A stretch of DNA of 64,000 nt. It comes from Sphingobacteriia bacterium (GTDB taxonomy: Bacteria; Bacteroidota; Bacteroidia; Bacteroidales; UBA7960). The notes beneath the pieces are model-generated. The model worked only from the letters and a program-made list of their open reading frames with translations. It was not told where the DNA came from and searched no databases. Every line of letters begins with the position of its first letter. Position 1 is the first letter of the stretch. Positions 1-64,000 of the stretch are shown here, one piece after another. The position numbers and the translations under genes were made by a program. Location: assembly GCA_011390785.1 (NCBI GenBank), contig JAABRR010000016.1:1-64000 (forward strand), given 5' to 3'.

Positions 1-884
1 TGATCAAATCTTTCTGGTTTAAACCTGTAGTTATAGTTTATTACATGATCGAGCAACAAAGAATTACATTCACCATGTGGCAAATCAAGGTATCCTCCCA
101 GGCAGTGGGCCATCGAGTGCACAGCTCCCAGGCTTGCGTTGGAAAAAGCCAAACCGGCCTGAAGGCTTCCCTGCATCAGATTGGTATGTATTTCATGATC
201 ACCTGGTTGGCTGATCACTTTCGGTAAGTTGCTCCACAATAACCGGATGGCTTCCTGAGCATGAATGTCAGTCATGGCAGAGCTTGCTGTGGAAACAAAG
301 GCTTCTATGGCATGAACCAAAGCGTCCATTCCGGTGCAGGCAGTAAGAAAAGGCGGCATAGTGATGGTAATCTCGGGATCGATAAGAGCCACATCGGGCA
401 CCATGGTTGTTGAAATAATGGCAAATTTAATGCGTCGTTGGGTGTCGTTAATAATAGAAAACTGGGAAACATCAGCAGATGTGCCTGCTGTAGTTGGGAT
501 ACAGATAAGAGGAGGCCCCGGAATTTCTACGTTATCAACTCCTTCAAACTTTTTTACGTGGAGTCCATTGGTGGCTACTATCCCTATTGCTTTGGCGCAA
601 TCCATTACACTGCCACCACCAATAGCAATAATAACATCGCAATCATTTTCGATGTATAAATCAGCCCCCTGCATAACCTGATAATCACGCGGATTCGGGC
701 TAATATCAGAAAACACAACAGGCTCCAGATTCTGCTCCTTTAGCTGATCGAGAATTCGTTGTGTCCAACCCGAATCTATAATTCCCTGATCGGTAACCAG
801 AAATGGTTTCTCTGCTCCAAAATTGTTTACATATTTTCCCGTCTGCTCTATGGCTGAAATACCAAAGATAAATTCAGGAGCCAC
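1..884 (-). CDS. Iron-containing alcohol dehydrogenase (C-terminus beyond window)
   Basis: NAD(P)-dependent, metal-dependent alcohol dehydrogenase of group III. About 294 codons are visible; the 3' end runs off the left edge. The translation shows the nucleotide-binding GGGSVMD, the family signature GMDALVHAIE, and the metal-ligand region with DIHAQE and then HSMAHCLGGYLDLPHGECN. The N-terminal wording (RKFVAPEFIFG) resembles the ErcA-like subgroup, so the substrate is not certain. The coding frame has no ATG: the nearest ATG (901-899) is out of frame by one base, and the first plausible start in frame is GTG at 884. Either GTG is used or a base is missing next to the ATG. Family identity is certain; the start is not. 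Confidence 0.88.
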   Translation of the reverse strand, partial: MAPEFIFGISAIEQTGKYVNNFGAEKPFLVTDQGIIDSGWTQRILDQLKEQNLEPVVFSDISPNPRDYQVMQGADLYIENDCDVIIAIGGGSVMDCAKAIGIVATNGLHVKKFEGVDNVEIPGPPLICIPTTAGTSADVSQFSIINDTQRRIKFAIISTTMVPDVALIDPEITITMPPFLTACTGMDALVHAIEAFVSTASSAMTDIHAQEAIRLLWSNLPKVISQPGDHEIHTNLMQGSLQAGLAFSNASLGAVHSMAHCLGGYLDLPHGECNSLLLDHVINYNYRFKPERFD

Positions 885-901
885 AAATTTCCGAATTTCA
901 T

Positions 902-1267
902 AGTTCTTAGTTTTTTGCTTTGAATTTTGCCGGGATTAAATGATTGAGAACTAAAATATGTTCCTTTTGGGCTAAACTTTTCGAAGAAATCTGCTTAAAG
1001 GTGATTGCAATGTACAAAAAAATATAAAACACTGCTATGTATTTTTTAAAGCCAAACTTTTCCATATTCTGCAACAATAAATAAAATTGTCCAAACGATA
1101 AAATGTCAGAATGAAAGCCTTTGTATTTTAGGTAAAAAGTATAAATAAAGAATTAACAACTGAATTATTCAGTGGCTGTCCCAACTATTTTAAGAGTATG
1201 GTTCTATGCAGATTTGTTTTCCCCTTTCGCAAGCTCCAGCAATTATTTCGAAATTGAAGTAAATTTT
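902..1267. other. Intergenic region, no gene seen
   Basis: AT-rich stretch between the alcohol dehydrogenase and the end of the LytTR regulator gene. It must carry the dehydrogenase promoter on the minus strand. I see no convincing ORF, TAnnTTTG box, strong hairpin or repeat. Confidence 0.5.
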
Positions 1268-1969
1268 TTACTTTTCCAAAATCGGCAGGACAGATTTTTT
1301 ATAAGTGCGTGATATTGGTAATTCTTTATTCTCAAGAAAAACAGATTCTGCATCGAAAGATCTAATTTTTGCAATGGCCACTAAAAATGACCTATGGATT
1401 CTTATAAAACCATATTCGCCTAAGAAGGCTTCCAAATTTGACAAAGAATCATGGGTAACTATGGATTCATCCGAACAAACAATTTTAACGTAATCTTTAA
1501 GACTCTCAATGTAATGAATTTTCGAAATATCCAGTTTGTAGATTTTACGATCAGCTTTTACATTCAGGTAATTTGCTGTTTCCCTTTTTAATTCCGTTTT
1601 GGCATTTAAGGATATATTGGTTCTTTCGAAGTACTTATTAATGCCTGAAACAAATCGATCAAATGAAATAGGTTTTAATAAATAATCTATTACGTCTAAA
1701 TCAAACGCTTCGACAGCATAATTTCTATATGCAGTTGTAAAAATTACACCAGGTTTATTTTTTAACATTTGCAGAAATGAAATTCCGTCAATTTCAGGCA
1801 TTTCGATATCAAGGAATATCAAATCTACGTGTTTCTTACGTAAACAAGCCATGGCCTGGAGAACATTCTCGCAATCATCTACACAATCGAGTTCTGGCAT
1901 TTTTTCTATATAGACCTTTATAGCTTCGCGCGCCAGAGGCTCATCGTCAATAACTAAACATTTAATCAT
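1268..1969 (-). CDS. LytTR-family response regulator
   Basis: DNA-binding response regulator of the LytR/AlgR type, 233 residues. The receiver domain (about 1-115) has the acidic pair D8/D9, phospho-acceptor D54 in FLDIEMPEIDG, and the conserved lysine in YLLKPIS. The LytTR domain (about 130-233) ends with IRIHRSFLVAIAKI and ISRTYKKSVLP. Its start overlaps the end of the kinase gene by 8 bases, so the two are translated as a coupled pair. The likely output is transcription control of nearby genes, possibly the divergent membrane protein at 3235; that is inference. Confidence 0.93.
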   Translation of the reverse strand: MIKCLVIDDEPLAREAIKVYIEKMPELDCVDDCENVLQAMACLRKKHVDLIFLDIEMPEIDGISFLQMLKNKPGVIFTTAYRNYAVEAFDLDVIDYLLKPISFDRFVSGINKYFERTNISLNAKTELKRETANYLNVKADRKIYKLDISKIHYIESLKDYVKIVCSDESIVTHDSLSNLEAFLGEYGFIRIHRSFLVAIAKIRSFDAESVFLENKELPISRTYKKSVLPILEK

Positions 1970-3008
1970 TTGCAGTACACTTAATTATTGGAATAGATAA
2001 ATTAACATCAAAACGACTATTTTTTTCAGAAATGTCTAGTACATAACTATCGCTAAAAAGCAAATTCAATCGTTTCTTTACATTCAACAAACCAATTCCC
2101 CCTGCTTCGCTTTTAATCGTGTTTGGACTCTTGCTGTTAGAAACGGCTATATGCAACATATGATCAATCTCTTCTATGGTGATATTTATCCACGATTTTT
2201 CTATAGATTTTGCTACACCATGTTTAAAAGCATTCTCAACGAAAGGAATAATTAACATAGGTGGGATTTGAATATTTTTTGTTATAAAGTTGAATGTAAA
2301 GTTAAGATTAACTCTTTCCGTAAATCGAATTCTTTCAAGTTCTATATAGTTTTCAATTATTCTAATTTCATTTCGAATATCGATCCACGGAGCATCAATT
2401 CTATATAGAATGTAATCCAATATATCTGAAAGTTTCAAAACAACATTTGCCGTTTGCTCTGATTTTCTCATTGCCAATACATATATATTGTTAAGCGTAT
2501 TGAATAAAAAGTGTGGATTAATTTGCGTTTTCAGCATTTGCAGCTCAGCTTCTACCTTATCTTTCTGCACTTGTTGCTCACGAAAATCCTTTTCATTCCA
2601 ACGCTTGTAAAACTTTATGGCAATGGCTACAAATACCACAAAGAACATATTAAAAAAGAGCATCATTGCATCAATCATTTCAGGAAATAACCTACTCCCG
2701 GTGTTTAGCAATTTCACCAATAAAAACAGAGTTAGTAGTAGTTGAATGTAGAAGAACATAACAATCGCTACAAAGGCTAACGCAATAAATTTCCCCAACT
2801 TGTTTTTTAAAAGAAAATATGGAATCAGATAGTAATTAAAAGTATAAACTGTGGCTATGGCGGCAATTAAGTTGATTATTGATGCAGTTAAGGTAAAGAT
2901 ATTAACTTCGCTATATCTTTTATAGTAAAAAAAGAAAAAGAACCATGCAAATATCCAGAACAAAGTGTGAATTGCTATTCTGATTATTTTCTTATGAGGT
3001 ATATTCAT
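1962..3008 (-). CDS. LytS-type sensor histidine kinase
   Basis: Membrane sensor kinase of the His_kinase/LytS class, 348 residues. Four hydrophobic segments occupy about residues 8-135, with no large periplasmic domain, followed by a short coiled stretch (FREQQVQKDKVEAELQMLK). The phospho-acceptor is H166 in INPHFLFNTLNNIY. The ATPase part has the N-box PPMLIIPFVENAFKHG and a later GGIGLLNVKKRL glycine box. It partners the regulator that overlaps its 3' end. With so little sensing domain outside the membrane, the signal is probably sensed in the membrane; no ligand can be named. Confidence 0.92.
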   Translation of the reverse strand: MNIPHKKIIRIAIHTLFWIFAWFFFFFYYKRYSEVNIFTLTASIINLIAAIATVYTFNYYLIPYFLLKNKLGKFIALAFVAIVMFFYIQLLLTLFLLVKLLNTGSRLFPEMIDAMMLFFNMFFVVFVAIAIKFYKRWNEKDFREQQVQKDKVEAELQMLKTQINPHFLFNTLNNIYVLAMRKSEQTANVVLKLSDILDYILYRIDAPWIDIRNEIRIIENYIELERIRFTERVNLNFTFNFITKNIQIPPMLIIPFVENAFKHGVAKSIEKSWINITIEEIDHMLHIAVSNSKSPNTIKSEAGGIGLLNVKKRLNLLFSDSYVLDISEKNSRFDVNLSIPIIKCTAND

Positions 3009-3192
3009 CTTTTTTTTTCAAATATATGAAATATCAAAATTTTATGAAACTAAATTTCGCTGGAATGCATTTCGGGCACTATAAAATGCAGGAATAGCAG
3101 GGCTAATTCCAACAATATAATTTTATGGGTTAGTTGAAGGCAAAAATTGGTTGAACAGATAATTCTTAAAAATTGACCTGGTTTTCGTTGTA

Positions 3193-3202
3193 GATTCGAA
3201 TC
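3193..3202. promoter_or_regulatory. Palindrome in divergent promoter region
   Basis: GATTCGAATC is a perfect 10-base palindrome lying 32 bases before the start of the membrane protein at 3235. It sits between the divergent kinase and membrane protein genes. It could be an operator; a 10-base palindrome also arises by chance. Confidence 0.25.
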
Positions 3203-3234
3203 GATATTAAATATTTAACTAAAAATTATTAATT

Positions 3235-3618
3235 ATGTCAATGTTCGAATATTTATTTACAACTCTTGGCGGAATAACCTTTTTATTAATCGGTGTGTCA
3301 ATTTTGGGTGTATTGATTTATGGCCCATACTTAACCGTTCAACTTTTTTGGAATAAAAAGAAAACCATTAAGAAAACAAACATCGACTCTATGATTGTTT
3401 TGGGTGTTATTGTTTTCATCTCGGGCATTATTAATCAAATTGCAGGCATGATTGAAGCACTGGAAGTGATGATTCAAGTTGGTGATATTTCACCACAACT
3501 TGTTATGGGCGGGATTATTGAGTCGTTCAGAATACCAGTGCTTTGTGCTTTTGTGCTAATCATTTCATTAATATTCTGGTATTTTAATAAGAAAAAATGG
3601 GAATCGATTAATATCTAA
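3235..3618 (+). CDS. Small membrane protein, MotA/TolQ/ExbB-like
   Basis: A 127-residue protein with three hydrophobic segments (about 8-33, 50-72 and 95-118) and basic loops (NKKKTIKKTN). The central wording GMIEALEVMIQVGDISPQLV followed by GGIIESF resembles the ISP(x)LV-GGI core of small MotA/TolQ/ExbB channel-like proteins of Bacteroidota. It is too short to be a full ExbB, and no ExbD-like gene lies beside it. It is divergent from the LytS/LytTR pair, which makes it a candidate target of that system. I rate the family resemblance as moderate and the transport function as unproven. Confidence 0.6.
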   Translation: MSMFEYLFTTLGGITFLLIGVSILGVLIYGPYLTVQLFWNKKKTIKKTNIDSMIVLGVIVFISGIINQIAGMIEALEVMIQVGDISPQLVMGGIIESFRIPVLCAFVLIISLIFWYFNKKKWESINI

Positions 3619-3691
3619 ATTCAAAACCTGCGCCATTTGTTTTGTACCAATGCCTGCCAATTTTCAATAATACCTTCCAACTCTATGGCGT

Positions 3692-5041
3692 TTAGTCACT
3701 GGTCTTTTTCGCCAGAGTTTCGAGCTCGTTTCTTCCCTTTTCCAGAATTTCTTTCATAGATTGAACCACTTCCGGGTTTTCGCGGGTAAAGCTGTATTGC
3801 TCCTGTGGGTCGGTTTCCAGATCGAAAAGCAGGCCGGGGTGGTAATAGTGCTGCTCGCCACGGTGTTCTCCTTCAAAATTGGATAACCAGTTGCGGTATC
3901 TGGAATACACCACAAACTTCCATTTTTGCGATCTTACTGCCGTAATTGTATTGTTGTCAAAGAAGTAGAGATATTCATGGGGTGATTCAGTTGAGCCTTG
4001 TAAAACCGGCCAGATGTCTTTTCCATCAATTACTCTGTCTTTAGGTAATTCAGCACCGGCAAGGGTTAATAGGGTAGGGAACAGGTCGAAATTCATCGAA
4101 ATGGCATCTGAAACTGCACTGGCAGGAATCTGTCCGGGCCACCAGGCAATAAAGGGAACATTGAATCCTCCTTCATAGCTGGCGCCCCCTTTGCGTTCGC
4201 GCAATTCACCGGCACTACCTTCAAACCAGGGTCCATTATCGCTGGTAAAAATAACCATGGTGCGGTCATCAATTCCTGACTCTATGAGCGCCGAAAATAT
4301 TTCTCCCACACTCCGGTCGATATCTTCAATTACATCGCCATACAAACCGGCTTTTGATCTCCCTTTAAATTCTTCGGAAGCATAAAGGGGAACATGCGGC
4401 ATGGGGTGGGCAAGGTAAAGAAAGAAGGGTTCTGATGCCGATTCACGAATGAATTGGGTTGCTGATCTGGTAAGCCTTTGGGTAATCGTATTTTGATCGA
4501 GAGGCTCTTCTATAATGGTTGTATCCTGGTAAAGTGGCAATGGGTGCATATCATTGCTGTAGGGTATTCCGTAAAAACTGTCGAAACCCTGTTGGGTGGG
4601 CCATGAAACATCGGGTTGGCCAAGATGCCACTTGCCAAACATGGCGGTTTTATACCCTACACCTTTCAGGGCTTCTGCCATGGTGATCTCGTTCTGTGGC
4701 AATCCATGTTCTGATTGCGGGAAAAGCACACCTTCTGCCAGTCCGGTGCGGATCGGGTATCTGCCAGTAAGTAATCCTGCGCGTGATGGGGTACATACAC
4801 TGGCGCTGGAATAAAAATTGGTAAGCCGGATGCCCTCCCGTTCCATCTGATCAATGTTTGGGGTGCTTATCAGCTTTGACCCTTCCAGGCCAACATCTCC
4901 ATACCCCAGATCATCATTGAAGATGATGATGAAATTGGGTTTTTCAATCTCAACAGATTTTTGCTCACCACATGATGTCAGTAGTCCTGTTGCAGGAATA
5001 ATGGAAGAAACAAGGATTCTGGAAAGTGACAGATAGTTCAT
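3692..5041 (-). CDS. Sulfatase, lipoprotein, Cys-type
   Basis: Arylsulfatase-family enzyme of 449 residues that hydrolyses sulfate esters. The N-terminus is a lipoprotein signal with lipobox LTSC (Cys24). Metal-binding Asp residues are in FNDDLGYGDVG (about 41-51). The formylglycine site is CTPSRAGLLTGR with Cys83, so activation needs a formylglycine-generating enzyme not found in this window. Further family blocks are FGKWHLG, HPMPHVP and FTSDNGPW. The natural substrate cannot be read from sequence; relatives act on sulfated glycans or small aryl sulfates. It lies 82 bases downstream of metH on the same strand, with no polysaccharide-utilisation genes nearby. Confidence 0.93.
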   Translation of the reverse strand: MNYLSLSRILVSSIIPATGLLTSCGEQKSVEIEKPNFIIIFNDDLGYGDVGLEGSKLISTPNIDQMEREGIRLTNFYSSASVCTPSRAGLLTGRYPIRTGLAEGVLFPQSEHGLPQNEITMAEALKGVGYKTAMFGKWHLGQPDVSWPTQQGFDSFYGIPYSNDMHPLPLYQDTTIIEEPLDQNTITQRLTRSATQFIRESASEPFFLYLAHPMPHVPLYASEEFKGRSKAGLYGDVIEDIDRSVGEIFSALIESGIDDRTMVIFTSDNGPWFEGSAGELRERKGGASYEGGFNVPFIAWWPGQIPASAVSDAISMNFDLFPTLLTLAGAELPKDRVIDGKDIWPVLQGSTESPHEYLYFFDNNTITAVRSQKWKFVVYSRYRNWLSNFEGEHRGEQHYYHPGLLFDLETDPQEQYSFTRENPEVVQSMKEILEKGRNELETLAKKTSD

Positions 5042-5123
5042 TTTGTAATTGTTTTGGTTATAATGTGGGATAGTAAGTTTACACAGACGAACAACAATCT
5101 TTTACTCGACGATTCCTTTAATT

Positions 5124-8100
5124 CTAATACCCCAGATTGGGCATCAGCAATTTTTCTGCTTCCGGAAGGGTGATCCCTTTTTTGGATGCATAAAGCTCTG
5201 CCTGTTCGCGGGTAATTTTCCCCAGGTTGAAATAGCGTGAGTGGGGATGAGCAAAATACCAACCCGATACGGATGCACCCGGTAGCATGCTAAAACCTTC
5301 GGTTAAGCTAACGCCTGTATTTTTCTCTGCATCAATCAGTTGAAATAGCTTAATCTTTTCACTGTGTTCAGGGCAGGCGGGGTATCCACAGGCCGGACGA
5401 ATTCCTTCATAGCGTTCTTTTAGCAGATCGCTCAGTTCTAACCTTTCGCGGGTATCGTAGGCCCATATTTCCTTGCGCACTTTTTCGTGAAGCAGTTCAG
5501 CAAAGGCTTCTGCCAGCCGGTCGGCCAGCATTTTGGTCATGATGCTGTTGTAGTCGTCTTTTTCCTGCTTGTATTTTTCGGCCAGTTCGTCGGCGCCATG
5601 AATTGTTACCGCAAAAGCTCCCAGGTAGTCTTTCGCACCCAACTCTTTCGGTGCAATGTAATCAGAAAGGGAGAGATTGTATTTGCCGGGTTCTTCTTTA
5701 ATTTCCTGTATTCGCAGGAAGTTGAAGCGCATTTTTTCCTGTTTTCGTGCTTCATCTTCATAAATGATGATGTCTTCTTCTTCGCTGTTGGCCGGGAAGA
5801 TACCTGCTACGCCACGTGCAACAAGAGAGCCATCAGCATAAAACTGTTCCAGCATGGCTTTGGCATCGTCAAAAAGTTTTTGGGCTTCGGGTCCTTTAAC
5901 CGGATCTTTGAGTACTTCCGGGTATTTGCCTTTTATTTCCCAACCGTAAAAGAAGAAGGTCCAGTCGATGTATTCGGCCAGTTCTTTGAGCGGAAAATTA
6001 TCAAAAACATGCACTCCCGGTTGCGAGGGGTTGGTGATATTGGCATTTTCCAGCACATAGGGAAACTTTTTCTTCCGGGCCTGTTCAAGGCTTAAATACT
6101 TTTTCTCTGCATTGCGCTGGTTGTAATCGTCCACCATTTCCCGGTAACTTTGTGCTATATCCTGCACATATTTGTCGCGATGATCAGAAATAAGCTCGGT
6201 GCAAACTTTTGCAGCACGTGAGGCGTCTTTTACGTGAATTACGCCATGGTTGTATGCCGGAGCAATTTTTACCGCTGTGTGAAGTACACTTGTGGTTGCA
6301 CCGCCAATCAGCAGGGGAGTAGTGAACCCTTCGCGGGTCATTTCGGAAGCTACAGTTACCATTTCGTCAAGAGATGGGGTAATTAATCCACTCAATCCAA
6401 TGATATCCACTTTCTCTTCTTTGGCCACCTGCAGGATCTTTTCGCAGGGAACCATAACTCCCAGGTCTATTATGTCAAAACCGTTGCAGGCCAGTACCAC
6501 ACCCACAATGTTTTTTCCTATATCGTGTACATCGCCTTTAACGGTTGCCATAAGTACCTTTCCGGCACTGGAAACATCGCCATGTAAGGCTTTTTCTTCT
6601 TCAATAAAGGGGGTAAGATAGGCTACAGCCTTTTTCATTACACGGGCACTTTTTACCACCTGTGGCAGAAACATCTTTCCGTCACCAAACAGATCGCCTA
6701 CCACGTTCATGCCATCCATCAAGGGGCCTTCAATCACTTCCAGTGCCTTATCCATTTGCTGTCGCATCTCTTCCACATCCAGCTCAATGAATTCATCTTT
6801 GCCCTTTACCAACGAGTGTGAAAGTCGCTCGCGAACAGGAAGATTTCTCCATGCATCGCGATCGTGGTCTCCCTTGCGGCCTTCCTGCTGGTCTTTTACC
6901 CTTTCGGCATAAGAGAGCAGTCGCTCAGTGGCATCATCGCGACGGTGAAAAATAGCATCTTCCACCAGTCGGAGCAGTTCTTTGGGTATTTCATCATATA
7001 CCTGTAGCATGGCCGGATTTACGATTCCCATATCCATCCCTTCTTTAATGGCATGATAGAGAAATGCTGAGTGGAGTGCTTCGCGGATGATGTTGTTTCC
7101 ACGGAATGAAAATGACAGGTTACTTACACCGCCACTGATATGCGCGTGGGGCAGATTTTTCTTGATCCAGCCTGCCGCCCTTATGTAATCATGGGCATAG
7201 GTGTTGTGTTCAGCAATACCGGTGGCAATGGCCAGCACATTAGGGTCGAAAATGATATCCTGGGGTGGGAAATTTATTTTTTCGGTTAAAAGTTTGTAGG
7301 CCCTTTCAGCAATCTCAATTTTTCTTTCGTAGGTATCAGCCTGCCCTGTTTCGTCGAAAAGCATCACCACAACAGCAGCTCCGTATTGCTTTACCAGGGT
7401 TGCCTGTCGAAGGAATTCTTCTTCTCCTTCTTTCATGCTAATGGAATTAACGATACATTTTCCCTGGGCACATTTCAAACCTGCTTCAATCACATGCCAT
7501 TTGGATGAGTCTATCATTAAGGGAACCTTTGATATATCGGGCTCAGCTGCAATAAAATTAAGGAATGTGGTCATGGCTTTGGGTGCATCGATCATGGCAT
7601 CGTCCATACAGATGTCAATCACCTGCGCACCATTTTCCACCTGATCAAGAGCCACAGTAAGGGCTTCTTCGTATTTTTCTTCTTTAATTAGCCGGGCAAA
7701 CTTGATAGAGCCAGCTACGTTGGTTCTTTCACCAATGTTTACAAAATTGGACTCAGGTCTGATTTCCAGGTGCTCAAGGCCACTAAGCATTGTATTTTTT
7801 GAGGGTGAGGGTATTTGCCGGGGTTGAAATTTCTTGGCAAGTTCAGCAATGCGCTGGATATGGTCTGGAGTAGTCCCACAACACCCCCCTATGATGTTTA
7901 CCATTCCATCTTTCATAAAACCTTCGATGATATCTGCCATGATTTTGGCCGACTGATCATACTCTCCAAACTGGTTGGGCAATCCGGCATTGGGGTGCGC
8001 ACTTACGGCAAATGGGGCCATTTTGCTTAATATGGAAAGAAATGGTTTTAATTGCTCAGCTCCCAGGGCGCAATTTAAGCCCACACTTAGTAAATCCATG

Positions 8101-8807
8101 TGGCTTATGGATGTGAGAAAAGCTTCGGTGGTTTGTCCGGAAAGGGTTCGTCCGCTGGCATCTGTTATCGTACCAGAAACCATTACCGGAATCTCGATGC
8201 CTTTTTCTTCCTGGTATTGACTGATAGCCATGAGAGCAGCTTTGGAATTGAGGGTATCAAAAACCGTTTCAACAAGCAAAAGGTCTACGCCACCATCCAT
8301 CAGTCCACTGATTTGTTCTGTATAGGCATCCTTCAACTGATCGAATGTAATGGCCCGGTAGGCCGGACTGCTTACGTTAGGTGATAGAGAAGCCGTTTTG
8401 TTGGTGGGCCCCAGAGAACCGGCTACAAAGCGGGGTTTATCCGGATTCAGGGAAGTATATTTTTGTGCCGCTGCTTTTGCCAGCTTTGCGCTTTCCAGGT
8501 TGAGTTCATATACCAGTTCTTCCATCTGGTAGTCCAACATGGAAATAGAAGTGGAATTGAAAGTATTCGTTTCAATGATATCGGCCCCTGCTTCGAGATA
8601 ATTTTCGTGGATGGAAGATATTATAGCTGGTTGGGTGATTGAGAGAAGGTCGTTGTTTCCTTTTACCTTTTGTGAAATGTCTTTAAACCTTTCACCACGG
8701 TAATCTTCTTCGCTTAGCTTGTGTCGTTGTATCATGGTACCCATGGCACCATCCAGCACAAGTATTCTTTTCTTTAGCTCTTCCCGTATTTTTTTGTTAA
8801 TCGACAT
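5124..8807 (-). CDS. metH: Cobalamin-dependent methionine synthase
   Basis: Transfers the methyl group of 5-methyltetrahydrofolate to homocysteine through cob(I)alamin. The start chosen ([25 protein letters not shown]) gives 1227 residues, the usual full length. An upstream in-frame ATG at 8876 would add 23 residues from a repetitive stretch and is rejected. Domains in order: homocysteine binding with zinc ligands ([18 protein letters not shown]), pterin binding (about 350-610), helical cap, cobalamin binding with DVHDIG (His761) and [11 protein letters not shown], and the AdoMet reactivation domain with [15 protein letters not shown] near the end. metF lies directly upstream, so the methyl donor and its user are paired. 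Confidence 0.97.
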
Positions 8808-8823
8808 AGTCTTTTTGTATGTA

Positions 8824-8849
8824 ATGGGTGATGTGTGATGGGTGATGTG
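8824..8849. repeat. Short direct repeat upstream of metH
   Basis: The 12-base unit ATGGGTGATGTG occurs at 8824-8835 and 8838-8849, with partial further copies around it. It is in the metF-metH gap, 17 bases before the metH start. Function unknown; it may be a slippage product. Confidence 0.5.
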
Positions 8850-8977
8850 ATTCTTAAAACCCATATCACTTTTCACTTTTAGATTTTATTATAATCGTTG
8901 TTAGATTTATCCGTTTAAAGTTTGAAGAAGCAAAAGCTTCGGTCTTCAGACTTCGGTCTTATTTTTAGTTTTTCACT

Positions 8978-9934
8978 CTACATAACGTTTTCCGAAATCT
9001 TCGCAATATGATCTACCTTGCCCATGGTGTAGATGTGGATGAAATTGAATCCATTGGCAACCAGTTCTTTAATCTGTGCTGTGGTCCATTCTATACCCAG
9101 TTGTTTTACTTCTTTGTTGGATGGGCATTTATTTACTTCTTTGATAAGTTCATTGGGCATGGTAAGGTGAAAAATACGTGGCAGAACCGAACAATGATCT
9201 TTGGTACTTATGGGTTTGATACCCGGGATAATGGGTACTGTGATTCCAATTTCGCGGCATTTTTTCACAAAATCAAAAAACTTCTTGTTATCAAAAAACA
9301 TTTGTGTAACAATATATTCGGCTCCCAGGTTAACTTTTTCTTTAAGGTAAAACAGGTCTTCATCAAAATTAGGTGACTCCGCATGTTTTTCAGGATATCC
9401 GGCTACCCCCACAGAGAAGTTTGTTTTTGACGGATGATCAACATATTTTTCCTGATAGATGCCTTGGTTCATATTCATGATTTGTTGCAAAAGTCCTGAA
9501 GCATTTTGATGCCCATCGGGATTGGCCCTAAACCTCCCCGATAATTTATCGCCATCACCCCTTAAAACCAACAGGTTGTGAATACTCAAAAAATCGAGAT
9601 CGATCAGAGCATCTTCGGTTTCCTGTTTGGTAAAGTTACCGCAGATTATGTGAGGTACCACATCGATGCCATAGCGCGATTTGATGGCTGCTCCAATAGC
9701 CACTGTACCGGGTCGTTTGCGTATGATCTGCGATTTGAACGACCCATCAGGCTGAGGAGAATAGGTGGTTTCTTCGGCGTGATAGGTAATATTGATGAAG
9801 GGAGGATTGAAGGTTTTAAGTTGATCAATGGTGTTGAATATCGAATTAATACTTGATCCCTTTACCGGTGGGAGTAACTCGTAACTGATACGCGTTGCAC
9901 CATTGGATTGTTGAATGTGTTCGGGTACGGTCAT
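8978..9934 (-). CDS. metF: Methylenetetrahydrofolate reductase
   Basis: Reduces 5,10-methylenetetrahydrofolate to 5-methyltetrahydrofolate, the substrate of MetH. The protein is 318 residues, normal for the family. Visible blocks are SYELLPPVKG (active-site Glu), NITYHAEE, VPHIICGNFTKQET, LLVLRGDGD, VGVAGYPEKHAESP (flavin and folate contacts) and AEYIVTQMFFDN. The ATG at 9934 gives the expected N-terminus. The gene ends 170 bases before metH on the same strand. I see no SAM riboswitch in front of it, unlike metY. Confidence 0.97.
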   Translation of the reverse strand: MTVPEHIQQSNGATRISYELLPPVKGSSINSIFNTIDQLKTFNPPFINITYHAEETTYSPQPDGSFKSQIIRKRPGTVAIGAAIKSRYGIDVVPHIICGNFTKQETEDALIDLDFLSIHNLLVLRGDGDKLSGRFRANPDGHQNASGLLQQIMNMNQGIYQEKYVDHPSKTNFSVGVAGYPEKHAESPNFDEDLFYLKEKVNLGAEYIVTQMFFDNKKFFDFVKKCREIGITVPIIPGIKPISTKDHCSVLPRIFHLTMPNELIKEVNKCPSNKEVKQLGIEWTTAQIKELVANGFNFIHIYTMGKVDHIAKISENVM

Positions 9935-10296
9935 TTATATGTCGAAGATATGATTTTGTGAGTTTATGTACTTTGAATAAAAACCAGTTTGATAGATCAC
10001 GTATATCATTTAATCATTGAAAAATACATTACATGCAAAGATAATCTTTAATTAGGTTGATTTTATTGTGTTTTGAGAAATAATTCAGGAAATTCCGTTA
10101 CTGGATGAGCTGATTTTGCAAAATTTGGTGTAATGTATACTGCCCATAATCCTTTGGATAAAACATCATTATTTGGAGAAAATAATAGGTAATATATCGG
10201 TTTGATTGTTTGGTTTAAATAATTTATTCGATATGTAAACTATAACGATTTTATTTGTAAATTTAAAATAGATGTTTAATTTTTTAATAGTTGCTT
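9935..10296. other. Divergent intergenic region, no gene seen
   Basis: AT-rich DNA between metF (minus) and the sorting-domain gene (plus). It must carry promoters in both directions. I find no exact TAnnTTTG box, riboswitch fold or convincing ORF in it. Confidence 0.45.
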
Positions 10297-10770
10297 ATGT
10301 ATAAATTCATTTTACTTCAAATTTTTCTATTTAATTTCTGTCTTTTAAATACTTTAAAGGGTCAAGAGTTGATTTCTCCTGCAGGTAAAACGGCCGAATC
10401 ATCTGGTTACAGCATTAGCTGGTCGCTGGGTGAATTGGTAATTGATACCTGGTCTGCACAAAACATAACTGTTACAAATGGTTTTCATCAACCAGGTCTT
10501 ACAGTTACAAATATTTTTAAAGACCAACTTCCTGATTTCATTATCAATCTTTATCCCAACCCAACATCAGATTTTTTATTTGTTGAAACTAAGTCCGATA
10601 AAAGGTTTAATTACCACCTTTTCAGCTCCGATGGAAAGTTATTGGCAACTGAACTACTTCAGTTAGAAAAGATGCAAATTGACTTTCAGCATTTTACTCC
10701 AGGGATTTATTTGTTGAGAGTTGTAGCAGATGATGAATTGGTGGGTATTTATCAGATTATTAAAAAGTAA
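10297..10770 (+). CDS. Secreted protein with type IX sorting domain
   Basis: A 157-residue exported protein. It has a signal peptide ending near LKGQ, a short mature part (ELISPAGKTAESSGYSISWSL and following), and a C-terminal type A sorting domain of about 75 residues. The domain is recognised by LYPNPTSDFLFVE, LFSSDGKL, FTPGIYLLRV and a basic end IIKK. The domain routes proteins across the outer membrane through PorSS. The mature region is too small to suggest an enzyme. ATG 10297 is preferred to a TTG six bases upstream. It is 30 bases before the collagen-like gene and may be co-transcribed with it. Confidence 0.88.
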   Translation: MYKFILLQIFLFNFCLLNTLKGQELISPAGKTAESSGYSISWSLGELVIDTWSAQNITVTNGFHQPGLTVTNIFKDQLPDFIINLYPNPTSDFLFVETKSDKRFNYHLFSSDGKLLATELLQLEKMQIDFQHFTPGIYLLRVVADDELVGIYQIIKK

Positions 10771-10800
10771 TACAAGTATTAAACTCAAAAAATAATAAAT

Positions 10801-12657
10801 ATGAATAGTTTATCATCTTTGCAATACCGGAAAATTAGTTTTCTTCTTCTGTTGGTTTTATCGATAGCCGGAGCATTCGCCCAGGCCCCTCAGGGATTTA
10901 ATTATCAGGCTGTTGTTCGCGATGCTGATGGCGAAATTATGAGCGAACAGGCAGTAAATCTAAGAATTGATATCAGACAAGGCAATCCTTCGGGTACCCT
11001 TGTTTTTGATGAACTCCATGCCACTGAAACCAACACTTTTGGATTGGTAAACCTTGTAGTAGGTAGCGTAAACAATGAGGCATTCAGCCTGATTGAATGG
11101 TCAGATGGGCCTTATTATATTGAAATCAGTGTAAACGATCAGGTGATGGGGGCCACCCAGTTATTGAGCGTTCCGTACGCTTTATTTGCTCAATCATCGG
11201 GAGATGGTAGCGGTATTCCTGGTCCAGAAGGTCCACAAGGTCCGCAAGGTGTGCCAGGCCCCCAGGGGCCCCAAGGTGATCCCGGACCTCAGGGACCACA
11301 AGGATTACAAGGGCAGCAAGGTCCGATAGGACCTCAGGGTTTACAGGGGGAACAAGGCCCGGTTGGACCTCAGGGACCTCAGGGTGAGCAAGGTAATGCA
11401 GGACCGCAAGGTGATCAGGGGCCACAAGGCCCGGAAGGTTCTCTACCGGATGGAACAGCTGTAGGGAATACCACCTATTGGAATGGCTCACAATGGGTGG
11501 TTAATTCCTCCAATCTGTTCCATAACGGAACTAATGTGGGGATCGGAACAAGCTCTCCCGCTTCTACTTTAAGTGTAGGAAATGGAAGCAAATTCAGGGT
11601 AAATGGTAGTACTGGAAGTGTTTCGCTTACTGACCCCATGGCTTCCATCCAATTTCCGGCATCTTTCGATACGAATAATCCAATGATATATATGTTTTCG
11701 TCAGGTACTCAAAACCGCGACAGAATGGTAATTGGGCACTCTCCTGCTTTTCCTAATTGGGGTTTGCAATACAATGATACTGTTGATGCTTTCTCTTTCA
11801 GGAGTGACCTTGGAAAAACAATGACAGTAAATCTTGCCAACCAAAGGGTGGGGATAAGAGAAGAAAGTCCACAGTTTCCACTTGATATTATGGGACAAAT
11901 CAGGTTGAAATCGCAGGGAAGTGTAAATCCAAATTCTACCCCCGGAATCTGGTTTGCCAATTCCCAAAATACATTTAACCGTGCCATGATTGGCATGGCA
12001 AAACCCGATTCTGCTTTAGGTATATGGAGCCAGCACCTGAATAAATGGGCTATCCTTTTTGAAGTTATGCGTGAACCCAGAATTGGTGTTAATATTCCAA
12101 TGGATGGACGTCCAGTCAGGTCAGAAATTCATCTTTACCATACCAATTTTGGCGGCTCGAATGATGGTGTCCGGATTCAAAATGAAGGGCCAAACGACCA
12201 TTACTGGAACCTTTATACTTCCAACTCAACCGGTTTTTTTGAGTTTTTCAAACAGGGAATTAAACGGGCTACTATAAATTCTACCAGTGGTGCATATACA
12301 TCTGTTTCAGATTCCCGGTTAAAGAAAAACATCTCAGATCCAACATCAATATTTCTTCCAGGTTTGATGAAGCTCGAAGTAAAGAACTATCAATACAAAG
12401 ATACTGGTGATGATCGAATTTATACCGGATTCCTGGCCCAGGATCTTGAAAAACATTTTCCGCAGTTTGTTTATTTTGGTGGCGATGATCAGAAAACTTA
12501 CACTGTTGACTATGGCGGTTTAAGTGTTGTTGCCATAAAAGCCATTCAGGAACAGCAGGCTATTATTGATCAGCAGGAATCAAAAATTGAAGCTCTTGAA
12601 GAGAGACTCAAACGGTTGGAGTTGCTTATTAATGAGATATCTAATGATGCAAAATAA
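10801..12657 (+). CDS. Collagen-like surface protein with tail-fibre chaperone domain
   Basis: A 618-residue exported protein. Order: signal peptide ending near GAFAQ; a Bacteroidota beta domain ([13 protein letters not shown] to SVPYALFAQ, about 28-130); about 25 Gly-X-Y triplets at residues 138-213, rich in GPQ and GEQ; a long fibre region with VGIGTSSP-type motifs; and an S74-type intramolecular chaperone near the C-terminus ([44 protein letters not shown]) with a closing coiled coil. S74 domains trimerise fibres and often cleave themselves off. I infer a trimeric surface filament. No type IX sorting domain is present in this protein. Confidence 0.88.
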
Positions 12658-12690
12658 AGAAGTAAAATAAATTGTTTGATTCTATCTGAT

Positions 12691-12729
12691 AAAAACGGCC
12701 TTGTTATCTGATAACAAGGCCGTTTTTTT
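12691..12729. terminator. Bidirectional intrinsic terminator
   Basis: Perfect inverted repeat built on AACGGCCTTGTTATC and its complement, flanked by A5 on the left and T7 on the right. It serves both the collagen-like gene (plus) and the homoserine dehydrogenase gene (minus), which converge here. Confidence 0.93.
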
Positions 12730-13935
12730 CTATTTACCCGGATTATCGAAAAATGCAAGGAAAACGTCCAATGTCTGGATAAGTTTTCGGATATGAATCA
12801 GATTGGAGAGTTTAATGGTACCAATTACGTAATTAAAGCTTTTGGAAGATAGTTTTTCTTCAATTTCTTCAAATTCGAAGTGGCTGAAATCCAATAGGTT
12901 TTTAAATCGGAGATAAACCTTTACTGTAACATCGTTGGTGTGTTCAGGTATATTGAAATACTTTCTTTTCTTGTACTCATATTTGTATCCGTGCATGCGG
13001 GCGGTAATATCAGACAATACAGAGCTTCCGGTAGGATGGCCTCCTGCACCTTTACCAAACATAAATTGCTTTTCGTAAAAAGCACCTTCAATTATTACCC
13101 CATTATACTCATTTTCAACATTGTAGATATATTCTTCTTCGGTTACCATTTTTGGCATTACCATCAGGTTGAAATTTTTCCCATTTATTTTAGTGGCCTG
13201 TGCAACCAGTTTGAGGCGGTAACCCTTTTCGCGGGCAAAACGAATATCATCAGCCTGCAGGTTGGCAATACCTGAAACGAATACATCGGAAGGGTTTACC
13301 AGTGTTCCAAATCCGTGCAGCGCCAGAATTACCACTTTGTAAAGCGAATCCCAGCCCCCCATATCCAGACTGGGGTCTGCTTCGGCAAAACCCAGCTGCT
13401 GGGCTTCTTTCACTGATTCAGGATATTCCTTTTTATCATTAAATATCTTGGAAAGGACAAAATTTGACGATCCATTAAGAATACCGGTAATTGAGAGCAG
13501 GAGGTCGTTATCGTAATACTCTTCCAGGTTTCGGATTACAGGAATCGAGCCACAGGCAGAAGCATCGTATAGCAATGCTGCGCCGGTTTTTTCCTGCAAT
13601 TCAATTAATTCGGGCAAATGAGCTGCCAGCATTTTCTTGTTTCCCGAGACAACACTCTTACCCTTTTTCAGGGCCTGGCTTACTATGTCAAAGGCTTGTT
13701 CTGCATCGCTGATCAATTCAACAATCAGGTTGATTTCTTTATCATCTAGAAGTTCATCCTGGTTGGTGGTAAAACTTTCATGGGGAAGTATTCTTTCTTT
13801 TTCCGGGTCTTTAATGCAGATTTTCTTAATGGTAGCATCGGTTGTATGACTATTTTCCAATACATGGTACAGTCCTTCTCCTACAACTCCGAATCCGAAT
13901 AACCCAATAATCTGTTTACTTTTTTGCTGTGGCAT
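12730..13935 (-). CDS. hom: Homoserine dehydrogenase, stand-alone
   Basis: Reduces aspartate semialdehyde to homoserine with NAD(P)H. The protein is 401 residues. The dinucleotide-binding motif is GLFGFGVVGEGL. The catalytic and substrate part shows SGNKKMLA, ASACGSIPVIRNLEEY, GILNGSSNFVLSKI and AEADPSLDMGGWDSLYK. A C-terminal stretch of about 80 residues may be regulatory. This is the second homoserine dehydrogenase in the window: the other is fused to aspartokinase in thrA. Its place after metY suggests it supplies the methionine branch. A structured leader with competing hairpins lies in the 225-base gap before it. Confidence 0.93.
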   Translation of the reverse strand: MPQQKSKQIIGLFGFGVVGEGLYHVLENSHTTDATIKKICIKDPEKERILPHESFTTNQDELLDDKEINLIVELISDAEQAFDIVSQALKKGKSVVSGNKKMLAAHLPELIELQEKTGAALLYDASACGSIPVIRNLEEYYDNDLLLSITGILNGSSNFVLSKIFNDKKEYPESVKEAQQLGFAEADPSLDMGGWDSLYKVVILALHGFGTLVNPSDVFVSGIANLQADDIRFAREKGYRLKLVAQATKINGKNFNLMVMPKMVTEEEYIYNVENEYNGVIIEGAFYEKQFMFGKGAGGHPTGSSVLSDITARMHGYKYEYKKRKYFNIPEHTNDVTVKVYLRFKNLLDFSHFEFEEIEEKLSSKSFNYVIGTIKLSNLIHIRKLIQTLDVFLAFFDNPGK

Positions 13936-13967
13936 TTTTTTTATTTTGATAGTAATTGTTGTGAAAT

Positions 13968-14108
13968 AAAAAGGTAATATTACCCTGAAGGTTCAATTTA
14001 GTATCATTCAGGTTTGTGGTATTTAGAACCACTCAGGGTAATTTAGGCTGAAGGCTGAAAGGGCTGGATTGCAATCAATGGCCATCATCCTGCAGCCTAA
14101 ATACCTGA
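13968..14108 (-). promoter_or_regulatory. Structured leader before hom with competing hairpins
   Basis: Read as minus-strand RNA, three segments can pair in two exclusive ways. Segment 1 (14108-14093) pairs with segment 2 (14050-14033) in about 17 base pairs with two bulges. The second half of segment 2, TTACCCTGA, pairs perfectly with segment 3, TCAGGGTAA (13988-13980). Next comes the palindrome GGTAATATTACC followed by T5, a weak terminator. An inner hairpin GTGGT/ACCAC lies between segments 2 and 3. The layout resembles an attenuator. No known riboswitch class is recognised. Confidence 0.45.
14023..14088 (-). CDS. Possible 21-residue leader peptide of hom
   Basis: A small ORF beginning with two ATG codons (MMAIDCNPALSAF) and ending NYPEWF then TAA. 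It spans the loop between the paired segments and most of segment 2 in the hom leader, so a translating ribosome would change which hairpin forms. Two Met codons and one Cys codon at its start fit a sulfur amino acid gene, but an ORF this short can arise by chance. No Shine-Dalgarno is visible, which is normal here. Confidence 0.3.
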   Translation of the reverse strand: MMAIDCNPALSAFSLNYPEWF

Positions 14109-14160
14109 ATAGTTACGATTATTTTATTTCAATAATACCCATAATTTTTAGCGGGAATTA

Positions 14161-15471
<1,311 letters not shown>

Positions 15472-15579
15472 TTAAAAAATTTAAATGTTGATACTATGAA
15501 TTGAATTGTGATAAATTGTTTTTTGTAATTTGTTGCAAAAGCAGGTTTAAACAGATAGTGATTAAGAGCCTGCCTGCCA

Positions 15580-15630
15580 TTAATTAGTTTTGTTTTTTTG
15601 AGCCCGGGCACAAGTAATTACAACCTTCAT
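15580..15630 (-). CDS. Possible 16-residue ORF in metY leader
   Basis: Short ORF MKVVITCARAQKNKTN ending in TAA, in the metY leader after the 43-codon ORF. Its TGT-GCC-CGG-GCT codons contain GCCCGGGC, which can pair with the GCCCGG at the end of the upstream ORF. It holds a single Cys codon. It could be a leader peptide or chance. Confidence 0.25.
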   Translation of the reverse strand: MKVVITCARAQKNKTN

Positions 15631-15664
15631 ATAAAAGAAGTTTGTCTTTTTTGTGTGCCACAAC

Positions 15665-15684
15665 TGTTGAAATAAATCAACAGC
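15665..15684 (-). promoter_or_regulatory. Hairpin at the stop codon of the 43-codon ORF
   Basis: Perfect stem CTGTTGA/TCAACAG with a 6-base loop TTTATT on the minus strand. The stop codon TGA of the 43-codon ORF is part of the first arm. No T-tract follows, so it is not an ordinary intrinsic terminator. Confidence 0.5.
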
Positions 15685-15808
15685 CGGGCATTGACATAGC
15701 CATATGAACCTTGTGAAGAAAGTTATTGATTGCCGGCAAAAAAGCATAAGTTAAAGCATAAAGTGCTTTTTCGGGCAGAGATGGTAAGAATTTGAAAATA
15801 GTTTTCAT
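15677..15808 (-). CDS. Small ORF behind SAM riboswitch, 43 residues
   Basis: ATG lies 14 bases after the last aptamer helix. The product starts MKTIFKFLPSLPEKALYALT, continues with a hydrophobic stretch (YAFLPAINNF), and ends HMAMSMPGC. The end clusters three Met codons and one Cys codon. The TGA stop lies inside the left arm of a perfect 7-bp hairpin (CTGTTGA/TCAACAG). The sequence reads like a real small amphipathic protein. It may instead act as a leader peptide whose Met/Cys codons sense sulfur amino acids. I know of no named family for it. Confidence 0.5.
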   Translation of the reverse strand: MKTIFKFLPSLPEKALYALTYAFLPAINNFLHKVHMAMSMPGC

Positions 15809-15822
15809 TAATTTTTTTGTTT

Positions 15823-15923
15823 GCTTATAACTCCTTTATTTAGGCAGGTTTTGGCACCTTCCCCCGGGAGGGTGGGTTGCCAGAGCATCAGCGAGCCTGT
15901 TCTCTCCGCTCTTCTTTATAAAC
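15823..15923 (-). ncRNA. SAM-I riboswitch (S box) of the metY leader
   Basis: Read on the minus strand the element has the S-box core: AGAGCGGAGAGAACAGGCTC, then GCTGATGCTCTGGCAACC, then AAGGTGCCAAAACCTGCC. The closing P1 helix is exact: GTTTATAA (15923-15916) pairs with TTATAAGC (15830-15823). S-box RNAs bind S-adenosylmethionine and shut down sulfur amino acid genes. The first ORF downstream is the 43-codon small ORF, then metY 355 bases after the aptamer. No clear intrinsic terminator follows, so the mode of output is not resolved. Confidence 0.92.
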
Positions 15924-15958
15924 ATCCTTGTCAAAGAATTGTGTTTTAAACACAGGTG

Positions 15959-15966
15959 CAAATGTA
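15959..15966 (-). promoter_or_regulatory. Promoter -7 box of the metY leader
   Basis: TACATTTG on the minus strand matches the Bacteroidota -7 consensus TAnnTTTG exactly. It lies 35 bases before the riboswitch P1 helix, giving a start near 15952. No good -33 TTTG is seen at the usual spacing. Confidence 0.5.
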
Positions 15967-16005
15967 ACTACATTTTTAATAGATAAGACCGTTAAAAAAA
16001 CAAAA

Positions 16006-16704
16006 TTATTTTTGTTTCCCTGAAACAGCTGCTACTGCCAGAAAAACTCCCAGCATAATGCCCAACACTGCGGCAAACAATACCCGGTATTCGGGAGAAA
16101 GCAGAAATGTAATAGTATGCGCCGGAATCCAGAAAAAAGGGATTGTTTTTTTGAAAACAAAATTCCATTGTACGTGCCAGTTGATCCCGGTCAATATCTT
16201 CCCCATTTTAATCGGTTTCAAAAGAGATGAAAACCTGCCATCATTCATTTCGATGTGAGCGTCGGTAATCTTATGCAGGGTCATCATAATGGGCCCATAG
16301 ATCAGGTTCAGGGTAACGCTGATGGTGAAGGCAACCAGCAGTTTTCCGGCGCTCAGTCCCGAAGATTGCAAAAGAATAGATGCCTGTTCAATGCCCATGT
16401 ATTCCAGAAACTTCGGTGCCCCGGTAGAAAAAATGATGAATGCCAGTTGGATGGTCAAGCCTAGAAATCCCCATACCATTGCCCTGGCAAGGATGCCGAA
16501 ACCCGGCTGATTGTAGTTGCCTGATTTTATCCGTAAACCAATCGCCTCGCCCGTTGTAGCCAGCACTGCAAACTTCGCAAAACTCATAATCATACCATGC
16601 TGCTGGTTAAGGTATTTGTAGGCATCCAAAACCAGCTCAAATATGAAAAATGGAGCCAGAAACAAAATGAATCCCACTATAAAATAAAAGTCCTTTCTTT
16701 TCAT
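16006..16704 (-). CDS. Multi-pass membrane protein, possibly Mpv17-like
   Basis: A 232-residue integral membrane protein with about five hydrophobic segments and no signal peptide cleavage site. The C-terminal part (TGINWHVQWNFVFKKTIPFFWIPA, then YRVLFAAVLGIMLGVFL) has the W-x-Q-x-x-F and W-x-P pattern of the Mpv17/PMP22 membrane family. That resemblance is by eye and moderate; the rest is unfamiliar. Function unknown. It is 56 bases downstream of the acyl-CoA synthetase on the same strand, and the metY leader promoter begins just beyond its stop codon. Confidence 0.6.
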   Translation of the reverse strand: MKRKDFYFIVGFILFLAPFFIFELVLDAYKYLNQQHGMIMSFAKFAVLATTGEAIGLRIKSGNYNQPGFGILARAMVWGFLGLTIQLAFIIFSTGAPKFLEYMGIEQASILLQSSGLSAGKLLVAFTISVTLNLIYGPIMMTLHKITDAHIEMNDGRFSSLLKPIKMGKILTGINWHVQWNFVFKKTIPFFWIPAHTITFLLSPEYRVLFAAVLGIMLGVFLAVAAVSGKQK

Positions 16705-16744
16705 AAAACCGCTTTAAATCTTTCGTTTTTAACTCAGTCCACTC

Positions 16745-16766
16745 AACCTTAACCTTAACCTTAACC
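16745..16766. repeat. Hexamer tandem repeat AACCTT
   Basis: About 3.7 copies of AACCTT at the very end of the acyl-CoA synthetase gene, overlapping its stop codon. Probably a small slippage tract with no function. Confidence 0.6.
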
Positions 16767-18815
16767 CAAACAAATCCTCGCATCCACTGCCACAACCCGA
16801 TTTTTCGATCCCAGCAGGGGATTCAGATCCAGATCTGAAATTTCTGGCGCAGCATGTAATAAAGCTGAGAGTTTCATGAGCGTTTCTGCAAAGAGTATTT
16901 CATTGATTCCCTCTTGTCCACGAACACCCTGGATGATTTTGTAGCTTTTAAGACTTTGGATCATGCGAAGGGCTTCTTCCTGTCCAACAGGAGCCACAGC
17001 TGTTGAAACATCTTTCAGCACTTCAATAAAAATGCCTCCCATACCACACAAAATGAGATGGCCGAAGGCATCTTCCCGTTTTGCTCCGGCAAATAGTTCA
17101 GTGCCTGAAAGCATGGGTTGCAGTAATATAGCTGTGGTATCTTCAATATCGATCATCCTGTCAAATTCCTGACGAAGTTTTAATTCATCTTTCACGTTAA
17201 GCACCACACCACCCACATCCGATTTATGCAATGGGCCAACCACTTTCATCACCACCGGGTAACCCAGTTTTTTGGCAGCCCTGGCCGCATCATCAGCAGA
17301 TGTTACTACAGCTTCGCCAGCGCGGTCTATGCGGGCAGCATCCAGTAATTGCTGAACCTGATCGGGATTAAGGTATCCTCCTTTGCTATTATCAATAACA
17401 TTACGAATGGCTTTTTCATCAACAGGAAACTGATTTATAGTTTCTGCAGCGGGTGGTGGAGTATGATAGACTTTTGCCAACGCTTTACCCAGGGTTACTT
17501 CATCAGGGAAATTTATGCGACCCTTGTTGATAAATTCAGCAACCTCCTCCTGTGCTGTAAGCGTGGAGGGGAGTACCGGGTAAATCGGCTTTTTGCATTG
17601 CCTCATCTTTTGGTCGAGCACATCATATACATTGAACACGGGGAAAAGTCCGGGAGTACCAAAAATCACCACCATGGCATCAATATCGTCAAATTTCTGG
17701 TCAACATAATCCATGATGATACCCAATTGTTCGGCAGTACCGGTTGCCAGAAAGTCGATCGGATTGGCAACAGAAGAACCTGGGAACAGATGGGTAAGCA
17801 GTTCGCGACTTGCCGGGTTATCGATGTGGGGAACTTCAAGCCCTCCGTTGGATAGGGCATCGGTAAGCATTACCGCCGGGCCACCGGCATGGGTAATGAT
17901 GGCAATATTTTTTCCTTTCAGTTTAGGGTGCATAAAAACGGAAGCAACGCTGATAATCTCTTCGCGGCCATAGCATCTTACAATGCCCGCTTTTCTGAAT
18001 AATGCATCTATTGCTGAATCAGAACTGGCCAACGCCCCTGTGTGTGATGATGCGGCACGGCTTCCGGCATCGGAGCTTCCTGCTTTTATGGCGGCAATCT
18101 TACACCCCTTTCGAATTAATGAAGCTGCATGTTTAAGCAGCATCTGCGGCTTACTTATGGTTTCTATGTAAAGCAATTTTATCTTTGAGCTTTTCTCAGG
18201 ATCAAAAGTTTCATCCATGTACTTCAGAATCTCTTCTACACCCATTTGTGCACTGTTGCCTACCGAAAAAACATTGGCAAAGGTAAGCCCCTTAGGTATT
18301 CCGGCTTCCATAATGAAACAGGCCGTTGCTCCCGATCCCGAAATAAAATCGCATCCGTTTGTTTCAAGCCTGGGAATAGGATAGGTGAATATGCTATGGT
18401 GAGTCGGGGTGAGAATACCCACACAGTTGGGACCGATTAATGAGCCACCCACACCGTTGATAGTATCAACCATCTCTTTTTCCAGCCGTGCGCCTTCTTC
18501 ACTTTCTTCGCTAAATCCGGCCGACAATACAATGAACGCACGGGTTTCCTTTTTATGGGCCAGAATCCGAACAGTATCGGGTACAAAACGGGCGGCAATG
18601 GCTATAATGGCCAAGTCAACCATTGGAAGATCTGAAGGATCTGCAAAGCTTATAATGCCTTGCACTTCGCTCTCTTTCAGATTGGTTACATACAGTTCTC
18701 CGTTGAATTGCCCATCTATAAGGTTTTTCAGCACTTTGCCACCTGGTTTGGCTATGTCATTTGAGCCGCCAATAACTACGATACTTTGCGGATTGATAAG
18801 TTGTTGGGTGATCAT
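16761..18815 (-). CDS. ADP-forming acyl-CoA synthetase (alpha-beta fusion)
   Basis: Interconverts acyl-CoA, ADP and phosphate with free acid, ATP and CoA; acetate is the common substrate. The fused form has 684 residues. The alpha part (about 1-455) has a CoA-binding domain (SIVVIGGSNDIAKPGGKVLKN, IGPNCVGI) and the phospho-His in ASSHTGALASSD (His258). The beta part (about 470-684) is an ATP-grasp domain with KKLGYPVVMKVVGP, KSDVGGVVLNV and DLDLNPLL. This enzyme lets a fermenter conserve energy from acyl-CoA. Its promoter region is shared with the divergent blaI-like gene, so the BlaI-type repressor could also affect it; that is inference. Confidence 0.93.
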   Translation of the reverse strand: MITQQLINPQSIVVIGGSNDIAKPGGKVLKNLIDGQFNGELYVTNLKESEVQGIISFADPSDLPMVDLAIIAIAARFVPDTVRILAHKKETRAFIVLSAGFSEESEEGARLEKEMVDTINGVGGSLIGPNCVGILTPTHHSIFTYPIPRLETNGCDFISGSGATACFIMEAGIPKGLTFANVFSVGNSAQMGVEEILKYMDETFDPEKSSKIKLLYIETISKPQMLLKHAASLIRKGCKIAAIKAGSSDAGSRAASSHTGALASSDSAIDALFRKAGIVRCYGREEIISVASVFMHPKLKGKNIAIITHAGGPAVMLTDALSNGGLEVPHIDNPASRELLTHLFPGSSVANPIDFLATGTAEQLGIIMDYVDQKFDDIDAMVVIFGTPGLFPVFNVYDVLDQKMRQCKKPIYPVLPSTLTAQEEVAEFINKGRINFPDEVTLGKALAKVYHTPPPAAETINQFPVDEKAIRNVIDNSKGGYLNPDQVQQLLDAARIDRAGEAVVTSADDAARAAKKLGYPVVMKVVGPLHKSDVGGVVLNVKDELKLRQEFDRMIDIEDTTAILLQPMLSGTELFAGAKREDAFGHLILCGMGGIFIEVLKDVSTAVAPVGQEEALRMIQSLKSYKIIQGVRGQEGINEILFAETLMKLSALLHAAPEISDLDLNPLLGSKNRVVAVDARICLG

Positions 18816-18917
18816 AAATAGTGAGTTTTGTGTGTTGATAAATTTGCCGGCTAAAGTAAGAAATTTTGACGTGGCCGAAAGCTTTCCCTTAATGACAAAT
18901 GTTAAATTTTTACCCTT

Positions 18918-18961
18918 ACTAAGTAGTTAGTTGTATAACTAAGAAGATAGTTGTAATTTTG
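18918..18961 (+). promoter_or_regulatory. Promoter and double dyad operator of the blaI-like gene
   Basis: Two overlapping dyads, ACTAAGTAGTTAGT (18918-18931) and TAGTTGTATAACTA (18928-18941), precede the -7 box TAATTTTG (18954-18961). A TTG at 18931-18933 sits 20 bases before that box, inside the dyads. BlaI/MecI repressors bind dyads over their own promoters, so autoregulation is likely. Confidence 0.6.
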
Positions 18962-19063
18962 TTTTGTTATTACATCATGACTAAATAAATTAGCTTAGTG
19001 GGGGCACTCGAAGTGGCCCCGTCACAACCAACTAAAAATCTCAATTGTCAAATCTCAATACCT

Positions 19064-19450
19064 ATGAAAGAGCTCACCAAAGCAGAAGAACAGGTTATGC
19101 AATTTTTGTGGGACCTTAGAAAAGCCTACGTGAAAGAGCTTGTAGATCTTTTCCCAGAGCCAAAGCCTGCTTACACTACAGTTAGTACCATAGTTCGTAT
19201 TCTGCAGAAAAAGGGCTTTATTGGTTATAAAGCTTATGGTAAAACTCATGAATATTTCCCCCTTATAGAAAAGAAAGATTATACCCGCAAACTTTCTCAT
19301 GGATTGCTTAATGATTACTTTGGCAATTCGGTAAAGCACCTGGTTTCTTTCTTTTCCAAAGAAAAAAAGCTATCGGTAACCGAGCTGGAAGAGTTGAGAA
19401 AAATGATTGATGAAGAAATTGTGAAGCAAAACTCAAATCCCAAATCTTAA
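19064..19450 (+). CDS. BlaI/MecI/CopY-family repressor
   Basis: Winged-helix repressor of 128 residues. The start KELTKAEEQVMQFLWDL is the family start; an upstream in-frame GTG at 18998 would add 22 unlike residues and is rejected. The recognition region is KPAYTTVSTIVRILQKKGFI, followed by the wing and a C-terminal dimerisation part with GNSVKHLVSFFSKEKKLS. In the classic system the partner M56 protease triggers cleavage of this repressor. The M56/TonB gene follows after 19 bases. In Bacteroidota these pairs are common and usually unrelated to beta-lactams; the signal is unknown. Confidence 0.93.
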   Translation: MKELTKAEEQVMQFLWDLRKAYVKELVDLFPEPKPAYTTVSTIVRILQKKGFIGYKAYGKTHEYFPLIEKKDYTRKLSHGLLNDYFGNSVKHLVSFFSKEKKLSVTELEELRKMIDEEIVKQNSNPKS

Positions 19451-19469
19451 AACCTTAAACCCTGTAAAA

Positions 19470-20753
19470 ATGGAAGCTTTCATTATATTTCTCGTTCGTG
19501 CCTCGCTCTACCTGCTGGTTTTTGGACTGGGGTACTTTCTGTTACTTGCCAGAGAAAAAGCAAATGTTTTTAATCGGTTTTATATATTATTATCTTTTTT
19601 ACTTTCTCTGGGGTTGGCTGGTTTTGGAAACATTACGGTAAATTTGCCATCTGGCCTTACATCAGAAACCATTACTATGTTGTTGCCTGAAGTTGTTATG
19701 AGCACCGGATCCGGTTATTCAGGATCCGGAAGCTGGTTAAATGGTATCAACGATTTTGCCTTATCATGGGGGTTTGTATCTATTGTAATAATGTGCATTT
19801 TTGCCGTTAGCACGCTTTTGAAAATTTTGAATTTAGCACGTCTTATTAAGGATAATCCCCGGGAAGATTGGGAGAATTTAGAATTGGTTACACTCCCAGA
19901 AAATCACAGTCCCTTCTCGTTTTTTCATTGGATTTTTATACCGGAAAATCTGCGTCAATCAGAACATTTCCGAAAAGTACTTACCCACGAAAAGGCGCAT
20001 TACCAGCATCGACACTCCTGGGATGTGATGTTTATGGAAATTGCCAGATTGCTTTTTTGGTTTCATCCTATGTATTATTACCTGAAACGGGATTTACAAA
20101 TCATTCATGAATATGATGCTGATAATTATGCGCTTAAAGAATATTCGAGAGCAGATTACCAAATAGCTCTTCTCGATTTTGCTCTTGGAGCTCATTATCT
20201 CCCAATTACCAATCCATTCAATGTTTCAACCATTAAAAAAAGATTTATCATGATGAACAAGAATCAACATCCCCGGCCCAAAGTTCAATTGTTTCGTTTA
20301 CTCTTGATCTTTCCTTTCGTAGCTGCCATTTTTTTCCTTCAGTCATGCAATATAACAACTGAAGAAGTAAGCGCACCGGCTACAGAAGAAAACGTAAAAA
20401 CAACCCCAACTGAAACACCTGCCGAATCAGATCCGATTTTTATGGCAGTCGAAGAGAGTCCTGAGTTTCCAGGAGGCACGAGTGAATTAATGAAATTTCT
20501 ACAGAACAACCTGAAGTATCCAGAAAATGCAAAAGCAAAGGGAATTCAGGGTACCGTGTTTGTAAGTTTTGTCGTGGAAAAAGATGGTAGTATATCTAAT
20601 TCTTCCATTCTAAGAGGGATTGAAAATGGTGCTGATCTTGATGCAGAAGCAATTCGTGTTGTAAAGATGATGCCCAACTGGGTACCCGGCAAACAGCGGG
20701 GTGAAGCTGTAAGAGTGCAGTTTACCCTGCCCATCAGGTATGTATTAGAGTAG
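19470..20753 (+). CDS. M56 (BlaR1-like) membrane metallopeptidase with TonB C-terminus
   Basis: A 427-residue inner-membrane protein. Hydrophobic segments at about 5-25, 35-53 and 97-115 precede the zinc-protease site HEKAH (173-177), followed by LLFWFHPMYYYLKRDLQIIHEYDAD. A further membrane segment (LLLIFPFVAAIFFLQSC) leads to a Thr/Glu-rich linker and a C-terminal TonB domain (from about 330: EFPGGTSELMKFLQNNLKYP, GIQGTVFVSFVVEKDGSI, VRVQFTLPIRYVL). It lacks the penicillin-binding sensor of true BlaR1. The family cleaves BlaI-type repressors on signal. The TonB part suggests contact with the outer membrane or periplasm. Confidence 0.92.
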   Translation: MEAFIIFLVRASLYLLVFGLGYFLLLAREKANVFNRFYILLSFLLSLGLAGFGNITVNLPSGLTSETITMLLPEVVMSTGSGYSGSGSWLNGINDFALSWGFVSIVIMCIFAVSTLLKILNLARLIKDNPREDWENLELVTLPENHSPFSFFHWIFIPENLRQSEHFRKVLTHEKAHYQHRHSWDVMFMEIARLLFWFHPMYYYLKRDLQIIHEYDADNYALKEYSRADYQIALLDFALGAHYLPITNPFNVSTIKKRFIMMNKNQHPRPKVQLFRLLLIFPFVAAIFFLQSCNITTEEVSAPATEENVKTTPTETPAESDPIFMAVEESPEFPGGTSELMKFLQNNLKYPENAKAKGIQGTVFVSFVVEKDGSISNSSILRGIENGADLDAEAIRVVKMMPNWVPGKQRGEAVRVQFTLPIRYVLE

Positions 20754-20801
20754 GCTGTTTGAAATCAAATTTTAAACACGATAAACAAAATCTTAAAGAA
20801 G

Positions 20802-22076
20802 ATGAACCGAATTCAAATCCTTGCCATACTCCTGTTTTATGTCTCATTTGTATTTTCACAAGAAAACTATGAGCTTTCGTTTATCAAAGGTGAATATGAA
20901 ATAATTCTGCAGCAAAGTAGTGATTTGGCAAGTCCTGATGATTATTTCTGGAATTCTTTTGTTCTTAACAGGAAGGGAGAGAATTTGCAAGCCATAGCGG
21001 TTTTAAAAGATGGGCTTATTGCTTTTCCTGGTGATGAAACGCTGGAGAAGCAGTTGATTGAGTTTATGTATAAAGCTGGGCAGTATGCAGAGATCAAACC
21101 ACTTCTTACTGATTATTTGGATAATCCGGAAATGTTTCTCAGGTATATTATTATTCTTGGCTTTGATGGTGAATATCAGCTGGCTGTAGACGATTTGAAT
21201 GAAAAAATAAAATCAGACTCTCTAAACACTGAATTCCTTTCTCTTCTGGCTGATTATTATTACCAGTTGGACAGCCTTGATGCTTCTATTAAGGTATTGA
21301 AGAAATTAATTGCCATCAATCCGCTTGACATGAAAAACCTGAGCAAACTAGCCAATTTCTATGTTAAAAACAAAGATTTTGAGAAGAGCATGCAGGTTTG
21401 CGACAAAGTACTGGAGACTGACACCCTCAATAAAAAGTTTAATCGAATTAAAGGGATTGCCGGTTTTAATGGGGCTGAATTTGATATTGCCGCTCTTTGT
21501 TTTAATCGGCTTATTATGCAGGGTGACTCCGGAATACTTGTACTGAAACTGTTAGGGATAAGCGAATTTAAAACCAATAAGTTCGACAATTCCAGAGCAA
21601 ATCTGTTATTGGCTTACGAGGCAGATTCAAACGATGTTGAAGTAAATTATTATCTGGGAAAGGCATTTTTAAACTCTCCAAACCCTGAAAAAGGATTATT
21701 TTACTTTAACCGGGTAGATTCACTTCTACAACCCGACCCCAAAATTCTTTCATCTCTTTATTATGATAAGCAATCTATATACAGTGTCCTTGGTAAATAT
21801 ACCGAATCGGTAAACTGCTATGAATTGGCCTATCAATATCATCCCAAGCCAGAATACATCTTCTATATCGCAGCTTTATACCAACATAAGCTTGATAACA
21901 AGAAGAAGGCAGTGGAATACTATGAGTTTTTTCTCACATTGCTAGGACCTCCGTCCCAATCAGATTCCATCAATACTTCTGAAAACCAGACCACTGTTTC
22001 TTTGGGTCAGATTGCCAGAAGAAACATTACGACCCTTAAGGAAGAGCTTTTTTTTAGTGGAGATCCAAATAAATAA
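20802..22076 (+). CDS. Exported tetratricopeptide-repeat protein
   Basis: A 424-residue protein with a signal peptide (MNRIQILAILLFYVSFVFSQ) and tandem TPR helices through most of its length. Recognisable repeats include YYQLDSLDASIKVLKKLIAINP, FYVKNKDFEKSMQVCDKVLE and SVLGKYTESVNCYELAYQYHP. TPR arrays bind partner proteins. It follows the M56/TonB gene after 48 bases on the same strand and is probably in the same operon, perhaps as a periplasmic partner. No enzymatic domain is seen. Confidence 0.85.
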   Translation: MNRIQILAILLFYVSFVFSQENYELSFIKGEYEIILQQSSDLASPDDYFWNSFVLNRKGENLQAIAVLKDGLIAFPGDETLEKQLIEFMYKAGQYAEIKPLLTDYLDNPEMFLRYIIILGFDGEYQLAVDDLNEKIKSDSLNTEFLSLLADYYYQLDSLDASIKVLKKLIAINPLDMKNLSKLANFYVKNKDFEKSMQVCDKVLETDTLNKKFNRIKGIAGFNGAEFDIAALCFNRLIMQGDSGILVLKLLGISEFKTNKFDNSRANLLLAYEADSNDVEVNYYLGKAFLNSPNPEKGLFYFNRVDSLLQPDPKILSSLYYDKQSIYSVLGKYTESVNCYELAYQYHPKPEYIFYIAALYQHKLDNKKKAVEYYEFFLTLLGPPSQSDSINTSENQTTVSLGQIARRNITTLKEELFFSGDPNK

Positions 22077-22178
22077 TTGTAATAACATGAGAAATGTTTG
22101 TGAGCAGGAGTTTTCTCTAATCGGAAAGACAAAACTTATGGTAGTATCTCACGCTTATCATCAAGGGCCCACCTAATC

Positions 22179-24002
22179 CTAAATGTTGTAGCCATTTTTT
22201 TTCAGAATATCCAAAAGAGCATCTGCAGCATTTGCAGGCTCAATATTCTTTTTGACTGGATTTCGGCCCTGGTAAAGATGTAATTTGCCAGCTCCGGTGC
22301 CAACAAATCCAAAGTCGGCATCAGCCATTTCGCCGGGACCATTTACAATGCAACCCATTACCGCAATTTTCAACCCGGGAAATTTGGATGTGTGTTGTTG
22401 CACATCTTTCAAAACTTTTTGTAAATCGTAGGATGTTCTTGCGCATGTGGGGCAGGAGATAAATTCTGTGCGGGTAATGCGCAACCCGGCAGACTGTAAA
22501 AACCCAAAGGCAACAGAGTTAAGATCTTCTCTGCAATTAGGAGCATCAAGCCAAATGCCGTGACATTTCCGCTCCACCAAAGCATTACCGGCAAAGGTGG
22601 CAAAATGGTTAATAATTTCATCCACATCTGCCGATTGGAATGTTTTTTTAAGGATAAGCGGTATTCCCTGCTTTTGGGAGTAATTTATCCAGGAATCCAA
22701 ATTTATTTCATCACGACAAAGTGATAATTCAAGTACCATGCCCCGAATATTGTCCTTGTGTTTCAGCTTTTCTATCCAACCTATTTGTCTGCACGGGACG
22801 GAGATAAACACAGGATCTTCAACCCCCTGTAAATGGGCGAAATCTTTAAGGTCTTCAGACAAGGGAAACAGCGGGAAATAATTGTTCTTTTGATTTTTCT
22901 TCCAAACATCGAATGGGGTCAGAATCCATTCATGGGCTGTAGATAAATTTGATAAATTTTCTAAATAGATGAAGTCTGAGCTGGTTTGACCTGTAGTTTC
23001 AGGTTTCTTTTCCGTTTGGTCCTCAATAACAACCGCATGAAACCGCTGGGGCGTAAGGGTAATATCTTTTGCCGTGAAGTTTGATTTTTTAAGATAAAAT
23101 TCATGATTTTCATGAACCTGCGAAAAAGGAACCTGGTAAATCGAAGAGAGTTTCATGGCAAATGGAATCTCTGCTTCGGGCTCTTCAGTAAGGCTAACCC
23201 GCAGGGTGTCTCCAATACCTTTATTTAGCAGGCTGCAAATGCCCAGCGCTGATTTTATCCGGCCATTTTCTCCTTCGCCAGCTTCGGTAATTCCGATATG
23301 TAACGGATAGCTCATACAGTTTTCCAGCATTTTTTCTACCATCCCTTCATATGCTTGTATCATGATCAAGGGCTTGCTGGCTTTTAGGGAAATTACGATT
23401 TGATCGAAATTAAGTCTTTGGAAAATCTCAAGAAATTCATTGGTGGCTTCCACCATTCCTTTGGGAGTGTTTCCATATTGTGAAATGATGCGTGCAGAAA
23501 GCGAGCCCAGGTTGGTCCCTATCCGAATGGCGGTTCCTTCATTTTTACAAACTTCTACCAGCGGTTTTAATTTGTTGTAGATATGCTCTTTTTCCTGCTC
23601 TGTTTCATAGTCTGAAAAATTGATGATTCCACGGTTGGAACTACCTACATAATTTCCCGGATTGATTCTTACTTTTTCAACATACCGCGCAGCAATCAGA
23701 GCAACATCAGCATTAAAATGAATATCGGCTACAAGGGGATGACCATAACCCGCTGCCCTTATCTTTTGTTTTATGTCCTTTAACGCCTCTGCCGCTTTTA
23801 TGTTTGGAGCGGAAATACGCACATAGTCGGCACCCGCTTCAATAATTCTGATAGATTGTGCTACTGTGGCTTCAATATCTTGCGTAGGTGTATTGGTCAT
23901 GGATTGCAACCGGATAGGATTTCTCCCCCCAACCGGTCTGTCACCAATAATTACTTCATGACTGGGAAAACGGATAATATCAAAAAAGTCTTTGTTGATC
24001 AT
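22179..24002 (-). CDS. ispG: 4-Hydroxy-3-methylbut-2-enyl diphosphate synthase, long form
   Basis: Catalyses the second-last step of the MEP isoprenoid pathway with a 4Fe-4S cluster. The protein is 607 residues: an N-terminal TIM barrel (LQSMTNTPTQD, ADYVRISAPN, LVADIHFNADVAL, KVRINPGNY), the large insert domain of the plant/Bacteroidetes/Chlamydia type (about 330-500), and the C-terminal cluster domain with SCPTCARTSYDLQ and MGCIVNGPGE. ATG 24002 is preferred to a TTG at 24032, because a promoter box (24030-24037) overlaps that TTG. The gene stands alone. Confidence 0.96.
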   Translation of the reverse strand: MINKDFFDIIRFPSHEVIIGDRPVGGRNPIRLQSMTNTPTQDIEATVAQSIRIIEAGADYVRISAPNIKAAEALKDIKQKIRAAGYGHPLVADIHFNADVALIAARYVEKVRINPGNYVGSSNRGIINFSDYETEQEKEHIYNKLKPLVEVCKNEGTAIRIGTNLGSLSARIISQYGNTPKGMVEATNEFLEIFQRLNFDQIVISLKASKPLIMIQAYEGMVEKMLENCMSYPLHIGITEAGEGENGRIKSALGICSLLNKGIGDTLRVSLTEEPEAEIPFAMKLSSIYQVPFSQVHENHEFYLKKSNFTAKDITLTPQRFHAVVIEDQTEKKPETTGQTSSDFIYLENLSNLSTAHEWILTPFDVWKKNQKNNYFPLFPLSEDLKDFAHLQGVEDPVFISVPCRQIGWIEKLKHKDNIRGMVLELSLCRDEINLDSWINYSQKQGIPLILKKTFQSADVDEIINHFATFAGNALVERKCHGIWLDAPNCREDLNSVAFGFLQSAGLRITRTEFISCPTCARTSYDLQKVLKDVQQHTSKFPGLKIAVMGCIVNGPGEMADADFGFVGTGAGKLHLYQGRNPVKKNIEPANAADALLDILKKNGYNI

Positions 24003-24029
24003 CGTAATGGAATTTGGCAGTTTTGCTGG

Positions 24030-24058
24030 CAAAGGTAAATCTTTTGCTGCTTGTTCAA
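24030..24058 (-). promoter_or_regulatory. ispG promoter
   Basis: On the minus strand TTTG (ending at 24056), 18 bases, then TACCTTTG (24037-24030). Both elements match the Bacteroidota -33/-7 consensus. Predicted start near 24023, about 20 bases before ATG 24002. Confidence 0.65.
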
Positions 24059-24445
24059 ACTGTCATAAATCAGATTTTCAATTTCCAGATTTCTGCTGCA
24101 GCACGTCTGATATTCAATCCATTTTTACCCTACTAAGGTTTATTGAATGAAAATAAGGTTTTTCATTTTTTATTTTCGATATCAGGACTTATTGAGTTGT
24201 TGTTGACGCAAGTAAATTATTATGTCGCGACAAAAAAATAATTAACAAAACGTTAATAATAAAACATATTTTTAAAAAATGGTTTATCGGAAGGTCTAAA
24301 TACATTTGTTCGGAATGCAGTTTATCTCTTTAAATGATTAAAAACCAATTCTGTGCAGTTTCAAATTAATTCAGACTTTGTATGTGAATAACATTAATAG
24401 TATCTATTTTTTCCATATGATCTTAAATAGGCCAATTATTATTGG
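24059..24445. other. AT-rich intergenic region before gltB
   Basis: No ORF is convincing. Two small dyads stand out: the perfect palindrome TGTCGCGACA (24223-24232) and ATTAAC/GTTAAT around AAAAC (24241-24257). Either could be an operator for the gltB promoter further right, or chance. Confidence 0.4.
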
Positions 24446-24453
24446 TATATTTG
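24446..24453 (+). promoter_or_regulatory. gltB promoter -7 box
   Basis: TATATTTG matches TAnnTTTG exactly. The predicted start near 24460 puts the leader peptide ATG about 22 bases into the transcript. The -33 element is weak. Confidence 0.55.
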
Positions 24454-24481
24454 CACGCCGAAAATTAAACAAGCATTAAAA

Positions 24482-24532
24482 ATGACAGGATCATCATATT
24501 TACTTTATTCAATTGGCAGGCTTCCAACCTAA
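24482..24532 (+). CDS. Possible leader peptide of gltB, 16 residues
   Basis: ORF MTGSSYLLYSIGRLPT with TAA at 24530-24532. The stop directly abuts the antiterminator arm TCAGAGAA (24533-24540), so a ribosome finishing this ORF would cover that arm. It has no Glu or Gln codon; Ser, Leu and Tyr codons are frequent. The position is typical of a leader peptide, but the amino acid sensed is not clear. Confidence 0.45.
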   Translation: MTGSSYLLYSIGRLPT

Positions 24533-24605
24533 TCAGAGAATGGAAAGGTCCATAGTGTGTAAAGCCGTTCTCTGAAAAACAGGGAGCGGCTTTATGATTT
24601 TTAAT
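24533..24605 (+). terminator. Attenuator hairpin in the gltB leader
   Basis: Stem of 14 pairs, AAAGCCGTTCTCTG (24561-24574) with CAGGGAGCGGCTTT (24580-24593), loop A5, followed by a broken T-tract ATGATTTTT. TCAGAGAA at 24533-24540 is exactly complementary to TTCTCTGA at 24568-24575, so it competes with the terminator's left arm. This is the standard antiterminator/terminator choice. Confidence 0.65.
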
Positions 24606-24657
24606 AAAGTGAATATTCAAAATGAAAAACTGCAAACCCATATCAAAAGTATAGAAT

Positions 24658-27600
24658 ATGCAAAACGAATTACCAGAACAGGCTGGCCTGTATTCAAAAG
24701 AAAACGAACATGATAGTTGCGGTATTGGCTTTGTAGCCAGTATCAGGGGAAATCAAACACATGATATCATAAACCGGGGACTGGAAGTACTACTGAATAT
24801 GTCGCATCGGGGCGCTGAAAGCTCAGACAATGTTACCGGCGATGGTGCCGGAATCCTGGTTCAGCTTCCTCATTCCTTTTTTCAAAGGCATATCAAAGGA
24901 TTGCCTGCAGCAGGAGCATATGGTGCAGGTAACTTATTTCTACCTAAGGATGAAAAAGACCGTGCCGAATGTGAGAATATTTTGCAGACCATTGTAAAGG
25001 AAGAAAAACTGGAATTATTTGCTACCCGCGATGTTCCCGTAAGCAATGATAGTCTCGGAGCTATTGCCAGAAGCAACGAGCCCTTTGTAAAACAGGTTTT
25101 TATTACCGGGCCTTATGAGCAGGATGATCTCGAACGTAAATTATATGTAGTCCGTAAGCTAGCCGAAAAGAAAATCAGAGAGTCTGACCTAAAATCCAGG
25201 AATTACTTTTATTTTTCCAGCTTGTCGAGCAAGGTAATGATTTACAAAGGAATGTTTACTCCCGAGCAGCTGGCAGCCTATTATGATGATCTTCAGGATA
25301 AATATTTTGAAAGTGCTATTGCTTTGGTTCATTCGCGTTTTAGCACCAATACTTTTCCCACCTGGTCATTGGCACAACCCTTTCGCTATATTGCCCACAA
25401 TGGCGAGATAAATACCATTAAAGGAAATCGTTTGTGGATGCAGGCAAGAGAAGCATTATTAAAAACTGATGTTTTCGGCAGTGATCTACAGAAGCTTTTT
25501 CCTATTATTGAACCTGGTAGAAGCGATTCTGCATCCTTTGATAATGTATTGGAGTTTTTAGTGCTTACCGGCCGATCTCTGCCACATGCCCTGGCCATGA
25601 TGGTTCCCGAGTCGTTTAACGACCGAAATCCAATTCCCCAAAGTTTAAAAGATTTTTACGAATACAACTCTACTATTATGGAGCCATGGGATGGCCCGGC
25701 TTCTTTGCTGTTTTCTGATGGGAGATATGTTGGCGGTACGCTTGATAGAAATGGATTACGCCCATCGCGTTATCTCATTACCAACGACGATCTTATTGTT
25801 ATGGGTAGCGAAACTGGCGTGCAGTCTTTCGGTGATGATCAGATAAAACAAAAAGGAAGACTCCGCCCCGGAAAAATCCTTTTGGTTGATACCAAACTTG
25901 GTGTTATCATTGCCGACGAAGAACTGAAAAGTCAGCTGTCAAGGGCAAATCCATATGGGAACTGGCTGCGTGAGCACCGTCTCGAGCTCGAAGATATCGA
26001 GGTAAAAGAAAGAGTAGCATCCAGCCTGGGTAATAAATATACTACCTGGTTAAAAGCTTTTGGCTATTCTAAAGAAGATATTGAACTTATTGTAAAACCT
26101 ATGGCAGAAGAGGGTAAAGAACCCACTGGTTCCATGGGTAATGATACTCCCCTGGCTATTTTGTCGGATAAGCCACAGCGGCTGTTTAATTATTTCAAGC
26201 AACAATTTGCGCAGGTAACCAATCCTCCGATTGATCCGATAAGGGAAGGGCTGGTAATGTCGCTTACCAATTATATCGGATCTATCAATAAAAACCTACT
26301 GGAAGAGTCATCTTCGTTGTGTAAACTGATAAAGTTCAGAAGTCCGATCATAAATAATACCGACTTGGGAAAAATCAAGGATCTTCGTTATGCCGATTTT
26401 TCCAATGTTATTCTGCCTATGGTTTTTAATGTTGACGGGGGAGGAAAAGCCCTTGCTGATGCACTGGACAGACTTTGTGTGGAAGCAGAAAAGGCAGTAG
26501 ATAACCAACTGAATTACATTATTTTATCTGATCGAAATATCGATAGGGGCCATGCTCCCATACCTTCTCTATTGGCCGTTGCTACGGTCCATCATCACCT
26601 GATAAAAACCAAAAAACGGATGCAGGTGGGGTTGGTAGTTGAAAGTGCTGAACCACGCGAAGTAATGCATTTTGCTTTGTTGTTGGGTTATGGAGCCAGT
26701 GTTATCAATCCCTACGGAGCATTTGGTATTATTGATAATATGGTTGCGAAGGGTGAAATTCCAATGAAATACGAAAAAGCCCGTGAGAATTACATCAAGG
26801 CTATTGACAATGGCTTGCTGAAAATTCTTTCTAAAATGGGTATTTCAACCTTGAGAAGCTATCATGGAGCCCAAATATTTGAAGTTTTGGGAATTGATTC
26901 CGAAGTAGTAGATAAATACTTTAACGGCACGGCATCACGTATTGGTGGAATAGGGTTGGACGAAATTGCCAAAGAATCCGTTATGCCACACTTGGCTGCT
27001 TTTTCCGAACCTCATGAAAATGGTTCTTATCAACCTCATACAGAAGGAATATATCATTACCGGGTAAAAGGCGAACACCATGCATGGAACCCTCAATCGA
27101 TTGGACTTTTGCAGTGGGCTACCAAAACAGGAAATTACAACAAGTACAAAGAATACGCAAAACTGGTTAATGAAGAGAATCGTAAACCGGTATTTCTGCG
27201 TGGTTTTCTCGACTATAAAACCAACCCCATCAGTATTGATGAAGTAGAGCCGGAGGAAGCCATAATGAAACGGTTTGTTACGGGTGCCATGTCTTTTGGT
27301 TCTATCAGTAAGGAAGCGCACGAAGCGTTGGCTATTGCCATGAACCGTATTGGTGGACGTTCTAATACCGGCGAGGGTGGAGAAGACCCTGAAAGGTTTC
27401 TTCCGCAACCTGACGGCACAATGAAAAGAAGTGCCATAAAGCAGGTAGCATCTGGCCGTTTTGGTGTTACAACTGCTTACCTTGTAAATGCTGATGAAAT
27501 TCAGATCAAAGTGGCGCAGGGTGCCAAGCCCGGTGAAGGCGGACAGCTGCCTGGTTTTAAGGTAGATGGGTTTATTGCCAAAATCAGGAATTCTACTCCT

Positions 27601-29181
27601 GGTATTACGCTTATTTCACCACCACCCCATCACGATATTTATTCTATTGAAGACCTTGCCCAACTGATCTTCGATTTAAAGTGTACCAATCCGGCAGCGA
27701 ATATCAGTGTAAAACTTGTAGCAGAATATGGTGTAGGAACTGTTGCAGCTGGTGTTGCCAAAGCTAAAGCCGATCTGATCACCATCAGCGGCCTGGAAGG
27801 AGGCACAGGAGCCAGCCCGGTGAGTTCCATCAAACATGCAGGATTGCCTGTTGAACTGGGAATTTCGGAAGCTCATCAAACCCTGGTAATGAACGATTTG
27901 CGCGGTAGAGTGAAACTTCAGACCGACGGACAGTTAAAAACAGGACGTGATGTAGTGCTCATGGGTTTGCTTGGTGCGGAAGAGTTTGGCTTTTCAACTG
28001 CTGCTCTCATTACCCTGGGATGCGTAATGATGCGCAAATGTCATCTTAATACTTGTCCGGTTGGGGTTGCCACGCAGGATGAAAACCTTAGAAAGCGTTT
28101 TCTCGGGAAAGCGGATAATGTTGAAAATTTCTTCCGGTTTATTGCCCAGGATGTTAGAGAAATTCTTGCTGAAATTGGAGTAAGAACTTTTGATGAAATC
28201 GTTGGAAAAACCACATTGCTGCAGCCACGCACTGATATAGATCATTGGAAGGCTAACAAAGTTGATGTTTCCCGTATGATTTATTACCCGGAACAAGCGG
28301 CACAGAATGCTTTAAGTTTTCAGCTTCCCCAAATCCATAAAATTCATGATATCTTAGATATTAGATTGATAGAAGCGGCCTCAAAAGCCATTAAAAAGCG
28401 TGAGAAGGTTTGGATTTCTGAGGCGGTGAAGAATACGGATCGTGCTGTTGGTGCAATGCTTTCCGGTAAAATCGTGAAAGAAAATGGTGCCGAAGGTTTA
28501 CCTGAGGATACCATCAATGCCAAGTTCTATGGTTCGGCAGGACAAAGTTTTGGAGCCTTCCTGTCCAATGGAATTTCCTTTACCCTTGAAGGGGATGCCA
28601 ATGATTATCTAGGAAAAGGACTATCAGGTGGAAAGATCATCGTAGTGCCTCCGGTAGCAAGTAGTTTTGTTCCCGAAGAAAATATCATTATTGGTAATAC
28701 TGTTCTTTATGGTGCCACATCTGGCGAATTGTATGTAAAGGGCATTGCAGGAGAGCGTTTTGCTGTTCGTAACAGTGGAGCTTTGGCGGTTGTGGAAGGA
28801 TTGGGAGACCATGGGTGCGAGTATATGACTGGTGGCCGTGTAGTTATTCTTGGTGAGACAGGTCGTAATTTTGCAGCGGGTATGAGCGGAGGGATCGCCT
28901 ATGTTCTTGATATGAAAGGAAATATGGATTATCTTAGCAATAAGGGCCTTGTGGAGCTGGAATCGCTTGAAGACATTTCTGATATTAATGAAGTACAATC
29001 GATGATAGGTAAACATTTGCTTTATACCCAAAGTAGTCTTGCGGAGAAAATTCTGGTAAACTGGAACAACTATGTAAACAAATTTGTAAAAGTAATTCCA
29101 CTCGAATACAAGAAAGTTCTTCAGGAATTGAAGTTGGAAACCATAAAGCACAAAATCGAATTGGCCGAAGATGTTTTCTAA
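24658..29181 (+). CDS. gltB: Glutamate synthase, large subunit
   Basis: Converts glutamine and 2-oxoglutarate to two glutamates. The protein is 1507 residues. A 20-residue propeptide precedes the amidotransferase nucleophile Cys21 in NEHDSCGIGFVA. Next come the class II glutaminase domain (about 21-430; SRFSTNTFPTW, HNGEINT), the central domain, the FMN domain (MSFGSISKEAHEALAIAMNR, GAKPGEGGQLPG, SGLEGGTGASP), the 3Fe-4S cysteines (CVMMRKCHLNTCPVGVA), and the C-terminal beta-helix with repeated glycines. gltD follows after 42 bases. The leader ahead of it carries a probable attenuator. Confidence 0.97.
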   Translation: MQNELPEQAGLYSKENEHDSCGIGFVASIRGNQTHDIINRGLEVLLNMSHRGAESSDNVTGDGAGILVQLPHSFFQRHIKGLPAAGAYGAGNLFLPKDEKDRAECENILQTIVKEEKLELFATRDVPVSNDSLGAIARSNEPFVKQVFITGPYEQDDLERKLYVVRKLAEKKIRESDLKSRNYFYFSSLSSKVMIYKGMFTPEQLAAYYDDLQDKYFESAIALVHSRFSTNTFPTWSLAQPFRYIAHNGEINTIKGNRLWMQAREALLKTDVFGSDLQKLFPIIEPGRSDSASFDNVLEFLVLTGRSLPHALAMMVPESFNDRNPIPQSLKDFYEYNSTIMEPWDGPASLLFSDGRYVGGTLDRNGLRPSRYLITNDDLIVMGSETGVQSFGDDQIKQKGRLRPGKILLVDTKLGVIIADEELKSQLSRANPYGNWLREHRLELEDIEVKERVASSLGNKYTTWLKAFGYSKEDIELIVKPMAEEGKEPTGSMGNDTPLAILSDKPQRLFNYFKQQFAQVTNPPIDPIREGLVMSLTNYIGSINKNLLEESSSLCKLIKFRSPIINNTDLGKIKDLRYADFSNVILPMVFNVDGGGKALADALDRLCVEAEKAVDNQLNYIILSDRNIDRGHAPIPSLLAVATVHHHLIKTKKRMQVGLVVESAEPREVMHFALLLGYGASVINPYGAFGIIDNMVAKGEIPMKYEKARENYIKAIDNGLLKILSKMGISTLRSYHGAQIFEVLGIDSEVVDKYFNGTASRIGGIGLDEIAKESVMPHLAAFSEPHENGSYQPHTEGIYHYRVKGEHHAWNPQSIGLLQWATKTGNYNKYKEYAKLVNEENRKPVFLRGFLDYKTNPISIDEVEPEEAIMKRFVTGAMSFGSISKEAHEALAIAMNRIGGRSNTGEGGEDPERFLPQPDGTMKRSAIKQVASGRFGVTTAYLVNADEIQIKVAQGAKPGEGGQLPGFKVDGFIAKIRNSTPGITLISPPPHHDIYSIEDLAQLIFDLKCTNPAANISVKLVAEYGVGTVAAGVAKAKADLITISGLEGGTGASPVSSIKHAGLPVELGISEAHQTLVMNDLRGRVKLQTDGQLKTGRDVVLMGLLGAEEFGFSTAALITLGCVMMRKCHLNTCPVGVATQDENLRKRFLGKADNVENFFRFIAQDVREILAEIGVRTFDEIVGKTTLLQPRTDIDHWKANKVDVSRMIYYPEQAAQNALSFQLPQIHKIHDILDIRLIEAASKAIKKREKVWISEAVKNTDRAVGAMLSGKIVKENGAEGLPEDTINAKFYGSAGQSFGAFLSNGISFTLEGDANDYLGKGLSGGKIIVVPPVASSFVPEENIIIGNTVLYGATSGELYVKGIAGERFAVRNSGALAVVEGLGDHGCEYMTGGRVVILGETGRNFAAGMSGGIAYVLDMKGNMDYLSNKGLVELESLEDISDINEVQSMIGKHLLYTQSSLAEKILVNWNNYVNKFVKVIPLEYKKVLQELKLETIKHKIELAEDVF

Positions 29182-29223
29182 CTATTATTGTTACTATTGA
29201 TTAACCAAAAATTATAAATACAT

Positions 29224-30660
29224 ATGGGAGACCCCAAAGGATTTATGAATGTTACCCGCAAGGAAAGCGGTAACCGACCCATTATTGAACGAGTGAATGA
29301 TTACAGCGAAGTAGAGCAAACCCTGAATGAAGAGGATCGCAAATTACAGGCTTCACGCTGCATGGATTGCGGGATACCTTTCTGTCAGTGGGCTTGCCCG
29401 GTTATGAATAACATGCCCGAATGGCAGGATGCCATGTATAAAGATGACTGGAAGCTTGCCATCGATATTCTACATAACACCAATAATTTTCCAGAATTTA
29501 CCGGGCGTATTTGCCCCGCACCCTGCGAAATGGGCTGCGTACTGGCCATTCATGAAGAGCCGGTTACCATCCGCGAAAACGAAGCTGCAGTTACCGAAAA
29601 GGCATACGAAAGAGGCTATATACAACCCAAACCACCTTTGGTAAGAACAGGGAAGAAAATAGCTGTTATTGGTTCTGGTCCTGCAGGATTGGCTTGTGCC
29701 GATCTTTTGAATAAAGCCGGGCATTTGGTAACTGTATTCGAAAAAGATGATGCAGCAGGTGGTTTGCTGCGCTATGGAATACCCGATTTCAAGCTGGCCA
29801 AGCATGTAGTAGATCGCAGGCTGAATGTTTTAATACAGGAAGGCCTTGAAATAAAAACCAATACCCTGGTGGGTGTTGATGTATCCGCCAAGGAACTTTA
29901 CGAAAACTATGATGTGGTTTGCCTGGCCATCGGAGCCATGAAACCACGTGATCTGCCTATTGAAGGTCGCGATTTAAAAGGAATCCATTTTGCCATGGAT
30001 TTTCTTACGCAACAAAATAAAGTGGTACGTGGCGAAGTTTTCAATCCATCTGAACGCATCCTGGCAAAAGACAAAAATGTGTTGATAATTGGTGGTGGAG
30101 ATACTGGTTCTGACTGTGTGGGGACCTCAAATCGCCAGAAGGCCCGTAGCATTACTCAAATTGAGATAATGCCCAAACCCCCGCATAAGCGCGACAGCGA
30201 AAACCCTTGGCCTTATTGGGCAAAAGTGATGAAAACTTCATCATCACACGAAGAAGGTTGCGAAAGATTCTGGAGTGTTGCCACCAAAAGGTTTATCGGC
30301 GAAAACGGTCATGTTAAACAAGTGGAGCTCGTTGATGTGGAATGGGCAAAAGGTAGCAGTGGTTTGATGGAGATGAAGGAAGTTCCAGGAACATTGCGCA
30401 CCATGGATGTTGACCTGGTATTGCTCTCCATGGGTTTTGTTCATCCGGTACACGAAGGACTTGTTAACAGCCTGGAGTTAGAGCTTAGCGACAGAGGAAA
30501 TGTTAAGGTGAACAAGAAACACCAGGCATCAAAAGCCAGGGTATTTGCCACCGGCGATAGTATTTCAGGAGCCAGTCTGGTAGTTACAGCCATTGCATCT
30601 GGTAGAAAAACCGCCGAAGATATTATGGAATATCTGGCAGAAGATCTGCAGGAGAAATAG
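29224..30660 (+). CDS. gltD: Glutamate synthase, small subunit
   Basis: FAD protein of 478 residues that passes NAD(P)H electrons to GltB. N-terminal 4Fe-4S cysteines are in CMDCGIPFCQWACPV and CPAPCEMGCVL. The FAD-binding motif is VIGSGPAGLACADLLNKAGH and the second dinucleotide motif is VLIIGGGDTGSDCVGTS. The C-terminal FAD contact is FATGDSISGASLVVTAIASG. Its stop codon is 10 bases from that of the convergent thrC, and one hairpin covers both ends. Confidence 0.97.
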   Translation: MGDPKGFMNVTRKESGNRPIIERVNDYSEVEQTLNEEDRKLQASRCMDCGIPFCQWACPVMNNMPEWQDAMYKDDWKLAIDILHNTNNFPEFTGRICPAPCEMGCVLAIHEEPVTIRENEAAVTEKAYERGYIQPKPPLVRTGKKIAVIGSGPAGLACADLLNKAGHLVTVFEKDDAAGGLLRYGIPDFKLAKHVVDRRLNVLIQEGLEIKTNTLVGVDVSAKELYENYDVVCLAIGAMKPRDLPIEGRDLKGIHFAMDFLTQQNKVVRGEVFNPSERILAKDKNVLIIGGGDTGSDCVGTSNRQKARSITQIEIMPKPPHKRDSENPWPYWAKVMKTSSSHEEGCERFWSVATKRFIGENGHVKQVELVDVEWAKGSSGLMEMKEVPGTLRTMDVDLVLLSMGFVHPVHEGLVNSLELELSDRGNVKVNKKHQASKARVFATGDSISGASLVVTAIASGRKTAEDIMEYLAEDLQEK

Positions 30661-30680
30661 GATTACAGGATTATTTCTCC
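30651..30680. repeat. Hairpin across the convergent ends of gltD and thrC
   Basis: GGAGAAATA (30651-30659) and TATTTCTCC (30672-30680) are perfect complements with a 12-base loop. The arms include the stop codons of both genes. No T-tract follows on either strand, so it may act as a transcript end or stabiliser rather than a full intrinsic terminator. Confidence 0.6.
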
Positions 30681-31972
30681 GCCAGAAATCTTTTCAATTT
30701 AGAAAAATCATTAGAAAGGGAGGTGAATTTCTCTTCCTTTTCGTTTACAAGACGCAATTGCTCGGGGAGTGTATTGTCTTTATCCATTACAATGCGCAGG
30801 GTTTCAGGAAATTTTGCCGGATGTGCGGTTTCCAGGAAAACAATGTTTGCTCCGGGGTTAACATTTTTCAGATACTCTTTACTACCCAAATAAGCCACTG
30901 CACCATGCGGATCCATCAGGTAATTCTTTTCTGAAAGTACTGATTGCACAGCATTTCGTGTTTCATCATCAGAAAAAGAAATGGAATAGATGGATTGGCA
31001 AAATTCGGGATGACTATCCCCAAAGATGTCCATCATGCGGGCGTAATTACTTGGATTGCCTACATCCATAGCGTTACTAATCGTTTGAACAGAGGGTTTT
31101 GGACTGTATTCTCCTGTTTTGCAATAGATGGGCACCACATCATTAACATTGGTGGCGGCTATGTATCGCTCTGTTTTTAGCCCCATAACGCCTGCCAGAA
31201 GTCCGGCAGTAAGATTGCCGAAGTTTCCACTTGGGACACTGAAAACCAATGGTTTATTTCTTTCAGGTAATTGGGCTGCTGCCCAGAAGTAGTAAAACGA
31301 CTGGGGTATCAGCCGGGCTATATTTATGCTATTGGCAGAGGTGATAAGAAAGGCATCATTCAACTCACGGTCGCCGAGAACTTCTTTGGCAAGTTTCTGG
31401 CAATCATCAAAAGTCCCGTCTATTTCTATGGCTTGAATGTTTCCTCCCCAGGTAGTAATTTGTTTTTGCTGAAGCGGACTTACCTTCCCTTTGGGAAAAA
31501 GAACATAAACATCAATCCCAGGCACATTGAAAAACCCTGCTGCTACGGCGCTACCCGTATCTCCTGAAGTAGCTACCACTACCTTTAATCTGCGTGGATT
31601 ATCTCTTTGCAACCATGCCATAAGTCGCGACATAAACCTGGCACCAACATCTTTAAATGCCATGGTTGGCCCGTGAAACAATTCCAGAACAAATATATTT
31701 TCTTCTATCTGAACCAGCGGAATATCAAAATTCATGGTTTCCTTAATCAGTTCATCAAGAATATCTGATGGAACATCATTTTCCAGAAATGCGGAAGCAA
31801 CAGTCAATGAAATTTCATGTAGACTTTTTTGAGAAAGATGGGAGAAAAAACGATCATCCAAAACAGGTATTCTTTCTGGCATGTATAAGCCGCCATCATC
31901 GGCCAGCCCTTTTAAAACTGCATAGGGTAGGGAAACAGGTGCTGATTTTTTGTTTGTACTGTAAAACTTCAT
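30671..31972 (-). CDS. thrC: Threonine synthase
   Basis: PLP enzyme of 433 residues that makes threonine from O-phosphohomoserine. Family start FYSTNKKSAPVSLPYAVLKGL; PLP lysine in HGPTMAFKDVGARF; phosphate-binding blocks VVATSGDTGSA and SVPSGNFGNLTAG; C-terminal DPHGAVAYLG and LETAHPAKFPE. Length fits the shorter bacterial class. Last gene of the ilv-leu-thr run, 11 bases after thrB. Confidence 0.96.
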   Translation of the reverse strand: MKFYSTNKKSAPVSLPYAVLKGLADDGGLYMPERIPVLDDRFFSHLSQKSLHEISLTVASAFLENDVPSDILDELIKETMNFDIPLVQIEENIFVLELFHGPTMAFKDVGARFMSRLMAWLQRDNPRRLKVVVATSGDTGSAVAAGFFNVPGIDVYVLFPKGKVSPLQQKQITTWGGNIQAIEIDGTFDDCQKLAKEVLGDRELNDAFLITSANSINIARLIPQSFYYFWAAAQLPERNKPLVFSVPSGNFGNLTAGLLAGVMGLKTERYIAATNVNDVVPIYCKTGEYSPKPSVQTISNAMDVGNPSNYARMMDIFGDSHPEFCQSIYSISFSDDETRNAVQSVLSEKNYLMDPHGAVAYLGSKEYLKNVNPGANIVFLETAHPAKFPETLRIVMDKDNTLPEQLRLVNEKEEKFTSLSNDFSKLKRFLAEK

Positions 31973-31983
31973 CTCAGGAATTA

Positions 31984-32910
31984 TTATCTTATTATTGGGC
32001 CAGCCTGGTTTATGGGAGAAAGGTATTTGTTGGAGCCAATTCCTTCTTTTTTAAGTAAATCTGATAGTTTCTCAAGGATTTCCGTCCCTGTTGCTTCGTT
32101 ATCGCAGAGAGCAAAAACAGAGGGACCTGAACCGGAAATACCAAACCCTATCGCACCATTTTCCATAGCCAGCTGACGCATCTCGTAAAAACCGGGAATC
32201 AGCATAGCCCTTATGGGTTCAATAATATGATCTTCCATACTACGGCCAATCAGATCTATGTTCTGGGTGAAGAAGCCTGCTACCAGACCTGCCACATTAC
32301 CCCATTGTTTCACAGCATCGGAAACAGGAATGTGGGTTTTGAGAATTTTTCGGGCTTCGCTGGTAGGAATTTCAACATGTGGATACAAAACAGCGCAAAA
32401 AAGGTTTTCAGGGTAGGGGAGGCTGATTACATCAAGTGGATCGTAACTGCGAATGAGCACCAATCCACCCAAAAGGGCAGGCGCAACATTATCAGCATGG
32501 GCATTACCACATGCCAGGCGCTCGCCCTCCATAGCCAGGGGGAGCAGTTCTTTTCTGCTCAGTGGCGCACCCATCAGCTCATTGATAGCTACCAATCCGG
32601 CAACCGCACTGGCAGAGCTTGAACCTAACCCACTGCCAAAGGGCATTTGCTTGTATAACTCTACACTCACACCTTGCTGCAACCCCAGCTGATCGAGATA
32701 GTATTTAACTACTGCGGTAACAATATTTTTTGCAGGATCTTTGGGTAATCTTCCTTCGTCGCCTTCAATTCGGTCAAGAGTAATTTCTTTACTTTCGTTC
32801 AAATGCATTACCACTTTGTCTCCCGGGGTTTCCAGGGCAAGTCCAAGAACATCGTATCCACAACTAACGTTGGCAATAGTGGCTGGGGCAAAAACTTCAA
32901 CTGATTTCAT
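31984..32910 (-). CDS. thrB: Homoserine kinase
   Basis: GHMP-family kinase of 308 residues that phosphorylates homoserine. Motif 1 is the N-terminal VFAPATIANVSCGYDVLGLAL; the ATP loop is PFGSGLGSSSASAVAGL; the third motif is GFGISGSGPSVFAL. It lies between thrA (80 bases upstream) and thrC (11 bases downstream), the classic thrABC order. Confidence 0.96.
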   Translation of the reverse strand: MKSVEVFAPATIANVSCGYDVLGLALETPGDKVVMHLNESKEITLDRIEGDEGRLPKDPAKNIVTAVVKYYLDQLGLQQGVSVELYKQMPFGSGLGSSSASAVAGLVAINELMGAPLSRKELLPLAMEGERLACGNAHADNVAPALLGGLVLIRSYDPLDVISLPYPENLFCAVLYPHVEIPTSEARKILKTHIPVSDAVKQWGNVAGLVAGFFTQNIDLIGRSMEDHIIEPIRAMLIPGFYEMRQLAMENGAIGFGISGSGPSVFALCDNEATGTEILEKLSDLLKKEGIGSNKYLSPINQAGPIIR

Positions 32911-32990
32911 TATTATATTTTAACTTTCTGTGCAACTGATTATTACTGATTTTTTGACTTACAGTTGCAGGGTTTTGAGGAATTAAAGTA

Positions 32991-35441
32991 CTATTGGGCA
33001 GCCACTCTAACCAGATCGGCCAAAACACCGGCTGCTGTAACCTCTGCACCTGCTCCAGGACCTTTAATTACCATTGGATTATAAAGGTAGCGGTTGGTGG
33101 TTAATGAAATGATATTATCACTACCGCTCAAATTATAAAATGGGTGCTGTTGATCCAACATCATAAGTTCAACACTGGCTTTTCCGTCTTGTAAAACACC
33201 CACATAGTGAAGCGCTTTGTTTTGAGAGGCAGCTTCCAGCTTAAGTTTATTGAAAAACTCTTCAGATTTTTCCAACTCTTTGTAAAAATCATCCACCGAT
33301 GAAGCAGTAAGGCAGTTTTCTGGCAGAATAGGTTGCAGTTTAATCTGGTCAATTTCGAGCTCAAGGCCGGTTTCCCGAGCCAAAATAAGCATTTTTCTGG
33401 CAAAATCCAGGCCACTCAAATCATCTCGTGGGTCTGGTTCGGTAAATCCTTTGTTTTGTGCTTCCTTTACCACATCTTTAAAAGTCCGGTCGCCTTTATA
33501 GTTGTTGAAGATATAGGAAATGGTGCCTGAAAGAATGGCTTCGATTTTAATGATCCTGTCACCACTGATCAGAAGATCGTGAATGGTCTTGATGATTGGC
33601 AAACCTGCGCCTACCGATGTTTCATACCAGTAGTCAACACCATAATGAAGAGCAGTTTCTTTGCTTTTACGATAGTGTTCGAACGTGCCCGATACGCCAA
33701 TTTTATTGCATGCTACTACAGAAATACTCTCTTCAAACAAACCAGTGTACAACGATGCTACATATTGACTTCCGGTATTGTCAATAAAAACAGAATTGGA
33801 AAGGTTTAGTCTTTTGGTTTCTTCAATAAGGGTATCAACATTGCCCGGAGTTCCATCTGTATCTAGCTGTTCTTTCCAGTTGGAAACAGGAATTCCTTCA
33901 ATATGAGTCAATAACTTTTTCGAATTACAAATACCCGCCAGATTGATTCTTACTTGTCGGTTGTTTTCGAGAAACTCTTTGTGCTCAGCAATTTGTTTCA
34001 ACAGCGTGCTGCCGATATTTCCGAGCCCACAACAAAAGACATTAAGTGTTTTAACTGGTGACAGGAACATGGCATCGTGTACTGAGTTCATTGCTTTCGC
34101 CAGATCTTGTCTGTCAATTACCGTGGAGATATTTAACTCTGAAGATCCCTGTGCTATGGCAACAACGTTTACCCCGCTTCTGCCCAAAGCGCTGAAGAAT
34201 TTGCCTGATAATCCACGGGTATGTCGCATATTCTCACCTACAACTGCAATAATGCTGTATTGATTTTCAACCTGGGGTGGATGAATTTTTTGTAATGCGA
34301 GTTCCTGTTCGAATTCTTCTTTAATGGCCTGCTCAGCCTGAAACATATCTGCAGGACTTACGGCCAGGGTAATGCTGTGTTCTGAACTTGCCTGGGTTAT
34401 CAGGATTACATTAACGTTGACGTCAGCCAGCGCTTTAAATAATCGCCCACTAAATCCTTTTTGCCCTACCATACCACTACCGATTACGGTAATGAGACTG
34501 ATTTCAGGAATAAAGCTGATTCCCTTTACCAATGATCCGTTGGCTGATGAGTTGGGCCCAATCACCGTTCCCTTAAAATCTTTGTTAAAGGTATTCCTGA
34601 TGATGATAGGAATATTCTTAGACTGTGCAGGGATCATGGTTGGAGGGTGTATTACCCTGGCACCGAAATAGGAAAGCTCAATGGCTTCATAGTAAGAAAG
34701 CTGTGCAATAGAAAAGGACTTCTTAACCAGTCGTGGATCTGCGGTCATAATTCCATTAACATCCGTCCATATCTGTATTTCAGATACGTTGAGTGCTGCT
34801 CCGGCAATGGCTGCCGTAAAATCTGAACCACCGCGGCCAAGGGTTGTGGTTTCTCCTTTTTCGTTAGATGCAATAAAACCTGTAAATACCAATATACTAT
34901 CGCCGTTTGCCAGGGCAAAATCGTTTAGTGCTTTGTTGGTAACAGTTTCATCAACCATGGCTTTCCCATATCGGCTGTCCGTCCTTATTAACTTGCGGGT
35001 ATCTCCTAAAACAGCTTTTCCACAATGTTGATCAATAAAATGCGCAATCATGGTGCACGAAAGCAACTCTCCATAAGATAAAACCTTATCCTGAACTCTG
35101 GCAGATACTTCACCCAGGGCTTTTACACCGGCAAGAAGGTCCTCCAGTTCATTGAAAAGAATCTTTAGGGCCAGAAGAGCATGGTTTTGCCTTTTAATTT
35201 CCAGTAAGGTTCTCACCGTTTTATAGTGCCGTTCCTCAATCAGTTTAATTTTAGGTAGTACTTCTTCACCTTTTGATGCCAAAGAAAGTAAATCCAGTAA
35301 ACTGGTTGTTACTCCGTTCATGGCAGAACAAACAACAACCAGATCATCGCCTGATGATCTGGTTTCTTTAACAATCCTAAGCAGGGCCAAAATAGCTTCT
35401 GCTGAACCTACTGATGTACCCCCAAATTTTAATACTTTCAT
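32991..35441 (-). CDS. thrA: Bifunctional aspartokinase/homoserine dehydrogenase
   Basis: Fusion of 816 residues that catalyses the first and third steps from aspartate to homoserine. The kinase part starts MKVLKFGGTSVGSAEAI and has FTGFIASNEKGETTTLGRGGSD. Two ACT domains (about 315-460; SLITVIGSGMVGQKGFSG, YSIIAVVGENMRHTRGLSG) are the usual threonine-binding part. The dehydrogenase part (about 465-816) has NVFCCGLGNIGSTLLKQI, VACNKIG, ETSVGAGLPIIKTIHDL and GFTEPDPRDDLSGLDFARK. It begins 17 bases after leuB, so transcription likely continues from the ilv-leu genes. Confidence 0.97.
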   Translation of the reverse strand: MKVLKFGGTSVGSAEAILALLRIVKETRSSGDDLVVVCSAMNGVTTSLLDLLSLASKGEEVLPKIKLIEERHYKTVRTLLEIKRQNHALLALKILFNELEDLLAGVKALGEVSARVQDKVLSYGELLSCTMIAHFIDQHCGKAVLGDTRKLIRTDSRYGKAMVDETVTNKALNDFALANGDSILVFTGFIASNEKGETTTLGRGGSDFTAAIAGAALNVSEIQIWTDVNGIMTADPRLVKKSFSIAQLSYYEAIELSYFGARVIHPPTMIPAQSKNIPIIIRNTFNKDFKGTVIGPNSSANGSLVKGISFIPEISLITVIGSGMVGQKGFSGRLFKALADVNVNVILITQASSEHSITLAVSPADMFQAEQAIKEEFEQELALQKIHPPQVENQYSIIAVVGENMRHTRGLSGKFFSALGRSGVNVVAIAQGSSELNISTVIDRQDLAKAMNSVHDAMFLSPVKTLNVFCCGLGNIGSTLLKQIAEHKEFLENNRQVRINLAGICNSKKLLTHIEGIPVSNWKEQLDTDGTPGNVDTLIEETKRLNLSNSVFIDNTGSQYVASLYTGLFEESISVVACNKIGVSGTFEHYRKSKETALHYGVDYWYETSVGAGLPIIKTIHDLLISGDRIIKIEAILSGTISYIFNNYKGDRTFKDVVKEAQNKGFTEPDPRDDLSGLDFARKMLILARETGLELEIDQIKLQPILPENCLTASSVDDFYKELEKSEEFFNKLKLEAASQNKALHYVGVLQDGKASVELMMLDQQHPFYNLSGSDNIISLTTNRYLYNPMVIKGPGAGAEVTAAGVLADLVRVAAQ

Positions 35442-35458
35442 TGGGTCCCTTTTATTTT

Positions 35459-36529
35459 TTAGAAGTTGTTTTTGATATAGGCTGCCAACCAGTCGCCAAC
35501 TGCTGATGTAGAGCTGGGATTGCTTTTGTCAATGTCTTCTGTTACTATTCCTTCAACGAGAGAAGCGTCAACAGCTTTTCTTATCATGGCGGCTTCATCA
35601 TTGAGCTTAAAAGCGTATTCGAACATAAGGGCGGCTGATAAAATGGTAGCCACCGGATTGGCGATATTTTTTCCGGCTGCCTGTGGATAAGACCCATGAA
35701 TGGGCTCAAAAACAGATGTGTGCAGGCCAATGGAGGCGCTGGGAAGCAGTCCTAAGGAACCGGTAATAACACTGGCTTCATCAGTAAGAATATCACCAAA
35801 CATATTTTCAGTAACAATAACATCAAATCGTTTGGGCCATTGAATAATCTGCATGGCAGCGTTATCCACGAACATGTATTCCAGTTCAACTTCAGGGTAT
35901 TGGGGAGCCATATCCTGAACTGTTTCTCTCCAAAGGCGCGAAGTGGCCAAAACATTGGCTTTATCTACCATGGTGAGTTTTTTGCGTCGGTTCATAGCAA
36001 ATTCGAAGGCCAGTTTGGCGATTCGTTCAATTTCATAGCGATGATAAACGGATGAATCGAAGGCTGTATTGCCATCTTCTGTGCGGCCTTGGGGTTGACC
36101 AAAATAGATCCCACCGGTAAGTTCTCTGATGGTAACAAAATCTACACCTTCTACCAGCTCCTGTTTCAGGGGTGATTTGTGAAGCAGCGAAGCAAATGTG
36201 CTTACCGGACGTATATTGGCATACAATCCCAATTGCTTACGCATGGCGAGTAAACCTTTTTCAGGGCGAACTTTCGCTTTGGGATCATTATCAAATCTTG
36301 GGTCTCCTATGGCGCCAAAAAGTACTGCATCAGACTCCATACAGATTTGATGAGTTTCTGGCGGGTAGGGATCGCCGGTAGCAAAAATGGCTGTTGCTCC
36401 TGTAAGGGCGTGGGTATAGACCACAGAATGCCCTTTCTTCTCACAAACGGCATCGGTTACTTTAATAGCTTGTTCTACGATCTCTGGTCCAATTCCGTCT
36501 CCGGGAAGTACTGCAATTTTAAAATTCAT
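35459..36529 (-). CDS. leuB: 3-Isopropylmalate dehydrogenase
   Basis: NAD-dependent beta-decarboxylating dehydrogenase of 356 residues in leucine synthesis. Shows [11 protein letters not shown], the substrate arginines in [14 protein letters not shown]-type sequence (here [15 protein letters not shown]), [24 protein letters not shown], and the NAD signature [18 protein letters not shown]. It also can act in the citramalate route to isoleucine. It follows the second synthase gene after a 233-base structured gap and precedes thrA by 17 bases. Confidence 0.97.
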
Positions 36530-36762
36530 TGTTTAATAATTTTGAATTAGAATGGTTTTTACTTAGTGTCAGCAAGAAAACTCCTGTTTTTTATATGTGC
36601 ATGATAAGAAAGCGTCAAGTGCAAGGGTTATTCCCTTTGGTCATGAGCTCAAAACCTTCAGTTTTTCGGTTGCGATGACTGAAAACAGGAGTCTCGTTGA
36701 AATAACGAGATGACTGTTTTGAAGGCGAGCATAACGCAGCAATTGGCGTTTTCTTGCAAGCA
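36530..36762. repeat. Nested inverted repeats between the synthase gene and leuB
   Basis: A 233-base gap inside an otherwise tight operon. The outer pair is GCAAGAAAA near 36574 and TTTTCTTGC near 36749. The inner pair is ACTCCTGTTTT near 36585 and AAAACAGGAGT near 36682. A small hairpin CTCGTT/AACGAG follows the inner right arm. The arrangement is like a non-autonomous insertion (MITE) or a dispersed intergenic repeat; no target duplication is clear and no second copy is in this window. Confidence 0.5.
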
Positions 36763-38316
36763 CTACTTAACGGCTTCAGCCTTTTCTTCCTGCACGTATC
36801 TGTGCTCATTATCGGCAATGGTGTTGAGCATTTTCATAGTAGCTTTAATAGCTGCTGCTGTTTGGTCGGCATCAAGGCCACGGGTTCTGAATTCCTGTCC
36901 CTTAAAATCCCATGCAATGGTGGTTTCTACAAGGGCGTCAGTTTTTCCACCTGGAGGTATGGTTACCAGGTAATCGGTAAGAACGGGGTGCTCTTTACCC
37001 AAACGGTCGTAAATACTCCACAGGGCTTTCATAAAAGCATCGTACTGGCCATCACCTACCGATGTTTCAATGTATCTTTCGTTATCTATACATATACTAA
37101 TAGAAGCTACTGGCTTCAAACCCCTGGCTACCGTTAGATTGTAATTGATCAGTTTAACATTCTGGCTGTTATTTTCGCTCTTCAAAACATCTGAAATAAT
37201 ATAGGGCAGATCATCGATGGTAACGGTTTCTTTCTGATCGCCCAGCTCGATAACCCGTTTGGTTACTTTAAGCAGATCTTCCTGCGAAAGCTCGATTCCC
37301 AATTCTTCGAGATTTTTAGTAATGTTGGCCTTTCCTGATGTTTTTCCTAGTGCATATTGGCGTGTACGGCCAAAACGTTCGGGCAGCAAAGGGTTGAAAT
37401 ACAAATTGGCTTTATTGTCACCATCGGCATGAACTCCACAAACCTGTGTAAAAACATACTCACCTGTAAGCGGTTTATTGGCAGGAATTCTTAGTCCGCT
37501 AAATAGTTCCACCATTTTTGATACTCTTGATAGTTTTGATTCTACCAGTGTGTTTTCTAATTTGAGATGATCGTTCAATACTCCCAAAACACTTGATAAT
37601 GGTACGTTTCCTGCACGTTCTCCCAGTCCGTTAACGGTAGTATGAATGCCTTTTATTCCCGCTTTTAAGGCAGAAAAAACATTCGCAGTTCCCAGATCGT
37701 AATCGTTATGGGCATGAAAATCGAAATGAAGATCAGGAAATCGTTCAACCATTTGACGGCAGAAATTTTCTGTCTGATCCGGGTTTAATATACCCAGTGT
37801 ATCTGGTAGCATGAACCGCTTAATGGACGATTTGCGCAGGTTTTCAACCATATAAAAAACGTAATCCGGTGAATAGATCATCCCATTGGACCAATCTTCC
37901 ATGTATAGGTTTACAGAAATACCTCTTTTAGCTGCTTCATCAAGGATAAATTGTATATCATTTAAGTGCTGATCAGGAGTTTTGCGAAGTTGCCCTTCCA
38001 GGTGCCTGAGTGATCCTTTTGATAAGAGATTGATAACTTTGCCACCGGCTTTTTCAACCCAGTCTAAAGAAGCTGTTCCATCTACAAAACTGAGTATTTC
38101 AATTTTGTGAATGCAATTATTCTTTGTTGCCCACTCAGTAATCCGTTTTACAGCCTTGAATTCTCCTTCTGAAACCCTGGCCGAAGCAATTTCTATGCGA
38201 TTTACACATATTTCATTTAAGAGAAGTTGTGCCATCGCCAGTTTTTCAGCATCGTTGAATGACACACTCGTTGTCTGTTCTCCATCCCGAAGGGTGGTAT
38301 CCATTATTTCTATCAT
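36763..38316 (-). CDS. Isopropylmalate-synthase family protein, probable citramalate synthase
   Basis: A 517-residue Claisen-condensing enzyme of the HMGL/LeuA family, distinct from LeuA at 40565. It starts at the catalytic block [12 protein letters not shown], has the metal site HFDFHAHNDYDLG, the hinge GLGERAGNVPLSSV, and a C-terminal LeuA-type allosteric domain (from about 390; KPVASISICID, VGDGQYDAFMKAL). A second LeuA-like gene between leuD and leuB is common in Bacteroidota. The likely activity is pyruvate plus acetyl-CoA to citramalate, the threonine-independent start of isoleucine synthesis. Sequence alone does not exclude isopropylmalate or homocitrate synthesis. Confidence 0.8.
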   Translation of the reverse strand: MIEIMDTTLRDGEQTTSVSFNDAEKLAMAQLLLNEICVNRIEIASARVSEGEFKAVKRITEWATKNNCIHKIEILSFVDGTASLDWVEKAGGKVINLLSKGSLRHLEGQLRKTPDQHLNDIQFILDEAAKRGISVNLYMEDWSNGMIYSPDYVFYMVENLRKSSIKRFMLPDTLGILNPDQTENFCRQMVERFPDLHFDFHAHNDYDLGTANVFSALKAGIKGIHTTVNGLGERAGNVPLSSVLGVLNDHLKLENTLVESKLSRVSKMVELFSGLRIPANKPLTGEYVFTQVCGVHADGDNKANLYFNPLLPERFGRTRQYALGKTSGKANITKNLEELGIELSQEDLLKVTKRVIELGDQKETVTIDDLPYIISDVLKSENNSQNVKLINYNLTVARGLKPVASISICIDNERYIETSVGDGQYDAFMKALWSIYDRLGKEHPVLTDYLVTIPPGGKTDALVETTIAWDFKGQEFRTRGLDADQTAAAIKATMKMLNTIADNEHRYVQEEKAEAVK

Positions 38317-38376
38317 GGGATTGATATTTTTCCTGTTATCAGGGGTAACTAAATTGAATTTTGATACGCACGATTC

Positions 38377-38970
38377 TTAGACCTTCTCTTTTTCAAACTG
38401 TTCTATTTCTTTGCTTTTGCTTAAAAGGTAGTCAATATCGTCGTAGCCATTGAGCATACAATTCTTTTTGTAAGCTCCAATTTCAAACTCTTCACTGGAA
38501 CCGGTTTCAAGATTGGTGATGGTTTGATTTTCGAGATCAACCTTTACTTTGGCTTCCGGATTTTTTTCAATGGTTTCAAAGAGCTGACTTACAAACTCTT
38601 CAGAAACCTGAACCGGAAGCAAACCGTTGTTGAGTGCATTGCTTTTAAAAATATCGGCAAAGAAACTCGAAACTACCACTTTAAATCCATAGTCAACAAG
38701 AGCCCATGCGGCGTGTTCTCGACTGCTTCCTGAACCGAAATTTTTGCCAGCCACAAGAATAGCTCCTTTATAGGTTGGATCGTTCAATACAAATTCGGGT
38801 CTGGGTTTTCCAGCCGGGTCGTAACGCCAATCGCAAAATAGTTTGGCTCCGAAACCTTCGCGTGTAGTAGCTTTAAGAAAACGTGCCGGGGTTATCTGGT
38901 CGGTATCTACATTGTCAATAGCTAGCGGAACGCAGCTTGAAACAAGTTTTTCAAATTTTTCTACGGGCAT
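38377..38970 (-). CDS. leuD: 3-Isopropylmalate dehydratase, small subunit
   Basis: Swivel subunit of 197 residues that completes the LeuCD isomerase. Family blocks are [19 protein letters not shown], the Gly-Ser-rich active-site loop [17 protein letters not shown], and [22 protein letters not shown]. It lies 124 bases after leuC. The 5' gap shows nothing notable. Confidence 0.97.
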
Positions 38971-39094
38971 TTTTTTAGGTTTTATTTTTAAGAAAATTTG
39001 AAAATACAGGTGTTATTTTGTTTGTCAATTATTCCTGTATTTTCGATTTACTTGGTATGTATGAAAATTACTAATCATTAAGAATCCTGTAATG

Positions 39095-40516
39095 TCAGGA
39101 AACAAGTTCGGGTTCTTCCAAAAATATCCTGGGATCAGTAATTTCGCCTGTAATTGCAATAGCAGCGGCAGTTATAGGGCTGGCGAGCATGGTTCTGGCA
39201 CCAGGTCCCTGCCGTCCTTCGAAGTTTCTGTTGGACGTTGATACAGCATATTTACCGGTTGGAATTTTGTCTTCATTCATGGCCAGACACGCCGAGCATC
39301 CGGGCTGGCGCATTTCAAAACCGGCATCTTCCAGAATTTTAATGAGACCTTCTTTTTTTGCCTGTGCTTCAACTTGTTTACTACCGGGAACAATCCATGC
39401 TGTAATATTATCAGCTTTCTTTTTTCCTTTGATAAACGCAGAAAATGCTCTCAGGTCTTCAATCCTTCCGTTGGTGCAACTTCCAACAAAAATGTAATCT
39501 ACCTTTTTACCCAGTAATGGCTCTCCGGGTTGATAACCCATATATTCCATCGATTTCAAAAACGATTTATGATCACTGGGATTTAATTCGTCCAATGCAG
39601 GTATCTTTCCGGTAATTCCTACACCCATACCCGGGTTAGTTCCATAGGTAATCATCGGCTCAATATCTTCGGCTTTAAAGTGTAGTTCTCTGTCGAAAAC
39701 AGCATCAGGATCACTGGGTAAACTTCTCCAGTAGGTAAGTTTCTTTTCCCATTCTTCACCTTTGGGAGCCATTTCACGACCTTTAATATAGTTGAAAGTG
39801 GTTTCATCAGGGGCAATTAACCCGCCACGGGCACCCATTTCAATACTCATATTGCAGATCGTCATTCTGGCTTCCATACTTAAGCTTCTGATGGCCGAAC
39901 CCGCAAATTCTACAAAGTAGCCTGTAGCACCTCCGGCAGAAATCTGGGAAATGACGTAAAGTACAATGTCTTTTGAGTTTACTCCTTTGCCCAGTGTTCC
40001 ATCTATATTGATACGCATTTTTTTGGGCCTTGAAAGAATAAGGCACTGACTAGCCAATACCATTTCTACTTCGCTTGTTCCAATACCAAAAGCCACTGTT
40101 CCGAAGGCACCATGGGTTGAAGTATGGCTATCACCACAAACTATGGTCATGCCCGGTTGGGTAATACCCAATTCAGGCCCAATAACGTGCACAATACCAT
40201 TATAGGGGTGATTTAACCCATATAGTTCAATACCATTTTCTTCGCAATTACGGCTAAGGGTATTCACCTGTAACCTGCTCAACTCATCATGAATGGTGAG
40301 ATGCTGGTTTTGAGTAGGTATGTTATGATCGGCAGTAGCAACCGTTTTTTCTGGTCGTGCTACCTTAATACCACGTTTTTTTATTCCTGCAAAAGCCTGC
40401 GGACTTGTAACTTCATGGATAAAATGCCTGTCGATATAAAATACACCCGTAGAATCATCTATAGATTCAACGATGTGTTTATCCCAGATTTTGTCGATGA
40501 TTGTTTTTCCAGCCAA
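39095..40516 (-). CDS. leuC: 3-Isopropylmalate dehydratase, large subunit
   Basis: Aconitase-family subunit of 473 residues with a 4Fe-4S cluster. Blocks seen: [13 protein letters not shown] start, [25 protein letters not shown], the first cluster Cys in [14 protein letters not shown], and the other two in [10 protein letters not shown]. The start codon is TTG at 40516: a stop lies four codons upstream in frame, and the TTG gives the family N-terminus. It is 48 bases after leuA. Confidence 0.96.
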
Positions 40517-40564
40517 TGTATGTAAGATTTAATTGTTTATGTAAAAAATAGATTTAGATGTAGA

Positions 40565-42061
40565 CTAAGCAATTTTGCCCAATGCATCAAGAAACGCTTC
40601 AACTGAAGCTGTGATAATATCAGTATGTGCACTAAATCCATAATATATACTTCCTTTGTGCTCTACCTGTACATGAACTTTACCGAGGTCGTCGCTGCCT
40701 CGTGTAATGGCTTGAATAAGAAATTCTTCGAGTCTTACTCTACGCTTCACCAGGTTTTTAACAGCAGAGAAAGAAGCATCTATGGGACCATTGCCCGATG
40801 CTGTTTCGGTAAAGGTATCACCTTTAAAACTGATCTGAACTGTTGCTGTTGGGATGGTTGATTTACCGCATACAACTTGCAGTGATATCAATTCGATGGG
40901 GCGTTTTCCTTTTACTTTTTCGCTACCGGCCAAGGCTTCCAGATCTTCATCGGAGACATCCTTTTTCATATCGGCCAATGTGAGAAACTTTTCATACAAT
41001 TCGTCAAGTTCTCTTGCCTCAAATGCATAACCGAGAATTTGTAATCTGTGTTTCAGAGCCGCTCTGCCGCTACGGGCAGTCAGAACAATAGAAGATTCTT
41101 TTACACCTACCTCCGCAGGGTCTATTATTTCGTAGTTAAGTCGGTTTTTAAGAACTCCATCCTGGTGTATCCCTGATGAGTGAGCAAATGCATTACGGCC
41201 AACAATGGCTTTATTGGGCTGCACGGGCATACGCATCAATGTAGAAACCAGTTTACTGGATTTCATGATCTGTTGTGAATCAATACCCGTTACGAAGTCA
41301 AGATCCTGATGGCATTTGATAGCCATAACCACCTCCTCAAGTGATGTATTACCGGCTCTTTCGCCAATTCCATTTACCGTAACTTCTACCTGACGGGCAC
41401 CATTGATAACTCCGGATAGGGTATTGGCAGTGGCCATACCTAGATCGTTGTGGCAATGCGTTGAAATGATTGCTTTGTCAATGTTCGGAACATTATTAAC
41501 CAGGTAGGCAATTTTTTCGCCATACTGTCCTGGAAGGCAATAACCTGTAGTATCTGGGATATTGACTACGGTAGCACCAGCTTTGATAACAGCTTCTATA
41601 ACCCTGGCCAGGAATTCATTATCGGCTCTGCCTGCATCTTCAGCATAAAACTCAACATCATCAACAAACGTGCGGGCATATTTGACCGATTCAATGGCCC
41701 GGTTCATAATTTTTTCGTGAGTTGAGAGTAGTTTGTGCTTGATATGATATTCAGACACACCAATTCCAGTATGTATGCGTTTACGTTTGGCAAATTTCAG
41801 GGCATCGGCTGCTACCTCAATATCTTTGTGTACAGCCCTTGTAAGGGCGCAGATAACGGGGTTTTCAACAGCTTTGGAAATTTCTACCACTGAGTTGAAA
41901 TCGCCGGGGCTGGAAATTGGAAACCCTGCTTCGATAATATCAACACCTAATTTTTCCAACTGCCTTGCTACTTCAATCTTTTCAATTGTATTGAGCTGGC
42001 ATCCTGGCACCTGCTCACCGTCGCGAAGAGTAGTGTCAAAAATATAAATTCTTTCTCCCAT
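40565..42061 (-). CDS. leuA: 2-Isopropylmalate synthase
   Basis: Condenses 2-ketoisovalerate with acetyl-CoA, the first step of leucine synthesis. The 498-residue protein has the catalytic [30 protein letters not shown], the metal-binding [14 protein letters not shown], the hinge [18 protein letters not shown], and [15 protein letters not shown]. The C-terminal allosteric domain (about 385-498) is the usual leucine-feedback site. It begins 36 bases after ilvC. Confidence 0.97.
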
Positions 42062-42097
42062 GATTAATAAATTTTGGTTTTTGAGAATTGGGTTAAT

Positions 42098-43147
42098 TTA
42101 CTTCTGATTTTCAGGCCTTAGCTGTCTAACTGCTGCACCAGCCTGCCACATTTCTGATTCGCGAAGTTCTTTCAATTCTTCTTCCAGTTTTACGCGATAA
42201 TCTGCCTGGCTGTTTGAATCTATAGAGCGTTGTGATTCGTTTCCTTTTGCAACTTCCTTATAAAGATCAGAAAATACCGGAAGAGTTGCATCACGAAACT
42301 TCTTCCACCAGTCGAGAGCACCTCTTTGGGCAGTTGTAGAACAATTGGCATACATCCAGTCCATACCATTTTCTGCTACCAGCGGCATCAGACTTTGAGT
42401 AAGTTCTTCTACAGTTTCATTAAATGCTTCTGATGGGGAATGGCCGTTAGAGCGGAGCACTTCATACTGTGCGGCAAAAATACCCTGAATAGCTCCCATC
42501 AATGTTCCACGTTCGCCGGTAAGGTCGCTGTAAACTTCTTTTTTAAAGGTTGTTTCAAATAAGTAACCACTACCAACACCTATTCCCAGAGCAACGACTC
42601 TTTCCCATGCTTTTCCTGTTGCATCCTGGAATATAGCATAACTGGAGTTAAGTCCGCGTCCTTCCAGGAACATCCGACGAAGGCTTGTGCCGGAACCTTT
42701 AGGCGCTATTAATATAACGTCTACATCAGCAGGAGGAATAATTCCGGTCTGTTCTTTATAGGTGATTCCAAAACCATGAGAGAAATAAAGAACTTTTCCG
42801 GGTTTAAGGCTATTTTTTACTGTTGGCCAAAGTGCAATCTGACCCGCATCGGAGAGCAAGAACTGAATAACAGTTCCTTTTTCAAGAGCTTCTTCAATAG
42901 GGAAGAGTGTTTCTCCTGGTACCCATCCGTCGGTAACAGCCTTGTCCCATGATTTAGAATTCTGACGTTGACCAACAATTACATTAAAACCGTTGTCTTT
43001 AAGGTTGAGCGCCTGACCGGGGCCTTGCACACCGTAGCCAATAACGGCAATGGTTTCATCCTTCATTACTTCTTGTGCCTTTGACAAGGGAAACTCTTCT
43101 CTTGTAACCACGTTTTCTTCGACTCCGCCGAAATTTATTTTCGCCAT
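42098..43147 (-). CDS. ilvC: Ketol-acid reductoisomerase
   Basis: Isomerises and reduces acetolactate or acetohydroxybutyrate with NAD(P)H. The protein is 349 residues, close to the class I length plus a short extension. The nucleotide motif is VIGYGVQGPGQALNLKDNG, followed by GQRQNSKSWDKA, where charged and Ser residues suggest NADPH preference. Catalytic blocks are FSHGFGITY, APKGSGTSLRRMF, DLTGERGTLMGAI and AYEVLRS-type helices. It lies between ilvN and leuA in the operon. Confidence 0.97.
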   Translation of the reverse strand: MAKINFGGVEENVVTREEFPLSKAQEVMKDETIAVIGYGVQGPGQALNLKDNGFNVIVGQRQNSKSWDKAVTDGWVPGETLFPIEEALEKGTVIQFLLSDAGQIALWPTVKNSLKPGKVLYFSHGFGITYKEQTGIIPPADVDVILIAPKGSGTSLRRMFLEGRGLNSSYAIFQDATGKAWERVVALGIGVGSGYLFETTFKKEVYSDLTGERGTLMGAIQGIFAAQYEVLRSNGHSPSEAFNETVEELTQSLMPLVAENGMDWMYANCSTTAQRGALDWWKKFRDATLPVFSDLYKEVAKGNESQRSIDSNSQADYRVKLEEELKELRESEMWQAGAAVRQLRPENQK

Positions 43148-43196
43148 AATGTTAACTTATTTGTTTGTTGTTATTTGTGAAAATTATATTAAAATA

Positions 43197-43742
43197 TTAA
43201 TTCGCCAGTTTTAAACGATCTTCTTCCAGTTTCTTGAGATAACTATTTAATGGCTCTTTTCTTGATCTGTTTACAGCAATCCTTCCTGAACGTGTAAACT
43301 GAGTTAAACCATAAGGATCAAGCATTTCGTATAGTTCCTGCGTTTCGGTTTTATGACCGGTTTTTTCAATTATTGTATATTCTTCAGTCATCTCCAGTAT
43401 GTGGGCACCATATTTTCGAACAAGCTTCTCAATTTCGTTTCCGCTGAGAAGAGCTTTGGTAGGTACCTTGTAGAGAGCAATTTCCTGATAAATAATCTCA
43501 TCATTGGTGAACCAATAAGCCTTTAGAACATCAATACGCTTTTCTATTTGTTTAACCAGTTTCTCAATTTCATCGTATGTAGAATAGATTACGATGGTAA
43601 ACTTATGTATGCCGTTGATAGCTGATTCAGAAGTTGTTAAACTTTCTATATTGATATGTCTCCGGGTAAAAACTGTTGTAATCTGGTTAAGCAAACCAAC
43701 CCTGTTTTCTGAATATACTGTTATGGTGAATTCTTCTTTCAT
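43197..43742 (-). CDS. ilvN: Acetolactate synthase, small subunit
   Basis: Regulatory ACT-domain subunit of 181 residues. The N-terminal ACT domain reads EFTITVYSENRVGLLNQITTVFTRRHINIESLT, the usual valine-binding fold, with a longer C-terminal domain (from about 85). The ATG at 43742 gives the family start (MKEEFTITVYS). A further upstream in-frame ATG would add 32 residues lying inside the end of ilvB and is rejected. It follows ilvB after 40 bases. Confidence 0.95.
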   Translation of the reverse strand: MKEEFTITVYSENRVGLLNQITTVFTRRHINIESLTTSESAINGIHKFTIVIYSTYDEIEKLVKQIEKRIDVLKAYWFTNDEIIYQEIALYKVPTKALLSGNEIEKLVRKYGAHILEMTEEYTIIEKTGHKTETQELYEMLDPYGLTQFTRSGRIAVNRSRKEPLNSYLKKLEEDRLKLAN

Positions 43743-43782
43743 GATAGTTAAGTTTATATATTTGGGACTGATTTGTTTATTA

Positions 43783-45516
43783 TTACTCCAGACGTATTTC
43801 ATCAACTGCAGCACCGGATGGTACCATCGGAAATACATTCCCTTCTTTTTCTACTACTACTTCAAGCAGGTAAGGGCCATCGGTTTCAAGCATGGTTTTA
43901 ATAGCATCATCAAGATTATCTCTCTCGGTTACTTTGGCGCATGGTATGTAGTAACCCTTGGCTATAGTCTGAAAATCAGGGTTTACCATTTCAGTAGATG
44001 CATAACGATAATCAAAGAATAGTTCCTGCCATTGCCTTACCATTCCAAGGAAGTTGTTGTTAAGCAGAATAATTTTCACACCTACCTTTTCCTGAAAAAT
44101 TGTACCTAATTCCTGAATGGTCATTTGGTAGCCACCATCGCCAACAATAAGACAAACATGGCGATCGGGCATTCCCATTTTTGCACCAATGGCAGCAGGT
44201 AAACCAAACCCCATTGTTCCAAGGCCTCCTGAAGTTACAACGCTTCTTGTTTTCTTAAATTTAAAATATCGGGTGGCAACCATTTGGTGCTGGCCTACAT
44301 CGGTAACCATGATTGCATCGTCATCAGTTGCTTCAGAAACACGCCTAACCACTTCGCCCATAGTGAGTAGCGGAGTCTCCGGGAATAGTTCTTTTTCAAT
44401 TACTCTTTCTGTTTCTATACGCATACAGGCATTAAACTCTTCAATCCACTCCGGATGTTCATTGTTACTAACTTTCTCTGTAAGCAGGGGTAGAGTTTCT
44501 TTAACATTTCCTAAAATCGGCACGTCAGCATGTATTATTTTGTTGATTTCAGCCGGGTCTATCTCCATGTGGATTACTTTGGCTTTGGTAGCATATCGTT
44601 GTACATTGCCCGTTACCCTATCATCGAAACGCATTCCAATACCCAGGATAAGATCGGCTTCATTGGTTTTTATATTTGGGCCGTAATTTCCATGCATACC
44701 CAGCATACCAACATTTAAAGGGTGGTCAGTTGGCATTGCAGATAGGCCCAGGATTGTCCACGCTGCAGGGATGCCTGCTTTTTCAAGAAAAGCAAGAAGC
44801 TCCTGTTCTGCCCCGGCAAGTACTACGCCTTGTCCGATAAGTGCCAAAGGTTTTTTAGATAAGTTAATCAAATGGCTGGCTTCATCAATTTTTGATAGAT
44901 CAGGTATGGGCAAGGGCGTATAGCTTCTTATAGAAGTCATTTTTTGGTAGGTATAATCCAGTTTGCCAAACTGCGCATCCTTAGTAATATCCAATAAAAC
45001 CGGTCCTGGTCGACCGCTGCGGGCAATAAAAAATGCTCTTGACATAGCCCATGGAATTTCTTCCGGCCTGGTGATCTGATAATTCCATTTTGTGATAGGC
45101 TGGGTAATGCCAATTACATCTGTTTCCTGAAAAGCATCTGTTCCCAGCAAGTGAGAGCCAACCTGGCCTGAAATTACAACAATAGGAGTAGAGTCGATCA
45201 TAGCATCAGCAATACCTGTTACGGCATTGGTTGCTGCAGGGCCAGATGTTACCAAAGCAACTCCAACTTTTCCGGTTACTCTGGCAAAGCCTTGTGCCGC
45301 ATGAACGGCTCCTTGCTCGTGCCTGACAAGTACGTGTTTTAGTCGGTCGGTATAGGAATATAGTGCATCATAAACTGGCATTATTGCTCCGCCGGGATAG
45401 CCGAACATTAGTTTTACTCCTTCGTTTAGCAAGGATTCCATAACGGCTTCAGCACCAGTAATGGTTTTTGACTGCACCTGTTTTTTTTCCATAGATTCAT
45501 AGGTTTGAGCTTCCAT
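43783..45516 (-). CDS. ilvB: Acetolactate synthase, large subunit
   Basis: Thiamine-diphosphate enzyme of 577 residues making acetolactate or acetohydroxybutyrate. The active-site Glu is in VLVRHEQGAVHAAQGFAR. FAD/central-domain blocks include GMLGMHGNYGPN and GIGMRFDDRVTGN. The thiamine motif is IVGDGGYQMTIQELGTI with the distal NN in ILLNNNFLGMVRQWQ. A second in-frame ATG eight codons in is possible; ATG 45516 is the first. It is 88 bases after ilvD. Confidence 0.97.
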   Translation of the reverse strand: MEAQTYESMEKKQVQSKTITGAEAVMESLLNEGVKLMFGYPGGAIMPVYDALYSYTDRLKHVLVRHEQGAVHAAQGFARVTGKVGVALVTSGPAATNAVTGIADAMIDSTPIVVISGQVGSHLLGTDAFQETDVIGITQPITKWNYQITRPEEIPWAMSRAFFIARSGRPGPVLLDITKDAQFGKLDYTYQKMTSIRSYTPLPIPDLSKIDEASHLINLSKKPLALIGQGVVLAGAEQELLAFLEKAGIPAAWTILGLSAMPTDHPLNVGMLGMHGNYGPNIKTNEADLILGIGMRFDDRVTGNVQRYATKAKVIHMEIDPAEINKIIHADVPILGNVKETLPLLTEKVSNNEHPEWIEEFNACMRIETERVIEKELFPETPLLTMGEVVRRVSEATDDDAIMVTDVGQHQMVATRYFKFKKTRSVVTSGGLGTMGFGLPAAIGAKMGMPDRHVCLIVGDGGYQMTIQELGTIFQEKVGVKIILLNNNFLGMVRQWQELFFDYRYASTEMVNPDFQTIAKGYYIPCAKVTERDNLDDAIKTMLETDGPYLLEVVVEKEGNVFPMVPSGAAVDEIRLE

Positions 45517-45604
45517 ACTTTTCGGTTTTAGTTAAATATAAATGGGTATGGTAAAATTTAAATTGGAAATTGTAAAGAACGTATTTTGTTTTTATAATTC
45601 TGGT

Positions 45605-47437
45605 TTAATCAGGTAATACTCTTACGGCACCTTCATCTGCTGAGCGAACCAGTGATGCATAAACTTTCAGGGCATTAGAAACTTTTCTTTCTCTTTTGCC
45701 AGGTTTGTAAGCATCTTTGCCTTTTTTTATTTCTTCTTCATGTCTTTTCAGCATTTCTTCATCAGAAACTTTTACGTTAATGCTCCTGGTTGGAATATCT
45801 ATTACTATTGTATCACCGTTTTTAATAAGTGCAATAGCACCACCTGCAGCAGCTTCAGGAGAAACATGGCCTATAGACAAACCTGATGTTCCACCTGAAA
45901 ACCGACCATCAGTTATAAGTGCACATTTTGTTCCCAGACCTCTTGATTTAAGATAGGATGTTGGGTAAAGCATCTCCTGCATTCCTGGTCCACCTTTCGG
46001 TCCTTCATATTTGATAACCACAATGTCATTTTCTTTTATATCGTTTAGCAGGATCGCTTTAACGGCATCATCCTGCGATTCGAAAACCTTGGCTGTGCCT
46101 TCAAAATGCCAGATAGATGAATCAACTCCGGCAGTTTTTACAATACTTCCTTTGGTAGCAATATTTCCATAAAGCACACCTAACCCACCATCATGAGAGT
46201 AAGCATTATTTAAAGAACGTATACACCCTTTTTTTCTGTCATCGTCAAGGGCTTTAAAAATTGATCCCTGTGATCCCATTGTAAGGTTTTTTACACCACC
46301 TGGTGCACTTTTATAAATAATGGATGCTTTATCAATGGCTGTATCTGCAGTAATATCATAATCTTTAAGAGCTTCAGCAAGGGTAGGATAGTCAACTCGT
46401 TTTACTGATGCATCCAACAGACCCGCTTTATTTAACTCGGCCAGAATTCCCAGCACACCACCTGCACGATTTACATTTTCTACATGGTAGTGACTACTTG
46501 GCGCTACCTTGCATAAAACAGGTGTTTTACGAGAAAGTTCATCAATATCTTTCATTGTAAAATTTACCCCCGCTTCATGAGCGATAGCAAGAAGGTGTAA
46601 TACGGTATTGGTTGATCCACCCATGGCAATATCAAGGGTCATGGCATTAAGAAAAGCTTCTCTGCTGGCAATGTTACGGGGTAAAACTGAAACATCCCCG
46701 TCGCGATAGTAGCTGTAGGCCATTTTCACGATCAGGGATGCTGCATCCTGAAATAATCCTAACCTGTTTTGATGGGTTGCTACTACTGTACCATTACCGG
46801 GAAGTGCCAACCCCAATGCTTCATTCAGACAATTCATTGAATTGGCTGTAAACATGCCGGAGCATGAACCGCAGGTAGGACAAGCATTTTCTTCAACTTC
46901 GCTTAATTCCTTATCACTGACAGATTCGTCTGCTGCCAATACCATAGCATCCACCAGGTCGATCATTTTATCTCCCACACGGCCTGCTTCCATCGGTCCA
47001 CCAGATACAAATACAGTTGGTATATTTAGTCTCATGGCTGCCATGAGCATTCCTGGGGTAATTTTATCACAATTGCTGATACAAACCAGTGCATCAGCCT
47101 GATGAGCATTTACCATATATTCAATACTGTCAGCAATCAGATCGCGGGAAGGTAATGAATATAGCATGCCATCGTGCCCCATTGCTATGCCATCATCAAT
47201 TGCAATGGTGTTAAATTCTGCTGCAAAACAACCTTGCTCTTCAATCCATGTTTTAACTTTTTGGCCTATCGGATGAAGATGCGTGTGGCCCGGAACAAAC
47301 TGAGTGAAGGAATTTGCAATGGCTACCAGTGGTTTCCCCATTTGCTCACTTTTCATTCCTGCTGCACGCCACAGGCTTCTGGCGCCTGCATTAAGCCTTC
47401 CATGGGTGGTAGTATTACTCCTTAATGGTATTTGCAT
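45605..47437 (-). CDS. ilvD: Dihydroxy-acid dehydratase
   Basis: Fe-S enzyme of 610 residues in the shared valine/isoleucine pathway. Cysteines that hold the cluster are in [15 protein letters not shown] and [18 protein letters not shown]; other blocks are [15 protein letters not shown] and the C-terminal [10 protein letters not shown]-type [25 protein letters not shown]. It is the first gene of the ilv-leu-thr run. The upstream leader holds an Ile/Leu/Val-rich peptide and an intrinsic terminator, so its transcription is probably attenuated by branched-chain amino acid supply. Confidence 0.97.
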
Positions 47438-47458
47438 GTTAGTTATAGTTCTAAAACG

Positions 47459-47494
47459 AAAAAAACCCTCTCACTTTCCGAAGTGAGAGGGCTT
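47459..47494 (-). terminator. Intrinsic terminator (attenuator) before ilvD
   Basis: On the minus strand CCCTCTCACTT (47491-47481), loop CGGA, AAGTGAGAGGG (47476-47466), then T7. The 11-bp perfect stem ends about 20 bases before the ilvD ATG. It would stop transcription before the whole operon unless the leader's antiterminator forms. Confidence 0.92.
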
Positions 47495-47514
47495 TCAAAA
47501 TTTTATCAAATTAT

Positions 47515-47592
47515 TTACACACCATTCTCACTTCTTTTGTGTCCCACTAAAAGAATAATGTAAATATAAATGGTGGTAAATAGATAGTTCAT
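47515..47592 (-). CDS. ilv-leu leader peptide, 25 residues
   Basis: Starts MNYLFTTIYIYIILLV and ends KRSENGV before TAA. Residues 8-16 (IYIYIILLV) hold four Ile, two Leu and one Val, the pattern of a branched-chain leader peptide. The codons for K19 to N23 contain GAAGTGAGA (47534-47526), which pairs over 9 bases with TCTCACTTC of the terminator's left arm. Stalling at the Ile/Leu/Val codons leaves that segment free and favours read-through. Confidence 0.9.
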   Translation of the reverse strand: MNYLFTTIYIYIILLVGHKRSENGV

Positions 47593-47617
47593 AGATACGA
47601 TATGATTTTGTTGTATG

Positions 47618-47646
47618 CAAAATTAGAATAAAATCTAATAAGACAA
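47618..47646 (-). promoter_or_regulatory. ilv-leu operon promoter
   Basis: On the minus strand a -33 TTTG element ends at 47644, then 18 bases, then TAATTTTG (47625-47618). Predicted start near 47611, about 19 bases before the leader peptide ATG. Confidence 0.75.
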
Positions 47647-47840
47647 ACTTTTTTTTGAAAAAGTTTTTAAATGTTTGTTTACGTACAGCTAGTCAAGGTA
47701 TTATAACCCATTTATTTTAGAAAATACCAATTAAAAAGGCATGTTGTTAGGGAAAATTGTTGGATAAAATGGATTATTTTCGTCATTTTTTATAGAAAAA
47801 TCTAATAAATATCATGTTTTACACAAAAACGATCTTATTT

Positions 47841-50780
47841 CTATTCCACAGATTGCCATAGCACATCAATAGGATGCATGGCTTTTCGGTGAGTTCCATC
47901 CCATATCTGATGACGGCAACTGGTTCCTGGGGCTGAAATAATCGCATCTTTTTCTGCTGCACGAACAGCCGGAAAAAGTTTAAGTTCGCCAATTGCCATG
48001 CTAACAACGAAGTGTTCTTTTTCATAGCCGAATGCACCTGCCATTCCACAACATCCACATTCGATTTCTTCAACTTCCCAGCCTTCGGGTATCGTGAGCA
48101 TTCTAACTGTATGATTTACGGATGAAAGAGCTTTTTGATGACAATGACCGTGAAGATATATCTTTTGAGATTTACCTTTGAAAACCTTCTTATCAATGTT
48201 GTTGGCATCAAGTTCACGAACAATAAATTCATCAATAATATAAGTATGAATAGATAGTGTTTGAGCTTTTTCTGAAAGCTCACTATCACAAAGGTCTTTG
48301 TATTCGTCTCTTAGGGTTAAAATTGCTGAGGGTTCTATACCTATAACAGGAATTTTTTGTTCGGCAAAGGGAAACAGTATTGTAATATTATAGTTGGCAA
48401 AACTTCTGGCTTTTTTTAAAAGTCCCTTTGAGAGAGATGCCCTGCCACTTTCCATTACTTTGGGCATTTCAATGTAATAACCCAGCTTATTGAGTAACAG
48501 ACAGGCGTTTATGCCAGTAGGAGTATCATTGTAATCGGTAAATTCATCGCAAAATACAACAACTTTTTTTTCAGGGTTTGCGTTTTTGTTTAATTGTTTA
48601 AGATTTTTATTGGCCCAGCTTTTCCAGGTTAGTTTATGTAATGGCGGAAGGCTTCTTTCTTGAGAAAAACCAGATACTTTTTTTACCAGGGGTGAAAGTA
48701 CCGATGATTGCGAAAATAAGTTGTATAATGAAGGTATCACTGATGCCAGTTTGTTGATTTGAGCATAATTGGCAATTAGTTTTGATCTGAAAGGCACCCC
48801 ATTGGTATCATAATAATTCTGAAGAAACTCTGCTTTGTATTTACCCATGTCAACATTAGAAGGGCATTCTGACTTACAACCTTTGCACGAAAGGCATAAA
48901 TCCAAAACTTCTTTTATTTCATGATGATCAAAAGGATTTAGCTTGTTTGAATTGGTTATAAAATCTCTGAGAATATTTGCTCTTGCCCTTGTAGTATCTT
49001 TTTCGTTTGTTGTTGCCTGGTATGATGGACACATTACCCCTTTCTGGGTATGAAGTTTTCTGCAATCACCTGATCCATTACATTTTTCTACAGCTCTCAT
49101 AAAACCATCTGCTTCAGGGTACCGGAAATAGGTTTTTAATTCTGGTTGAAGCTTACCTGGTTCAAAACGAAAAGACGAGTTCATTGAAGGGGTATCAACA
49201 ATTTTACCCGGATTGAGAATATTATTGGGATCCCAAACGGCTTTCAAATCCTGAAACACCTTGTATAACCTGTTTCCCAGCATAAGGGGAATAAATTCTC
49301 CCCGTAACCGACCATCACCATGTTCACCGCTGAGCGAACCTTTGTATTTTTTTACCAGGTTTGCCGTTGCCAGGGCAATTTGATGAAATCGTTTTACATC
49401 TGCTTTGTCTTTCAAATTAAGAATGGGGCGCAGATGAATTTCACCGGTGCCTATGTGTGCATAATACACACAAGGAATATTCATTTCAGCAAGAATAACT
49501 TTCAATTCAGCAACGAAATCGGGCAGTTTCTCAACGTTTATTGCAGTATCTTCAATAACTGCAACAGGTTTTGCATCGCCCGGAACATTGCTCAAAAGAC
49601 CTAATCCTGCTTTTCTTAAAGCCCACACCTTTCCGATTTCTTTTCCTTTCAAAACCGGATAGTGATATCCCATATTTTGTTCCTGCATATGCTTTATCAT
49701 TGCAGCTGCCTTGCTATCAATCTCGTTTATTTGATCTTCAGCAAATTCTACTACCAGAATGGCATCCGGATCATTCTTAATAAAAAACCGGTTTTGTGCC
49801 TGGGTAATGTTTGTTTTGGTACAATCCAGCACAACCCTGTCTATAAGTTCAACAGCAACCGGGTTATATTTTAAGGCAACCAGGTTTGCCTGCAGAGCTT
49901 CTTCTATAGAATTTACATGTACACAAACCAAAGCCGCATGAGCTGGGGGTAGTGAAACAAGATTCAGCTTTATTTCCGTAAATACAGCCAGACTTCCTTC
50001 GCTTCCGGCCAGAAGCTTGCAGAACGAAAAATTGGTTTCATCATTTGAAAATATGCTGTTTTTTAACAAAAGGTCTAGTGCATAACCGGTATTTCTCCTA
50101 TGGATAGAAGGTTCAGGGTATTGCTTATGGATTTCTTTCTGTAACGAATGATCAGAAAGAACATCAAATATATTTTGATAAATTCTTGATTCCAGGTTAT
50201 TTCCTACACATTTTTTACGAAATTCATCGTGGGTTAGATCTTTAAATATTGTTTCGGATCCATCTGCCAATAGAGCTTTTACTTCCAGTGTATGATCTCT
50301 GGTGCTGCCATAAACCAAAGAATGGGCTCCACATGAATTATTGGCAACCATACCACCAATCATACATCTGTTGGATGTTGATGTTTCTGGCCCGAAAAAT
50401 AAACCGTGAGGCTTGAGAAAGACATTGAGCTCATCGAGAATGACCCCTGGTTGCACCCTCACCCATTTTTCTTCAGGATTGAATTCCAGAATTTTTGTCA
50501 TGTATTTGGAGAAATCTACCACCATTCCATGCCCAACTACTTGACCTGCAAGCGATGTGCCTGCTGTTCGCGGAATTATGGGAATTTTATTTTCATTAGC
50601 AAAAAGAATTATCTTTTTGAGGTCATCTTCTGTTTTTGGGCGGCATACCGCTAAAGGTATTTCTCTGTAAACTGAAGCATCAGTTGCATGAAGCACCCGC
50701 ATGGTAGTATCGGTATATAAATCACCCGAAATTTCCTTTTTTAGATATTGTAAAAGATCATCAGTATTTGTTGTGTCCAT
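47841..50780 (-). CDS. FAD-linked oxidase with Fe-S and CCG domains (YdiJ-like)
   Basis: A 979-residue 2-hydroxyacid dehydrogenase. Order: FAD-binding PCMH domain (about 40-270; IIPRTAGTSLAGQVVG, GGMVANNSCGAHSLVYGSTRD), FAD-oxidase C domain (YYAHIGTGEIHLRP, GEHGDGRLRGEFIPL), 4Fe-4S clusters (CNGSGDC, CLSCKGCKSECPSNVDMGK), and a C-terminal cysteine-rich domain with ECGCCGMAGAFGYEKEH. Size and order match the YdiJ type, a D-2-hydroxyglutarate dehydrogenase, more than plain GlcD or Dld. ATG 50780 is preferred to TTG six codons upstream. A DUF1338 gene lies 49 bases upstream, which supports the hydroxyglutarate role. Confidence 0.85.
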   Translation of the reverse strand: MDTTNTDDLLQYLKKEISGDLYTDTTMRVLHATDASVYREIPLAVCRPKTEDDLKKIILFANENKIPIIPRTAGTSLAGQVVGHGMVVDFSKYMTKILEFNPEEKWVRVQPGVILDELNVFLKPHGLFFGPETSTSNRCMIGGMVANNSCGAHSLVYGSTRDHTLEVKALLADGSETIFKDLTHDEFRKKCVGNNLESRIYQNIFDVLSDHSLQKEIHKQYPEPSIHRRNTGYALDLLLKNSIFSNDETNFSFCKLLAGSEGSLAVFTEIKLNLVSLPPAHAALVCVHVNSIEEALQANLVALKYNPVAVELIDRVVLDCTKTNITQAQNRFFIKNDPDAILVVEFAEDQINEIDSKAAAMIKHMQEQNMGYHYPVLKGKEIGKVWALRKAGLGLLSNVPGDAKPVAVIEDTAINVEKLPDFVAELKVILAEMNIPCVYYAHIGTGEIHLRPILNLKDKADVKRFHQIALATANLVKKYKGSLSGEHGDGRLRGEFIPLMLGNRLYKVFQDLKAVWDPNNILNPGKIVDTPSMNSSFRFEPGKLQPELKTYFRYPEADGFMRAVEKCNGSGDCRKLHTQKGVMCPSYQATTNEKDTTRARANILRDFITNSNKLNPFDHHEIKEVLDLCLSCKGCKSECPSNVDMGKYKAEFLQNYYDTNGVPFRSKLIANYAQINKLASVIPSLYNLFSQSSVLSPLVKKVSGFSQERSLPPLHKLTWKSWANKNLKQLNKNANPEKKVVVFCDEFTDYNDTPTGINACLLLNKLGYYIEMPKVMESGRASLSKGLLKKARSFANYNITILFPFAEQKIPVIGIEPSAILTLRDEYKDLCDSELSEKAQTLSIHTYIIDEFIVRELDANNIDKKVFKGKSQKIYLHGHCHQKALSSVNHTVRMLTIPEGWEVEEIECGCCGMAGAFGYEKEHFVVSMAIGELKLFPAVRAAEKDAIISAPGTSCRHQIWDGTHRKAMHPIDVLWQSVE

Positions 50781-50829
50781 TTTTTTTGTTTTAGGCAAAT
50801 TTGTTTTGTGAACTATTTAGCTAAATTCT

Positions 50830-51651
50830 TTACATCATGTCTGCCTGTTTTTTATAAAAGTTGGTACTTTCAAATATTTTATCTGCGTTGGCTGCAATAA
50901 ATCCGCTGTATTGTTTTCCGTTTTGGTCATTATATCGCCTTGTAAACTCATAAAAACATGCTGGAATTTCAAAAGTGCCATCAGCAAAATCAAATGGCAG
51001 AATTTCTGATTTTGTAGCTGATTGTTCCAGCAATTCTTCTGGTGTGCCGTAAATTTCTCCTGCTGCGGTATTCATGATGTAGCCATGTTTTTTCACAAAC
51101 TCATTCACTGTCTGCAAAGATTCAAAGTTTTTTAATTCGTTTACTTTAATGGCAAAGTGATTGGCTCTGTAGCCATAAACTAAAAGCCAGGCAGCATATT
51201 CTGATTCCTGTCTGAGTTTATTGTATGTTTCAAAAGGAATTTTTCCCCAGATACATCCACGGTAAACCAGTTCCGGGTCACCATAAAATCTTTCATCAAT
51301 ATTGTTGAGATATTTATTAACTGTTTCCTGCAGGTATTCGCTGCATTGTTCCAGTAATAATTCACTAATAAATGCTTTGGGCGCGTTGGGGTCTGTTTTA
51401 TGTTCGTAATGTCGGCCAAATACTTTTTTTGCCTTAAATTCGTAGGTCCCTTTTGCTTCATAGCCGTTTTCGGTAAAAACTCTGGCTATTACGTCAATAT
51501 TCATTCTGGGATCATTAAATGTGCGCAAAGCAATATGATCATGAATTACTTTTTCACCTTTGCTGGTAAAAAGATCATAAATTCTTTTTGCATTGGGATT
51601 TTGTGTTGAATAAGGTTGCCAGAACCGATCGAATATTTGGTAAGTGTCCAT
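50830..51651 (-). CDS. DUF1338 protein, probable 2-oxoadipate dioxygenase/decarboxylase
   Basis: A 273-residue metalloenzyme of the DUF1338 (HglS/YdcJ-related) family. HDHIALRTF (37-45) carries the metal-binding His; a second His is in RANHFAIKVNEL and a candidate ligand Glu is in ACFYEFTRR. Studied members use Fe(II) and oxygen to convert 2-oxoadipate to D-2-hydroxyglutarate in lysine breakdown. The next gene encodes a YdiJ-like enzyme that could oxidise that product to 2-oxoglutarate. This protein is shorter than Pseudomonas HglS, so substrate is inferred. Confidence 0.8.
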   Translation of the reverse strand: MDTYQIFDRFWQPYSTQNPNAKRIYDLFTSKGEKVIHDHIALRTFNDPRMNIDVIARVFTENGYEAKGTYEFKAKKVFGRHYEHKTDPNAPKAFISELLLEQCSEYLQETVNKYLNNIDERFYGDPELVYRGCIWGKIPFETYNKLRQESEYAAWLLVYGYRANHFAIKVNELKNFESLQTVNEFVKKHGYIMNTAAGEIYGTPEELLEQSATKSEILPFDFADGTFEIPACFYEFTRRYNDQNGKQYSGFIAANADKIFESTNFYKKQADMM

Positions 51652-51676
51652 TTTTGTCTTGTCTATTGATTGATTA

Positions 51677-52177
51677 TCACTCTAAATTTGAATTATTTTC
51701 AGTTTTATTTTTGTCAATTTTATCAGAATCATCTTCATCATTTTGAAAAGGAAAAATAACCATGTTTCTCAGCATGGAAAGGGTAAGAATAGGAAATACA
51801 ACAGTAAAAAGTATTTTTATCCATGTTGGATTATACAAACCGGAAAGGATTATAGCCCATATAATCATAAGAAATAGAATGTCAATCACAATAACCAGAA
51901 AATTACCTGGATTTTTTTGCATCCATAGCGGGAATGGGAGTTTCAGTTTTTCTTTTGACTTGTCTAAAATAAACCGATAGGTAAGTATGATCCAAAGTGA
52001 AGGCATAAGTAACCCCAAAACAATACCAGCCAAAGCAAAGTCAAAATAGTCGAAAGAATATAATAATCCAAGAACCAATTGAGCCCAGAAGGTGATCTGG
52101 TATTGTCTGAAATTTCCAGCGGAAGCATCTATTAAGATGAATAACAGTTTGTTATAACTGTTTTTATTTGAAAGCAT
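51677..52177 (-). CDS. Membrane protein of unknown function
   Basis: A 166-residue protein with four hydrophobic segments (about 28-45, 48-68, 90-113 and 120-140) and a charged acidic C-terminal tail (FQNDEDDSDKIDKNKTE). I recognise no family. It is 25 bases upstream of the DUF1338 gene on the same strand and is likely in the same transcript, but the sequence does not show a shared role. Confidence 0.65.
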   Translation of the reverse strand: MLSNKNSYNKLLFILIDASAGNFRQYQITFWAQLVLGLLYSFDYFDFALAGIVLGLLMPSLWIILTYRFILDKSKEKLKLPFPLWMQKNPGNFLVIVIDILFLMIIWAIILSGLYNPTWIKILFTVVFPILTLSMLRNMVIFPFQNDEDDSDKIDKNKTENNSNLE

Positions 52178-52299
52178 AACTTAATAACAATTTGGCAGCA
52201 ATTTATAATTAATTTGCCATTCGCCAAAATAAAATGTTACAAACGGATGAATATTTATTGAAATTATACTTTTTCTGCCGGTGAAACTATGTTTGTCAA

Positions 52300-53961
52300 T
52301 TAACCCTGATTGCTATAGAGAAATCTTTTAATACTCTTTTTGGGTGTTTTTTCAAATTCTTCACCAAAGATCTTCACCGAACTAATTGCCATATATGATG
52401 GCATATCATGATTAAGATACTTTCGGTGATGTTCGAATATTTTAAGAAGCTCAGTTTCAGATAATCCTTTTTTGTCAGCTGCTTCGTGGTCTGGATAGAC
52501 TAGTAAGACAAGTTTTCTATTTTTTTCAATAACCAGTGACTCTTGTATGTAAGGCATGTTGTTATATCTGGCTTCAATTTCTTCAGGGTAAATGTTTTGT
52601 CCTGATGGACCTAAAATCATACTTTTATTTCTTCCCTTAATAAAGATAAATCCTTCTTTATCAACACTTCCCAGATCGCCTGTATGCATCCAGCCGTCGT
52701 TTTCAAGTGTTGCATCTGTAGCCTCTGGATTTTTATAGTAGCCCAGCATTACATTTTCACCTTTTACCATTATTTCACCTGCTTCATCTAAAGGGTTTTG
52801 CAGATCAATTTTTACTTCCAGTGAGTCTACAATCTTACCTGCTGATCTTATTTTTGTTTTATCCCAGCTGGCATAGCTAATCAAGGGCCCACATTCCGTC
52901 ATTCCATAGCCAATAGAAAACGGAAATTTTATACCGTGCAACAGGTCTTCCACTTCTGCGCTTAAAGGTGCTCCGCCAATCACAACTTCATGAAAATTTC
53001 CACCAAATGAATCGATCAGTTTTTGACGGATTTTATTTTTGATAACATTGTTTAGTAAAGGAATTTGCAAAAGTAATTTGATAGATGGTTTTTGAATTAC
53101 CGGAAGAATCTGCTTTTTATAAATTTTTTCCATGATTAATGGCACAGATAACACCAACCGTGGCCTAACTTCTTTAAAGGCTTTAAGAATTATTTGTGGG
53201 GAAGGGGTTTTGGTTAAAAAGATAATGTGACATCCCAATGTAAAAGGAAATAAAAACTCAAATGCACAACCATAAGCGTGAGCAAGAGGAAGGAACGATA
53301 CAATGCTGTCGCCGGCCTGCAGTGGCATATTATTGTGGGCATAAACAATGTTGGCAGCAAGGCTGTTGTGGTTGAGCATTACACCTTTAGTAAAGCCCGT
53401 TGTACCAGATGTATAACTAATTACTGCCAACAAATCATTTCCTAAAGATTCAGGTTTGAAGTTTTCTGAAGACAAGCCATTTGAATATGATTTTTCAAAA
53501 GCTAACCTGATATCTTCCTGAAACCTTTTTGCATCTTGTTCCTTTATAGATGATAAGAGAGCATAATTGTTTAAAGAGAAAAAGTATTTTACTTCTGGCA
53601 TTTTTGCTAATTCAATATTAGCAAAAATATTATCTGCCAGAAAAACGATTTTTGAATCAGAATGATTTACAATATGATGTATGTCATTAGGTTTAAAGTC
53701 GGGAAGAATAGGAACAATTACTGCCCCATAGGTGATGGAGGCCAGATAAACTGCCGTCCAGTTTGTTGAATTTTTTCCAATCAGGGCTATTTTATCGCCC
53801 TTTTTAATATTGCAAAACTGAAACGTAATGTGGAGTTCAACAATTGATTTTGCCATATCAGCATAACTGATACTTCCACCGCCATAATTTGTCATGGCCT
53901 TCTTTTCCCAATTTCTTCTGATGCTGGTAGAAATAAGATCAGAAAGTTTTTCTTTTATCAT
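52300..53961 (-). CDS. Long-chain acyl-CoA synthetase
   Basis: AMP-forming ligase of 553 residues that activates fatty acids to acyl-CoA. The ATP/AMP loop is SYTSGTTGFTKGVMLNH; the A5 motif is IGYGMTECGPLIS; later motifs are GWMHTGDLGSVDKEGFIFIKGR and a C-terminal KTPKKSIKRFL with the catalytic lysine. It has FACL-type length and an HAYGCAFEF core motif. No clear partner gene is adjacent; chain length is not evident. Confidence 0.92.
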   Translation of the reverse strand: MIKEKLSDLISTSIRRNWEKKAMTNYGGGSISYADMAKSIVELHITFQFCNIKKGDKIALIGKNSTNWTAVYLASITYGAVIVPILPDFKPNDIHHIVNHSDSKIVFLADNIFANIELAKMPEVKYFFSLNNYALLSSIKEQDAKRFQEDIRLAFEKSYSNGLSSENFKPESLGNDLLAVISYTSGTTGFTKGVMLNHNSLAANIVYAHNNMPLQAGDSIVSFLPLAHAYGCAFEFLFPFTLGCHIIFLTKTPSPQIILKAFKEVRPRLVLSVPLIMEKIYKKQILPVIQKPSIKLLLQIPLLNNVIKNKIRQKLIDSFGGNFHEVVIGGAPLSAEVEDLLHGIKFPFSIGYGMTECGPLISYASWDKTKIRSAGKIVDSLEVKIDLQNPLDEAGEIMVKGENVMLGYYKNPEATDATLENDGWMHTGDLGSVDKEGFIFIKGRNKSMILGPSGQNIYPEEIEARYNNMPYIQESLVIEKNRKLVLLVYPDHEAADKKGLSETELLKIFEHHRKYLNHDMPSYMAISSVKIFGEEFEKTPKKSIKRFLYSNQG

Positions 53962-54102
53962 ACCTTGTTTTTTTTAATTAGACCCTAAAACATTAAGCAA
54001 AGTAAGTAAAAAAAACTGTCTATGTAATTAAAATTACTATTTTAACACAACGAACGTTTAAAAAGTCCGTTTAAATGTTTTATTATTTTCTACTAAAAGC
54101 TT

Positions 54103-54516
54103 TCAGGGTTTGCCTATAAACTTGTCAATAGAGTATTTTCCGCTACCTGTAATCATTAGAACAATGTAAACCATCAGGTACAATAAAGCCAGTTCTTTTT
54201 GTTTAAAAGGATCGTCGGCATGCACTATAAAGGCTGCTACGGCCATAGTGAAGGCGAGTGAAAATGCTGCAAGTCTTGTGGCAAGTCCAGCCATAATCAG
54301 AATGGAACCGACTACCTCGGTAAGGGTTGCCATGGTCAAAGACATTACCGGGCCAATTCCTAAAGGATCGGGAAAGGTAATTTCATCTGAACCAATAAGC
54401 CTCTGAAATTTAGGCCAGCCATGTGTAAGCATAAGAGCTCCAACTCCCAGACGCATAATTAAAATAGAAACATTGGTTTGAAAACCATTAACCGAAGAAC
54501 TAAATACCCATTTCAT
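54103..54516 (-). CDS. DoxX-family membrane protein
   Basis: A 137-residue protein with four hydrophobic segments. The family marks are ILIMRLGVGALMLTHGWPKF near the start and LTEVVGSILIMAGLATRLAAF in the middle, followed by KELALLYLMVYIVLMITGSGKYSID. DoxX-like proteins occur in redox and stress settings, but most, including this type, have no proven role. Confidence 0.9.
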   Translation of the reverse strand: MKWVFSSSVNGFQTNVSILIMRLGVGALMLTHGWPKFQRLIGSDEITFPDPLGIGPVMSLTMATLTEVVGSILIMAGLATRLAAFSLAFTMAVAAFIVHADDPFKQKELALLYLMVYIVLMITGSGKYSIDKFIGKP

Positions 54517-54615
54517 TTTATTGAGATTTTATGGATTAATTTTTTAAAATATCAAATTAATAAAATTGTTTCGATGGGTTTATGTTCAGTAAGGCCCAAT
54601 AATAAACGTTAAGGT

Positions 54616-56952
54616 TTATCTTTTTTTGATTTCGATCGATTTCTGTAGCATATAGCCCTTATTATCGGTAATGGTTATCTGATGGTTCCCCAAATCGGGG
54701 CTGATGGGCATTTCATGAAAATTTTCGGTACTACCCAGGTATTGATCGTTTAAATGCCAGTGAAGAATTGCTTTCTCATTGTTATGTGCCACTCTTAGTA
54801 TGGTTTCTCCGCGTGTACCATCTATTTCAAGAGGAATAAAAATACTGGTAGATTCAGTAGGGTATATCCATTGCATAGGCGAATCATCATCTAGTAAATC
54901 AAAACAGTTTTCTTTTATTTGGGGCAAAGGTTTATAAAAGGGATTCATTTGACGGTAATACCAGGCCTGGGCTGCCGGAAGGACAAACCAGGCTGTAGGT
55001 TCAATATCCGACCAGGCTGCACAATTACTTGTAACTCTGAGTCCTGTTGATTTTTCTACATGGATAGTTTTATGATAAGGGCAAACCCCGGTTTTATATT
55101 CCCTGTAGGGCACCCACAAAGTATCGGTATTTGGGCAAATATCAGATGCAGCATACCCACTTTCATGACAAATTATCATGGGATTTAAATCTTCGTGAGG
55201 TTTGGGAAACCATGGGCTGGAAGTGAGAATACCAAATATATCAAACATAACGGGTGCTGCAGCTGCAATACCGGTTAAAGAGGGGCGTCCTTCGCCGGTA
55301 GCGTTTCCAGCCCAAACCGCAACCATGTATTGGGGTGTAACACCTATAGCCCAGGCATCGCGATTTCCGAAACTGGTACCGGTTTTCCATGCCACGCGAC
55401 TGTTTGACAGAAACCTTTGCCAGTTGGTTTCGGTATCTGGTCGGGCAGCTTCAATCATGGCATCAAATGTATGCCATAATACTCCGGGATTAAACGGTGA
55501 CTGAGTGCCTTGAACCTCACGGTTTTCATTGGAAAGGTATGTTAATGGGAAAAATCTGTTTGAACCTTCTTCATAATCCTTCTCCCAATAATTGAGAGTT
55601 CTCGCCATGGAAGCATAAATCCCTGATATTTCCCACATGGTAACTTCGCCACCGCCTAAAATAATCGACAACCCATAATGGGAAGCCGGCCTGGTGAATG
55701 TACTAAAGCCCATTCCTCTAAGTAGCGACAAGAATTTTTCAGGATGATAATCTCTAAGCATTCTTACCGCAGGGATATTTAACGATCTTGCAAGCGCCCT
55801 GTTGGCCGGAATGGCACCATCATAAGACCTGGTAAAGTTTTCCGGGCTAAATCCTTGATAATGAGTAGGTATATCGGGAATAAGCATGGTTGGAAGTATT
55901 TGGCCATCCTGCAATAATCCGGCAAAAAGGAAAGGTTTTAGGAGGCTTCCAGGGCTGCGAAGAGAGGAAATAATATCTACCTGCCCGGCAACAATTTCTT
56001 CGTCATGACCGGGAGTGTTGCCCCAATAAGCCAAAACTTCTCCAGTATTCACATCTGCCACCAAAGCAGCCATGTTGTTAATTTGGTTGCCCTTTAAGTT
56101 TTCATATTGTTTAAGCAGAGTATTCTTTACATTTCTCTGAAGATTTCCATCTATCGTTGTTTGAATAATGGATCCTTTTAATCCATCATTGATTGCCCGG
56201 TCGAACAAGTGGGGAGCATTTTGTGGCAATGGACGGGGTTTATCCGGAATGGGTTCCAAAAGTGAAAGTTCCAGTGTAAGATCATCAAAAAAACCTTTTT
56301 CATTAAGTTTTCGAAGCAATCTGTTTCGTTTGGTCATCAATGCATCCTGATTTCTCCCAGGAAAGATCAATCCGGGACTATTGGGCAAAACCGCCATTAA
56401 TGAAGCCTCTGCCCATGACAGGCTGTGTGGTGGGTGTTCAAAATAGCGCCATGATGCTGCCTGTAATCCAACGATATTTCCTCCAAAAGGTGCATGAGAA
56501 GCATATAATTCAAGGATTTCATCTTTGCTGTACGAGAGTTCCAGTCGGGTAGCCATCCATATTTCAATAATTTTTTCTCTAACAGTTCGTGATTTTTCTT
56601 TGCGGCTTAATCTAATGACCTGCATGGTAAGTGTGCTGGCTCCACTTTTATTTTTTCCAGGCAAAACATTCTGATAGAGAGCCCTAACAATAGAAAAGGG
56701 ATTTACACCCGGATGATACATGAAATATTGGTCTTCAAAAAGAGTAACTGCTGTTATGTAATTTTCTGGAAGCTTACCATCATGAGGAAATCGCCACTGG
56801 CCATCATCAGCGACCCGCGCATTGAGCAAACTGCCTTTTTTATCATACATTACGGTGCTGTTTGGCTCCTTAAACAGGTTGGAAGGAAGCGTAAAAAGCC
56901 AGAAGGCAAAAATAATTAGGGAAATTGAAAAGAAAAACCTTTTACGGGTCAT
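54616..56952 (-). CDS. pbpC: Penicillin-binding protein 1C
   Basis: Bifunctional cell-wall enzyme of 778 residues, anchored by an N-terminal membrane segment. The glycosyltransferase domain has VTLFEDQYFMYHPGVNP, KSGASTLTMQVIRL and EIWMATRLE. The transpeptidase domain has the serine motif SPGSLLKPF, and AWKTGTSFGNRDAWAIG as the KTG motif. A C-terminal PBP1C-type domain (about 690-778) closes it. ATG 56952 is preferred to TTG 56979, which lies inside a promoter box. Alpha-2-macroglobulin, the usual neighbour of pbpC, is not next to it here. Confidence 0.94.
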   Translation of the reverse strand: MTRKRFFFSISLIIFAFWLFTLPSNLFKEPNSTVMYDKKGSLLNARVADDGQWRFPHDGKLPENYITAVTLFEDQYFMYHPGVNPFSIVRALYQNVLPGKNKSGASTLTMQVIRLSRKEKSRTVREKIIEIWMATRLELSYSKDEILELYASHAPFGGNIVGLQAASWRYFEHPPHSLSWAEASLMAVLPNSPGLIFPGRNQDALMTKRNRLLRKLNEKGFFDDLTLELSLLEPIPDKPRPLPQNAPHLFDRAINDGLKGSIIQTTIDGNLQRNVKNTLLKQYENLKGNQINNMAALVADVNTGEVLAYWGNTPGHDEEIVAGQVDIISSLRSPGSLLKPFLFAGLLQDGQILPTMLIPDIPTHYQGFSPENFTRSYDGAIPANRALARSLNIPAVRMLRDYHPEKFLSLLRGMGFSTFTRPASHYGLSIILGGGEVTMWEISGIYASMARTLNYWEKDYEEGSNRFFPLTYLSNENREVQGTQSPFNPGVLWHTFDAMIEAARPDTETNWQRFLSNSRVAWKTGTSFGNRDAWAIGVTPQYMVAVWAGNATGEGRPSLTGIAAAAPVMFDIFGILTSSPWFPKPHEDLNPMIICHESGYAASDICPNTDTLWVPYREYKTGVCPYHKTIHVEKSTGLRVTSNCAAWSDIEPTAWFVLPAAQAWYYRQMNPFYKPLPQIKENCFDLLDDDSPMQWIYPTESTSIFIPLEIDGTRGETILRVAHNNEKAILHWHLNDQYLGSTENFHEMPISPDLGNHQITITDNKGYMLQKSIEIKKR

Positions 56953-56976
56953 GAATGTATAGTTAAAACTGGATGT

Positions 56977-56984
56977 CAAAATTA
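56977..56984 (-). promoter_or_regulatory. pbpC promoter -7 box
   Basis: TAATTTTG on the minus strand, 24 bases before ATG 56952. It overlaps a TTG that would otherwise extend the gene, which supports the ATG start. Confidence 0.5.
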
Positions 56985-57048
56985 GGTTTTTTGCAACAAT
57001 CCTGAAACAAAGAAATAACGAAAGCCTCTCTAATTGCTAAAATTTTCG

Positions 57049-57056
57049 TACGTTTG
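57049..57056 (+). promoter_or_regulatory. smpB promoter -7 box
   Basis: TACGTTTG matches TAnnTTTG and lies 18 bases before the smpB ATG, giving a short leader. Confidence 0.5.
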
Positions 57057-57074
57057 TGCCCCCAAAATACTATC

Positions 57075-57521
57075 ATGGCAAACAAAGTTAACATTAGAAA
57101 TAAAAAGGCATCGTTTGAATTTTTTCTGCTGGAAAAGTTTATTGCCGGGCTGGTACTTACCGGAACAGAGATAAAGTCTTTACGGGGCAATAAGGCCAGC
57201 ATAAATGAAGCTTATTGTGCCTTTACCGGGGGAGAATTGTTTGTTCGTAACATGCATATTGCCGAATATGATTATGGCACCTACAATAATCATGAAGCCA
57301 AGCGTGAACGTAAACTTTTACTTACAAAGCGTGAACTTAAAAAGTTGCTTTCGAAGCTGAACGAAAAGGGCTTAACCCTTATTCCCACTTTTTTATTTAT
57401 TAATGAAAAGGGGCTTGCAAAGCTCGAAATTGCCCTGGCAAAAGGTAAAAAGCTTTATGATAAAAGAGAAACTTTAAAACAAAAGGATACACGCAGAGAT
57501 TTGGAAAGAAGCGGTTTTTAG
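57075..57521 (+). CDS. smpB: SsrA-binding protein
   Basis: tmRNA partner of 148 residues in ribosome rescue. Family blocks are the start [35 protein letters not shown], then [35 protein letters not shown] and the C-terminal [22 protein letters not shown]. An upstream TTG would add seven residues from the promoter region and is rejected. The tmRNA gene is not in this window. Confidence 0.96.
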
Positions 57522-57546
57522 TAATGATTACACAGATTAAGTTATA

Positions 57547-57569
57547 AAATTTCAAACCTGTAGAAATTT
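57547..57569. terminator. Possible hairpin between smpB and the rhomboid gene
   Basis: AAATTTC/GAAATTT with a 9-base loop lies between two converging genes. AT-only stem and a short T-run on the minus side make it a weak terminator candidate. Confidence 0.3.
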
Positions 57570-57579
57570 ATAAAAAAGA

Positions 57580-58377
57580 TTAATCAGTCAAATTCTTTTT
57601 ATCCTTTGGGGAATGACCATCCGGATTTTTTGGCGTTTTAACTGTATAGATGTAGTTTATTTTTGCCGCTGGGTTTTCAGTAGATGATTGGTTTGTTCCC
57701 TTGCTTTCATTGTTTGATTTTTTAGAATTTTCGCTGGTTTTTGTCATCCAATAAGGAGGAGAACTGCCAGATGCATCGTCATCGTTCTCTTCTTCAAGTT
57801 CCCAGGAGTAAATTTTCCTTTGAGGGCCTGTTTCACGATAAAATAGTGCCAGCACCAAACCTGCCAACAATCCCATGAGGTGCCCTTCCCACGAAACTCT
57901 TTCTCTAAGTGGGAAAATCCCCCAAACCATACTTCCATATAAAAAGGCTACCAATAAAGATAAGGCCATTAACCGGGGATGTTGCCGTATTACACCACTA
58001 ACAAAAAGAAATGCTGCCCAACTATAAATAATGCCACTGGCGCCAATATGCCACGACTCGCGGGCAAATACCCAAACCCAAAGCCCGCTCATTAGCCAGG
58101 CCAGCAAAGTAATACGGATACCCAACTCTTTATAGAAATAAAACAGGGCCCATCCCAAAATCAACAGGGGGAATGTATTGGATATAAGGTGCTGGTAACT
58201 ACCATGAATAAGAGGAGAGAAAATAATGCCTTTCAAACCTTCTAATTTTAAGGGATAAACACCCCATTGGTGGAAATCAAGGGAAAAAAAATCTTCAAAA
58301 ATCTTAATTATCCATAATATGATAACAAAAACAACAGGGTAGAAAATCGCGGTCCATATTTTGTTAGCATCTTTCAT
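57580..58377 (-). CDS. Rhomboid-family intramembrane protease
   Basis: A 265-residue membrane protein with six or more hydrophobic segments. Catalytic residues are visible: Ser114 in HIGASGIIY and His166 in SWEGHLMG, with HLISN (63-67) as the family HxxxN block. The C-terminal 60 residues are polar and low-complexity (SENSKKSNNESKG), probably a cytoplasmic tail. ATG 58377 is preferred to a TTG three codons upstream. Rhomboids cut membrane-spanning substrates; the target is unknown. Confidence 0.92.
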   Translation of the reverse strand: MKDANKIWTAIFYPVVFVIILWIIKIFEDFFSLDFHQWGVYPLKLEGLKGIIFSPLIHGSYQHLISNTFPLLILGWALFYFYKELGIRITLLAWLMSGLWVWVFARESWHIGASGIIYSWAAFLFVSGVIRQHPRLMALSLLVAFLYGSMVWGIFPLRERVSWEGHLMGLLAGLVLALFYRETGPQRKIYSWELEEENDDDASGSSPPYWMTKTSENSKKSNNESKGTNQSSTENPAAKINYIYTVKTPKNPDGHSPKDKKNLTD

Positions 58378-58488
58378 GTCTGACAAAATTAAACAAATAC
58401 ATGTTAGATTTCCTTTACTAATGGTTTAGAAATGTTTGGATTTCGTTATTTTTCATTAAAAATAAAAAATCCTTTAAGGTGTTTTGGC

Positions 58489-58496
58489 TACTTTTG
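58489..58496 (+). promoter_or_regulatory. S41 peptidase promoter -7 box
   Basis: TACTTTTG, 21 bases before ATG 58518. It supports that ATG over a GTG at 58479, which precedes the box. Confidence 0.5.
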
Positions 58497-58517
58497 TCGT
58501 TTATAAAAAATATATCT

Positions 58518-60125
58518 ATGAAATTTGTTAAAATCAATTCAGATACAAGAGGTGTTTTTGTGATTGCTCTTCTGTTTTTATTCAGTTTTAATCTTGCTGC
58601 CCAAACAGCCACTGACCCATCTGAGAAGTTTCGAAGAGCCCTAAGAATAATAGGTTTTGCTTATGTTGATCCTGTGGAAGAGGAAGAATTGGTAGAAGAT
58701 GCCATAAGGGGAATGCTTAAGGAGTTAGACCCACACTCAGTTTATCTTTCTGCTGAAGAATTACGCAGAGCTAATGAACCCTTGCAGGGAAGTTTTGAAG
58801 GTATTGGTGTTCAATTTAATATTATTAACGACTCCATAGTGGTTGTATCTCCAGTTCCGGGTGGGCCCAGTGAGAAAGTGGGAATTTTGCCAGGAGATAA
58901 AATCGTTGAAATTGATGGCGAAAATTCTACGGGGGACGAAGTAAACAATGAGTTTGTTATGGAACGATTAAGAGGGGATAAAGGCACCAAAGTTAAAGTT
59001 GGCATTTTTCGAAGAGGGAGTTCCGGGATTCTTGACTTTACCATTACGCGCGATAAAATTCCAATTAATTCTCTCGATGCAGCTTTTATGGCAACCAATG
59101 AGATTGGTTATATTAAGCTTAATCGTTTCTCAAGAACTACAATGGCTGAATTTAAGGATGCTCTTACCACCCTTCTCGGTAGCGGTATGAAACACTTAAT
59201 TCTTGACTTGAGTTTTAACTCAGGCGGATACCTCGACGTCGCTATTGATTTGGCTGATCAGTTTTTGCAGCGGGATCAATTAATTGTTTACACAGAAGGC
59301 AATGCATCTCCAACACAAAAGTTTAACTCTACCAGTGTAGGGAATTTTAAATCGGGTAAATTGGTAGTAATGATCAATGAGGGAAGTGCATCAGCAAGTG
59401 AAATTGTTGCAGGTGCTGTTCAGGATTGGGACCGGGGTTTGCTGGTAGGTCGAAGATCTTTTGGCAAAGGGCTTGTTCAACGTCCTTTCGATTTACCTGA
59501 TGGTAGTGCTATAAGACTTACTACTGCCAGATATATGACGCCTACCGGCAGAAGTATTCAGCGTCCTTATGACAATGGAAAGGAAGAGTATTATAATGAT
59601 TTAACCGCCAGGCTCGAAAGTGGAGAATTGATAAATAGTGCCAGCATCTCTTTTCCTGATTCTTTGAAATACTTTACCCTTCATAACAAAAGGGTTGTAT
59701 ATGGAGGGGGAGGTATTATGCCCGATTTTTTTATTCCGCTGGATACCACCAGAGTTTCTGATTATTATTCGAAACTTTTAAGAAGCGGAGCCCTTAATAC
59801 CTTTAGTATTGAATATGCAAATGAAAACCGAAGTTCATTATTAGCCAATTATGAAGATGTTGATGTTTTCTCTGATAAATTTGTTGTGGAAGAATCGCTT
59901 TTGACTAAACTTTATGATTACGCTGAAAAACAAGGAATCACAAATGATGAAGAGCATGAAATTGATGATTTTCTGAATAATCAGGTAAAAGCATTAATAG
60001 CCCGTAGTTTATGGGATTTTAGCGCCTATATTCAAATTTTCATGCAGGCTGATCAGGCATATTTAAGAGCAATTAAAGTTATTGAGGATGAAACTTTTGA
60101 TGACTTAAAAGTTCATTGGAAATAA
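58518..60125 (+). CDS. C-terminal processing peptidase, S41 family
   Basis: Exported serine protease of 535 residues. A signal peptide (VIALLFLFSFNLAAQ) is followed by an N-terminal region, a PDZ domain (about 85-165; GSFEGIGVQFNIIND, ILPGDKIVEIDGE, RLRGDKGTKV) and the protease core. The catalytic dyad is Ser292 in NEGSASASEIVAGA and Lys317 in SFGKGLVQ, spaced 25 residues as in Prc/CtpA. The C-terminal 150 residues are the helical extension common in Bacteroidota. It trims exported proteins from their C-terminus. Confidence 0.94.
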   Translation: MKFVKINSDTRGVFVIALLFLFSFNLAAQTATDPSEKFRRALRIIGFAYVDPVEEEELVEDAIRGMLKELDPHSVYLSAEELRRANEPLQGSFEGIGVQFNIINDSIVVVSPVPGGPSEKVGILPGDKIVEIDGENSTGDEVNNEFVMERLRGDKGTKVKVGIFRRGSSGILDFTITRDKIPINSLDAAFMATNEIGYIKLNRFSRTTMAEFKDALTTLLGSGMKHLILDLSFNSGGYLDVAIDLADQFLQRDQLIVYTEGNASPTQKFNSTSVGNFKSGKLVVMINEGSASASEIVAGAVQDWDRGLLVGRRSFGKGLVQRPFDLPDGSAIRLTTARYMTPTGRSIQRPYDNGKEEYYNDLTARLESGELINSASISFPDSLKYFTLHNKRVVYGGGGIMPDFFIPLDTTRVSDYYSKLLRSGALNTFSIEYANENRSSLLANYEDVDVFSDKFVVEESLLTKLYDYAEKQGITNDEEHEIDDFLNNQVKALIARSLWDFSAYIQIFMQADQAYLRAIKVIEDETFDDLKVHWK

Positions 60126-60161
60126 ATATTTCCGGGGTTTAATACTTATATTATTTATGTA

Positions 60162-60193
60162 AAGGGTCTCAATTAATGAGACCTTTTTTCTTA
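60162..60193 (+). terminator. Intrinsic terminator after the S41 gene
   Basis: GGTCTCA/TGAGACC stem with loop ATTAA, followed by T6CTT. It lies 37 bases after the S41 stop codon. Confidence 0.9.
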
Positions 60194-60213
60194 ATTGCCA
60201 AATGCAACCCCGT

Positions 60214-60221
60214 ACTTTTGG
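60214..60221 (+). promoter_or_regulatory. folB promoter -7 box
   Basis: TACTTTTG matches TAnnTTTG, between the terminator and folB, giving a leader of about 65 bases. Confidence 0.4.
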
Positions 60222-60294
60222 GATGCTGGTTTCTGCAATACATTTTGTTTTTAATTAGTGATAACTTTACGCTTAAATCCTTAAAACTTTTAGT

Positions 60295-60663
60295 ATGTCA
60301 AAAATTTTATTGGAAAACATGGAATTCTTTGCCTATCATGGCTGCTTTAGAGAAGAACAGATAATAGGTAACCAGTTTATTGTAAACCTGGAAATTGAAA
60401 CCAATACCCATAAAGCAGAATCTTCAGATAAGCTGACCGATACTTTAAATTACCAGGAAGCCTATAACTTAGTTAAAGAACAGATGCAACAAAAAAGTCA
60501 TTTGCTAGAGCATGTGGCACGAAGAACACTCGACATACTACTCGAAAAATTTCCTGAAATTTCTCACTTAAAAATCAAAATCAGTAAGATGCATCCACCC
60601 ATGGGAGGGAAGCTGAAATGTGTTTCTCTTGAACTTGAGAAGCATAATAGCCGAGATGTATAA
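60295..60663 (+). CDS. folB: Dihydroneopterin aldolase
   Basis: Folate-pathway enzyme of 122 residues that splits dihydroneopterin. The start ILLENMEFFAYHGCFREEQIIGNQF is the family signature (YHGC). Later blocks are DTLNYQEAYNLVKEQ, LLEHVARRTLDILLEKFPEI and KISKMHPPMGGKLKCVSLEL. Length is normal. It lies between its own promoter box and glnS, with no other folate gene nearby. Confidence 0.95.
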   Translation: MSKILLENMEFFAYHGCFREEQIIGNQFIVNLEIETNTHKAESSDKLTDTLNYQEAYNLVKEQMQQKSHLLEHVARRTLDILLEKFPEISHLKIKISKMHPPMGGKLKCVSLELEKHNSRDV

Positions 60664-60734
60664 TGCTTCGTACTTTATTTAAATTTTGTTGGCAACATAC
60701 ATAGCATGTTACAAAATACAACAGCATTTTTTCT

Positions 60735-60742
60735 TACTTTTG
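60735..60742 (+). promoter_or_regulatory. glnS promoter -7 box
   Basis: TACTTTTG lies 29 bases before the glnS ATG. Confidence 0.5.
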
Positions 60743-60771
60743 CTGCTTCAAAATAAAGAAAGAAAAGCAAG

Positions 60772-62469
60772 ATGGATAAAATTGAAAATAAGAGTACAGA
60801 GAAAAAACCTTCCCTGAATTTCCTGGAGCAAATTGTAGAAAATGATCTTAAAAACGGTATTAATGACGGACGTTTACTTACCCGATTTCCACCCGAACCT
60901 AATGGCTACCTGCATATAGGCCATGCGAAATCAATTTGTCTGAATTTTGGACTTGCCGAAAAATATGGGGGAAAAACGAACCTCCGCTTTGATGATACCA
61001 ATCCCACCAAAGAAAGTACAGAATACGTAAATGCCATAATGGAAGATGTTAGGTGGCTGGGCTTTCAATGGCAGGAACCGGTTTTGTATGCCAGTGATTA
61101 TTTTGATAAGCTTTATGAACTTGCCGTTTACCTTATAAAAAAAAGTAAAGCATATGTTTGCCATATGAGCGCAGAAGAGATTAGCACCGGACGTGGAACG
61201 CCACAAACTCCTGGTAAGGAAAGTGCCTGGCGAAATACATCTGTTGAACAGAATTTAAGAGAGTTTGAGAAAATGCGCATTGGTGAATACAAGGAAGGGG
61301 AGCGTGTTTTGCGTGCTAAAATTGATATGGCTTCACCCAACATGTGGATGCGCGATCCGGTAATGTACAGAATTATGTTTGCTCATCATCACCGCACAGA
61401 TAATAAGTGGTGCATTTATCCAATGTACGATTGGGCGCACGGGCAAAGCGATTATATTGAAGGAATTACCCATTCCATTTGTACACTCGAGTTCGTTCCT
61501 CACCGCCAGCTTTATGACTGGTTTCTTGAAAATCTGGATATCAAAGGCACAAGACCCCGACAGTACGAATTTGCGCGGCTTAATCTAACATATACGGTAA
61601 TGAGTAAGCGTAAATTATTGCAGCTGGTAGAAGAAAAATATGTTGACGGATGGGATGATCCACGTATGCCAACCGTTTCCGGGCTAAGAAGAAGAGGCTA
61701 CACGCCTGCATCTATTCGCACTTTTGCCGACAGGGTGGGAGTGGCCAAACGCGAAAATATGATTGATGTTTCTTTGCTTGAATTCTGTATAAGGGAAGAT
61801 TTGAATAAAAATGCTCCCAGAGCTATGGTGGTTCTCAATCCGGTAAAGCTTATTATTGATAATTATCCTGAAAATCAGCAGGAGAAACTTCCCGCAATCA
61901 TTAATCCGGAAGATGCTGAATCTAAAAAAAGAATGGTACCCTTTAGCAGGGAAATATATATTGAGCGTGAAGATTTTATGGAAGATCCACCCAAAAAGTT
62001 TTTCCGTTTAGCACCTGGTGCTGAAGTGCGTTTAAAATATGCCTATATAATTCGATGTGATTCGGTTATAAAAGATGAGCAGGGTAATACTAGCGAGATA
62101 CACTGTACCTATTTTCCTGATACCAAAAGCGGTATGCAAAGTAACCGTAAGGTAAAAGGCACGCTTCATTGGGTAAATATCGATACTGCGGTTGAAATTG
62201 AAGTAAAACTATACGATCGGCTCTTTAGTGTGCCTGAACCTGAAAACGTAGATGAAGGGCAGGATTTTAAAGACTTTATCAATGCTGATTCTTTGAAAAT
62301 GGTAAAAGGCTATGGAGAGCCTTTTATCAATGAATTTTTTCCCGGTAAGGGTTTTCAGTTTGAACGATTGGGCTATTTTTCAGCAGATAAAGAATCGGCA
62401 CCCGGAAATCTTATCTTTAACAGAACTGTAACCCTTAGAGATAGCTGGGCCAAAGAGAATAGAGGGTAG
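60772..62469 (+). CDS. glnS: Glutaminyl-tRNA synthetase
   Basis: Class I synthetase of 565 residues that charges tRNA-Gln. The HIGH motif is at 48-51 in PPEPNGYLHIGHAKSICLNFG; the KMSKS equivalent is VMSKR (276-280). Other blocks are LRFDDTNPTKE, YPMYDWAHGQSDYIEGITHS and the C-terminal anticodon-binding beta-barrels (from about 345). Bacteroidota generally have GlnRS, so a Gln-specific enzyme rather than GluRS is expected. No accessory C-terminal domain is present. Confidence 0.97.
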   Translation: MDKIENKSTEKKPSLNFLEQIVENDLKNGINDGRLLTRFPPEPNGYLHIGHAKSICLNFGLAEKYGGKTNLRFDDTNPTKESTEYVNAIMEDVRWLGFQWQEPVLYASDYFDKLYELAVYLIKKSKAYVCHMSAEEISTGRGTPQTPGKESAWRNTSVEQNLREFEKMRIGEYKEGERVLRAKIDMASPNMWMRDPVMYRIMFAHHHRTDNKWCIYPMYDWAHGQSDYIEGITHSICTLEFVPHRQLYDWFLENLDIKGTRPRQYEFARLNLTYTVMSKRKLLQLVEEKYVDGWDDPRMPTVSGLRRRGYTPASIRTFADRVGVAKRENMIDVSLLEFCIREDLNKNAPRAMVVLNPVKLIIDNYPENQQEKLPAIINPEDAESKKRMVPFSREIYIEREDFMEDPPKKFFRLAPGAEVRLKYAYIIRCDSVIKDEQGNTSEIHCTYFPDTKSGMQSNRKVKGTLHWVNIDTAVEIEVKLYDRLFSVPEPENVDEGQDFKDFINADSLKMVKGYGEPFINEFFPGKGFQFERLGYFSADKESAPGNLIFNRTVTLRDSWAKENRG

Positions 62470-62519
62470 AGATTAGATGTTAGAGAATAGTATATGTAGT
62501 TTCGTTTTTTTTTTCAATA

Positions 62520-63494
62520 TTAACCAATATACGTTTCTACGACTTTACACTTACCCTGAGGAATTAGGGTAATGTTCTTTATATCTGCGGGAATGAGCAT
62601 TATACTTCCAGCTTGCAATATTTCTACACCATTGGTATAGTTGACCATGCAATTGCCTTCAATACAGCTGTAAAGTACAAAAGAATCGAGAAAAGAATAA
62701 TCCATTTCGCGTTCTAAGGTAAATTCCATCATACGAGTGGTAAAATATTGGCACTTAACCAATTCTGTCATCAGATTATCGGTAAGCTGATAATCTGTTT
62801 TGTACGAATCATATTTTTCGAAATCAAGAACTTCCAATGCCCTTTGGGTATGCAATTCGCGGTAATTGCCATCATCGTCTTTACGATTCCAGTCGTAAAC
62901 CCGGTAAGTAACATCAGATGCCTGTTGTATCTCAAGCAATGTGATATTTGCACCTATGGCATGGATTCGTCCGGCAGGGATAAAGAAAACATCACCGGGT
63001 TGTGTTATCTCCACATTCAGGATATCTTTCAACCTTCCGCTTTCCAGATGCTCTAAATAGGTTTGTTTGTCAACAGCACGATTAAATCCAGTAATTATTT
63101 CGGCGCCTGGCTGAGCATCAAGAACAATCCACATTTCAGTTTTTCCTTGTGAATTGTGATTCTCCATTCCATAAATATCATCTGGGTGAACCTGTATAGA
63201 AAGGTAACTTCTCGTATCCAGCAATTTTACCAATAGTGGAAAGTCTTTGCCGAATTTTTCAAATACCCTTTCTCCTACAAGTTCTCCCATGTATATTTCT
63301 GTAAGCTCGCTGATATTATTACCAGCCAGAAATCCGTTTTCAACCACAGAGAGATTTTCTTTTTCTCCTGAAAGCTCCCATGATTCACCACAATTTGGTA
63401 AAGGAGAAAAATCTTTGTTATACAATGTTTTTAATCGGGTACCACCCCAAATTTTGTCTTTGTAAATTGGTTTAAATTTTAATGGATAGAGCAT
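62520..63494 (-). CDS. manA: Mannose-6-phosphate isomerase, class I
   Basis: Zinc cupin enzyme of 324 residues that interconverts fructose-6-P and mannose-6-P. Shows the family start LKFKPIYKDKIWGGTRL, zinc ligands in SIQVHPDD and KTEMWIVLDA, and IPAGRIHAIGANITLLEIQQASDVTYRVYDW with the catalytic arginine region. It is the short, Bacillus-like type. It converges on glnS with a 50-base gap that holds a T-tract but no clear hairpin. Confidence 0.94.
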   Translation of the reverse strand: MLYPLKFKPIYKDKIWGGTRLKTLYNKDFSPLPNCGESWELSGEKENLSVVENGFLAGNNISELTEIYMGELVGERVFEKFGKDFPLLVKLLDTRSYLSIQVHPDDIYGMENHNSQGKTEMWIVLDAQPGAEIITGFNRAVDKQTYLEHLESGRLKDILNVEITQPGDVFFIPAGRIHAIGANITLLEIQQASDVTYRVYDWNRKDDDGNYRELHTQRALEVLDFEKYDSYKTDYQLTDNLMTELVKCQYFTTRMMEFTLEREMDYSFLDSFVLYSCIEGNCMVNYTNGVEILQAGSIMLIPADIKNITLIPQGKCKVVETYIG

Positions 63495-63587
63495 AAAAGG
63501 ATTTTAGAGTAAGGGGTTAATAGGAAAACGGATAACTAAAAGTGAAATCTACGAAAGTTTATTTACTGCCATTTCTCTTTTTCTGAA

Positions 63588-64000
63588 TTATTCGGGCCAT
63601 TTGGCTTCATCGGTATCCAGATCAATAAAAACACCCCAGCTTACACTTATTAGTTTATCACTTTCAAAGTAAAAGTCCATAACGGCATCGCTGAATGAAA
63701 CTCTTCTTTCACCCCATTCTTCATCTTCAATATCTATTTCTTTGAAGCCATTCTTTTCCATTAATTGGATAAGTTCTTTTTCATTCATTTCAAAAACATG
63801 GCTCCCAAACAAAACAGCCTCGCTGTTATCTGTTTCAAAGCTGGTGCACTTTCCGCCATGGTCTTTTTCAAAAAAAACGGTGTTTCCATCTTCCCAGTAA
63901 TTCCATACTTCTGCATCTGATTCATCAGCTTCTCCCGGAAGATCTTCAATTTCTTCCGGTTCGCCAAAAAAATTTTCAACATCTGAAGGTGATGCACCAA
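63588..64000 (-). CDS. Hypothetical acidic protein (N-terminus beyond window)
   Basis: The C-terminal 136 codons of a gene whose start lies right of the window. Reading back from the stop gives VEVWNYW-type sequence (here AEVWNYWEDGNTVFFEKDHG), then FGSHVFEMNEKELIQLMEKNG and SDAVMDFYFESDKLISVSWGVF. The repeated pattern of a short aromatic strand, a charged turn and an acidic helix recalls uncharacterised proteins with tandem beta-alpha units. I cannot name a function. It is on the same strand as, and 93 bases upstream of, manA. Confidence 0.6.
   Translation of the reverse strand, partial: GASPSDVENFFGEPEEIEDLPGEADESDAEVWNYWEDGNTVFFEKDHGGKCTSFETDNSEAVLFGSHVFEMNEKELIQLMEKNGFKEIDIEDEEWGERRVSFSDAVMDFYFESDKLISVSWGVFIDLDTDEAKWPE

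Follow-up and report, generated by a model that had tools for sequence, protein, structure and literature searches.

The window, by which we mean the whole stretch of 64,000 nucleotides analysed here, contains on its minus strand twelve co-directional genes (47437..30671) for the synthesis of isoleucine, leucine, valine and threonine, in the order ilvDBNC-leuACD-cimA-leuB-thrABC, separated by intergenic gaps of at most 233 nt. The genes of this operon are as follows.

45605..47437, minus strand: ilvD, dihydroxy-acid dehydratase (NCBIfam), with its ATG start codon at 47437
43783..45516, minus strand: ilvB, acetolactate synthase large subunit (same family search as ilvD)
43197..43838, minus strand: ilvN, acetolactate synthase small subunit (same search)
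42098..43147, minus strand: ilvC, ketol-acid reductoisomerase (same search)
40565..42061, minus strand: leuA, 2-isopropylmalate synthase (same search)
39095..40516, minus strand: leuC, 3-isopropylmalate dehydratase large subunit (same search)
38377..38970, minus strand: leuD, 3-isopropylmalate dehydratase small subunit (same search)
36763..38316, minus strand: cimA, citramalate synthase-like (top NCBIfam match, under its curated cut-off)
35459..36529, minus strand: leuB, 3-isopropylmalate dehydrogenase (same search as ilvD)
32991..35441, minus strand: thrA, bifunctional aspartate kinase/homoserine dehydrogenase (same search)
31984..32910, minus strand: thrB, homoserine kinase
30671..31972, minus strand: thrC, threonine synthase, followed by the convergent gene gltD

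Like gene orders were found in two other genomes, one of which (G013, locus L163) extends through thrABC with cimA and ilvN unmatched, while the other (G031, L160) reaches thrA at the contig end with ilvN unmatched. TAnnTTTG is the promoter motif of the Bacteroidota, and a scan of the operon gaps with a 60-nt margin returned a single such box, at leuC-leuD, without a -33 partner. Immediately upstream of ilvD, between 47647 and 47459 on the minus strand, lies an element with the layout of a leader-peptide attenuator, composed of the following parts.

47647..47644, minus strand: -33 promoter element (TTTG), its TTG 18 nt upstream of the TA box
47625..47618, minus strand: -7 promoter element TAATTTTG (TAnnTTTG), a match to the Bacteroidota-type motif
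47592..47515, minus strand: leader ORF MNYLFTTIYIYIILLVGHKRSENGV with its stop (ATG, 25 codons, TAA), with similar ORFs in relatives
47582..47568, minus strand: arm 1 of the protector (1:2) helix, paired with 47526..47512 in the minimum-energy fold and supported over the whole set
47571..47545, minus strand: control codons 8-16 (ATT TAT ATT TAC ATT ATT CTT TTA GTG), from the ORF reading and the Ile/Leu/Val codon bias of the leader set
47534..47526, minus strand: antiterminator arm 2, GAAGTGAGA, with covariation over the set
47488..47480, minus strand: arm 3, TCTCACTTC, partner of either arm 2 or the 3' arm of the terminator
47496..47459, minus strand: predicted intrinsic terminator hairpin and T7 tract, from sequence, folding and covariation

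These features agree with a preliminary description of this DNA, which had named a promoter, a 25-codon leader ORF, a 9-bp antiterminator and an 11-bp terminator with T7 before ilvD; all were located on the minus strand, the antiterminator arm does lie inside the leader ORF and 3' of the control codons (nt 59-67, against codons 8-16), and the up to twelve genes placed downstream correspond to the operon above. Ile, Leu and Val codons are clustered in the leader, where IYIYIILLV occupies codons 8-16 of 25. Arms 2 and 3 are exactly complementary, and arm 3 belongs at the same time to the 5' side of the hairpin (47496..47461), which has an 11-bp core, or 16 pairs when its A-U ends are counted, and is followed by the T7 tract at 47465..47459. 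The 186 nt fold with an energy of -49.9 kcal/mol (z -5.4), and none of 200 shuffles folded as well; for the antiterminator match at this locus, comparison with shuffles gave p = 0.007. A further helix of the minimum-energy fold joins the beginning of the ORF to the bases that directly follow arm 2; taken at this locus alone, the contiguous 1:2 stem is no better than in shuffles (p 0.33). The locus carries one unit only.

To evaluate the conservation of this unit, we applied a fixed detector to up to 400 nt upstream of ilvD, calling a unit where an ORF 10-40 codons long, holding six or more Ile/Leu/Val in 10, was followed by a terminator no more than 60 nt from its stop. An IlvD search of 59 genomes (the genome of origin and its relatives) matched 21 of them, 19 with the gene start, and a unit precedes ilvD in 18 of these 19 loci, the locus studied here included; the one scored as a miss (L009) has by eye both a leader and a terminator. 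Among the best 80 loci of a genome-contig scan, where the closest IlvD is that of Saccharicrinis sp. UBA6048 (73%), the detector found a unit before ilvD in 26 of the 43 contigs that could be assigned to Bacteroidota from their names, and in none of the 37 from other phyla. Such units precede ilvD in sequences named Odoribacter laneus, Bacteroides graminisolvens and Phocaeicola faecalis. In controls, units were called in 4/403 regions upstream of other genes on the same Bacteroidota contigs, in none of the 148 such regions where the gap was 150 nt or more, and in 10/1180 dinucleotide shuffles. The 17 Bacteroidota ilvD loci without a unit include three with short upstream sequence (L024, L061, L067) and one with Ns (L030); Prevotella-type and several rumen ilvD loci seem truly to be without it. 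The Prevotella-type loci in question are L067, with its short upstream sequence, L068, L069, L071 and L083, which we take to be Marseilla, and their pattern suggests that the element was lost in this lineage. The control blocks of the closest relatives contain much Ile, Phe and Leu and few Val codons, and pairwise differences among five loci fall 40/18/30 on codon positions 1/2/3, with no third-position excess.

A hairpin at this position might simply terminate the preceding minus-strand gene (47841..50798), with the small ORF there by chance. That gene does have the same orientation, and about 345 nt separate its end from the hairpin, but the promoter box and the ORF sit between the two, the frequency of the unit at the relatives' ilvD loci contrasts with that in other upstream regions, and a second pairing, involving the ORF, covaries. 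Hence we regard this explanation as extremely unlikely.

The covariation was assessed on an alignment (A2) of 39 of the 45 units, which favours clear cases, with L013, L017, L041, L059 and both L056 units left out. In A2, 91.3% of the terminator cells are paired, a level reached by 0/500 shuffles, and 10 of 13 pairs show changes on both sides. For the antiterminator, 85.9% of the cells are paired (0/500 shuffles reach this) and 7 of 11 pairs show both-side changes (reached by 7/500 shuffles), a count that tends to be lowered by the own clade being two columns out of register; sliding the partner lowers antiterminator pairing to 46-57%. Terminator and antiterminator hence covary on a shared arm 3, which supports a switch rather than a single fixed fold. 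At single loci, the antiterminator match reaches p<0.05 against shuffles in 34 of 50 raw units and fails to do so in 16, the 50 still containing one unit for which the wrong hairpin had been picked and no fewer than four that are spurious. The spurious second units of L005, L006, L011 and L080 were excluded from the 1:2 helix, promoter and codon counts, and L016, where the wrong hairpin had been chosen, was excluded from the 1:2 helix set and kept in the other two. The 1:2 helix has p<0.05 in 14 of 45 units, with a combined p of 2.7e-9 over the set; here and elsewhere, shuffle p values take units as independent and ignore their relatedness. In relatives the antiterminator arm often overlaps the leader stop, beginning 1 to 6 nt ahead of where the ORF ends in 21 of the 50 rows; this GAGAAAGG-type overlap with the stop codon is absent from the locus studied here.

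Promoter motifs accompany the units as well. Of 42 units, 37 have a TAnnTTTG box 16-47 nt upstream of the leader ATG, compared with 4.8% in shuffled flanks, and 35 have a TTG 17-23 nt further upstream of the box; units less than 80 nt from a sequence edge were skipped in this count. Two of the five box-less units are downstream tandem members (L022 and L056), the first members of which were too near the edge to be counted. At the ilvD locus, the sole TAnnTTTG box within the 283 nt before the gene (47438..47720) precedes the leader, and the scan of that interval found none between terminator and ilvD, so that on motif evidence the predicted transcription start lies upstream of the leader. A sigma-70 promoter was also considered and discarded, since a consensus scan of the leader gave no match and the Bacteroidota TAnnTTTG motif fits instead.

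We compared codon usage in 46 leaders (units) from 44 loci, totalling 994 codons, with that of the ilvD genes. GTC and GTG make up 150 of 177 Val codons in the leaders and 623 of 1403 in ilvD, CTA makes up 26 of 157 Leu codons against 49 of 1726, and ATT makes up 121 of 170 Ile codons against 684 of 1502. This biased choice suggests translation of the leader ORF and selection on its codons; codon choice is known to tune the sensitivity of leader-peptide attenuators.

The identity of the leader codons also tracks the downstream product in other genomes. Leaders before thrA are rich in Thr and Ile (L133, L136, L138, L150; for instance MTTNNTIIITIITTG), those before ilvA in Ile (L130, L139, L144, L145; for instance NIIISIISIIAIEQ) and those before trpE in Trp and Phe (L127, L158; for instance FTWAWFWF), while a leader before leuA reads HILLCGIIILL and one before hisG (L156) carries His. 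Within the genome of origin, a leader with WWW, MTSNLHTHNFWWWHGKFIFRVELNGH, precedes the best trpE-like gene (G000:C129, L172), a match under the curated cut-off of its family, and one with HH..HHH, MKIKTTMNTILLTQHHPSFHHHYMGYIHLCR, precedes hisG (G000:C140, L179), each followed by what is by eye a terminator-like hairpin. Sensing of threonine through leader Thr codons was considered for the ilvD element and found unsupported: relatives whose operons likewise extend to the thr genes carry a single Thr, either ahead of the block or within it (L006/L160, L009/L163), and Thr codons are inconsistently kept, with three in L005, one before the block in L006 and none in L003.

A second attenuator-like leader was observed in the window at 24464..24601 on the plus strand, before a 1507-aa gene next to gltD that we assign to the glutamate synthase large subunit from its size and position only. 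It has a promoter box, TATATTTG, a leader, MTGSSYLLYSIGRLPT, and the arms GAGAATGG, CCGTTCTC and GGGAGCGG. Of 16 other loci found with this gene, 11 were inspected, and in seven of them (L184, L185, L187, L188, L189, L191 and L192) the gene is preceded by a comparable leader with comparable arms. These gltD-neighbour leaders are mostly rich in Ser, Tyr, Phe, Leu and Ile, not in Gln or Glu, four of them having PP near the end. The window further contains a SAM riboswitch (RF00162, 76.3 bits) at 15822..15924 on the minus strand, upstream of a 435-aa minus-strand gene (14161..15468).

An RNA that binds a ligand or tRNA directly, as riboswitches and T-boxes do, or that is bound by a protein, would make the ORF at ilvD incidental. 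The one indication in this direction is a weak Rfam match to a PyrR site (32.5 bits, below the gathering score of 54). Against it, neither the ilv element nor any of seven related loci gave an Rfam 15 match at gathering score, and a ligand leaves both the codon bias and the product-dependent codon identity unexplained; T-box and riboswitch covariance models likewise gave no match on the element, where the best leader-peptide family is Phe_leader (RF01859, 22.6 bits against a gathering score of 55). Direct recognition by the RNA is, in our assessment, highly improbable.

Comparison, covariation, codon choice, the match between codons and product, and the trp and his leaders of the same genome all support the attenuation reading of the preliminary description. 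Comparing ilvD upstream regions among relatives, as that description had proposed, revealed conservation of the Ile/Leu/Val ORF and of the competing pairing, and the start downstream of the terminator that it had named as a refutation finds no counterpart among the promoter motifs in the 283 nt before ilvD. On these grounds, read from sequence and comparison, the element is very probably a transcription attenuator of the ribosome-mediated type, sensing charged tRNA for Ile, and probably for Leu and Val, and controlling the ilv-leu-thr operon. Leader translation, ribosome stalling, termination and read-through under starvation are what we infer from this arrangement. Transcription would start about 20 nt before the leader ATG, as judged from the motif. 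With Ile, Leu and Val plentiful, the ribosome would reach the stop and sit on arm 2 (GAAGTGAGA), so that arms 3 and 4 would pair, the terminator would form and transcription would end before ilvD. When these amino acids are short, the ribosome would stall at codons 8-16 and cover arm 1, so that arm 2 could pair with arm 3; no terminator would form and the twelve genes would be transcribed. Were the leader left untranslated, the 1:2 helix would hide arm 2 and the terminator would again form.

The geometry of the leader is compatible with these steps. A stalled ribosome covers about 15 nt ahead, and arm 2, at nt 59-67 of the ORF, should therefore be free when the ribosome stalls with codons 8-13 in its A site; by the same arithmetic, a ribosome at the leader stop (nt 76-78) would cover it. 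This bears on a variant of the attenuator reading in which mainly Ile, or slow translation in general, is sensed, not all three amino acids. Positions 8-13 hold four Ile codons, and stalling there would leave arm 2 wholly free; the footprint of a ribosome at Val 16 would touch that arm, and in other genomes several leaders consist almost entirely of Ile. Yet over the set the leaders hold 177 Val, 170 Ile and 157 Leu among 994 codons, and their Leu and Val codon choice is strongly biased, so that we consider the narrower specificity possible though rather unlikely. Regulation might alternatively proceed by translational coupling or reinitiation at ilvD in place of transcription termination, as a proposal exists that short leader genes close to structural genes increase initiation, the peak in Bacteroidetes being at a distance of 11-14 bp (PMC4833913). 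Here, the leader stop and the ilvD start are 77 nt apart with a strong terminator in between, which renders coupling very unlikely.

To explore the distribution of attenuation across the phylum, the IlvD protein was tried as a probe (E<=1e-150) and abandoned after it matched 4 of 247 genomes, that of origin included, probably because IlvD is divergent in other classes (33-38% identity by tblastn). The RNA model R1, used instead, matches 86 of 296 phylum genomes at E<=0.001, the genome of origin included, a count to be taken as an upper bound. In the genome of origin the ilv element is the only strong match (E 2.7e-14), the next (0.0016) spanning only the 3' part of the model; weak matches on C79 and C19 were set aside, as they look like the ends of preceding genes. 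We read the R1 matches at 45 distinct places (49 loci, four places being represented twice), 38 of which precede a recognisable amino-acid gene (ilvD, ilvE, ilvN-like, ilvA, leuA, thrA, trpE or hisG), one of them (L132) with an unknown ORF between; the other seven (L125, L137, L151, L153, L155, L157, L159) have no recognisable amino-acid gene. Gene identities at these places derive from tblastn with the genes of the window, from NCBIfam for trpE, ilvA, hisG and two ilvE genes, and otherwise from likeness; the ilvN-like gene of L118 has no NCBIfam match at 1e-20.

Reading around the R1 matches uncovered series of units in 9 of 36 other genomes, eight with two units and one (G315) with three (L147, L114/L148, L118/L143, L119, L121, L122/L142, L128, L129/L149, L146), in addition to two further tandem loci (L022, L056). 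They stand before ilvE, ilvN-like or ilvD operons; a locus flagged as tandem, L141, was rejected because its second unit falls inside leuA. Among the 19 units of the nine arrays, the antiterminator has p<0.05 in nine and not in ten (combined p 1.4e-7). Six of the nine arrays have a promoter box ahead of their first unit, in L129 just 4 nt before the ATG, and none was found in the other three; one of the ten downstream units has a box (L147 unit 2, 7 nt before the ATG). That tandem units act in series is our reading of this arrangement. On balance, we favour the view that these elements form a phylum-wide, sequence-conserved family of branched-chain amino acid attenuators uncatalogued in Rfam 15, in which several lineages stack two or three units, mostly behind one promoter box, as successive starvation tests for RNA polymerase. 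If so, stacked units would sharpen the response multiplicatively, transcription and translation would be coupled closely enough in Bacteroidota for such timing, and the arrays would lend themselves to studying, in a natural setting, how dynamic range is set by repeated attenuators.

These results provide a concrete prediction for the control of branched-chain amino acid synthesis in the Bacteroidota, a dominant phylum of gut and environment. Translation initiation in this phylum differs from that of E. coli, and if the element works as read it would be evidence for tight transcription-translation coupling. Our literature search found no description of ilv attenuation in Bacteroidota, although Vitreschak 2004 and Lopatovskaya 2010 may hold earlier predictions.

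The E. coli ilvGMEDA, leu and thr operons are governed by leader-peptide attenuators in which an ORF rich in product codons is combined with 1:2, 2:3 and 3:4 helices and an intrinsic terminator. The Bacteroidota element has the same layout of leader codons and terminator, with the corresponding helices predicted, and the composition of E. coli ThrL resembles that of thrA leaders in other genomes examined here (MTTNNTIIITIITTG). It differs from the E. coli attenuators in its Bacteroidota promoter motif and in an operon joining ilv, leu and thr genes, as do 21 of the 50 rows, the locus studied here not among them, in a conserved GAGAAAGG-type arm over the leader stop. Among RNAs known from the phylum, the Bacteroid-trp motif (RF01692), listed as a Bacteroidetes cis-regulatory RNA (PMC2864571), has a name that suggests trp genes and does not reach its gathering score on the window and on the trp leaders found here. 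Tandem attenuators with likewise more than one short ORF per leader are reported from Salmonella mgtCBR (PMC3641672); that operon encodes a Mg2+ transporter, whereas the repeated branched-chain units belong to other Bacteroidota and not to the ilvD locus itself. Long 5' UTRs of Bacteroides are noted to hold short ORFs reminiscent of leader peptides (PMC7366714). The nearest precedent comes from Flavobacterium psychrophilum, for which a 2021 study reports strong clues that leader peptides act by attenuation in front of amino-acid operons, in a passage that names none of these operons (PMC9723704). The preliminary description was thus right in part that such attenuation is less documented in Bacteroidota, but these clues mean that it is not new to the phylum, and the F. 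psychrophilum leaders share with the element at ilvD the phylum, the proposed mechanism and the position before amino-acid operons.
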